A stretch of 37,987 nt of DNA from contig JACRPZ010000039.1 in assembly GCA_016222905.1 (NCBI GenBank), positions 1 to 37,987 on the forward strand, in the 5' to 3' direction. The notes under the pieces were generated by a model, which was not told the origin of the DNA, searched no databases, and saw only the letters and a list, made by a program, of their open reading frames with translations. This document shows positions 1-37,987 of this stretch, in pieces. This DNA is from Nitrospirota bacterium. GTDB lineage: Bacteria; Nitrospirota; Thermodesulfovibrionia; UBA6902. Each line of letters opens with the position of its first letter. Positions within the stretch are counted from its first letter, which is position 1. Both the position numbers and the translations under genes were made by a program.

Positions 1-68
1 TCTTTCGGTATTACCGCGTCGTATATATAGCTGTAGAAACTGACCTGCCCGTAATCCTTCTTTATCAT
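1..68 (-). CDS. Transposase, N-terminal fragment (IS1182-like, partial)
   Basis: An ATG at 66-68 is preceded by a strong ribosome binding site (GTCAGGAGGGACG) and opens a frame that runs off the window. The 22 visible residues begin MIKKDYGQVSFYSYIYDAV and continue with IPK. This resembles the start of IS1182-family DDE transposases, which typically have an 'IPKDHLLRK' stretch soon after the N-terminus. The gene would cut and join the ends of its own IS. Only the N-terminus is visible, so the family call is inference. The short repeat GTTTGC...GCAAAC at 88-108 lies in its leader. Confidence 0.5.
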   Translation of the reverse strand, partial: MIKKDYGQVSFYSYIYDAVIPK

Positions 69-134
69 CGTCCCTCCTGACTTTATGTTTGCTTTATTTA
101 TGCAAACTTAATGCCAGTCTTTTTCAGCAGTCTC
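1..134 (-). mobile_element. End of an insertion sequence, cut by the window edge
   Basis: The left edge holds the 5' part of a transposase gene and its leader. Homology of the neighbouring relic (108-254) to its full-length paralogues stops at about position 134, where the sequence becomes an AT-rich leader starting GAGACTGCTGAAAAAGACTGG on the minus strand. I take this as the IS terminus. The other end and the target-site duplication are outside the window, so the family and exact boundary are inferred. Confidence 0.5.
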
Positions 135-254
135 AAATTGGAAGGATGCGTTGAAGGTGTTGGAATATATCAGAAAGACCAGACCTGCTATTGCCAGCAG
201 GTGAATGACAGGCCTGTTTAAACTTTGTACGCGGAGTCCTTGAATAAGCTTCAT
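108..254 (-). pseudogene. Truncated third copy of the TMTC-like glycosyltransferase gene
   Basis: This 48-codon frame contains NRPVIHLLAIAGLVFLIYSN followed by TFNASFQF. It matches the N-terminus of both downstream paralogues (HRPIVHLLAIACLVFLIYSN, then TFNAPFQF in the 555-aa protein). After QF the match stops abruptly: the frame reads into the IS end and terminates within eight codons. The copy is therefore a 5' stub cut off just before the acidic DD motif, which the intact paralogues have at this point. Its first 14 residues differ from the paralogues, so the upstream part has drifted or been rearranged as well. It has probably lost function. The 170 bases between it and the next gene show nothing I can support. 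Confidence 0.75.
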
Positions 255-426
255 ATTTTAGGCTATTTTTTGCAAATTGCCGGCTAACACTCGTCAGCGC
301 ATAATATTCTACAACAGTTACCAATTTCCTGTCACTCTACCTAAAATATGCAGCGGATGGATGATGACTATCGTCAGTTCTGTACTGATGAGGTACTATT
401 GATTCTGTTTTACAAAAACTGAACAT

Positions 427-2094
427 CTATTTTTTTTGAAGAAATTCAAGGAATTTACGTGTCATGAGATAATCATCGGGAATGATCTTCAAGATGGTTT
501 GGAATTCCCTTATGGCATCATCAACTCTTCCTTTATCTATATAAGCAACCCCGAGGTCATAATGGCAGGCAACATAATCAGGCTTCAGCCTAAGTGCTGC
601 TTGATATGCTTTTATAGCTTCATCTGTCCTCCTCTGTTTTGCATATTCAAGGCCGATGTTATGAAGGGGGCGTGCCTTATTGGGACTCTTCTCTGCAGCA
701 TCTTCCCATAAACTCATATTGTCCTGCCATACGGTATTCCTTGTATATGTCGCACCTGAAAGTATAATAACCACAAGAAGCATTACAAACACTATAACCT
801 TTTTTGCGTATATGCCCCTATTCTCACATCTTGCCAGCCCTGCTCCGATTGCCGCTGTTAATGCCATGAAGAAACCTACGGACGGAAGATAAACCCTGTG
901 TTCAAATATTAAATCCATGATAGGGATAACTCCTGATTCAGGAGACAGGGTTATAAAAAACCAGAATATTCCAAAAGAGATCAACCTAAGCCAACATCTG
1001 TCTCTTCTCTCCGGCCTTTTTGAAAGACGGTACAGATATATCCCTGCGATAATGACCGACAAAAGAGACAAAAAAGAGAGAACTACAGCAGGGTCGAAAA
1101 AGGAACTGTATATCGGATAATCATAATCAATATTCTGGTTTATTGGAAGAAATAACAACCTTATATATGTCACTATCACCCGGAACTGTGTAAAGAGATA
1201 GTCCCCCCCTGACATACTTGAACGTTCCCCGTATATATTCAGATCTTCCTTATTGACTCCGCTCAAAACGGCTATGGAACCCCCGTTGTCTGCAAGAGCC
1301 GTCGGGATAACGAGTACAGCAAGAAAAAAGGGTATCAAATACCGCGTTTTTTTCATTATCTTCCCGTCAAAAAACATAAGTTCATATATGGCCATCACGA
1401 TAGGCAGGGTAAAGGCAAACTCCTTTGTCTTCATCGCTAAAACAGCGGAGAGAAGCGAGACTGCATAGAGAATAATGCCTGGCATATAGCGTTTAGTTTG
1501 TTGTTCTTTGAGCTCTCTCCACTTTATATACATTACAAGCGAAAGCATGTAAAAGAGTGTGGCAAGGGAGGCAAACCTCTGGACTATATAGGTGACCGCC
1601 TGTGTCTGTATCGGATGGACTGCGAAGAAAAGAGCAGTAAAGAGCGCAATGAGATTGCGGGATCCATCAGGAAAAGTCATAGGACTTCCGGCAACTGAAA
1701 AAAACGGGGTTCTGAAGGTAAGGGTTATTAACCAATACAGAAGCAGTGAATTGAATATATGAATAAATATATTGACCAGGTGATAACCCATGACGTCAAG
1801 TCCGTGCAGTCTGTAGTTTAAAGCAAAGGTCAAGTAGCCTATATATCTTGTTTTAAACAGGGGTTTAAGTGGTTTGCTTAGGTTATCTATGCGTGCCACA
1901 CTTGATGGGTCTGCAAAATAGTGAAAATCTTTAATTGCAGGATTATCCACTATATTTGGATCATCATCAAATTGAAAAGGTGCATTGAAGGTGTTGGAAT
2001 AAATCAGGAAGACCAGACATGCTATAGCAAGCAGATGGACAATCGGCCTGTGGAAAAGAGACACTTTTTGAGTTGATGGCTGCGCCGTAGTCAT
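427..2094 (-). CDS. TMTC-like membrane glycosyltransferase with C-terminal TPR repeats (555 aa)
   Basis: A polytopic membrane protein with hydrophobic segments over roughly the first 440 residues, followed by a soluble tail with two TPR units (about 475-545: 'ARPLHNIGLEYAKQRRTDEA', then 'ACHYDLGVAYIDKGRVDDA'). The early motif FQFDDDPNIVDNPAI after the first membrane segment, the HPIQTQAVTYIVQR loop and EHRVYLPSVGF resemble the GT-C fold TMTC/PMT-type protein O-mannosyltransferases, which use a lipid-linked sugar and an acidic first-loop motif. The likely role is sugar transfer to an exported substrate, with the TPR as a binding platform; donor and acceptor are unknown. Its ATG overlaps the TGA of the upstream paralogue by 4 bases (ATGA), so the two are translationally coupled. 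The family assignment rests on motifs seen by eye. Confidence 0.75.
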   Translation of the reverse strand: MTTAQPSTQKVSLFHRPIVHLLAIACLVFLIYSNTFNAPFQFDDDPNIVDNPAIKDFHYFADPSSVARIDNLSKPLKPLFKTRYIGYLTFALNYRLHGLDVMGYHLVNIFIHIFNSLLLYWLITLTFRTPFFSVAGSPMTFPDGSRNLIALFTALFFAVHPIQTQAVTYIVQRFASLATLFYMLSLVMYIKWRELKEQQTKRYMPGIILYAVSLLSAVLAMKTKEFAFTLPIVMAIYELMFFDGKIMKKTRYLIPFFLAVLVIPTALADNGGSIAVLSGVNKEDLNIYGERSSMSGGDYLFTQFRVIVTYIRLLFLPINQNIDYDYPIYSSFFDPAVVLSFLSLLSVIIAGIYLYRLSKRPERRDRCWLRLISFGIFWFFITLSPESGVIPIMDLIFEHRVYLPSVGFFMALTAAIGAGLARCENRGIYAKKVIVFVMLLVVIILSGATYTRNTVWQDNMSLWEDAAEKSPNKARPLHNIGLEYAKQRRTDEAIKAYQAALRLKPDYVACHYDLGVAYIDKGRVDDAIREFQTILKIIPDDYLMTRKFLEFLQKK

Positions 2095-4148
2095 TTGGCT
2101 GTTCCTGAATATCGTTCAAGCTGCCGGCCCGCTTCTGTAAAATCAGGCTTAAGCCTAAGCGCTGTCCGGTATTCGTTTAGTGCCTCTTCTATGCGCCCCA
2201 GATCAGCATACGTATTCCCCAGGTTATAATGCGCCTCTGCAAACTCAGGCTTAATTCTGAGCGCCGATTGATATGCATTGAGTGCTTCTTCCGTGCGCCC
2301 CAGCTTTTTATAGGCATTTCCCATATTATTACGAGTCACCACATCATCAGGACGAAGACTTATGACTAATAAATATTCGCTGACGGCATCACTATACAAA
2401 CTTATTTTAGAATACAAAGCTGCAAGGTAAAAATGAACTTTTGGATCGCCAGGGTTAAGTTTTGCCGATGATTTATATTCAGAAATAGCTTCATCAACAC
2501 GCCCCTGAGCCATATACGCATTGGCAAGATTAAAATGAACATCACTGTCAAGCGGGTTGATATCCACCGCTGTTATATACCGGAGAATAGCTTCATCAAC
2601 TCGTCCCAGGGCCATAAGAGCAACGCCAAGGTTATTATACACATCAGCTGAAAATGCAGGGTCCAGTCTTATTGCCGTTTTATACGCATCGATAGCATTG
2701 TCAGTACGCCCTTGCTCTGAATAAGCAAGTCCAAGATTATAATAAGGACGCGGCTTGTTTGGACTTTTTTGTACTACATCCTCCCATAACCTCACACTGT
2801 CCTCCCACACAGAATTTCGTTCGTAAGTTGTAACTGACAAGATAAGAACTATGAGGACCATTATGAACACTGCAGCTTTTCGTGCATGAACAAACTTGTT
2901 GCTCCAACGCGACATAAAAAAATCGATGGATGTCGTTACTGTCAGGAACAGTCCTATTGAAGGAAGATACATTCGGTGTTCAAAGATTATGTCTTTTATA
3001 GGTATGATGCCCGATTCAGGCGATGCGGTCATAAAAAACCAGAATATTCCAAATGAGGTAAGCCGGAACCAGTAGCTGGTTTTACAATCCCGACTGCGAG
3101 AATTCCGGTACAACCACATCCCCATGGCGAAAATTGAGATCAATAACAAAAAAGAAAGCAGCACTTCAGGCGTAAAGAGTGACCTATAGATAAGGAAGTC
3201 ATAATCAAGATTCTGGTTAATGGGAAGTATCAACAGTCTCAAGTAGGTTGTGATCACCCTGAACTGGGTTAGCAGGTAATCAATTCTGGATATGCTGTTT
3301 TGCGCTCCAGATATCTTGGCCGCTGACGCACTTATCAGGCTTAAAGAAACAATACTCATAATTAAAGCGTAAGGAACAATTTGCAGGATTCTCTTTTTCA
3401 TCCCGCCTTCAAGAAACGAAAATTCATATAAAGCAATCATTAGCGGCAGCAGGAGCGCAAACTCCTTCGTCTTCATTGCAATAATCGCCGATACCAATGA
3501 AATCAGATAGAAAACATAGCTTCCAAAAGAACTTGCAGTGTTGCTTACAGATTGAAGCCCGGCAAGCCTGAATCGTATGTAAGTCACAATCGACAGCAGA
3601 TAAAACAGTGATGCAAGAGAGGTGAATCTCTGGACGATGTAGGTCACTGCCTGAGTCTGTATCGGGTGGACCGCAAACAAGAAAGTGGTGAATATTGCAA
3701 TAAAACTGCGAGAGTGGGCAGGGAAGAAAGCAAAAGTGCCTTTGTTTTTGCCAGAAAAACGGGGTAATCGAAAGGTTAGTTGCAGCAACAAGTACAAAAG
3801 CAGTGAATTTACTATATGAATCAGAATATTCACCATATGATACCCTCGGACGTCGAGGCCATGAACTGCATAGTTTAGGGCAAAGCTCAGATATCCTATG
3901 TATCTTGTCTTTAACAGTGGGCGGAGGTTTTCATGGATTTCAACGCGTTCAAAGTGAGAAAGAGAAGTAAAATTGTGAAGGTCTCTAATGGCGGAATTAT
4001 CAATAATGCTGCCTGTGTCGTCTAATTGAAACGGAGAGTTAAACGTGTTGGAATAAATAAGCAAGACCAGACCTGCTATAGCAAGCAGGAGGACAATAGG
4101 CCTGTAGAAAAAAGAGACTTTTTGATCTGCTGGCTGCGCCATAGTCAT
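2091..4148 (-). CDS. TMTC-like membrane glycosyltransferase with six TPR repeats (685 aa)
   Basis: Paralogue of the next gene downstream, with the same layout: an N-terminal membrane segment, FQLDDTGSIIDNSAI, HPIQTQAVTYIVQRFTSLAS and EHRMYLPSIGLF. Its TPR tail is longer, with six 34-residue units from about residue 470 to 680, several with the consensus form '[YH]YNLG..Y...GR..EA...Y..AL.L.P'. The difference in length between the copies is entirely TPR number, as expected from repeat expansion or loss. The start lies 19 bases after the stop of the flavin oxidoreductase. The leader GGAACAGCCAAATGACTA before its ATG is identical to the sequence at its own 3' end, marking the tandem duplication junction. 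Substrate unknown. Confidence 0.75.
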   Translation of the reverse strand: MTMAQPADQKVSFFYRPIVLLLAIAGLVLLIYSNTFNSPFQLDDTGSIIDNSAIRDLHNFTSLSHFERVEIHENLRPLLKTRYIGYLSFALNYAVHGLDVRGYHMVNILIHIVNSLLLYLLLQLTFRLPRFSGKNKGTFAFFPAHSRSFIAIFTTFLFAVHPIQTQAVTYIVQRFTSLASLFYLLSIVTYIRFRLAGLQSVSNTASSFGSYVFYLISLVSAIIAMKTKEFALLLPLMIALYEFSFLEGGMKKRILQIVPYALIMSIVSLSLISASAAKISGAQNSISRIDYLLTQFRVITTYLRLLILPINQNLDYDFLIYRSLFTPEVLLSFLLLISIFAMGMWLYRNSRSRDCKTSYWFRLTSFGIFWFFMTASPESGIIPIKDIIFEHRMYLPSIGLFLTVTTSIDFFMSRWSNKFVHARKAAVFIMVLIVLILSVTTYERNSVWEDSVRLWEDVVQKSPNKPRPYYNLGLAYSEQGRTDNAIDAYKTAIRLDPAFSADVYNNLGVALMALGRVDEAILRYITAVDINPLDSDVHFNLANAYMAQGRVDEAISEYKSSAKLNPGDPKVHFYLAALYSKISLYSDAVSEYLLVISLRPDDVVTRNNMGNAYKKLGRTEEALNAYQSALRIKPEFAEAHYNLGNTYADLGRIEEALNEYRTALRLKPDFTEAGRQLERYSGTAK

Positions 4149-4167
4149 TTGGCTGTTCCCTCAGCCA

Positions 4168-5283
4168 TTATCTGGCAGCCTTCTCTTTCTCCCTTGTCAC
4201 GCAATAAATACCTTTTCCCTTAATTGCCGGTATAAAGCACGCGTTATCCGACTTGCATGCTGACTTGCCATGATCGCCTGATCTCCAGCGGTTGATCAAA
4301 CCCGGTTCCCTTATGAGAGGACGGCTCATTGAGATGTAGTCGGTTACGCCATCTTTCACCAGTTTTTCGGCAACTTCAAAAGACCGTATGCCTCCTACAA
4401 GCATTAACGGGACATTGATCTTTTCTTTATAGCGCCTCGCAGCTTCACGGTAAAAACCTTCTTTGTCTTCAGAATCACACAAGACGGTCCTCACAGGTAT
4501 AAATTTCTTGTCAGACCGCCCTGTGCCGCCGCTCATCTCGATAGCGTTAATCCCTTCTATTTCAAGTATAACTGCAACTTCGATCATCTCTTCCGTTGTA
4601 AACCCGTTCTCCAGAAAATCTTCGGAATTTATCTTGATAAGCACAGGGTAGTCATTGCCGACTGCGTTCCTTATCGCCCTGTATGAATCGAGAAGGAAAC
4701 GGGCGCGGTTCTCAAGACTTCCACCATATGAATCGCTTCTTTTGTTGAAAAACGGGGATAGGAACTGGCTCAAGAGATACCCGTGTGCAGCATGTATCTG
4801 CACCCCGTCAAAGCCCGCTTTCTTTGCCCTGCCTGCGGCATCACTGAATGCTCTGACAGTTCCTGCAATTTCTTCAATAGTCATTTCCCTGCATACAGGC
4901 TTTCCGTCAGTATGTAAAACAGAAGGGCCCACAGGCTCCATACCTATTAAGCCAGCGTCAGCCTGACACCCTGCATGCGCAAGCTGTACAACGATCCTGC
5001 CGTCTTCCCTGTGAACAGCATCAGTCATTTCTCGAAGACCTGCTACAAATTCGTCTTTGTAAATACTCAATTGATGCGGACCTGCCTGTCCAACAGGCAG
5101 TACATAAGTATGTCCTGATATGATCAATCCCACCCCGCCCTTTGCAAGCTGTATCATCAAGTCAGTCAGTTTCGGGGTGCATGAGCCGTCTTCACCTGCC
5201 ATCCCCTCCCATGTAGCCGAACGCACAAAACGGTTTTTTAAGGTCATGTTTTTTATCTCTGTCTTGTCAAATAAATCCCGCAT
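4168..5283 (-). CDS. NADH:flavin oxidoreductase, Old Yellow Enzyme family (371 aa)
   Basis: An FMN-binding TIM-barrel reductase of the OYE family. Visible landmarks are the N-terminal LFDKTEIKNMTLKNRFVRSA, the central block HAAHGYLLSQFLSPFFNKRS with DSYGGSLENRARF (catalytic and FMN-binding region of this family) and the phosphate-binding region VGGIRSFEVAEKLVKDG. It is about the length of a single-domain OYE and lacks the iron-sulfur/NAD extension of 2,4-dienoyl-CoA reductases. The tail CFIPAIKGKGIYCV keeps only two cysteines of that junction. I place the start at 5283 (MRDLFDKTEI): it follows AGAAAGGAC and matches the family N-terminus. An in-frame ATG at 5334 would include a putative -10 box. 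The substrate is probably an activated alkene, but cannot be specified. Confidence 0.9.
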   Translation of the reverse strand: MRDLFDKTEIKNMTLKNRFVRSATWEGMAGEDGSCTPKLTDLMIQLAKGGVGLIISGHTYVLPVGQAGPHQLSIYKDEFVAGLREMTDAVHREDGRIVVQLAHAGCQADAGLIGMEPVGPSVLHTDGKPVCREMTIEEIAGTVRAFSDAAGRAKKAGFDGVQIHAAHGYLLSQFLSPFFNKRSDSYGGSLENRARFLLDSYRAIRNAVGNDYPVLIKINSEDFLENGFTTEEMIEVAVILEIEGINAIEMSGGTGRSDKKFIPVRTVLCDSEDKEGFYREAARRYKEKINVPLMLVGGIRSFEVAEKLVKDGVTDYISMSRPLIREPGLINRWRSGDHGKSACKSDNACFIPAIKGKGIYCVTREKEKAAR

Positions 5284-5322
5284 GGCTTTAGTCCTTTCTT
5301 TAATGTTTAATAGGATATAAAC

Positions 5323-5328
5323 ATTATA
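5323..5328 (-). promoter_or_regulatory. Possible -10 box of the OYE gene
   Basis: A perfect TATAAT on the minus strand lies 39 bases before the chosen ATG. The -35 region is weak (CCTGAA at about 16 bases spacing), so this is tentative. It favours the shorter OYE start. Confidence 0.35.
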
Positions 5329-5409
5329 CTTCAAAGCGGTTGTTTTCAGGCAGGTAGTGATATGTGAAAGTTTTGAGCAAGGTTGAGAATCAAACGTTAA
5401 TTTGGCTGA

Positions 5410-6273
5410 TCATCTTTTGTAGTCATCGAAGAACTTCTCATCAACATCATAAGTCCGCTTTTGTATAAGACCTAATTCAAGACGTTCAAACATGTCTAGA
5501 AGAACGTCTCCGTCTACAAGTTCAATTGGTGGAACTCCGTCACGCCGTGCCTCTTTTTTTGCCTCAAGCGTAAACGTTCCAGTGGTTATGATGATTCCTT
5601 TATCAGCCCGCCCCATCATTGCCCCACGAAAATCACGAACTTGTGAAGGAGTCACTGTCCCCTGATAGCGCTTGCACTGAAAAAGAACATTGAAACTTAC
5701 AAAAGGATTTATTTGTAGCGTCCCGATTCCATCTATGCCGCCGTCTCCTGATCTTCCGGTGACGGTTACATGTTGGAAGCCTGACTCACGCAACAGACGC
5801 TGACTTAAACGCTCAAATCCCTCCGGTGATAAAGACCTGATCAATTCAATCAGGTGAGTTCTATGATCCTTAATTTCTGTGTCCTCGGGAACAGGTTCGT
5901 CTGCCAAGGGAACTTTTTGTTTTTCTGAAGGCTTTGCTTGAAATCGTTCCTTTTGAACGTTTTTAAATAATTCGAGTGAATTTAGTTTGTTAACATCTAA
6001 AGCGCGTTCCCTCTCTGTAAGGCTCCAGACGCCCCTTTTTGATGAATCGATGTAGTCAGCCCATACTAAATACTGACGCGCCCAGTGAACTTGGTTCTTA
6101 ATTCTAGAATACCCATTCTTGTTCACTGCCTCCTGCTCTGACTCTGAAATTCCTGCTATCTCGATAGAACGATCAACAATTTCTGAGGCTGTTCCAGAAC
6201 CGCCAGACTCACTCAGCACTCCAAGAATTGGTCGCAAGAAGCGGATGAACTCAGGGCCTTTTCTTTGTTTCAT
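5410..6273 (-). CDS. mrr: Mrr-like restriction endonuclease (287 aa)
   Basis: Type IV restriction enzyme of the Mrr family, which cleaves foreign DNA carrying modified bases. The N-terminal half (about 5-95) is the Mrr_N winged-helix domain ('FIRFLRPILGVLSESGG', 'QVHWARQYLVWADYID', 'GVWSLTERE'). Residues 150-280 are the Mrr catalytic PD-(D/E)xK-like domain: 'GFERLSQRLLRESGF', then GRSGDGGIDGIG and FNVLFQCKRYQGTV, giving the conserved D and QxK, then 'RADKGIIITTGTFTLEAKKEA'. Length is normal for an intact enzyme. ATG follows AGAGGATAAT. Interleaved inverted repeats end exactly at this ribosome binding site (separate entry). No methyltransferase is next to it, as expected for a modification-dependent enzyme. 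Confidence 0.9.
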   Translation of the reverse strand: MKQRKGPEFIRFLRPILGVLSESGGSGTASEIVDRSIEIAGISESEQEAVNKNGYSRIKNQVHWARQYLVWADYIDSSKRGVWSLTERERALDVNKLNSLELFKNVQKERFQAKPSEKQKVPLADEPVPEDTEIKDHRTHLIELIRSLSPEGFERLSQRLLRESGFQHVTVTGRSGDGGIDGIGTLQINPFVSFNVLFQCKRYQGTVTPSQVRDFRGAMMGRADKGIIITTGTFTLEAKKEARRDGVPPIELVDGDVLLDMFERLELGLIQKRTYDVDEKFFDDYKR

Positions 6274-6281
6274 ATTATCCT

Positions 6282-6327
6282 CTTTTCAAGGAACAACTGA
6301 CTGAGGTCACTTCTTGAAAAGTCAGTT
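6282..6327 (-). promoter_or_regulatory. Interleaved inverted repeats (possible RNA pseudoknot) in the mrr leader
   Basis: Two inverted repeats cross each other: CTTTTCAAG/CTTGAAAAG (6313-6321 and 6282-6290) and AACTGACT/AGTCAGTT (6320-6327 and 6295-6302). In RNA this order gives an H-type pseudoknot, and the 3' arm ends at the first base of the Shine-Dalgarno GAGGA (6278-6282). It could control mrr translation, or serve as a weak end signal for vapC. Function is inferred. Confidence 0.4.
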
Positions 6328-6380
6328 TCTTATATTTCCTTTTGAATTTCCCCATTTTCTGATTTCCATCTTTTGTCTGC

Positions 6381-6773
6381 CTACTCATAAGAAACCATCT
6401 TTAACTCATCAATAAACCGATAGTCACTCCGATTTTTTGTTGCTAAAGATGCCCCTTTGATAATGGCGGTCGCTGCTATTAAGGCATCAGCAATCAGCAG
6501 GCCATGACTCAGGCGGTATTTATGAAGCAGTGCCACCCCTTTACCGGTAATTGATTCGTCCATGCTTTCAACATCGAATCTGCCGACAAATTTATCCAGT
6601 GCGCTCAATTCCTTCTTATTCCTGCAACCGACTATTAATTCCATTTGAGTGACAACACTGATTATGGGAGTAAATTCTTTCTCTATTTTGTTCAGGAAGG
6701 AAACAGCCTTAACTACATTGCGGCCTACATCAATTAGTATATCCGTGTCAACAATAATCGGCCTCATGCTCAA
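6381..6773 (-). CDS. vapC: PIN-domain toxin, VapC family (130 aa)
   Basis: Ribonuclease toxin of a type II toxin-antitoxin pair. The PIN fold acidic residues are visible: D in IIVDTDILIDVGR near the start, E in TQMELIVGCRNKKEL, D in LLIADALIAATA, and the C-terminal TKNRSDYRFI. These residues bind Mg/Mn in family members, which cut tRNA or rRNA. The gene overlaps the upstream antitoxin by 4 bases (ATGA), so it is translated after it. Length is typical and nothing looks broken. The RNA target cannot be read from sequence. Confidence 0.9.
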   Translation of the reverse strand: MSMRPIIVDTDILIDVGRNVVKAVSFLNKIEKEFTPIISVVTQMELIVGCRNKKELSALDKFVGRFDVESMDESITGKGVALLHKYRLSHGLLIADALIAATAIIKGASLATKNRSDYRFIDELKMVSYE

Positions 6774-7015
6774 TCAGCCCATTCGCCCTTACGCGCTTTT
6801 CGCACCCATAAGGCGCTGTCCTGCATATCCTTTCTCTCTTTCCACATTCCAACAAATGCCTCATTTTTAAGTTTTAAAACTTTTTCTTTCTTACTTATGG
6901 TTTCAGCCTTGTAGCGGCTTCTGAGAAATGCTATAAAGTCTGCAACTTCTTTTTTAGCCTTTGGAGGCAATGTATCGAATTGATCCAACACTTCTGTTTT
7001 TACCGTTCCAGCCAT
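6770..7015 (-). CDS. Antitoxin of the VapC pair, DUF2281-like (81 aa)
   Basis: A small charged protein directly upstream of, and overlapping, the PIN toxin. The N-terminal half, 'LDQFDTLPPKAKKEVADFIA' followed by FLRSRY, is the pattern of DUF2281 antitoxins. The C-terminal part is rich in lysine, with tryptophans (KEEKVL-type helix, MWKERKDMQDS, EWAD), as expected for a toxin-wrapping tail. ATG follows a good ribosome binding site (AAAGGAGGTAAAACGAA). It starts only 24 bases after the lpdA stop, so it may be co-transcribed with the gcvH-lpdA genes as well as from a promoter of its own, which I could not see. Confidence 0.8.
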   Translation of the reverse strand: MAGTVKTEVLDQFDTLPPKAKKEVADFIAFLRSRYKAETISKKEKVLKLKNEAFVGMWKERKDMQDSALWVRKARKGEWAD

Positions 7016-7039
7016 TTCGTTTTACCTCCTTTACTAAAC

Positions 7040-8425
7040 CTACTTCTTCGGACAGTGAACCGCCATATCATGCACATCTTCAGCGGCTTCCATAACACCT
7101 TCAGCAAGCGTCGGATGCGCGTGTATCGTATACGCAATGTCTTTGACAGTCAAGCCGCCGTCCATTGCAACTGCAATCTCATGAATTAAATCCGAGGCAT
7201 GCGGCCCTATTATGTGAGCGCCGAGGATTTTATCGGTTCCTTCTTCGGAGATTATCTTGAACATACCGGATATCTCGCCCATTGCGTGAGCCTTGCCGAG
7301 CGCGCGGAACTGGAATCTGCCGACTTTGTATTTAATGCCTTTTTCTTTAACCTGATGCTCTCTCAGTCCGACAGATGCTATCTCAGGGCTTGTGAATATC
7401 GCGGCCGATATCACATCATAATTTATTTTCGCGTCTCCGCCTGTGGCGTTTTCCGCTGCTATTAGTCCCTGCTTTGACGCAAGATGAGCAAGCATGATCC
7501 CGCCGATAACATCTCCTATGGCGTAAACTCCTTCAACATTAGTCTGCATTTTGTTGTCAACAATAATCTCGCCTCTTTTGCCTATGTTAACGCCTATATT
7601 CTCAAGGCCGATGTTCTTGCTGTTTACAGCTCTGCCTATTGATACGAGAACTTTTTCAGCCTCAATGGTCTTTCCGTCTGAAAGTGTTGCGGTCACTCCG
7701 TCCGCTTTGACATCAACCTTCTGAACGCCGGTATTGGTTATCAGTTTTATCTTCTTCTTCTTTAACTCTCTTTCAAGAAGCGCTGATATCTCTTCATCCT
7801 CTGTTGAGACGGCGCGCGGCATCATTTCGACCATTGTTATCTCGGAACCGAATTCTTTATAAATGAATGCGAACTCACAACCGATTACTCCCGCGCCTAC
7901 TATAAGAAGGCTCTTTGGAATGATATCGAGATTTATCGCGTGGTCGCTGGAGAGTATCCTTGTTCCGTCAAAAGGAAATACGGGTATCTGCGCGGGGCTT
8001 GAACCGGTGGCAATAATAATCTTATCTGTTTCTACTTCTTCTGTTGAACCGTCCTTAAGAGTAACTTTTATCTTTTTAGGATCAACTATGACCCCCCTGC
8101 CCTCAAGAAGCTTTATTCCCCATGACTTAAAGAGCCCGCGGATGCCTTTGACCTGAACATCAACGACCTTTCTCTTCCTCTCCATTATCTTCTGGATATT
8201 GGGAAGAACAGTCCCATTCAGCTCAAGCCCGAAATCCTCCGCGTTCCTCGTCTTATGGAGAGCATCGGCTGAAGCTATAAGGGTCTTGGTCGGGATGCAT
8301 CCCCAGTTAAGGCATGTGCCTCCCACTTCGCCTGCTTCAATGACTGTAACTTCCGCGCCTGACTGCGCCGCTCTGATAGCACATACATAACCGCCGGGGC
8401 CTGCTCCAAGGATCGTTATCTTCAT
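7040..8425 (-). CDS. lpdA: Dihydrolipoyl dehydrogenase (461 aa)
   Basis: FAD-dependent E3/L-protein that reoxidises dihydrolipoyl groups with NAD. It shows the N-terminal FAD-binding GAGPGGYVCAIRAAQSG, the redox disulfide GGTCLNWGCIPTK, a second Rossmann motif LLIVGAGVIGCEFA for NAD, the FAD-binding YAIGDV, and the C-terminal active-site HAHPTLAEGVMEAAEDVH with the His-Glu pair. Length is normal. Its ATG shares a base with the gcvH stop (TAATG), so with gcvH upstream it most likely serves the glycine cleavage complex. The P and T proteins are not in the window. Confidence 0.97.
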   Translation of the reverse strand: MKITILGAGPGGYVCAIRAAQSGAEVTVIEAGEVGGTCLNWGCIPTKTLIASADALHKTRNAEDFGLELNGTVLPNIQKIMERKRKVVDVQVKGIRGLFKSWGIKLLEGRGVIVDPKKIKVTLKDGSTEEVETDKIIIATGSSPAQIPVFPFDGTRILSSDHAINLDIIPKSLLIVGAGVIGCEFAFIYKEFGSEITMVEMMPRAVSTEDEEISALLERELKKKKIKLITNTGVQKVDVKADGVTATLSDGKTIEAEKVLVSIGRAVNSKNIGLENIGVNIGKRGEIIVDNKMQTNVEGVYAIGDVIGGIMLAHLASKQGLIAAENATGGDAKINYDVISAAIFTSPEIASVGLREHQVKEKGIKYKVGRFQFRALGKAHAMGEISGMFKIISEEGTDKILGAHIIGPHASDLIHEIAVAMDGGLTVKDIAYTIHAHPTLAEGVMEAAEDVHDMAVHCPKK

Positions 8426-8817
8426 TATTTCAGTTTCACCTCTTCTTCAAGATACTTCTCATATTCCGTTGAGTCCATCAGGTCTTTTAGCTGGGACTCA
8501 TCAGTTATGTCTATCTTTACTATCCATCCCTTGCCGTAAGGGTCCTCATTGATTATTTCAGGCGAATCCGATAGCTCTTCGTTAAATGCGGTCACTGTAC
8601 CGCTTACAGGAGATATGACCGCCGAGGTTGCCTTTGTAGATTCTATCTGGGTCAGTTCAGTTCCCGCATCCACATTAGTCCCTGTCTCAGGCTCATCAAT
8701 GTAAACAATATCACCGAGAGATTCCTGCGCGTAGCCTGTTATTCCGACAGTCGCCTTCTTCCCCGATACCCTTGCCCAAGTATGCTCTTTGTGGTACATC
8801 ACATCATCTGGATTCAT
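8425..8817 (-). CDS. gcvH: Glycine cleavage system H protein (130 aa)
   Basis: Lipoyl carrier that shuttles the aminomethyl group between the P, T and L proteins. Family marks are the N-terminal HKEHTWARV, 'VGITGYAQESLGDIVYIDEP', the lipoylation site QIESTKATSAVISPVSGTV with its lysine, and the C-terminal EDPYGKGWIVKI. Length is standard and the sequence intact. ATG follows AAAAGGAGAAAAGATT. A strong sigma-70 promoter lies about 55 bases upstream. The 3' half of a tRNA-Leu lies just beyond it, so this gene is the first chromosomal gene next to the presumed integration scar. Confidence 0.97.
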   Translation of the reverse strand: MNPDDVMYHKEHTWARVSGKKATVGITGYAQESLGDIVYIDEPETGTNVDAGTELTQIESTKATSAVISPVSGTVTAFNEELSDSPEIINEDPYGKGWIVKIDITDESQLKDLMDSTEYEKYLEEEVKLK

Positions 8818-8872
8818 AATCTTTTCTCCTTTTGAATAATCTCTTTTGTGTTATTTTTAGTTGTAGTTAGTG

Positions 8873-8901
8873 ATTCTAAACATAGAGCTGTAATTTGTCA
8901 A
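8873..8901 (-). promoter_or_regulatory. Sigma-70 promoter of gcvH-lpdA
   Basis: On the minus strand TTGACA (8896-8901) and TAGAAT (8873-8878) are separated by 17 bases: a perfect -35, the optimal spacing and a near-consensus -10. It lies between the tRNA-Leu fragment and gcvH and would drive gcvH-lpdA and possibly the toxin-antitoxin pair behind them. Confidence 0.8.
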
Positions 8902-8932
8902 GAAGGCCGTTTAGATGCCCCTTTTTATCTAA

Positions 8933-8990
8933 TGGTGCCGGCGGTGGGAGTCGAACCCACACGAGCTTGCACTCACCTGATTTTGAGTCC
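8933..8990 (-). tRNA. tRNA-Leu(CAA), 3' half only (likely attachment-site scar)
   Basis: Reading the minus strand, the anticodon loop CTCAAAA (anticodon CAA), the 3' anticodon strand TCAGG, a long class II variable arm, a perfect T arm (GTGGG-TTCGACT-CCCAC), the 3' acceptor strand CGCCGGC, discriminator A and encoded CCA are all present. The sequence 5' of the loop is AT-rich and contains no D arm and no GCCGGCG acceptor strand, so the gene is incomplete and cannot yield a tRNA. Three-prime tRNA halves of this kind are the standard leftover of tyrosine-integrase insertion into a tRNA gene. The chromosomal side would be below 8933 and the inserted side above 8990. Confidence 0.85.
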
Positions 8991-9019
8991 GAAAAATAAT
9001 TTTTAGTATAGCATGAAAT

Positions 9020-9059
9020 CCTCTTGAAAGCATGAGATAATTCTTTGCTCTCAAGGAGG
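9020..9059 (-). repeat. Inverted repeat beside the tRNA-Leu fragment
   Basis: Arms CCTCTTGAAAGCA (9020-9032) and TGCTCTCAAGGAGG (9046-9059) pair with one bulge and one mismatch around a 13-base loop. It lies downstream of the SPASM gene and could be a weak terminator (a T-rich tract follows some 25 bases later) or part of an attachment site. The remaining 9060-9148 shows nothing I can support. Confidence 0.4.
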
Positions 9060-9148
9060 GGGGGTAATTAATCAGATGGGGTCAGGTGAAATCAGGCTGA
9101 ATGTAAATGGCGCGGGAACAAAATGGGCACAACAAATGAGGGACGGAT

Positions 9149-10021
9149 TTAACAATAAAAGCAGCATGCCGGGTCTTTCCTGTCAAATGTTTCCAGTAAA
9201 ATATAAGCCCTGCCTCTGCAGCCGCCTTTACAATTATCAACTATGGCGCATTCCCTGCATTCGTAAGGCGGAGCAATAAGCTCTTTTCTTATTTGCCGTC
9301 TTTTGACTGAGGAGAATATTTCTTTCAATGCTTCGGAGCAAAGATTGCCGAGCGTAACAGGCAGTAGCGGGCATGGTGTGACGTCCAGGTTATCAGCAAT
9401 ATAAATCATCGTGTTGGCTCCGTTACAGCCCATGCCTTCAAGATGCTCTCTTGTGAAAAAGACCTTCCATAAAAACGGGTCGTGCACCGTCAGCTTCAAC
9501 AGTTCCAATGGTATCTCTTTTAAAGCGTGTGCAAGCTGATCGACTTCACTATGAGCAGGATAAAATATTTCTCCTTCTTCAGCCCTCTGAATCGGAAACT
9601 CAAGCTCCTTTATCCGGTTCTTAATACAAAATGAAATAACAGCAGGGATTTCATGGAAGTTTTTTTTATTTAACGAGAAGGAAACATTGCCAATGATGTT
9701 ACCCGGTACGGATAGAAACTTCTCTACGGAATCCGTCTCAGTGAAAAGCGATATTCTGCGCTCAAGCAAATTCCTTATCATCGGCTTTTCAAGCGAGTCA
9801 TGATTTACTGTCAACCTGATCTTAATATTCGATCCGGCCAATTTGTCGAGAATGCCGCATACAGTTGCGCTTACAGGGTTTGAAAGGTCCCTGAGATTAA
9901 GGACAAATATTTTGCGCTTTATCAGCTCATCGCAAATATTGAAAATGACATCATCACTATGCCGGGATGAATTTATATCCCAGTAGACGATGAATGGATC
10001 TATCAAATTATCAGGACTCAT
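9149..10021 (-). CDS. GeoRSP-type SPASM protein with a degenerate radical SAM domain (290 aa)
   Basis: Partner protein of the radical SAM enzyme encoded just upstream. The barrel start is present (IVYWDINSS), but the CxxxCxxC that binds the SAM-cleaving iron-sulfur cluster and the GGGEPLL motif are missing, so it should not cleave SAM. The C-terminal SPASM domain is complete: cysteines in GCNGANTMIY, DVTPCPLLPV, ECRECAIVDNCKGGCRGRA and PACCFYC would bind auxiliary clusters. This layout fits the SPASM-only member of the GeoRSP system as defined in the TIGRFAM/NCBIfam collection. Its start overlaps the upstream gene by 11 bases, so the two are co-translated. It is the last gene of the long array before the tRNA-Leu scar. 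Confidence 0.8.
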   Translation of the reverse strand: MSPDNLIDPFIVYWDINSSRHSDDVIFNICDELIKRKIFVLNLRDLSNPVSATVCGILDKLAGSNIKIRLTVNHDSLEKPMIRNLLERRISLFTETDSVEKFLSVPGNIIGNVSFSLNKKNFHEIPAVISFCIKNRIKELEFPIQRAEEGEIFYPAHSEVDQLAHALKEIPLELLKLTVHDPFLWKVFFTREHLEGMGCNGANTMIYIADNLDVTPCPLLPVTLGNLCSEALKEIFSSVKRRQIRKELIAPPYECRECAIVDNCKGGCRGRAYILLETFDRKDPACCFYC

Positions 10022-11024
10022 GACGCCAGCAGTGCGGGTCAGGGTTGTTCATATCGCCGGTGAGTGCTATGGCGCGCGCGGTGCAGCCGCCCAAGCATTC
10101 TGTATAATGATCGCATGTGACGCACTTGCCTTTGGGAGTTTTCTTTCTCATCCTCTCCAGTACAGGAGAATTAATCCAGAGGTCTTTCAGGTCGTCTTTT
10201 ATAATGCTGCCTATCACCATAGGAATAAATCCGCAGGGAGTTATATCGCCGTTTGATTTGATATTCAATGAAAGCTTCCCGCAGATGCTTCCCTTTACCA
10301 TCGAATCGTTTTTATTCGCCCCCAACAAAGCAATAACAGGATCATCAAGAGAGATGTCAATGTCTTCTGTTTTGTGCTTCGCCTTTAGGGCATGAAGATA
10401 AAAGTCTCTCCATTCCTCAGCGGTCAAGTCCAATTTGTCTTTATTGGAATAACCGAGTCCCGAGCATTTGAAGTTATGGAAATTAAGATTCTTTACTTTA
10501 TTCTTAATTGCAAATTCAATTAATGCGTCGACATCATTGTGATTAATCTTGCAAATGACCGTTGATATAGAAGTCTCAATACCGGCTTCACTAAGGCAAG
10601 AAATAGCTTTAACGGCTCTTTCGTAACTGCCTTTAATACCACGAAAATTGTCATGTTTGTCAGGCATATGGCTGTCAATACTGATTCCGACTTTTGAAAA
10701 TCCGCTGTCTTTAAGCTCCGCGGCCTTCCCGCTATCAATTAAAAATCCATTACTGTTCATGGAAACCCTCATGCTGTTTTGTGAAGAAAACTTCGCTATC
10801 TCCATCAGGTCTTTTCTTAACAGAGGTTCTCCGCCGCCGAAGTTGATTGAAAGCACGCCTGCCTTTGCTACTCCCTCAATGCATTTGAAAAGCACGTTTA
10901 TATCGAGTTCATCAGAAGGGTCATTCCGGCTGTAGCAGTGGCTGCATTTAAAATTGCATTTATTCGTAACCGCCCAGTTGATCGTCAGCGGCGCGCCAGG
11001 AAGAAAGTCATCCATATCTGACAT
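10011..11024 (-). CDS. GeoRSP-type radical SAM/SPASM protein (337 aa)
   Basis: Catalytic radical SAM enzyme. Near the N-terminus TNKCNFKCSHCYSRND gives CxxxCxxC, followed by the SAM-binding NFGGGEPLLRKDL and 'VSMNSNGFLID'. The SPASM domain carries cysteines in SICGKLSLNI, DITPCGFIP, GKCVTCDHYTECLGGCTARA and PHCWRH, the full set for two auxiliary clusters. Enzymes of this class modify peptides (Cys thioether, C-C crosslinks and similar) or activate partner enzymes. It overlaps the PqqD-like gene by 17 bases and the SPASM-only gene by 11, the tight three-gene order of GeoRSP cassettes. The substrate is not established; two mini-genes in the same array are candidates. Confidence 0.9.
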   Translation of the reverse strand: MSDMDDFLPGAPLTINWAVTNKCNFKCSHCYSRNDPSDELDINVLFKCIEGVAKAGVLSINFGGGEPLLRKDLMEIAKFSSQNSMRVSMNSNGFLIDSGKAAELKDSGFSKVGISIDSHMPDKHDNFRGIKGSYERAVKAISCLSEAGIETSISTVICKINHNDVDALIEFAIKNKVKNLNFHNFKCSGLGYSNKDKLDLTAEEWRDFYLHALKAKHKTEDIDISLDDPVIALLGANKNDSMVKGSICGKLSLNIKSNGDITPCGFIPMVIGSIIKDDLKDLWINSPVLERMRKKTPKGKCVTCDHYTECLGGCTARAIALTGDMNNPDPHCWRHES

Positions 11025-11316
11025 ATCCCTTTTCCTTCAGCTCGGCGATAAACGCCTCTGCATCTTTCTTCAGAACTATTGGCTCGACATCGAATATCCC
11101 GGCAAGTTCGGAAACTATTTCGTCAAGCATACTGCCTTCGCATCTTTTCCATATCTCGGTTCCGAGTATATTAAGCGACAGCATCATCCCGTTAAGGTAT
11201 AAAACAGATGTGCCGATCTTTTCGACATCTTCTCCTTTTTCCAGTCCTTCATAAGCCCGCGATTTGTATTCGTCCTCTTCCCTCCACATGACGTCAGGAT
11301 TCCTGAATATCTTCAT
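11008..11316 (-). CDS. PqqD-like protein, RiPP recognition element (102 aa)
   Basis: A small winged-helix protein of the PqqD fold, which in RiPP pathways binds the leader of a precursor peptide and presents it to the radical SAM enzyme. The family pattern is visible: 'VLYLNGMMLSLNILGTEIWK' then RCEGSMLDEIVSELAGIF, followed by a C-terminal helix FIAELKEKGYV. The start shares a base with the cupin stop and the end overlaps the radical SAM gene by 17 bases. Its presence is the main reason to look for a peptide substrate. Confidence 0.85.
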   Translation of the reverse strand: MKIFRNPDVMWREEDEYKSRAYEGLEKGEDVEKIGTSVLYLNGMMLSLNILGTEIWKRCEGSMLDEIVSELAGIFDVEPIVLKKDAEAFIAELKEKGYVRYG

Positions 11317-11642
11317 CAGTCTCCCACTGCTGTAAAAGACGCAATGACAAGGTTTTCATTTGACGAATTGCGTATAGCATGATCAACAAGGGGCTGAACG
11401 ACAACGATCTTACCGTTTCCGATCACCTGCTTCTCTCCTGCTATCGTGAATTCACCCTGACCCTCCATAACTATCCAGAGATGGTTATCGTGATGAGTAT
11501 GGGTTGTAATCTCCTGTCCGGGTTTCATGCAAATAAGGTTAATCTTTGCGTGTTTGTCCGACCATATTGTTTCCATGTGACGCTTTGCGTCATCAAACTT
11601 CTTGAGCTGATTAATATCCAAGATCAATGCCTTGTTCTTCAT
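11316..11642 (-). CDS. Single-domain cupin protein (108 aa)
   Basis: A small beta-barrel metal-binding protein. The two cupin motifs are clear: 'GQEITTHTHHDNHLWIVMEG' supplies three histidines and a glutamate, and PLVDHAIRNSS supplies the last histidine. It could be a sugar-nucleotide or small-molecule isomerase or dioxygenase, or a ligand sensor; the sequence does not decide. I start it at 11642 (MKNKALILD), because TTGGAGGCAATT lies directly before that ATG. A longer in-frame start at 11702 has no such site. It abuts the PqqD-like gene and may belong to the cassette. Confidence 0.85.
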   Translation of the reverse strand: MKNKALILDINQLKKFDDAKRHMETIWSDKHAKINLICMKPGQEITTHTHHDNHLWIVMEGQGEFTIAGEKQVIGNGKIVVVQPLVDHAIRNSSNENLVIASFTAVGD

Positions 11643-11712
11643 AATTGCCTCCAAGTGATTTGTTTTTGTAAAATTTATATGCCAACAGTTCCTGAATGGC
11701 ACTATCAGGAAG

Positions 11713-13620
11713 CTACTTTATCTTTCTGAAAAATTCTTCAAGAATATCTGAAACCCTGTTAAAGAGATGGAATGATGCAGATACTTGAAGTTCGTCGCTA
11801 TTATTGACTGTACCCCCGAATGTAACCCCAAACCTGGAAGCCAGACTGTTGACAGCAGTCAGATCATTTATTCCATCCTGATGTTTCCCTGCCACAATCA
11901 ATATGCTCTTCCCATCATTTGAAAATCTTGTAATCGTCTCCAGTTCAGCATCAGAAAAATTATTTTCTGAGCCTGTTCCCCCAAAAAGAACCCATACCTG
12001 ACTGTATCCCTCAAGCAGTGAATCTGTGACTTCTGGATTTTCTTTCCCGTCTGTTAACTTTACTGTAAAACTGTCTTTATTCTCAAGGCTCTCACCGGTA
12101 AGAAAACTGAAAACATTTACGTCAGTGCCCTGTCCGCCGGATGCCTTGTATATTAAAATGTTTTTCCTGCTCTCCGACACATTGTTCTCTTCCAGCCATA
12201 CAGCGACATTTCTTATATACCTGTTGTTATCATATTTGTCTGCTGAACTGTTCAGAAACCTCTCACTTCCTGAATCAAAGAGAATGCCGCCTTGCCCTTC
12301 GACAGGATTAGTATAAGTAGCAATAATTCCTTTTCCACCGGGGTCCATAACAATTCTTACATTCCTGTCATTATGAGCTTTGGTAATAACTGCTGAATTA
12401 CCTCCGGAGATTGACCTGACACCCTGTAGAACAGGATTGCCCATGTCTACATACGGGGTGAACACGAAGTGCTGAAACCCATAGGCGAGCATGATCGTGC
12501 CGGCAATACATATGAACATGTACAAAAAGAACACCCTCTTCTTGAAAATCGACCAGAACATTAACATGGTAGGAAGTGCCGTCACCGGGCCGCCAATAAG
12601 AAACGCCAGTCCTGCTCCGCCGTTCATGGTGCCGTCAAGCGTGCTTTTGATATGGGAGAGAATACTTGACGCACTGATCTGGTGCAGGAACAAAGGGACA
12701 GAGCCAAGTGTGACCCAAACGACGCTGAGACTATTTTCCTGACCGAAAAGTTTATATATCCACTCATACGGCATGTATCTCTGAACAATGCTTCCTGTGG
12801 CGACCCCTATGAGAACATATTTCCCCACAAGCCAGAGCATCTCTGATGACTTTGCCAGGAAGATGATGAACATATTGCCGGTTTTGGCTGCTATCCTGTT
12901 GCCGAACTTCTCCTTGCAGCCGCACCTGAGGCGTTCGTCAGGGTAATGCTCATCATGAAAATCTCCTCTCGGCACAGACCCTTCTATGAAAATGCTCTCT
13001 GTCTGAAAGCCTTTATTCCTGATGAGGTGGGTAAGCACTCCGGCAAAGATACCTAACAGGAATGCTGCGACCGTCCTTATTACAGTCCATTCAGTGCCCA
13101 GGTCATTAAGGGAGAGCAGATAAGTTGACGGGCTCATCAAAGGGGAAGTGACAAGAAGAGCCATTACAGGCGCTAACGGCAGACCCGCAAACAGCAGACT
13201 GATCGCTGTTGTCAAAGTACCGCATGCGCACAAGGGAGTAAATATACCTATGAACGCTGCCAGAAAAATACTGGAAAAACCATACCTGTTGAGGGTCCTT
13301 TGAAGTTTGATCGCGAGCTTGTAAGTGCGGATAAATCCGGCCAGAAACACCCCGATAAGAAAATACGGGAACACATCTTTCAACTCCTCCAGCATTCCAT
13401 GCCCGCTGAATACCATGTCCCAGATTTCACTTCCAAGGATAATGGGGAATGGTTCTTTTAGGAGATCGGGACTTACGGCCTGACCGGTTGGGCCGTAGAC
13501 CCAGACATGCCAGACTATCAGCGCAAAAGACGCAAATACCATGAACAGCAGCATCCTGTTTGCTGAGCGGGAAGGCGTTCCATGAATCCGGCACTCATCA
13601 TCTTTTTTTTGATTTATCAT
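11713..13620 (-). CDS. SO_0444/ArsP-type permease fused to a C-terminal GldG-like soluble domain (635 aa)
   Basis: The N-terminal 390 residues form a DUF318-type (PF03773) permease with about 8-10 membrane helices. Landmarks are PLCACGTLTTAISLLFAG, VTSPLMSPSTYLLSL, a Cys-containing cytoplasmic loop RCGCKEKFG, and in the second half VPLFLHQISASSILSHI and GGPVTALPTMLMFW. Relatives export arsenicals, copper/zinc or organic metal compounds. The C-terminal 240 residues are soluble ('ILIYKASGGQGTDVNVFSF', 'YSQVWVLFGGTGSENNFSDAELETI') and look like a GldG/DUF4350-type domain that detects or binds a ligand outside the membrane. That fusion is unusual for the family. It lies 27 bases after the YedE gene. 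Confidence 0.75.
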   Translation of the reverse strand: MINQKKDDECRIHGTPSRSANRMLLFMVFASFALIVWHVWVYGPTGQAVSPDLLKEPFPIILGSEIWDMVFSGHGMLEELKDVFPYFLIGVFLAGFIRTYKLAIKLQRTLNRYGFSSIFLAAFIGIFTPLCACGTLTTAISLLFAGLPLAPVMALLVTSPLMSPSTYLLSLNDLGTEWTVIRTVAAFLLGIFAGVLTHLIRNKGFQTESIFIEGSVPRGDFHDEHYPDERLRCGCKEKFGNRIAAKTGNMFIIFLAKSSEMLWLVGKYVLIGVATGSIVQRYMPYEWIYKLFGQENSLSVVWVTLGSVPLFLHQISASSILSHIKSTLDGTMNGGAGLAFLIGGPVTALPTMLMFWSIFKKRVFFLYMFICIAGTIMLAYGFQHFVFTPYVDMGNPVLQGVRSISGGNSAVITKAHNDRNVRIVMDPGGKGIIATYTNPVEGQGGILFDSGSERFLNSSADKYDNNRYIRNVAVWLEENNVSESRKNILIYKASGGQGTDVNVFSFLTGESLENKDSFTVKLTDGKENPEVTDSLLEGYSQVWVLFGGTGSENNFSDAELETITRFSNDGKSILIVAGKHQDGINDLTAVNSLASRFGVTFGGTVNNSDELQVSASFHLFNRVSDILEEFFRKIK

Positions 13621-13647
13621 GTTAATCGATTTTATTAAGTACTGAGA

Positions 13648-14754
13648 TCAATCCAATCCCGTCTGATATTCAGGCGCAAGGCCTTTATCTCTTTCACGAT
13701 AAAGCAGCCCAGCAGCAAACAGGAAAATAAACCCGGCTAAAACCGTGATCTTCCCCCAGAATGGAACCGCAGTAGAGGTCGCCGCGATTCCCCAATTCTG
13801 CACAAGCGCTCCGCCGACAAGCATACCCATAACCGCTGCACCTGCATCGGTGTCGCCCTGTCCGGAGAGTACTAACTGTCTTAGCGGGCATCCCTTAATA
13901 AGAACAGAGCCGAAGCCGACAAGCCCCATGCCGAGAGCATCCCATAAATAATTTTCAGATGAACCCGCCATTACAGCAGCATTAAAAGAGAATTGACCGG
14001 TAAGTAAATTCGCAAACAGCGCAGTCAGGAAGAATGCTCCTATAGCCACCAAAAGCCCCGATGATTTAGGGCAGTTGTAAACTTCTTTCGGCCCCCACAA
14101 TAACAATCTTGCCAGTCCGCCTGTAACGCAAAAGCCTGATATTTGAGCGAATGCTCCTATAAGCAGGCCGAATAATAATGACATCCATACCGGCGCATGA
14201 AGCGCAGCAGAACCCTTTGTGCTTGTATTTATGAACGGGGCCTTAAATATAAGCAGGACAAAAAGTACAAACATTAGAACTGGAATGATAAAACCGTTTG
14301 CACGCTGCGCATCTGACGGCCTTCCGAGCCTGAAACCTCGTTCAAGAAACTGCAAACCTGTCCACACACCAGCTGCAAGACCTATAACACCGGTTAGGGC
14401 TGAAAAATCTCCGGCAGATATTCGCAATATTAATTTTATCGGACAGCCGATGAATACCGAGCAGCCTATAATCAGAAAGACCCCGATAAAAAATCTTAGA
14501 AGCGGGGAACTGCCGGAAGTCACTTTAAATTCTTTTGTGAAAAGAGAAGTGAAAAATGAACCCAGCACAAATGCGATTATTTCCGGCCTGATGTACTGCA
14601 TCCTTATATCATCGTGAAGTCCGACGGCCCCGGCTATATTTCTCATGAAGCATGAGACACATATACCGGTGTTCGGCGGGTTGCCGAAGTAAGAAAGCAG
14701 AACCGCTCCTATGCCGAGCATGCTGCCGGTTATTATGAATTTTGCTTTACCCAC
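13648..14754 (-). CDS. yedE: YedE-family putative selenium/sulfur transporter (368 aa)
   Basis: A polytopic membrane protein of the YeeE/YedE family (about 10 helices). The opening FGNPPNTGICVSCFMRNIAG followed by AVGLHDDIRMQYIRPEI is the signature of the YedE subgroup linked to selenium metabolism (TIGR04112 in my memory). Further conserved spots are IGCPIKLILRISAGD, 'FAQISGFCVTGGLARLLLWG' and LIKGCPLRQLVLSGQGD, with the pore cysteines used for thiosulfate-like ions in YeeE. The cargo here could be a selenium or sulfur compound. No selD or selenoprotein factors are in the window. It overlaps the upstream TPR gene by 8 bases. Confidence 0.85.
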   Translation of the reverse strand: MGKAKFIITGSMLGIGAVLLSYFGNPPNTGICVSCFMRNIAGAVGLHDDIRMQYIRPEIIAFVLGSFFTSLFTKEFKVTSGSSPLLRFFIGVFLIIGCSVFIGCPIKLILRISAGDFSALTGVIGLAAGVWTGLQFLERGFRLGRPSDAQRANGFIIPVLMFVLFVLLIFKAPFINTSTKGSAALHAPVWMSLLFGLLIGAFAQISGFCVTGGLARLLLWGPKEVYNCPKSSGLLVAIGAFFLTALFANLLTGQFSFNAAVMAGSSENYLWDALGMGLVGFGSVLIKGCPLRQLVLSGQGDTDAGAAVMGMLVGGALVQNWGIAATSTAVPFWGKITVLAGFIFLFAAGLLYRERDKGLAPEYQTGLD

Positions 14755-15271
14755 AAGCCCCCGCCATCTTCTTTAAGAGGTAATACATATTTTTTTTTGC
14801 CGCCTTCAGTTCCTGATCATCCGGTCTTTTTGACAGCATGTCATTTATCTTCAACTTCGCTTCTTCAATCGCGATCTTTATTTTGTAACCCTGAAATACA
14901 GGTGTCTTCTTATCGAGGTAATCTGGATTCAGGTCCACCGCTTCTTTATAAAGATAAAGCGCATGTATCGTATCCTGCCTCCTCATCATAACATCACCCA
15001 TCAGCATATAAAGTTCCCCATCGTAAGGATATTTCTTTAGAAGCTCGTTCAGAAGAGTTTCTGCCTTCAGGAGATTGTCCGCCTCTATCATACTCTTGAG
15101 TATTTTGGTCTGATCGTCTGAAATTTCAGTCGCCTCAGCCGTGTTTCTTGCATTAATTAATGAACGATTAATATTATTCCCTGGCACACTGCGGTGTTCA
15201 GCGCTGACAACCGCAATGGCGGCGATAAATATAAGGATAAAGATTAAAGATAATTTGTCCAGCTTATCCAT
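14747..15271 (-). CDS. Membrane-anchored TPR protein (174 aa)
   Basis: An N-terminal hydrophobic segment (LSLIFILIFIAAIAVVSA) serves as signal peptide or anchor. The soluble part has about two TPR units: 'LLKAETLLNELLKKYPYDGE' and 'LYMLMGDVMMRRQDTIHALY', ending LYKEAVDLNPDY. It is probably a periplasmic assembly or scaffold factor. TPR proteins of the CcmH/NrfG kind help present apocytochromes for haem attachment, which would fit the cytochrome-rich array, but this is inference. It sits between the PhnD-like lipoprotein (42-base gap) and the YedE gene (8-base overlap). Confidence 0.7.
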   Translation of the reverse strand: MDKLDKLSLIFILIFIAAIAVVSAEHRSVPGNNINRSLINARNTAEATEISDDQTKILKSMIEADNLLKAETLLNELLKKYPYDGELYMLMGDVMMRRQDTIHALYLYKEAVDLNPDYLDKKTPVFQGYKIKIAIEEAKLKINDMLSKRPDDQELKAAKKNMYYLLKKMAGACG

Positions 15272-15313
15272 GATAAAGTCCGTTCCGGCGCATTCTATTG
15301 CATGCGTTTATTT

Positions 15314-16213
15314 TTAATACTTCTGATACGGCGGCATGTTAGTACGTTTTGCTATGTCCCTGACGATGTTATAATCCTCGTCCTTCATGCCTTCGAACCC
15401 GTCAAGCCTCGCCCTTTTGAGAACTTTCACGACCTCACCGTCTATCTCAACCGTGTCCTCATTCTTCAATTCCATCAGGGCCTTCTTCAGTGCATTGGCA
15501 AGCAATTCGTTCGTCTTCTGCGCTGTGCCGAAAGTGCAATAAGGGATAGGATCTCCTTCTGCAACAATCCTGAAGTCTTCGCGATTGATCTTGCCTTCTT
15601 CTATCATCCTCTCAAAATCAAGCATCTGAAAAGCGCCTGCGTCATACTTGCCGTAAAGAACGCTGTAAATGATCTTCTCGTGTTTATACGTTCCGGTCGG
15701 TATGGTATAAGATGAAAGATCATCTTCCGGATCAATTCCATCTTTGAGCATAAGGTCGTACTGCTGCAAATATCCTGTCGGCGCGAGCATCGGGCCGAAG
15801 ACCATACTCTTTCCCTTCAGATCTTTGACCGTATTGATACCGCTGTCCTTCCTTGTGACGATAGCTCCGCTTGATCTTGCGCCGAGCCCCCCCTGCTTAT
15901 CCGCTGTCAACGCCCTTACCCCGTGATATCTGTTCAAAATTATGTAAAGCAGAGAATTGGTGTGCGTAAAATCCAGCTTTTCGACCTCGCTGGTAAAGCT
16001 GGTAGTATCTATCGCCAATGCCTCGGTCTTTACTCCAAGTTTTTTACCTAAATAAGCTGTCAGCGGCCTGAACCTGTAAAGCGTCTCTTCCTCGCTGTTG
16101 CAGATCATGTAACCTATCCTGTAAACCTTTTCGTCTTTAGTTAAAGAAGGAGACTGCTGACAGGATAAAGAAATTATAATTAATATGATGGGCAACCGTT
16201 TAATAAATTTCAT
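15314..16213 (-). CDS. PhnD-like periplasmic substrate-binding lipoprotein (299 aa)
   Basis: A lipoprotein signal (LPIILIIISLSCQQSP) with the lipid-modified cysteine at residue 18. The mature part follows the PhnD/phosphate-phosphite-phosphonate-binding pattern: 'YRIGYMICNSEEETLYRFRP' then LTAYLGKKLG, a hinge VTRKDSGINTVKDLKGKSM, 'GPMLAPTGYLQQYDLMLKDG' and 'YSVLYGKYDAGAFQMLDFER'. No ABC permease or ATPase is nearby, so it probably acts alone as a binding protein or sensor. PhnD-like proteins are common beside multihaem cytochrome and redox clusters, and their ligand there is unclear. It starts 18 bases after the ResB-like gene. Confidence 0.8.
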   Translation of the reverse strand: MKFIKRLPIILIIISLSCQQSPSLTKDEKVYRIGYMICNSEEETLYRFRPLTAYLGKKLGVKTEALAIDTTSFTSEVEKLDFTHTNSLLYIILNRYHGVRALTADKQGGLGARSSGAIVTRKDSGINTVKDLKGKSMVFGPMLAPTGYLQQYDLMLKDGIDPEDDLSSYTIPTGTYKHEKIIYSVLYGKYDAGAFQMLDFERMIEEGKINREDFRIVAEGDPIPYCTFGTAQKTNELLANALKKALMELKNEDTVEIDGEVVKVLKRARLDGFEGMKDEDYNIVRDIAKRTNMPPYQKY

Positions 16214-16231
16214 TTTGTATTTCCTCTCCCG

Positions 16232-17137
16232 TCAAGTACGTATTTTTCTGAAAAAATATATCGTTCCCCCGATTCCGACTAAGCAGAATCCAAAATAGGT
16301 TACCGGCGTTCCGGGATCCCTGGTTATCTGAATGCCGATAAACGGGTTCCCGTACAAATCCCTGCTTGTTGCAGTGTGGTAGAATTTCAGTCCCTGCCAT
16401 TCCAACGGGCTGTTCACTTCGGTTCTTCCCTCCGCAACTATTTTTCCACCTTTTGAAAGAACCAGATCCACCCATGTTTTTTTTATAACCGGATCCATGT
16501 ATGACACAAGTTTGAACTCATATGGAAAATGTTCAGACATCTGTATCACCCCAGTGGTATCAGTATATCCTATATAATTGTCTCCATTAAAAATACTAAG
16601 TTTCATGCTTTGCGATTTTATATCAAGTGAATCTACCTGAATCAGGTAATTCTCAAGCGCAAATTTTTCGCCGGTCTTCAGTGTAAAAAGCCTAATCTTC
16701 TCACCGTCTCTAAGAACGCCTATTTTTAAAGGCACCGGATAATATTCTTCGTTCAGTTTCTTCACGTTAATTTCCACACCAAGAGGAACGTCTCTTTTCA
16801 GGTCCCACCTATAAACGTTCTCTGTTGAGTCTCCTTCATAGACATTTACAGTGGCGACAAATCCGAAAGCGCTGATCCCCCCGCCGATAAAAGAAGCGAA
16901 CACACCAATATGCATGATAAGTGCCGGAGCTGAGAGGGTCTTTATCCTTCTCAGGGTGCAAAGGGCAAGATTTATCACCATCAAAGCCAGTAGCGCCCTG
17001 ATGATATTCCATAGGACGGCTCCTGCCTCCTCAGTAAAAGTCGTAGTCATCAGCATCAGACAAAGAAGAGGCAGAAGGATCATCATCAAGCTTCTTGATA
17101 AAAGATAATCGTAAATCCACAACAAACCGCGTTTCAT
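16232..17137 (-). CDS. ResB-like cytochrome c biogenesis protein (301 aa)
   Basis: Membrane protein with helices at about 12-32, 38-60, 70-95 and a final one at 277-295, framing a periplasmic domain. This is the ResB/Ccs1 arrangement, but shorter than classic ResB. Typical spots are the long N-terminal hairpin, NVYEGDSTENVYRWDLKRDV, the 'PLEWQGLKFYHTATSRD' stretch (ResB proteins often have 'G..fyqts') and the last helix before a basic end. In system II, ResB works with CcsA/ResC to deliver haem to CxxCH proteins. The adjoining giant cytochrome is an obvious client. No CcsA homologue is visible. Four-base overlap with the upstream gene. Confidence 0.75.
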   Translation of the reverse strand: MKRGLLWIYDYLLSRSLMMILLPLLCLMLMTTTFTEEAGAVLWNIIRALLALMVINLALCTLRRIKTLSAPALIMHIGVFASFIGGGISAFGFVATVNVYEGDSTENVYRWDLKRDVPLGVEINVKKLNEEYYPVPLKIGVLRDGEKIRLFTLKTGEKFALENYLIQVDSLDIKSQSMKLSIFNGDNYIGYTDTTGVIQMSEHFPYEFKLVSYMDPVIKKTWVDLVLSKGGKIVAEGRTEVNSPLEWQGLKFYHTATSRDLYGNPFIGIQITRDPGTPVTYFGFCLVGIGGTIYFFRKIRT

Positions 17138-17715
17138 ATCAGCTTCTTTTTCTTAAGGAAATCCTTTGCAGCTTTTTTCGCTTTTTCACCGGATTTGACT
17201 GAGTTGAGCGCCTCATGAAAAAATCTGTCGTTTGCGATGTCCGAAAGTTTGTTGATCAGCTTGGGCAAGGCCGGGAAATAAATAAGGACGTCCTCGCTCA
17301 TTACCGGAGCATAATAATATGAGCCAGATCCGTCATCGCCTGACAGTGTTCCAAAGGGCTTTAGCCATATAAGGTTCATCCTGTTCCTGAATTCTTCCTT
17401 GACGAGGTCGTGTGCCTTTGCCTTGTCCCCATTATTCGGTGCATTCAGCATCTTTACTGCACGTTCAGTATTTTCAATGACTATGCCGATCTCACCTTTC
17501 GTTACGTCCTCATAAATTTCTTTTGAACTGTTGTAGACCTTGATGTTAACGGTGGTTCCGGTCCTTTCATTAATGAGCGCTGAAACCAGCTCGGCAAGCA
17601 CGCTCTCATTAGCGGAATTAAGAACGCCTATGGTGAGAATCTTGCCCACACAGGCATTAGCCTGTGCGGTAAAAAGCAGGAACGATACCAATAAACTAAA
17701 AAATATTTTCTTCAT
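17134..17715 (-). CDS. Small periplasmic OpuAC-like substrate-binding domain protein (193 aa)
   Basis: A signal peptide (MKKIFFSLLVSFLLFTAQANA) is followed by a cysteine (CVGKILTIGVLNSANE). The rest resembles the first half of glycine-betaine-type binding proteins (OpuAC): 'LAELVSALINERTGTTVNIK' then VYNSSKEIYEDVTKGEIGIVIEN, where 'SRE.ye.v.kGeid' is the usual hinge of that fold, and 'APVMSEDVLIYFPALPKLIN'. At 193 residues it is shorter than true transporters and has no ABC partners, so binding without transport is likelier. It overlaps the ResB-like gene by 4 bases, so the two are coupled. Confidence 0.65.
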   Translation of the reverse strand: MKKIFFSLLVSFLLFTAQANACVGKILTIGVLNSANESVLAELVSALINERTGTTVNIKVYNSSKEIYEDVTKGEIGIVIENTERAVKMLNAPNNGDKAKAHDLVKEEFRNRMNLIWLKPFGTLSGDDGSGSYYYAPVMSEDVLIYFPALPKLINKLSDIANDRFFHEALNSVKSGEKAKKAAKDFLKKKKLI

Positions 17716-17799
17716 ATTATGCTTCCTTGTTTTATGGTCATTCCCGTAGGAACGTGGCGAAGCGACTTTCAGCGAAGACTCGTATCAAGAAGCTGGTTC

Positions 17800-18615
17800 T
17801 CAATTTATTTCTGGATACCCGCCTTCGCCAACAGTAGGGGCCTTAAGCACGGGTATGACTGAAAAGTTATCAATCACGATATCAAAATTCTCTTTCTCTG
17901 AATCAATAGCCAGATCATTGTAAGCATGATATTGCGCTGAAGGAAACTTGTCTGAATATCCGATGTAGTATTTACCCTTCGGCAGATAAAGCGCGTAACG
18001 TCCTTCCTCATCCGTCCATGCAGATATAAAATCCGGAAATCTATTTCCTAATGTGGAACCTTCTTCCTCTATATTAAGAGTGGTTAGGGGGGTGTTTCCC
18101 TCTTTATTCTTCATTGCAAGCATATAAAACATCTTCACTGGCGTGCCCTGCTTATCAACAATACGCCCTGACACCTTCATATAATTCTCTCTTGTTTTTC
18201 TGAAAAGGTGCGCTGCCTCCATGATATCGGTAACGGTAAAATCCATTGTAAACTCCCTGTCATCCTTAAGCTCTATCTCAGCCGGCTCGCCGGAATGTTT
18301 GTCGCCTGCGGAAAGCGGCCCGTATTTTGCGCCCTTTCTCAACCGCGCTATAGCCCAATATTTCCCTGTCGGAATTGTCATGTTGAAACGCCCCTCGCTA
18401 TCAGTGAGCGCTGATATGAAGTCAGCAGGCCTTTTTGTATCCGCAGCGCTGTATATAAATACCTCCGCTCCTTTTACGGCTTTTCCTTCCACATCCAGTA
18501 TACGTCCTTTGAAAACCGCAGGTTCAACCGCAAAGGCTTCAAGATTTACCAATATCTGAACGGCTATAAATATGTTAACGGTAATCTTCAGAATGTTATT
18601 AAGTAAAGTTTTCAT
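17800..18615 (-). CDS. Secreted carboxypeptidase-regulatory-like (beta-sandwich) protein (271 aa)
   Basis: A signal peptide (about 1-30, ending LEAFAVEP) is followed by two carboxypeptidase regulatory-like domains. Each has the family pattern 'G.i.d..G.pv.ga.v' then '.t.d.eGrf.m.ip.GkYy': 'FKGRILDVEGKAVKGAEVFI' with GRFNMTIPTGKYWAIARLRK, and 'VSGRIVDKQGTPVKMFYMLA' with GRYALYLPKGKYYIGYSDKF. The fold is an Ig-like sandwich, probably structural or adhesive at the cell surface. The last ~17 codons (VIPVLKAPTVGEGGYPEIN) are encoded by a dispersed repeat (17811-17860), so the natural C-terminus has been replaced or extended. It belongs to the same family as the modules at 21.5-25.4 kb. Confidence 0.8.
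   Translation of the reverse strand: MKTLLNNILKITVNIFIAVQILVNLEAFAVEPAVFKGRILDVEGKAVKGAEVFIYSAADTKRPADFISALTDSEGRFNMTIPTGKYWAIARLRKGAKYGPLSAGDKHSGEPAEIELKDDREFTMDFTVTDIMEAAHLFRKTRENYMKVSGRIVDKQGTPVKMFYMLAMKNKEGNTPLTTLNIEEEGSTLGNRFPDFISAWTDEEGRYALYLPKGKYYIGYSDKFPSAQYHAYNDLAIDSEKENFDIVIDNFSVIPVLKAPTVGEGGYPEIN
17811..17860 (-). repeat. Dispersed repeat, copy A (inside coding sequence)
   Basis: On the plus strand CTGGATACCCGCC, then AACAGTAGG, then CTTAAGCACGGGTATGAC. The same blocks occur in inverse orientation at 24416-24481. This copy supplies the 3' end of the 271-aa gene. It looks like a small non-autonomous intergenic repeat. Confidence 0.65.
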
Positions 18616-18672
18616 CCAAGATTAATGCCCCTCCGCTCTTATAAGAGGTCGGAATCGACTCGTACCGGAGGA

Positions 18673-21231
18673 TTAAGGGGTGTGTTGTTTCTCCCCATCC
18701 AATTTCACAGGCTCTCTTAAATACGGCTCGTAAATAACCTTGCCTATCCCCGGCTCATCGTTGCCGTCAAATATCGTCTCGCCAGGCTCGCTGTTTCCCC
18801 ACCAGTTTTCTTTTGCGTCTATATCTTCCGTATTGAAATCGCCGGCCTTTACATTGTAGGTCATGTTTGAATAAATATTGTTCCTCTTAATGGTCAGGCC
18901 GCTCCCTTTTTCTCTCACAAATATGCCGACCTCGTTATTTAATATAACATTTTCCTCTATCAATGCATTTCCGAAGTATGACCTGATTCCGACTTTATTT
19001 TCTTTAAATAATGAACGGTTGATTTCAACAGGCCCGCTTCTGAATCTTATGCCGCCCTCGTTGTGTATGAAACGGCTGTTTGAGATTTTCAGATTGGTAA
19101 AGTGGCTGTGAATCGCCCATGTCGCATATCCAAAATCGCAATATGAGAACTCGCTTCCGTCCGCATGCTCAATAAGTATTTCGTCCCACAGATTGTCTTC
19201 GTTTTTTTCAGATGCAGTAAATACTATCCTTTTTTCACTTGTTCCGACCGCAAGAATCTTTCCGCCTGAAATCTTCAACCCTCCCCCTTTTAAAAATATA
19301 ACCTTAGCGCCGGGAGCGATTTCAAGGGTTGAACCGGAAACAGTCACAGGATTTTTTAAATGAATGCCTGTGTGCCAAACAACATCCGTATAAATATTTT
19401 TTACCGGCCATGTAAATATTGAAGAAATTTCATTTTCAGGAGAATGAAAGACCTTGCCTCTTTTAGATTCATCCTCTTTATCGTAAATTACTGAGGCCAC
19501 ATCTTTGATTCCCCACCAGTTCGATGGTGCGAAAACGTCGCTGCCGCTTTCGTTCTCAACTGCATGAAGACCGTTTCCGGCAATGTTGTTTCCTGTTATC
19601 GTTCCAGTAAACGATTGTATGCCGATGCCCCTTTCGCCGTTTTCAGAAATTAAATTATCTTTAATCACTGCTCCGGCATTGTGCAGATTGATGCCGTTAA
19701 ATCCGTTGCCCTGAATAAAATTCCCGCTGATATCGAGGTTGTCAACTCCCTTGAGCGACAGGCCTGATTCATAGTTATTCACAATGGCATTACTGTTGAA
19801 CCTGCCGTGAAACGCATCGTTTACCATCAGTCCGAATCTGTTGCATCCGACAAAATTTTCCTCCGCAGTGGTTATGCCTTCCCTGATCTTAAATCCCTCA
19901 TTCATGTTGTTTAAAACCGTATTGTTCTTTGCATTCAGATTCGCACGGAAAAAATTCACGCCGTTGATGTTGTCGGAGACATAATTGCCGGTAAAGTTTA
20001 CCTCTGAATCCCTGCCTTTGATTCCGTTTTTGTTGCCGTAGATATGGCTTCCTCTTATTTCAACGGCTGATTCCTGAAACTGTATGCCGATATAATTATT
20101 CCTCAGAACGGATTCATTCACCATCACGTTTGAGAAGTGAAAATGCAGCCCTCTGTATGCGTCCTCTATCTGACAAAACTCCACAAGATTCTGCGCTCCG
20201 TCGCTGTTCATGATGTTGATAGAATCCCAGTCTCCGGTTCTTTTTTGTCTTTCTGCAGATCTAAAGATGATAGGCTCCTCTTTCGTGCCTTTCGCAATTA
20301 GAACGCCTTGCATCAGGATTCCGTTCTCTCCGATACCGTCATCGTTTGTATCTTTCATCTTAAATTCAACAACCGTGCCGGAGGCAATTATCAATCTGGA
20401 ATTTTCAGGCACTCTAATCAGCCCGTTAATCACTATCCTTCCACGCCAGACTGTATCTCCGAGCAAAACTTCATCGCCGTATTCTTTGCTTATTTCTTTA
20501 TCCTGAATTTTATACTCCCTCATGAAATTAAAATCCTTCTTGTTACACGAACCAGCATGTTTTGCAATCAAACTCTTACTGCCGGATCTATCAGTATCAG
20601 GTTTCATAACAAGATTTTTTGTTTCTTCAAGCAAGTACAAATCCTTTTTCATGTTATGTTCAACGACGCTGTCCCTGAAATTAACCCGTGCGCCTGCAAA
20701 TGAAAAAACGCCGTAATCATTTTTTACGGCCTGTGTATTCTTCACGTTCACAAAAGTCTGCTGCCCATGCGCAACAAGGCCGTACCGGTTATTCTCAAGA
20801 ATAGAGTCCGTTAATTCAAGAGAACCGTTCATTATAAGAAGGCCTGTTTCCGCATCATCTATCCTGCACGCTTTTATATATGCCTTCCCTCCGTCAATAA
20901 TTATTCCAGCCCATCTGTCAGACATACCATTTTTCACTTGAAATACTACAGGCGCTTTCCTGGTTCCCTTGATCTCAAGCCTGCCCCGGATTGTCATCTC
21001 GGTCATGAATGAAAGGTATTCCGCCTCGCTCTTTGTCCTATCGGAAGGAATGATCTTTACCATTGTGCCGGATAGAATGGTGAGTGTAACGCCTTCAGGC
21101 ACAACGATGTCTTCTGAAAGAGTTATTTCGCCTTTCCAAACAGTGTCTATTATGATGGTTCTTCCTAAAGCGGGAAAAGGAAATAAAACAAAAAAGATGA
21201 GAAACAGGAGAGTCGTTTCCAAAAATTTCAT
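18673..21231 (-). CDS. Secreted right-handed beta-helix protein (852 aa)
   Basis: A signal peptide (MKFLETTLLFLIFFVLFPFP, ending ALG) is followed by three repeated units, each opening with '[DT][TV]VW..[IG]' and a capping motif (IDTVWKGEITLSEDI near residue 27; 'LLGDTVWRGRIVINGLIRVP' near 260; 'YTDVVWHTGIHLKNPVTV' near 615). Long runs of NosD/pectate-lyase-type coils follow: many 'N.i..N..Gi.l....n..i..N.i' turns. NWWG motifs ('SNWWGIKD', 'ENWWGNSEPG') end units two and three. It is most likely a surface or periplasmic carbohydrate- or surface-binding protein rather than an enzyme; no catalytic set is visible. It lies downstream of the HPC mini-gene and hairpin. Confidence 0.85.
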   Translation of the reverse strand: MKFLETTLLFLIFFVLFPFPALGRTIIIDTVWKGEITLSEDIVVPEGVTLTILSGTMVKIIPSDRTKSEAEYLSFMTEMTIRGRLEIKGTRKAPVVFQVKNGMSDRWAGIIIDGGKAYIKACRIDDAETGLLIMNGSLELTDSILENNRYGLVAHGQQTFVNVKNTQAVKNDYGVFSFAGARVNFRDSVVEHNMKKDLYLLEETKNLVMKPDTDRSGSKSLIAKHAGSCNKKDFNFMREYKIQDKEISKEYGDEVLLGDTVWRGRIVINGLIRVPENSRLIIASGTVVEFKMKDTNDDGIGENGILMQGVLIAKGTKEEPIIFRSAERQKRTGDWDSINIMNSDGAQNLVEFCQIEDAYRGLHFHFSNVMVNESVLRNNYIGIQFQESAVEIRGSHIYGNKNGIKGRDSEVNFTGNYVSDNINGVNFFRANLNAKNNTVLNNMNEGFKIREGITTAEENFVGCNRFGLMVNDAFHGRFNSNAIVNNYESGLSLKGVDNLDISGNFIQGNGFNGINLHNAGAVIKDNLISENGERGIGIQSFTGTITGNNIAGNGLHAVENESGSDVFAPSNWWGIKDVASVIYDKEDESKRGKVFHSPENEISSIFTWPVKNIYTDVVWHTGIHLKNPVTVSGSTLEIAPGAKVIFLKGGGLKISGGKILAVGTSEKRIVFTASEKNEDNLWDEILIEHADGSEFSYCDFGYATWAIHSHFTNLKISNSRFIHNEGGIRFRSGPVEINRSLFKENKVGIRSYFGNALIEENVILNNEVGIFVREKGSGLTIKRNNIYSNMTYNVKAGDFNTEDIDAKENWWGNSEPGETIFDGNDEPGIGKVIYEPYLREPVKLDGEKQHTP

Positions 21232-21279
21232 ATACTATATTTTAAGGCAACAATTGCAAAAAAGGAAATAAAACAGCCG

Positions 21280-21312
21280 GGCGGTGAAAGCTTAAAATAA
21301 ACTTTCACCGCC
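21280..21312 (-). terminator. Strong hairpin between the HPC mini-gene and the beta-helix gene
   Basis: An 11-bp perfect stem (GGCGGTGAAAG/CTTTCACCGCC) with an 11-base loop. Downstream on the minus strand comes CGGCTGTTTTATTTCC, a modest T-rich tract. It could end transcription, or protect the 3' end of a short peptide message while allowing some read-through to the beta-helix gene. Confidence 0.6.
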
Positions 21313-21348
21313 TGACAATAAGCTCCGATCCGTCATATCTCATTCATA

Positions 21349-21411
21349 TCAGCAGGGATGAACAGCGGCGCTCCCGATTATTCTGGGAGGAACATATTTT
21401 ATCTTCTTCAA
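21349..21411 (-). CDS. HPC mini-gene 1: 20-residue peptide ending His-Pro-Cys
   Basis: The short frame TTG...TGA encodes (M)KKIKYVPPRIIGSAAVHPC. It is preceded by a near-perfect Shine-Dalgarno (GGAAGGAGGTT) with 5-6 bases before TTG. A second copy, encoding MKKKYVPPKITGSAVVHPC (24538-24597), occupies the same position in a duplicated cassette. The shared pattern is KK-x-KYVPP-[RK]-I-x-GSA-x-VHPC, with different bases in between, so the peptide sequence is under selection. It is flanked by a carboxypeptidase-regulatory-like gene upstream and, after the hairpin at 21280-21312, a beta-helix gene downstream. It has no signal peptide. I do not recognise a named family. A conserved C-terminal cysteine makes it a candidate substrate for the PqqD/radical SAM cassette, or a tiny metal- or haem-ligand peptide. 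Confidence 0.75.
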   Translation of the reverse strand: MKKIKYVPPRIIGSAAVHPC

Positions 21412-21465
21412 ACCGAACCTCCTTCCGCGTCCTGCCGCAGAATCAACGGCAGGCTTGATGATTTA

Positions 21466-22335
21466 TTATTTCTTATTTTCAATCTTCTTCTCCATCTCCT
21501 GTTTAATCTTTTTCATTTGCTCTTCCCGGATATTCTCGTCTGTTCCTGCTCCCGGCTGATGCTTGGGACCCATATCAAGATGCCTTATCACCTTTATGTC
21601 TACGCCCTTTGTAATCTCGCCTGTCTTAGCGGTTGCGGCAGTAGGCTTTTCTTCTCCGTAGCCTCCCATGATCGACCCTGGGATAGGCGGGCCGCCTCCG
21701 TACACGTCTCTCACTCTTAAATAATACTGACCTCCTTTGTCTACGGTGATAATATATTTGCCGTCCTTTCCGGTTTTAACAGAAGTAAAGGTCGGGATTC
21801 CGGTCATTGTCTCGGTATAGTATGCAAATAATATCGCCCCCTCAACAGGTTTGCCAGCCATATCAAGGATGGTGCCTGATATTCCTGTGACTCCCTCTGG
21901 GAGTGAACGTTTATACGGGACCGCTTCTCCGAGAGTACCAAGCTTCACTTCCTTGCCATTCTCAATAACGTGCTGCATCGGATTACCTGCCTTATCTTCA
22001 CTGATAAAGAAATAATCGCCATCCAGCGGCGGCCCTGCTTTTTCGGCAGATACCCTTTTAATAGCTCCGATGTAATACTTACCGGCAGGAAGCGATACAC
22101 GAAACCTGCCTTCAGAATTAACTTCGTCAATTCCGTCCGGGACCCTGAAGTATTTATCGGTAGACGGAGGAGGCCCGGATTTAGCATCAAAGAAGACTAT
22201 CATGGCATTGGATAACGGCACGTTATCCTTGATCATTATCTGACCTGATATCCAGCCGGTCTCAATTTCCGCATGGATCGCAGTTGCTGATAACACTGCA
22301 ATGAGAAATGACAGAAATATAATTTTTCTAATCAT
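21466..22335 (-). CDS. Secreted carboxypeptidase-regulatory-like protein (289 aa)
   Basis: A signal peptide (MIRKIIFLSFLIAVLSATAI, ending HA) is followed by two beta-sandwich units: 'ISGQIMIKDNVPLSNAMIVF' ... 'GRFRVSLPAGKYYIGAIKR' and 'ISGTILDMAGKPVEGAILFA' ... 'GKYIITVDKGGQYYLRVRD'. The C-terminus is a charged helix (QMKKIKQEMEKKIENKK). It is a clear paralogue of the 244-aa protein at 24.7-25.4 kb; both share KY[FI]RVPD, EGDYFFI-like and 'TGKDGKY' blocks. Together with the mini-gene and a beta-helix gene it forms one copy of a duplicated cassette. It overlaps the upstream 687-aa gene by 8 bases. Confidence 0.8.
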   Translation of the reverse strand: MIRKIIFLSFLIAVLSATAIHAEIETGWISGQIMIKDNVPLSNAMIVFFDAKSGPPPSTDKYFRVPDGIDEVNSEGRFRVSLPAGKYYIGAIKRVSAEKAGPPLDGDYFFISEDKAGNPMQHVIENGKEVKLGTLGEAVPYKRSLPEGVTGISGTILDMAGKPVEGAILFAYYTETMTGIPTFTSVKTGKDGKYIITVDKGGQYYLRVRDVYGGGPPIPGSIMGGYGEEKPTAATAKTGEITKGVDIKVIRHLDMGPKHQPGAGTDENIREEQMKKIKQEMEKKIENKK

Positions 22336-24391
22336 GCTGCCTCCCTTTTCCGGCCCCTGCGTTTTTAACCGGGGTACTATAAAATGGTTTGTAGATTGCG
22401 CCGCCTAATGAAACGTCTGTGTTTTCATCGAATATGGCATTCTTGATATCCTCGTCTCTGTCGCTTCCCCACCAGTTGTCACTTAGCAATATATCATATC
22501 CCTGTCTCTCACCCAGCCTGTAATTATATTCAGTATTATACGAAATATTGTTGTAAGAGACAATAAATTGTTTGAGCGGAAGGGCGTCTTTCTTGTCGAA
22601 TGTGTTCGAAAAACCGACTATATTCTGATTCGACGGCACAAGGAAAATGCCGACATCGTTATTTCTGATGTTGTTGTATGTGATCTCGACAGGCTCTTCA
22701 ATCCTTGTATGTCTGATGCCGTAAGTGTTATAAAAAATGTCATTATGATCAATGCTAAGCTCAGCCCTGCCGAACCTTATGCCTTCATAATTATTTCGAA
22801 AGACAGAGTCTTTAATTACCGCTTTTGAGAAATGAACCTGAACGCCGGTAAAGGCATATTCGAACATGCAGTGTCTTATAATACTCTCATCGCCTGACAC
22901 AAAAAACAGTACGTAAGACCAGTCCGCTTTATCCGGCATTGTCTCAGCGGAAGTAAACCTGATGGGTCTTTTTGCAGAGCCCTGAGCCTCAAGCCTGCCG
23001 CTTACCTTTATCATGGCGTCTCCAACTCCGTCCCCTGTCCTGTCAATTTTCTTAAATCTGACCGTTGTCCCCGGAGCAATGGTTAGCGTTACTCCTCGGG
23101 CTACATGAACGATCCCGGAGATTAATATGTCCCGCTCCCATACGGTATTTATGCCGATAACTACATCCCCTTTGTATTCATGATTACTAACCTTCTTTTC
23201 TTTTAACTTCTTATCTCTTATTTCTGACTTCTTTATACTCTCCCCCATCACCCTGCTTACAGAAATATTTACAGCATCATGTTGTTTCTCATTCATTATT
23301 ACCGCGTGATTTGCGTTAGCTTCATAAAGCCCGTAGTACTCGCCTTTGACAGGGGCTTCCCCGACGAGCTGCCGGGCCAGCAGGTAATATGCGCCTTCTG
23401 CTGCGTTAATGGAGTAATACCCTTTCTCATCGGCTCTGACCATATAATCCGGCATGGTCCTAACGTAATGCATCTGAAACATATCCGAGAGATTTCCCTT
23501 GTAAGCCATGACATAGAGGTCTTTAACAGGGTCGCCATTCAAATCCGCTGCCCTTCCGCTTATCCTGAAGACATCCAGCGCCTCAGAGAGTTTATTCTCC
23601 CTGAACCTCATGCTGTCTGCGTCTGATTTTTTCACCAGAAGCGCAGGATAGGCTTCCTCATTAAGAAATGCCTTAAGGTCGTCTTTGGGATAACATGGAA
23701 TCTCCACCTGTGTTTCTTTTGAGTCCGCAATAGTAACCGGATTGCCTGCAAGATAACAGAAGAGGTCGCCCTTTTCCAGAGGGGTCATGCCATTGTTTCT
23801 GTTTCTCTTGCGCGCGATAACAACATATTCTCCGGGCTCAATGCTCATGCTGAAGATCCCGTTATCATCGGTCGCGCTCGTAAGGAAACCCATGCCCCTA
23901 AAAATAGAGTTTGGAGTTTGTAATTCGGAGTTAATAGTTAAAGCGGGAACGGGATAGATTGAAACCTGCGCGCCTTTGACAGGAGCGCCCTTGAAGAAGA
24001 CTTTACCTGAAAGTTTTGCAGAAGAAGATTCCTTTACATTCACTGCTGTTTCAGGAAGAGCCATAAATGGAACCCATAGGTTTTTGTCTTCAACCTTGAC
24101 CGGATTGGCTCCGTGATAGGAAAAATATTTTTTCTCATCATCCTGTCCTGACGCAATTAAATAATATATTCCTGACGGCAACTCTATTTTGAAGAATCCT
24201 TCTTTTTTGCCTGGGGCCGAAACATAAGCTGGAATTCCTTTTTTAATATCCTGAAACCTGCTATAAAATTGCACCTTTGAGTCTTTAAGCGGACCCTCTT
24301 CAGAAAGCACAACCCCTTCAATAACAGCGGAATATGAAGATATGGCCGAAAAAAAGATTACTAGCAAAAAAACTATTACGTGAATCTGCAA
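22328..24391 (-). CDS. Secreted carboxypeptidase-regulatory-like plus beta-helix protein (687 aa)
   Basis: A signal peptide (MQIHVIVFLLVIFFSAISSY) is followed by three carboxypeptidase-regulatory-like units up to about residue 375 (each with '.ik...G.Y.l.a', for example 'GFFKIELPSGIYYLIASG', 'GIFSMSIEPGEYVVIARK', 'GYYSINAAEGAYYLLARQ'). A right-handed beta-helix unit then starts at 'INTVWERDILISGIVHVARG' and ends with SDNWWGSDRDEDIKN. The helix is homologous to units of the 852-aa protein. At about residue 155 the stretch TINSELQTPNSIF lies between two beta strands; it looks like a translated non-coding repeat (23905-23942). A charged linker (KKSEIRDKKLKEKKVSNHE) also looks secondary. The protein is probably surface-exposed; function unknown. 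Confidence 0.8.
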   Translation of the reverse strand: MQIHVIVFLLVIFFSAISSYSAVIEGVVLSEEGPLKDSKVQFYSRFQDIKKGIPAYVSAPGKKEGFFKIELPSGIYYLIASGQDDEKKYFSYHGANPVKVEDKNLWVPFMALPETAVNVKESSSAKLSGKVFFKGAPVKGAQVSIYPVPALTINSELQTPNSIFRGMGFLTSATDDNGIFSMSIEPGEYVVIARKRNRNNGMTPLEKGDLFCYLAGNPVTIADSKETQVEIPCYPKDDLKAFLNEEAYPALLVKKSDADSMRFRENKLSEALDVFRISGRAADLNGDPVKDLYVMAYKGNLSDMFQMHYVRTMPDYMVRADEKGYYSINAAEGAYYLLARQLVGEAPVKGEYYGLYEANANHAVIMNEKQHDAVNISVSRVMGESIKKSEIRDKKLKEKKVSNHEYKGDVVIGINTVWERDILISGIVHVARGVTLTIAPGTTVRFKKIDRTGDGVGDAMIKVSGRLEAQGSAKRPIRFTSAETMPDKADWSYVLFFVSGDESIIRHCMFEYAFTGVQVHFSKAVIKDSVFRNNYEGIRFGRAELSIDHNDIFYNTYGIRHTRIEEPVEITYNNIRNNDVGIFLVPSNQNIVGFSNTFDKKDALPLKQFIVSYNNISYNTEYNYRLGERQGYDILLSDNWWGSDRDEDIKNAIFDENTDVSLGGAIYKPFYSTPVKNAGAGKGRQHD
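23905..23942 (-). repeat. Small in-frame repeat insertion
   Basis: Coding for LTINSELQTPNSI on the minus strand. The DNA (runs of GGAGTTTG and TTCGGAGTT on the plus strand) has the look of 'aactccgaact' type intergenic repeats. It interrupts a carboxypeptidase-regulatory-like unit without shifting the frame. Confidence 0.45.
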
Positions 24392-24415
24392 TTTAATAAC
24401 AGCCTCTTGAAAAAG

Positions 24416-24481
24416 TCGTCATACCCGTGCTTAAGTACCTACTGTTGGTGAAAACCTGCCTATCGGCAGGCGGAAATCCAG
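24416..24481 (+). repeat. Dispersed repeat, copy B (intergenic)
   Basis: GTCATACCCGTGCTTAAG, then CTACTGTTGG, a perfect small hairpin CCTGCC-TATC-GGCAGG (24455-24470) and ATCCAG. It is the inverse counterpart of copy A at 17811-17860, which has lost the hairpin. It lies in the 308-base gap between two secreted-protein genes, 57 bases after the HPC mini-gene 2 stop. The rest of that gap holds the mini-gene and leader sequence only. Confidence 0.65.
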
Positions 24482-24537
24482 AGTGTTGTTTAACCCATTG
24501 AAAATACTGCATCCCAAAGTTTTCCCAAGTTTTCTAC

Positions 24538-24597
24538 TCAGCACGGATGTACAACTGCGCTGCCGGTGATCTTTGGCGGAACATATTTTTTCTTCAT
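24538..24597 (-). CDS. HPC mini-gene 2: 19-residue peptide ending His-Pro-Cys
   Basis: The short frame ATG...TGA encodes MKKKYVPPKITGSAVVHPC, directly behind AAAGGAGGTTGGAAG, an excellent ribosome binding site. Its homologue is the mini-gene at 21349-21411. Of the residues shared, KYVPP, I, GSA and VHPC are identical, while the nucleotide sequences differ at many third positions. It sits between the 244-aa carboxypeptidase-regulatory-like gene and the 687-aa beta-helix gene, the same order as copy 1. The hairpin of dispersed repeat B follows. The basic start, central proline pair and terminal Cys are the only recognisable features; there is no signal peptide and no membrane segment. Not a family I can name; candidate modified peptide. 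Confidence 0.78.
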   Translation of the reverse strand: MKKKYVPPKITGSAVVHPC

Positions 24598-24699
24598 CTT
24601 CCAACCTCCTTTCAAGAATCTATTTCAAACTGCACCCTGATACTTCTTCTTATACAATACAATCAGGGTAAAGCAGTAGCATCAATTCATGGACCGCAA

Positions 24700-25434
24700 T
24701 CACTCTATCCCCTGTTTTACGACTTTCATGTTTATTCCCCTGAGGATCTCCCCTGTTTTGACAGCAACACGTTCCGTCGATTCCGGGACGTATATTCCCA
24801 GGGAGTCAACAGCGTTCAGGGTATATGTCCCTCCCTTATGAACCCTCAGGAAATATTTCCCGTCTTTCCCGGTCCAGTTGGATACAAAAGATACTTCCCC
24901 TTCATTTGCCAGCCTTAAATTCGCAAATACAACCATACCTTCGGTCGGGGCGCCCTTCCCGTTTAATATAACTCCCTCAATTGAAGTAACACCTTCGCTG
25001 TCAGTGATCCCCTTATATAAAACTGCCTCTGAAACAGTGCCTATATCCAATGTTTCATTTTCGTTGACCACATATGCCCTGGGCATCCCGGCTGCTTCCT
25101 GAATGATAAAGAAATAATCTCCCTCTTTTGGAGGGCCGGGGCCTTTTCCTGATATTTTCTTTATTCCTCCAAAATAATATGTACCCGGAGCGATCTCAAC
25201 TGAAAATTTACCGTCGTCATCAATCTCGGCTATGTGGTCCGGAACCCTGATATATTTGTCAGGCAAAGGCAATGGGCCTTTTGCATCATATATGAAAACC
25301 GCTCCGTCCGACATCGGACCGCCGCCTTTAATCATCATATTCCCTGTAATTCGACCCTGTCTTACTTCTTCAGCGGTACTTATGGAAGCAAAACATACTG
25401 ACAAAACAAACAAAAACAGGATCGTCTTTTTCAT
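24700..25434 (-). CDS. Secreted carboxypeptidase-regulatory-like protein (244 aa)
   Basis: A signal peptide (MKKTILFLFVLSVCFASIST, ending AEE) is followed by two beta-sandwich units: 'ITGNMMIKGGGPMSDGAVFI' ... 'GKFSVEIAPGTYYFGGIKK' and 'IEGVILNGKGAPTEGMVVFA' ... 'GKYFLRVHKGGTYTLNAVD'. It is a paralogue of the 289-aa protein at 21.5 kb but lacks its charged C-terminal helix. It is the first member of the other cassette copy and is followed by HPC mini-gene 2. It probably coats or links the outer-surface cytochrome apparatus; this is inferred only from neighbours. Confidence 0.8.
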   Translation of the reverse strand: MKKTILFLFVLSVCFASISTAEEVRQGRITGNMMIKGGGPMSDGAVFIYDAKGPLPLPDKYIRVPDHIAEIDDDGKFSVEIAPGTYYFGGIKKISGKGPGPPKEGDYFFIIQEAAGMPRAYVVNENETLDIGTVSEAVLYKGITDSEGVTSIEGVILNGKGAPTEGMVVFANLRLANEGEVSFVSNWTGKDGKYFLRVHKGGTYTLNAVDSLGIYVPESTERVAVKTGEILRGINMKVVKQGIE

Positions 25435-25492
25435 CCTAATATCATTTCTTTAGAATCAGATAATTTGTAATTCCAGATTCCTGATTCGCAAC

Positions 25493-28400
25493 CTACTCTT
25501 CGCACGTTTTGTCTCCCGTCTGATATGCAGGAGTTGTAACTGACGCCTCATTGCTGTACGGTGTTTTATCCTGACCCCTGAAGGCCCTGACCCTGTATGT
25601 ATAGGCTTTATCCGGCTCTATGGACAGGGTGTCGGTAAAGGTAATTACATTGGGAGCAAGCGTTGCTATCTTTACAAACGTGCCGTTCCATATCTTAACT
25701 TCCACTTCAAAACCGTCTTCATCAGCTGAGTTGTCAACCCAGTCAAGCTTTATCTTCATGGAATTAAGCGCCGTGGCTGTCAGGCTTGTAGGCTTTGCCG
25801 AGAAGGTCAGGTCACAAGAGACGCTGCTGTAATCGGTAGTCCATCCGCATGACGCTGTCTTGTACGCCCTTACACGATAGCAATAGTTTACAGACGGCGT
25901 CAGGCCGGTATTGATGTAGGAGATTGCGTTTGCGGCTGCAGTGGTGATTTCAGTAAAGTTGATACACCCCGCGCCCTCGCACCTCTCGATCCTGAAACCG
26001 GTCTCATCGGTAGTGTTATCCGTCCATGTCAAGGTTGCGCTTGTATCAGTGGCTGCTGTTGCCGAGAAGCTGCCTGGTGGGGCAATGGCTGCTGTTGCCG
26101 CAGATGAGGTGCTGCTGTAACCTGAATCCCAGGCTGGCGATGTCTTGTACGCCCTCACCCTATAGTTGTAACTTATCGTATTGCATACAGATGTGTCCTG
26201 ATACGCTACCACGTTTGCCCCTACAGTATTTATCTGTGCAAAGTCGCTGCATCCCTCGCCTGCACATCTCTCAATCTTGAAGCCTGTCTCGCTCACTGTA
26301 TTATCTGTCCATGCAAGATTGATCTGCGTGGTACTTACCGTTGTAGCAGTAAACCCCGAGGGCGCTGTAATGCTTGTAGTTACAGATGGAGTATTGCTTG
26401 CGTTGCTTGCATCATCCCAGAAGCATGTTGCCGATTTGTACGCCCTCACCCGATATGTGTAAGTCGTTTCCGGTGTAAGGCCGGTATTATTGTATGTCGT
26501 TGCATTAGCCGCTGCAGTTGTCAGGATCGTAAAGTTACTGCATCCTGAACCTGTACACCTCTCGATCCTGAAGCCGGTCTCATCAGATGTTGTGTCTGTC
26601 CATGAAAGGTTGATCTGAACTTCAGAAATTCTCGTTGCCGTAAGCACAGACGCAAGCGGAGTGGGGGTCACCGCCGTTGCTGTGCCGCTGTAATTTGAGT
26701 CCCATTCACCGGTCTTATAAGCCCTCACCCTGTAACTGTAACTTGTTGCATTGCACACAGTTGCGTCCTGGTACGTCACTACATTTGCCCCGACTGTATT
26801 TATCTGTGCAAAGTCGCTGCACCCTGCTCCAGCACACCTCTCTATCTTGAACCCTGTCTCTGAACCGCTATTGTCCGTCCATGAGAGGTCTATCCGTGTG
26901 GTGTTCGCTGCTGTTGCCGCAAGCCCGGATGGAGGCACAATAAGGGTCGTCTCGGTACTTACATTGCTGTATTCCGTTTCCCAACTGCATGTAGCTGTCT
27001 TGTACTCCTTTATGCGGTAGCTGTAGGTCTCTCCCAGTGTAAGTCCCGTATTACTGTATGTTGTCACTCCGGCGCCCGGCGATGTCAGCGCTGTAAAGTC
27101 GCTGCAGCCGGAGCCTGTGCATCTTTCAATTACAAAGCCTGTCTCATCCGTTGCCGTGTCTGTCCATGAGAGATTTACAAATGTATCTCCCACTGTAGTT
27201 GAAAGCACAGGGGCCGTTATCCCGGGAGTCGTAACAGGGGCTTCATTGCTCGGCTGTGTCTCCCATGTAATGTCATATGTGTAGCAGGCTGATGTTTCTT
27301 CAGCTCCTGCGGATGCCGATGGCTCTGTGGCAGTGTATTTCTGCACGGTGATGAATTGTACAATTGCCTGATGGGAATATTGTGTAAAGGCAACACGCAT
27401 GGTTGCGTCACTATAGGTTGATGTGTCTTTTATCAAAGTCCAACTTCCGTATGCGCCGCCTTTGATATAGTATTTGGCGCCTGTGGCTTTAAGCTCTATC
27501 TTCACTTCATAAGTTGTGCTTGCAGCATATGTCCCGGTACCGGTCGTGTTATTCCCCTTTTCATAGGCAGTCAGACTATAATCGCTCCAGTATAATCCAT
27601 GCACAAGCTGCGTATAACTTGCATTTGCGGACTGATTTAGTTCCCATCCCATCATGAAGTGATTAGCCCCGGCTGTGTCGACTGCAATAGTGACCTTTGA
27701 ATATATCATCTTGTTGGCAGCCCTTGTGATCGTCTGGTTTGAAATGAGGGCCTTGTCCCAGGCGTCGCTAACATCATTTAGTATAAGGCCGTTATTCTGG
27801 GCTATGGAGTTATTCGGGTCAATCTCCGTCCATTTGGCTGTGTTAATAGTCGTTCCGGGGAAGTTATCAAAGAACTCAAATACAAGCGCCCCGTCACTTA
27901 TGCCCGTAGCGCTCGCGTTGCCGTAATACATGTAAACCGTATTGTTCGCCCCTGTCTTGACCCAGACCGTTGCAGATACGCCATCTGTCTTGCTTTCTAT
28001 CCAATATGGAAGTTCTGCAAATGCCGTAGTATCGTAAAACCGTATATCGTCAAAATCAGCCTGCATGTCCGCATCGTATGCAACAGTCACCTTTGTCTGA
28101 AAGTCAGCCTGGAAGTTCGTTATCGCAAGCGGCACACGCCTTGTCCAGCATCCGCCTCCACCGCCTGAAAGCCCTTCGTTGACCGCCTTGACGCGGTATC
28201 TGTAATCCATTGTATTGCATGCGGATGTATCTGAATATGTAATGCTGTTGCGCACGGGTCTTGCCAGTTCTGCAAAGTCGCTGCATCCCACGCCTGTACA
28301 GCGCTCCACCTTAAAGCCTGTTTCCGAGCCAGTATTGTCAGTCCATCCAAGATTTATCTGTGTTGTATTTGCAGGCGTTGCAGTCAATCCGCTTGGAGGC

Positions 28401-31400
28401 GAAACAGTTGTCGTAGTTCCTGTCGCTGTCCCACTATATCCGGTGGTCCATCCGCCATTGCATGTCGCGCTCTTGTAAGCGCGCACACGATAGTTATATG
28501 TCGTTGAGGGAGTAAGCCCTATGTCGTTATACGTGGTTGTGTTTGATGCAGCAGTTGCTATCTCTGTAAAATCACTGCATCCTGCTCCCGTGCATCTTTC
28601 TATTCTGAAGCCGGTCTCGTCTGAAGTGGGATCTGTCCATGTAAGCGTTATCTTCACCTCTGTTGCACCCGATGTCGCAAGGCTGCCGGGCGCTGAAGGC
28701 GCTGCTGTTGTTCTTGATACTGTGCCGCTGTAGCCTGAATCCCATTCACCTGTCTTGTACGCCCTTACACGGTACTGGTAATTCGTAGCGCTGCACACTG
28801 ATGTGTCCTGATATGTCACTATGCCTGCGGCAACTGTTGTTATCTCAGCAAAGTCGCTGCATCCCGCTCCTGTGCATCTTTCTATCTTAAACCCCGTCTC
28901 ACTTGCTGTGTTGTCCGTCCAGTTTAAATTGATCTGTGTTGTGTTTGGAGAGCTCGATGTCAGGCCTGATGGCGCTGATATGCTTGTCGTTGCCGCTCCT
29001 GTCCCGCTCGTGGTCTCCCATGAACAGGTTGCTGTCTTGTACGCCCTCACACGATATGTGTAAGTCGTTGATGATGCAAGGCCGGTGTTATTATATGTTG
29101 TTATTCCTGCCGCAAGCGATGTTATTTCCGCAAAGTCGGAACATCCGGCACCTGTACACCTGTCTACCTTGAAACCCATCTCATCGGATATCGTGTCAGT
29201 CCATGAAAGGTTGATCTGCACCTCTGAATTCCTCGTTGCAGTAAAACTTCCGGGCGCCGACGGATTTGCCGTTGTTGCGGACGCTGTACCGCTGTATGCG
29301 CTTTCCCACTGTGCGGTCTTGTATGCTACTATCCGGTAACTGTATGCAGTTGCCTTGCATACCGAAATGTCCTGATATGTGGTGGTGTTTGCTGCTACTG
29401 TTGTCAGTTCTGTAAAATCACTGCACCCTGCCCCGCTGCACCTCTCTATCCTGAAGCCGTCCTCTGCGCTGGTGTTATCAGTCCATGAAAGATTGACCTG
29501 CGTCGTGTTTGCAGCCGTTGCAGAAAGACCGCCTGGTGCTGAAGGGGTCAGTGTGGTCGTGAGCTTCTCTGTCCACACTGACGACTCCCCGTTATTCATG
29601 AACGCCTGCACCCTGTAACAATACTGGCTCCCTATATTGAGAAGCGTATCGGAATATGACGTGGCATTTGCGGCTGCGGTGTTTATCAGCACCCACGGAT
29701 TTACTGAATCACAGGCCCCGACCCTTCTCTCTACATAATAGCCGTCTTCAACCCCTGAGTTGTCTGACCATGTAAGCCCTACTGTCGTGTATGAAGGCTC
29801 TGCGTTAAGCGGCACCGGAGGCTGCAGCTGATATCCGCTCACTTTAAGAACTATATAATCAGCATTGCCGCTTGCATTGGTTGTATGTCCTCCTATGAAT
29901 GCCTCCCCCATGTAATTGACTGTAATCGAGGATGCCTCATCATTGCCGTTTGCTGCTCCGTTATAGATCATACCTCCGCTGAAGTCCCCTTCTGCGTTAT
30001 ACCATACTGAAAGCACATCTGTGTTGCTCCCGCCATTTGTATAACCAGCTATATGAATATTGCCTGAGCGATCCATTGCCGCTGCTGCCACAAAGTCATC
30101 GCTTGAGGGCCTGTCTAATGTCCTTTGCCATAATTCATTTCCGCCTGTGTCATACCTGATAACGTGAAAGTCATTATTGCCCGATGAGCTAAGCGCTGTT
30201 CCTGCAACAACTACTTCAGCGGTTACTGAGTCAACTTTCACGATCATTGCCTCATCAATACCATCTGCAGCTCCGTTATAACTGCGCTCCCATATCCTCG
30301 CCCCGGTTGCGCCGTTGTACTTGATAGTGTAGAAGTCTTCGTTGCCGCCTGCAGTTACCGAGGAACCTGTAACGTAAAGATTCCCTGATGAATCTACTGC
30401 AAGCGAACGCGTAAAGTCATCGCCTGTGCCTGCCCCGTTAAAGACGTCTGTCCAGATGACCGCGCCTGTGCTGCCGTTATACTTCCTTGTGAAATAGTTA
30501 TAGTACAGACCGACTTTTGTATATCCCGTCACAAATATATTTCCCGATGAGTCAAAGGCCACTGCTGAAGGATAATCATTACCGCCTCCGTCATACGGCA
30601 TTGCGGCCCAGGAGCGCGTACCGTTATTGAGATACTTTACAACATATATGTCATCATTCCAGCTCGCGTTCTTTCCGTAACCAACTACTACATAGTTATT
30701 ATTGCCGTCGCTCGATACGTCCACTACGCTTGACCGGTCGTCATCCCCGGCCGGCCCGTTGTACTTGTCTGTCCAGTCTTCAGGAGCTCCTGTGGAAGGA
30801 TACCTTAGAGTGTAGATATCATTAGTGTTTCCGGCGCCTCCTCCAAACATGTAAGAATACCCTGACACCAAAATGCCATTATTGCCATCCGCCACTACGG
30901 TCTCCGCAACATCCATATCGTTTTGATCGCTGTCATATCTGGCGCCCCATATGTCCACCCCAGTCTGTCCGTTTATTTTTACCGTGTAATAATCAAACTG
31001 GCCTGCTGTGGAATAGCTGAAGCCCGTGGCTACAGGATTGTTGTCCGGCCCTGCAGCCATGGCCGTCACATAATCATCCCCGTTATCACCCCCGTTGTAT
31101 ATATAAGCCCATGCCGGTGAAGTGTAGGTAACCACGGTTGTCACAGCGTAATCTTCATTGCTGTAATGCGAGTCGCCCTGAGATGCGTTGTAGGCCCTCA
31201 CCCTGTAAAAGTATTTTGTGTTGGAAGTGAGTCCTGTATCGTTGTACGCTGTAACGTTAGCGCTAACAGTAGTAATTTGTGCATACACGCCGAGGTCTCC
31301 TATCTTCCGCTCGATCCTGAACCCGTCTTCCGAGGAAGAGTTGTCCGCCCACGAGAGATTTATCTGTGTTACCGACGCTGTCTCCGCATTAAGCGCCGTC

Positions 31401-32833
31401 GGCGGATTCAAGAGTCCGGCGTCATATTTTATTGCATGGTAGTCATGGTCCGATGATCCGGACGTCCACATGTCTGTCCAGCCAGCAACTATCACTTCGC
31501 CTGACGATGTTATGCCGATACCTGCCGGCCTGTCGTCTTTGTCAGCACTGCCGTTATAAGTTTTCTGCCAGAGAAGGTCCCCGTCTGTCTTTGTATATTT
31601 GATGGTCAGATAGTCATAGTTGTTTCCTGCTTCATTATATGTGTCGCCGGTTACGAAGACGTCTCCGGAATTATCCACCGCAATTCCCACAGCCCTGTCG
31701 CTGTTGCTGCCTGAAGAGTTGTATGTATGGTTCCATTGATTTGCGCCCGTGCTACCGTTATGCCTTGCGGTATAAAAATCATTCGTTCCGCCCGCAGTGA
31801 ATGTATAGCCTGTGAAGTATACGTCTCCTGCGGAGTCAATGAGCATGTCCGCCGGTTCGTCCGCATATCCGCCGTTGTAGGTCTGCTCCCAGAGTATTGC
31901 GCCTGCGGCGCTGCTGTATTTTACAAGGTAGATGTCTTTGTTTGCTCCGTTGAACGTGACTCCGGCAACCACAACGTTGCCTGATGAATCCATGCGCACT
32001 GTGTCGCCCCTGTCGTCACCTGAGACTGACTTTCTCTTTTCCCAGATTAAATCACCGCTGAAATTATATTTAACTGTGAGCATGTCAAAATCAGGGGTGC
32101 CGTTCTGGGATTCACCTGTTACGGCGATACCATCAACTCCCGCTATGATTGATGCGGCCCTGTCATGGCCGTCCGCACTGCCGTTGAATGTCTTCTGCCA
32201 TATCGGCGTCCCGTCAGGGTTGGGACCGTCGGGCCCGTATTTAAGTATGATGTAGTCGTCTTTTGCGTTAGCGGCCTGAATGCTGCCGCCAATGTAAATG
32301 TTGTTAAGGCTGTCTACCGCGACAGAGACCCCATAATCATTGCCGTTGACTGTTGAGTTATAGGTGTGCTGCCACAAAACTGCGCCGGCAGATGAGTCGT
32401 ACTTGATTGTGTGAATATCGTAATTTGTGCCATTCCAGGCATAACCTGTAACTATTACATTATTGCTTGAATCCAGGGTAAGGGCAATGGCAACCGCATG
32501 ATCGTCTCCTCCTGTTTTGTCATATGTCCTGCTCCACAAAATTCCTGTGCCGTCGGACTTGTATTTGGTCGTGTAGTAATCATCCGAGCCGGATTGATCT
32601 GATGCGCCTGTTATTATCACGCTGCCGGATGAATCAATAACCATTGCTGACGCCTCCTGCTTGCCGGTCTGCGCATCGCCGTACTGCCAGATTACATCGC
32701 CACCGGTGGCGTACGCAAATTGTGTGAACGATAAAGCAAAAGCTAAAAAGAATAGCAATAATATCTTGAATTTTAATATTTCAATCTTATACATGACTTT
32801 GTCTTTCATTTCATTGATTCCTGTTTTTACCAT
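25493..32833 (-). CDS. Giant secreted SBBP-propeller/FN3/DUF2341 protein (2446 aa)
   Basis: A signal peptide lies within residues 10-43 (ILLLFFLAFALSFTQFAYA). Domain order: eight SBBP repeats (about 45-470, each like 'D.sGnv.vtG.......Dy.t.KY'), FN3, eight more SBBP repeats (571-1001), FN3, five FN3 domains, a DUF2341/concanavalin-like block (about 1568-1864: 'CWTRRVPLAITNFQADFQTK', 'NTVYMYYGNASATGISDG'), and six more FN3 domains to the C-terminus. Each SBBP set could form one propeller. Most FN3 domains carry the pair ERC.G.GC, suggesting disulfides. No sorting or anchor signal is visible at the end. ATG 32833 overlaps the cytochrome stop by 7 bases; ATG 32809 (MKDKVMYK) follows AGGAATCAATGAA and may be the true start. 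It probably forms a surface adhesin or scaffold for the cytochrome. Confidence 0.88.
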   Translation of the reverse strand: MVKTGINEMKDKVMYKIEILKFKILLLFFLAFALSFTQFAYATGGDVIWQYGDAQTGKQEASAMVIDSSGSVIITGASDQSGSDDYYTTKYKSDGTGILWSRTYDKTGGDDHAVAIALTLDSSNNVIVTGYAWNGTNYDIHTIKYDSSAGAVLWQHTYNSTVNGNDYGVSVAVDSLNNIYIGGSIQAANAKDDYIILKYGPDGPNPDGTPIWQKTFNGSADGHDRAASIIAGVDGIAVTGESQNGTPDFDMLTVKYNFSGDLIWEKRKSVSGDDRGDTVRMDSSGNVVVAGVTFNGANKDIYLVKYSSAAGAILWEQTYNGGYADEPADMLIDSAGDVYFTGYTFTAGGTNDFYTARHNGSTGANQWNHTYNSSGSNSDRAVGIAVDNSGDVFVTGDTYNEAGNNYDYLTIKYTKTDGDLLWQKTYNGSADKDDRPAGIGITSSGEVIVAGWTDMWTSGSSDHDYHAIKYDAGLLNPPTALNAETASVTQINLSWADNSSSEDGFRIERKIGDLGVYAQITTVSANVTAYNDTGLTSNTKYFYRVRAYNASQGDSHYSNEDYAVTTVVTYTSPAWAYIYNGGDNGDDYVTAMAAGPDNNPVATGFSYSTAGQFDYYTVKINGQTGVDIWGARYDSDQNDMDVAETVVADGNNGILVSGYSYMFGGGAGNTNDIYTLRYPSTGAPEDWTDKYNGPAGDDDRSSVVDVSSDGNNNYVVVGYGKNASWNDDIYVVKYLNNGTRSWAAMPYDGGGNDYPSAVAFDSSGNIFVTGYTKVGLYYNYFTRKYNGSTGAVIWTDVFNGAGTGDDFTRSLAVDSSGNLYVTGSSVTAGGNEDFYTIKYNGATGARIWERSYNGAADGIDEAMIVKVDSVTAEVVVAGTALSSSGNNDFHVIRYDTGGNELWQRTLDRPSSDDFVAAAAMDRSGNIHIAGYTNGGSNTDVLSVWYNAEGDFSGGMIYNGAANGNDEASSITVNYMGEAFIGGHTTNASGNADYIVLKVSGYQLQPPVPLNAEPSYTTVGLTWSDNSGVEDGYYVERRVGACDSVNPWVLINTAAANATSYSDTLLNIGSQYCYRVQAFMNNGESSVWTEKLTTTLTPSAPGGLSATAANTTQVNLSWTDNTSAEDGFRIERCSGAGCSDFTELTTVAANTTTYQDISVCKATAYSYRIVAYKTAQWESAYSGTASATTANPSAPGSFTATRNSEVQINLSWTDTISDEMGFKVDRCTGAGCSDFAEITSLAAGITTYNNTGLASSTTYTYRVRAYKTATCSWETTSGTGAATTSISAPSGLTSSSPNTTQINLNWTDNTASETGFKIERCTGAGCSDFAEITTVAAGIVTYQDTSVCSATNYQYRVRAYKTGEWDSGYSGTVSRTTAAPSAPGSLATSGATEVKITLTWTDPTSDETGFRIERCTGAGCSDFTEIATAASNTTTYNDIGLTPSTTYNYRVRAYKSATCNGGWTTGYSGTATGTTTTVSPPSGLTATPANTTQINLGWTDNTGSETGFKVERCTGVGCSDFAELARPVRNSITYSDTSACNTMDYRYRVKAVNEGLSGGGGGCWTRRVPLAITNFQADFQTKVTVAYDADMQADFDDIRFYDTTAFAELPYWIESKTDGVSATVWVKTGANNTVYMYYGNASATGISDGALVFEFFDNFPGTTINTAKWTEIDPNNSIAQNNGLILNDVSDAWDKALISNQTITRAANKMIYSKVTIAVDTAGANHFMMGWELNQSANASYTQLVHGLYWSDYSLTAYEKGNNTTGTGTYAASTTYEVKIELKATGAKYYIKGGAYGSWTLIKDTSTYSDATMRVAFTQYSHQAIVQFITVQKYTATEPSASAGAEETSACYTYDITWETQPSNEAPVTTPGITAPVLSTTVGDTFVNLSWTDTATDETGFVIERCTGSGCSDFTALTSPGAGVTTYSNTGLTLGETYSYRIKEYKTATCSWETEYSNVSTETTLIVPPSGLAATAANTTRIDLSWTDNSGSETGFKIERCAGAGCSDFAQINTVGANVVTYQDATVCNATSYSYRVRAYKTGEWDSNYSGTATAVTPTPLASVLTATRISEVQINLSWTDTTSDETGFRIERCTGSGCSNFTILTTAAANATTYNNTGLTPETTYTYRVRAYKSATCFWDDASNASNTPSVTTSITAPSGFTATTVSTTQINLAWTDNTVSETGFKIERCAGEGCSDFAQINTVGANVVAYQDTSVCNTISYNYRVRAYKTSPAWDSGYSSTSSAATAAIAPPGSFSATAATDTSATLTWTDNTTDETGFRIERCEGAGCINFTEITTAAANAISYINTGLTPSVNYCYRVRAYKTASCGWTTDYSSVSCDLTFSAKPTSLTATALNSMKIKLDWVDNSADEDGFEVEVKIWNGTFVKIATLAPNVITFTDTLSIEPDKAYTYRVRAFRGQDKTPYSNEASVTTPAYQTGDKTCEE
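25560..29560 (-). repeat. Tandem FN3 repeats with alternating two-domain period
   Basis: FN3 domains 3-13 alternate between an A type (PSGL.A...NTTQINL.WTDN..SETGFKIERC ... 'VVTYQDTSVCNA' ... GEWDSGYS) and a B type (APGS..A...EVQINLSWTDT.SDETGFRIERC ... 'TTYNNTGLTP' ... TATCSWET). The repeated unit is therefore a pair of domains, about 560 bases, at least three times. The DUF2341 block lies in the middle. Confidence 0.7.
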
Positions 32834-35800
32834 TCAGTCACGCTATTCCACTTCTGGTTATCCGGCCAGTTGGCTGAGCCGTTGGCGGTAGCAGCGCCGT
32901 GACATATCGCCGTACTGTATGTGCCGAATCCGTCATCCCACCAGCCGTACGGGAACCTGCCGTATTGGTTCAAATAATACCATGTTGATGGAGCATCATA
33001 TGCGTATGGAAGACCTCCGGATGCCACCCTCCCTCTGTGCTTATAGTCCAGACAGTTCGTCTGCATCAGTCTCGGCAGTCCTGAATTATGCGGCTGGTGG
33101 CATTTTGAGCATGGATATGTATGCTCCCCGTTGGTACCCCAACCTTTGACTGTCTCGTGTATTCTGTCCATAGTCTTGAATGCCGAATTCTTGTTCGTGC
33201 CGTCAGTCAACCTGTTCTTCGGATGACACATTAAACATAATCCCGCAAACTTTGTGTCATCTTCATTTATCCTTCCGTATGTGCTGTCGGGGACATTGGC
33301 CTTGTTGCTTAAGTCCACTGTATTAAAAGTATTCCGGTCTGTCTTCCACGCATTGTTCGGCTGCGGATTGGCCTTCTGCGGATACGGACGAACATATGAT
33401 CCGTCCCAATAGTTTCTGTAATTGTAAAATCCGCTCTTGCCGCTGTATCCGTCCTTGTCCATAGGCGTAGCATCTTCCTTGTAAGGCGATGTCAGCCACG
33501 TGCCTTTAAGCAATGGCAAAGCATACTGCTGGTTATCTCCGAGGGTCGGACTTACTCCGTGAGGGTCATGGCACGGGGTACATAATCCATTGATCGTGCC
33601 CATCGCTTCGTCATCTGTGCCGGGTGTCCCGTCAAGTCCTTTCAGGCTGGAAGACGCCTTAAAGTGTCCGCCTACTATTGTCGCTTTGCTTGCCCTGTAG
33701 GAATATCTTGCAGTGGAACCCTTTGTACCCTGTCCGAAACGCGATGTATCCTTGTATCCCATTATCGCCGCTGTCGCGCCGTATGTGGAATTGTAGCCCC
33801 ACGGCTTTGTGCCGGAAGTTGCTGTTTCATGACAGTCAAAGCATTGGCCCGCCCCCGCGTTATACGGGTTAACACCCGTTGTATTTGCCGCTGCCTTGTA
33901 TGTCATGCCATAGCCGCCCTTGCCCGCCTGCGTCTCTTTCAGATTAGCCCCGTTATAAGTGCCGTTGAATGTCTTGTAACTTGATGTCACTCCGGCAGCC
34001 TTTGAACCGTGAGAGCTGTGACAGTCAAAACATTGAATGTTCTGGCCTCCGTTTCTGGTGTTGGTTATGGTTCCGTCCAGACCTGTTGCCGCGTCCCACC
34101 CGCCTGCATTTGCCGTTGCATTGCCGTGCGCTGAGAATGCCTTTGATATATCTTTCTTTGCCGCATTTGTTATTGAAGTATATTTGCCCCATGTAGCCGT
34201 ACCTGTCTGTGAATAACGGGCTCCAATGCTCGTCCTGTCCCACGCATACTGCGCCGGGGTCTTGCAGTCGCCGTTGTCAGGGTCTGCAATGTTAAACGGC
34301 TGCGTCTCTCTGTTCTGGTCGCTGTGACAACCGAGGCAATGCTGGGTCGCTTTCGATACCTCAGTCCTCTCGTCGGCAGTGCCGATCTTATTGGCGGTGA
34401 AAGTCACTGCAGTTGTGCCGGCATTATATTCTTCAGGCCTTGTCCCAGGTCCCCAGATTACAAGATCAACTGCGGCATTTTTTACAGATGTGTGAGTCTT
34501 GTAGTTGTATCCCGAATGGTAATCCGTATTGATGAGTCCTACGACAGTGGCCTCCCAATGGCAGGAGTAGCAATGTTTATTTGTAACTTTGTCCGCCTGC
34601 ACATGGTGCGAGTTAGCCCTGAACTGTCCCATGATGTCCATTCTGCTGTTAATCGTCCCGTTATGGCATTTTGTACAATCTCTCGGTAATCCAAAACCCG
34701 TGTGTCTTGGAATCGGCTTATTTAGGTGACAGGTATTGCATTCCTTTCCTGATGCGTGGCTGTCGCTGAATCTGTGTTCATGACACGTTGTGCAGATTCT
34801 GCCTGCATTGTGTCCGTCTCCGTAATCAAAGCGGTAATGCTGCCCTGTCTCTGTATGGCATACATTACAGATGCCGTTGTACGGAGCAGATGTCTTTGCA
34901 TAATCAAGACCGCTCTGCTTTCTCGTGAACGAAACATCACGCCGCGTTGCCGGAATTCCATAAGTGCCGTCTGTCTCTGTCGCAACCTTGTTCTGTATCA
35001 TGTAAATATTCGAATCGCCGTGCGGATCGTGGCAGTCCCAGCAGAATTTTCCGCCCTTCCATACGCCGTTATTCTGGTATGCCGCATAATGCTTGTAACC
35101 GAAATGTACTGACGTTGCCTTTGAAACATTTGCCTTGATAAAGCCAGTGCCGGGGTCATAACCAAGTTTGTATTGCTCTCCCGTATGACATTGGTTGCAT
35201 TTACCATTGCTGTCGTCATCATGGCATTGAAGACATACGCCCATCATCAAATACTGGTTTCTTATGTCCACCTTCTGTCCGGCAGTCCACAAGCCGGCTC
35301 CGGTGTTGTGCCTCTGCGCATCTGTGGCGTGGCAGGAAGTTACGCAGGATGTTAGACCGTTTGTATATCCGCTGTGATCCTGTGAAAACGGCGGATTTGT
35401 AATAGCCGTAAGCTGGGGGGCGAGGGAGTTAGATGCGTTATGACAGTTCATGCACTCGCTGTCCAGTCCCTGCATATGACAGTAGACACATTCTTTTTCA
35501 AAGCGGCTGTTGAATTGCTGGTGCTGTTTTAACCGGAACGGGTTTGATGAATCATTATGGAGAATATTATTATCATGGCAGTACCAGCAGGGATTTCCAG
35601 GGAAGTTTGCCGGAGGATTACCTGATGGATAATTGCCCGCAGATGTCGGACGTCCATGACCAGTGGTTTCCCATTCGGTCAAATTTATCTTTGCTCTTGT
35701 TCCATTAAATTTGGCAAAATCATCCACGTCGGTGTTGCTTGTGCCATGACATGACAGGCAAATAACGGTATTATTCACTGAGTCGCCCCACTGTGGATCA

Positions 35801-37987
35801 GCCCCGGTGTGGCAGGCTGTGTTGGAACATGTCTTAGTTACCTGATTATATGTGCCGCCGTTTTTGAAGGCGACATCCTTAGTCTTGTTAACATGATAAG
35901 CGGGGTTGATATGATTAATCTCGTCCATGGTCCCTGAGCCGGTGTGGCACCCCGTGGTGTTACAACTCTGGTTGGTAATTGTATTGTCATGGCAGTTATC
36001 ACAGGTAAAATCCGTAAGCATGTGCCGTGCATGAGTGTTGGCCCTTTCTGTGCCTGGCCCAGTGTTGGTATACATGGGCATGGCTGACTTCCATTCCTGC
36101 CCCGCAGACCATCCTGTCCTTCCATCATTATGGCAAGTACCGCAAGTGCCTGTCGGGTGTCCGTGGCAGGTATTACACTTTGTACGGCCATCTGTCCATG
36201 CAAAAGGCCTGACCTCGGGGTTTACTGTGGTCCCGTCGCTGTGACAGTATATATTGCTGCAGACTTTCGTATTGGAATTATAAGAAGGTACAGGATTGCC
36301 TGAAATGTACCAATTTGAATTAATCACAACGTCTTTATTTTCATCTACATGCTTGCTGTAATCCTTTATTCCGTTTGAGGTATTCACTGTCGCATCGTGG
36401 CAGTAATAGCACGGATAATGCCTCACCCAATCGCTGCTAACCAGACGGTCATGCCCGTTTGACCTCATCTCCAGCGTCTCAATGCCTGTCCTTCCGTTGT
36501 GGCATGAATCGCACTGCATTGCATTTGCTGAAGTCCACTGAGGCTGGACATTCGGCGCTCCGCCTCTTGCGTTGCTGTGGCAGTATGTGCTTGTGCACGA
36601 TTTAGTCCCGCTGTCGAATGAACCGCCTTTTGAAAAGATGAGGTCTTTTGTATTGTTGACATGGTAGGTCTCATTCTTTATTGATGAACTGCCTGATGCG
36701 GTTTCGTAATGGCATTTTTCACAGGTATATGCATACGTCGATTCATTGGTGTGCTTACGGTGCTTGCCGCTCAGGTCGCTCAGAGAGCCGCCGGTATCAT
36801 GGCATGAGGTACATGTCACTGATCCGTCCCACTGCGGGCTGGTATTCTTCCCTCCGCCCCATATCGTGCCGTCCGGGAGCTTGCCGTGACAGTAAACGTT
36901 GCTGCAGGTTTTGCTTCCTGAATTTGAAACGGTCGTGTTTTGCTCGCTGCTGTTGTAAGTTGCCGTTGATTGGCCGTTATATGTTCCTCCCTGATAAGCG
37001 CCGCCGAAGAGATAAAACCCGATATCTATACGATGGTTAGTGCTATCAGGCATGCTGTAACCGGTATGACAATAATTACATGGATAATCTTTATCTACAA
37101 CATGCTTTTGATGTTTACCTGCAGTGACTGACCCCGTTGCATCCGGGGGCTGAACAAGATCGCCAGTAATTAATGGCGCTCCTGTATCTCCCGACGCTCC
37201 ATGGCATGTATTGCATGCGCCTCCGAATGGCATGAAACCGTCCTTGTGTGAATGGCAGGTAGTGCAATTTGCCGCATTATTATGATTTTTATTCGACTGG
37301 GCTGTTGTATTGTATCTGTGATAAGATGTGACTGTATGACAAACCTCGCATATCCTTGTTGAAGACGTATGATTTTCTGAATCATCACCCATTGCATTCG
37401 AAACGCCGCTGAGATTCCTGAAGTCAACAGCATCACCCGGCAGGTTTCCGCTCGGCGCTGTTATAATGGGCTTTATAAGATATATATTTGTTGTGTCATG
37501 AGACGTATGACATGTTGCACAGGTAAATTCACCGTATTGACCTCCGTTAACGCCCCATCCACCGCTGTGCGTCTTCAGCGCATTGTCCCAGTTGGTCTGG
37601 TCATATCCTGTTTCGCCGGGAGATGGGGTATTATTGCTCGTTCTGTGGCAGCCTTCGCAGATATCTCCAGGAGAACGGCGAAGCAGTTTACCATCTCCGG
37701 AATCGGTATAATGCATCCCATGACATGAAAGACATCTCATCTTGCCGCTTGAATCGAATACGATATTGTTCGTGGAATTCGTATCTGTTCCACTATTGAG
37801 ATGGTATCTCGGCGCGCCTGTCTGTGCGCAAGCCGCTCCTTTGCACTCCGGCTCATAGGGCGCAACGCCTACAAAAAGCGAAGGGTCAGCGGGATCGCTG
37901 GAGATGTTCTTCACTACCGGGTGGCTTTTCTTAGAGCCGTTATATGTCTTAACATCAGAAATTTGCGTCGCTGATCTGTAATAATGG
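32827..37987 (-). CDS. Giant multihaem cytochrome c, 5' end outside the window (at least 1719 aa)
   Basis: The frame is open to the window edge. A GTG at 37914 could be read as a start, but the 24 codons above it (HYYRSATQISDVKTYNGSKK, then SHPV) read as sensible cytochrome sequence, so the true start is upstream. By eye I count about 32 CxxCH sites plus five CxxxxCH (CSNVYCH, CTSTYCH, CSNIYCH, CNTTGCH, CSNTACH) and one CxxxCH (CVTSCH): about 38 haem sites, nearly all with extra histidines nearby. The CxxxxCH...CxxCH pairing is the domain described from Geobacter (TIGR01904). It is likely exported and involved in extracellular or periplasmic electron transfer. The last ~70 residues have no haem site. 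The ResB-like gene in the same array could help its maturation. Confidence 0.92.
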   Translation of the reverse strand, partial: HYYRSATQISDVKTYNGSKKSHPVVKNISSDPADPSLFVGVAPYEPECKGAACAQTGAPRYHLNSGTDTNSTNNIVFDSSGKMRCLSCHGMHYTDSGDGKLLRRSPGDICEGCHRTSNNTPSPGETGYDQTNWDNALKTHSGGWGVNGGQYGEFTCATCHTSHDTTNIYLIKPIITAPSGNLPGDAVDFRNLSGVSNAMGDDSENHTSSTRICEVCHTVTSYHRYNTTAQSNKNHNNAANCTTCHSHKDGFMPFGGACNTCHGASGDTGAPLITGDLVQPPDATGSVTAGKHQKHVVDKDYPCNYCHTGYSMPDSTNHRIDIGFYLFGGAYQGGTYNGQSTATYNSSEQNTTVSNSGSKTCSNVYCHGKLPDGTIWGGGKNTSPQWDGSVTCTSCHDTGGSLSDLSGKHRKHTNESTYAYTCEKCHYETASGSSSIKNETYHVNNTKDLIFSKGGSFDSGTKSCTSTYCHSNARGGAPNVQPQWTSANAMQCDSCHNGRTGIETLEMRSNGHDRLVSSDWVRHYPCYYCHDATVNTSNGIKDYSKHVDENKDVVINSNWYISGNPVPSYNSNTKVCSNIYCHSDGTTVNPEVRPFAWTDGRTKCNTCHGHPTGTCGTCHNDGRTGWSAGQEWKSAMPMYTNTGPGTERANTHARHMLTDFTCDNCHDNTITNQSCNTTGCHTGSGTMDEINHINPAYHVNKTKDVAFKNGGTYNQVTKTCSNTACHTGADPQWGDSVNNTVICLSCHGTSNTDVDDFAKFNGTRAKINLTEWETTGHGRPTSAGNYPSGNPPANFPGNPCWYCHDNNILHNDSSNPFRLKQHQQFNSRFEKECVYCHMQGLDSECMNCHNASNSLAPQLTAITNPPFSQDHSGYTNGLTSCVTSCHATDAQRHNTGAGLWTAGQKVDIRNQYLMMGVCLQCHDDDSNGKCNQCHTGEQYKLGYDPGTGFIKANVSKATSVHFGYKHYAAYQNNGVWKGGKFCWDCHDPHGDSNIYMIQNKVATETDGTYGIPATRRDVSFTRKQSGLDYAKTSAPYNGICNVCHTETGQHYRFDYGDGHNAGRICTTCHEHRFSDSHASGKECNTCHLNKPIPRHTGFGLPRDCTKCHNGTINSRMDIMGQFRANSHHVQADKVTNKHCYSCHWEATVVGLINTDYHSGYNYKTHTSVKNAAVDLVIWGPGTRPEEYNAGTTAVTFTANKIGTADERTEVSKATQHCLGCHSDQNRETQPFNIADPDNGDCKTPAQYAWDRTSIGARYSQTGTATWGKYTSITNAAKKDISKAFSAHGNATANAGGWDAATGLDGTITNTRNGGQNIQCFDCHSSHGSKAAGVTSSYKTFNGTYNGANLKETQAGKGGYGMTYKAAANTTGVNPYNAGAGQCFDCHETATSGTKPWGYNSTYGATAAIMGYKDTSRFGQGTKGSTARYSYRASKATIVGGHFKASSSLKGLDGTPGTDDEAMGTINGLCTPCHDPHGVSPTLGDNQQYALPLLKGTWLTSPYKEDATPMDKDGYSGKSGFYNYRNYWDGSYVRPYPQKANPQPNNAWKTDRNTFNTVDLSNKANVPDSTYGRINEDDTKFAGLCLMCHPKNRLTDGTNKNSAFKTMDRIHETVKGWGTNGEHTYPCSKCHQPHNSGLPRLMQTNCLDYKHRGRVASGGLPYAYDAPSTWYYLNQYGRFPYGWWDDGFGTYSTAICHGAATANGSANWPDNQKWNSVTEW

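Follow-up and report, generated by a model that had tools for sequence, protein, structure and literature searches.

The GeoRSP cassette, which encodes a PqqD-like protein, a radical SAM/SPASM enzyme and a SPASM-only partner, has until now been an orphan maturation cassette in NCBIfam, its substrate unstated. From a window of 37,987 nucleotides of Nitrospirota DNA (that is, the whole stretch analysed) and from related genomes, we conclude that GeoRSP is, with high probability, a RiPP-type maturation system that would bind and modify the HPC mini-peptides, which end in Val-His-Pro-Cys. This family is very probably the GeoRSP substrate because it is nearly confined to GeoRSP-bearing Nitrospirota and because it carries a docking motif. 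A sequence-only reading of the window had proposed the same link; it is now supported by co-occurrence, by adjacency in one genome and by the lack of a rival small-ORF family, with the modification itself predicted.

The three GeoRSP genes of the window adjoin and overlap one another on the minus strand, as in the defined three-gene cassette (Table 1). The PqqD-like and radical SAM genes share 17 bases, and the radical SAM and SPASM-only genes share 11. The genes and order claimed by the sequence-only reading are thereby confirmed, the SPASM-only protein falling below its NCBIfam cut-off. Specifically, the PqqD-like protein matches TIGR04302 with 141 bits (cut-off 100) and the radical SAM protein matches TIGR04303 with 570 bits (cut-off 400), while the SPASM-only protein reaches 221 bits (E 1e-65) against the TIGR04304 cut-off of 300. 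That cut-off is exceeded in 11 of 61 genomes searched, HPC-bearing relatives among them. Given its score, we regard the protein of the window as a divergent TIGR04304 relative and not as a curated equivalog.

Table 1. Features of the window, in order of position
Feature	Position	Strand	Remarks
SPASM-only partner, TIGR04304-like, under cut-off	9149-10021	-	290 aa; without CxxxCxxC
Radical SAM/SPASM enzyme, GeoRSP (TIGR04303)	10011-11024	-	337 aa; cluster motif CNFKCSHC
PqqD-like RRE protein, GeoRSP (TIGR04302)	11008-11316	-	102 aa; NCBIfam, AlphaFold, Foldseek
Cupin-domain protein, abuts PqqD	11316-11702	-	Conserved-array member in many relatives
ArsP/SO_0444-like permease	11713-13620	-	MFS transporter at this place in some relatives
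YedE family putative selenium/sulfur transporter	13648-14754	-	TIGR04112, over cut-off
TPR protein, conserved array member	14747-15271	-	
PhnD-like substrate-binding protein (SBP)	15314-16213	-	Co-occurs tightly with HPC and GeoRSP
ResB-like membrane protein, conserved array member	16232-17137	-	
OpuAC-like periplasmic binding-type protein, conserved array member	17134-17715	-	
Secreted CarboxypepD_reg-domain protein	17800-18615	-	
Right-handed beta-helix (NosD-like) secreted protein	18673-21231	-	
Terminator-like hairpin 3' of HPC gene 1	21270-21315	-	
HPC mini-gene 1, LKKIKYVPPRIIGSAAVHPC, TTG start	21349-21411	-	Predicted leader KKIKYVPPRI, core about GSAAVHPC
Secreted CarboxypepD_reg-domain protein, directly upstream of HPC 1	21466-22335	-	
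CarboxypepD_reg / NosD-like secreted protein, downstream of HPC 2	22328-24391	-	
HPC mini-gene 2, MKKKYVPPKITGSAVVHPC	24538-24597	-	
Secreted CarboxypepD_reg-like protein, directly upstream of HPC 2	24700-25434	-	
Secreted protein, 2446 aa	25493-32833	-	G037 (L050) homologue directly precedes HPC gene
Giant CxxCH-rich multiheme cytochrome	32827-37986	-	Runs off window; adjoins 2446-aa protein

The radical SAM protein has the CxxxCxxC motif and the SPASM cysteines of a radical SAM/SPASM peptide maturase; C23, C27 and C30, as well as C248, C264, C301, C304, C310 and C314, are invariant in 35 homologues. Its closest solved relatives are PqqE, the nearest of them, SkfB and 5v1q (SuiB), all of which modify peptides. 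The PqqD-like protein is predicted with high confidence (AlphaFold pLDDT 96.4) to adopt the winged-helix PqqD (RRE) fold. The best PDB matches of this model in Foldseek are the lasso B1-leader complexes 5v1v, 6jx3 and 5v1u, which include TbiB1 and another lasso B1, both leader-bound, together with PqqD itself (5sxy). For the SPASM-only protein, the structure model shows a degenerate radical SAM/SPASM fold; seven cysteines of its SPASM region are invariant among 29 homologues, and the protein is missing beside the enzyme in two lineages. Directly behind its gene in the window lies a fragment resembling a tRNA or tmRNA 3' end (8936-8996, minus strand), with the T-loop GTGGGTTCGACTCCCAC followed by CGCCGGCACCA. 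It scores 12 bits with the Rfam tmRNA model, below gathering, and is possibly the integration-site scar of a mobile island.

Two co-directional peptides ending in VHPC had been noticed upstream of the trio, and both are confirmed, 10.4 and 13.5 kb from the radical SAM gene. Each mini-gene is preceded by an AGGAGG-type ribosome site, and an HMM search of the source genome found no third copy. In relatives, the family consists of ORFs of 19-21 codons with the consensus MKKxKYVxPKVVGSAxVHPC, in which the search pattern itself accounts in part for Y, P, G and HPC being invariant. A Shine-Dalgarno-like site precedes 59 of 66 distinct copies, and variation among copies falls chiefly at third codon positions. 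These features mark the HPC mini-genes as a real, translated family. Stop codons differ across it (TGA, TAA, TAG), and we therefore rejected selenocysteine read-through at the TGC-TGA ends. Most gene callers do not pick up genes of this length, and NCBIfam has no match for the peptides; hence the genes have probably been overlooked. Copy number varies: two f13 genomes contain 12 and 14 pattern matches. At loci L132-L135 (G296, G351), the genes are amplified to 12-14 copies, acquire a second cysteine (YARPRVVGSVCVHPC) and are mostly paired with CarboxypepD_reg genes. A possible variant ending in VQPC, YIKPRIVGEAVVQPC, is seen at G020:C453:33266-33313.

Discrete lasso RREs recognise the leader motif [Y/W]xxPx[L/V/I/A/F/Y], which PQQ precursors share (PMC13381572; see also PMC10368454). 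Every HPC peptide carries a matching YxxPx[V/I/L]. Among short ORFs with an HPC end and a preceding Shine-Dalgarno site, 69 of 69 contain YxxPx[LVIAFY], as a precursor served by a discrete PqqD-type RRE should, and permuted tails return none; this count derives from 1.37 Mb of loci that are redundant and in part retrieved by the pattern itself. The sequence-only reading had taken Tyr-Val-Pro-Pro for a core that might be modified. Given the motif, and given that the PqqD model best matches lasso B1-leader complexes, we instead assign YVPP to an RRE-docking leader: KKxKYVxPKV is probably the leader, and (G)SAxVHPC probably the core. In the same genomes, a small peptide family of the form MQxKKxYKKPEIARVEM...TACKT... 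lies near a different PqqD homologue (L022, L029). It has YKKPEI near its N-terminus, is unrelated to HPC and offers a natural parallel; it is probably a separate RiPP.

In the mechanism that we propose, the discrete PqqD-type RRE would bind the N-terminal half of the 19-21-residue precursor through YxxPx[V/I/L] (leader about KKxKYVxPKV) so that the radical SAM/SPASM enzyme would be presented with the C-terminal (G)SAxVHPC. The SPASM-only protein would act as a degenerate partner, perhaps as an electron carrier or scaffold. Modification would most likely fall on the invariant Val-His-Pro-Cys tail. As a first guess for the chemistry, we suggest a radical-formed bond to the sulfur of the terminal cysteine, as in sactipeptides or ranthipeptides; for comparison, PapB ligates the substrate cysteine thiol to an auxiliary cluster (PMC10470005). 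One trans-acting maturase set would serve the dispersed precursor genes, which number between 1 and about 14.

It is quite possible, within the same substrate assignment and without excluding it, that the enzyme leaves the sulfur alone and instead forms a C-C bond, an epimer or a decarboxylated residue in V-H-P, giving a small cofactor like PQQ or mycofactocin. PqqE is the solved structure nearest to the enzyme, the leader motif is common to PQQ precursors (PMC13381572), and the core sits at the C-terminus with HPC invariant. The cysteine is itself part of that invariant end, however, thiol chemistry is common among SPASM peptide maturases, and no PqqF/G- or MftE-like peptidase was noted among the array genes scanned.

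The distribution of the two gene sets agrees with the pairing. Of 230 genomes of the class, 32 have the GeoRSP radical SAM gene, 32 have HPC mini-genes and 30 have both; the respective counts are 25, 28 and 24 among 395 genomes sampled from the phylum. Within the order (47 genomes), PqqD is above cut-off in 16 genomes, and all 15 genomes with HPC fall among these 16. Fisher's test gives 6.5e-33 for the class (about 1e-33 for class and phylum sample), a value that ignores kinship. Shuffling within genera (ten genera) equalled the observed concordance of 45/48 in 4 of 200,000 permutations; that is, HPC and GeoRSP are mostly gained or lost together inside genera. A reversed control pattern had no matches. 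In a blind test, six GeoRSP genomes were newly seen and HPC genes were then found in five, the sixth being 66% complete. The phylogenetic co-occurrence that the sequence-only reading had pointed to as a check is thus strong. The findings named there as contrary to the link did not materialise: in the class, only 2 of 32 HPC genomes are without GeoRSP, one of them probably through contamination, and beside GeoRSP there is no further recurring small-ORF family. A scan of 84,980 species genomes with the strict pattern found it in two Nitrospirae only, the pattern being too narrow to cover Geobacter.

Most exceptions to the pairing are contamination or broken or incomplete assemblies. The HPC contig of G405 (C156, L196) and a contig of a different genus (G296:C15, L198) share 99.97% identity along 3 kb, and the HPC gene in G405 therefore probably reflects contamination or misbinning, i.e., MAG cross-contamination. 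In G109, the array contig ends inside YedE, short of the usual GeoRSP position; in G453, the GeoRSP contig stops within PqqD; and G130 is 74% complete. G394 has the SPASM-only gene just behind its HPC gene, and its radical SAM gene was not found. G001 is a real exception: it has a full GeoRSP trio, neither HPC nor the array SBP was found in it, and an HMM search for a divergent HPC gave a weak partial match only, which reads as noise.

HPC and GeoRSP belong to a larger array whose gene order is kept across families. It starts with a giant secreted protein (multiheme cytochrome or fn3), followed by HPC, CarboxypepD_reg, beta-helix and OpuAC-like genes, continues through ResB-like, PhnD-like SBP, TPR, YedE and an ArsP-like permease or MFS gene, and ends with cupin, PqqD, radical SAM and SPASM-only. 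In other genomes, there are HPC genes that come immediately after homologues of the giant multiheme cytochrome. At locus L046 (5822-8578), genes for a CbiM/CbiQ/ABC cobalt/nickel-type ECF transporter stand between the HPC and beta-helix genes, and related genes occur in L043, L044, L051 and L134. In G037 (L047, L050), the HPC and SPASM-only genes (85%) are window-like, and PqqD and radical SAM come from another clade; from the sequences, part of the enzyme set looks to have been replaced by recombination. Direct coevolution of peptide type with enzyme type is accordingly not clean, since G037 combines the enzyme of one clade with window-type peptides. A plasmid search with the radical SAM protein recovered remote radical SAM proteins only.

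The PhnD-like SBP is found in 36 of 37 genomes with HPC and GeoRSP and in none of the negative-control genomes without both. Because it co-occurs with HPC equally well, the profiles alone establish one co-inherited module and do not single out the modifier of HPC. One could thus imagine that HPC and GeoRSP merely share a horizontally moving array, with GeoRSP acting elsewhere and HPC unmodified or modified by another array protein. The conserved array order would fit this, as would the radical SAM tree, which mixes families and so suggests whole-array transfer. We nevertheless consider it unlikely, in that known sets of PqqD and radical SAM/SPASM proteins are dedicated to short peptides, HPC is the sole recurring short peptide and carries the RRE motif, and one genome has HPC directly behind radical SAM. 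Our assignment of HPC as the GeoRSP substrate therefore draws, beyond the profiles, on this adjacency, on the RRE motif and fold, and on the biochemistry of the relatives PqqE, SkfB and 5v1q.

The adjacent arrangement is that of G069, where PqqD, radical SAM and HPC follow one another on the same strand, with HPC 108 bp downstream of radical SAM and a hairpin after it. HPC lies within 20 kb of radical SAM on the same contig in 19 of the 37 genomes with both (on the same strand in 18), where about 2.5% would be expected per genome. As a point against the link, the majority of genomes have HPC at a distance of 7-17 kb from GeoRSP or on a separate contig. Overall, the precursor gene is near the maturase or co-inherited with it. 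Within 4 kb of GeoRSP, every other small-ORF family is limited to at most four genomes. We rejected the few families seen as alternative partners; they resemble non-coding frames shared by close relatives.

A co-directional gene lies upstream of 56 of 66 HPC genes, mostly by 20-140 bp. Among 45 upstream proteins scanned, 26 match CarboxypepD_reg, and several match multiheme cytochromes, with 8 hits to Paired_CXXCH_1 and 7 to Cytochrom_c3_2 (overlapping sets). That the peptides are instead regulatory leaders, i.e., attenuators or ribosome-stalling uORFs for downstream secreted-protein genes, seems highly improbable: terminator-like hairpins do follow 21 of 66 HPC genes (5.4 expected in shuffles), most have a co-directional gene downstream, and the Pro-rich YVPP and the Pro-Cys-stop end could stall ribosomes, but several HPC genes end transcription units with a convergent gene beyond (L002; 7 of 66 convergent), HPC is the last gene in G069, behind radical SAM, the invariant Y, P and G at fixed positions fit an RRE leader, and an attenuator would not predict strict co-occurrence with GeoRSP.

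For HPC as a GeoRSP substrate, the gene positions also hint at a function. Most precursor genes closely follow a gene whose product is secreted, be it a carboxypeptidase-regulatory-domain, beta-helix, fn3 or multiheme-cytochrome protein, and the matured product therefore probably serves this redox- or metal-related array of secreted proteins. Neither a peptidase nor a transporter of the product was identified. More tentatively, we suggest that one trans-acting GeoRSP set turns the genome-wide family of 19-21-residue peptides, each with its gene behind that of a large secreted cytochrome or carboxypeptidase-regulatory-domain protein, into a peptide-derived cofactor or ligand for secreted machinery of Nitrospirota, probably for extracellular electron transfer or metal handling; if so, radical-SAM-matured peptides would gain a new functional class. 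RiPP systems do not usually pair a single maturase with many dispersed precursors beside genes for secreted cytochromes, and the layout suggests that the role is physiological and not that of an antibiotic. A substrate family this short can be synthesized, which opens GeoRSP chemistry to direct in vitro testing.

Among known systems, GeoRSP as defined by TIGR04302, TIGR04303 and TIGR04304 is matched by all three window proteins in the same overlapping gene order. The window differs in the lower score of its SPASM-only protein (221 vs 300 bits), in its Nitrospirota host, and in the substrate family and conserved array identified here; the NCBIfam entries examined name no substrate, and a literature search found no paper naming GeoRSP. 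Lasso systems resemble it in that the PqqD model matches B1-leader complexes and the HPC peptide has YxxPx[V/I]. However, the HPC precursor is merely 19-21 residues long, and a lasso peptide was rejected, with neither a B2 transglutaminase-like protease nor a C asparagine-synthetase-like cyclase among the array genes scanned. Sactipeptide and ranthipeptide enzymes (SkfB, PapB) share the radical SAM/SPASM class, and the HPC cysteine could serve as sulfur donor, but HPC has a single cysteine at its extreme C-terminus and its thioether is only putative. In mycofactocin biosynthesis (MftA-MftB-MftC), an RRE and a radical SAM/SPASM enzyme act on a short peptide at its C-terminal residues. That peptide ends in Val-Tyr, whereas HPC ends in Val-His-Pro-Cys, and no other Mft genes are among the array genes scanned. 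The PQQ system (PqqA-PqqD-PqqE) likewise combines a discrete PqqD RRE with a radical SAM/SPASM enzyme on a very short precursor of the same leader-motif class; in contrast, no PqqB/C/F was seen in the array, and the HPC precursors have VHPC without a Glu/Tyr core and are encoded by many dispersed genes. HPC/GeoRSP is thus probably a case of PqqD/radical SAM-SPASM peptide maturation in which the precursors are very short and are encoded by dispersed genes in multiple copies.
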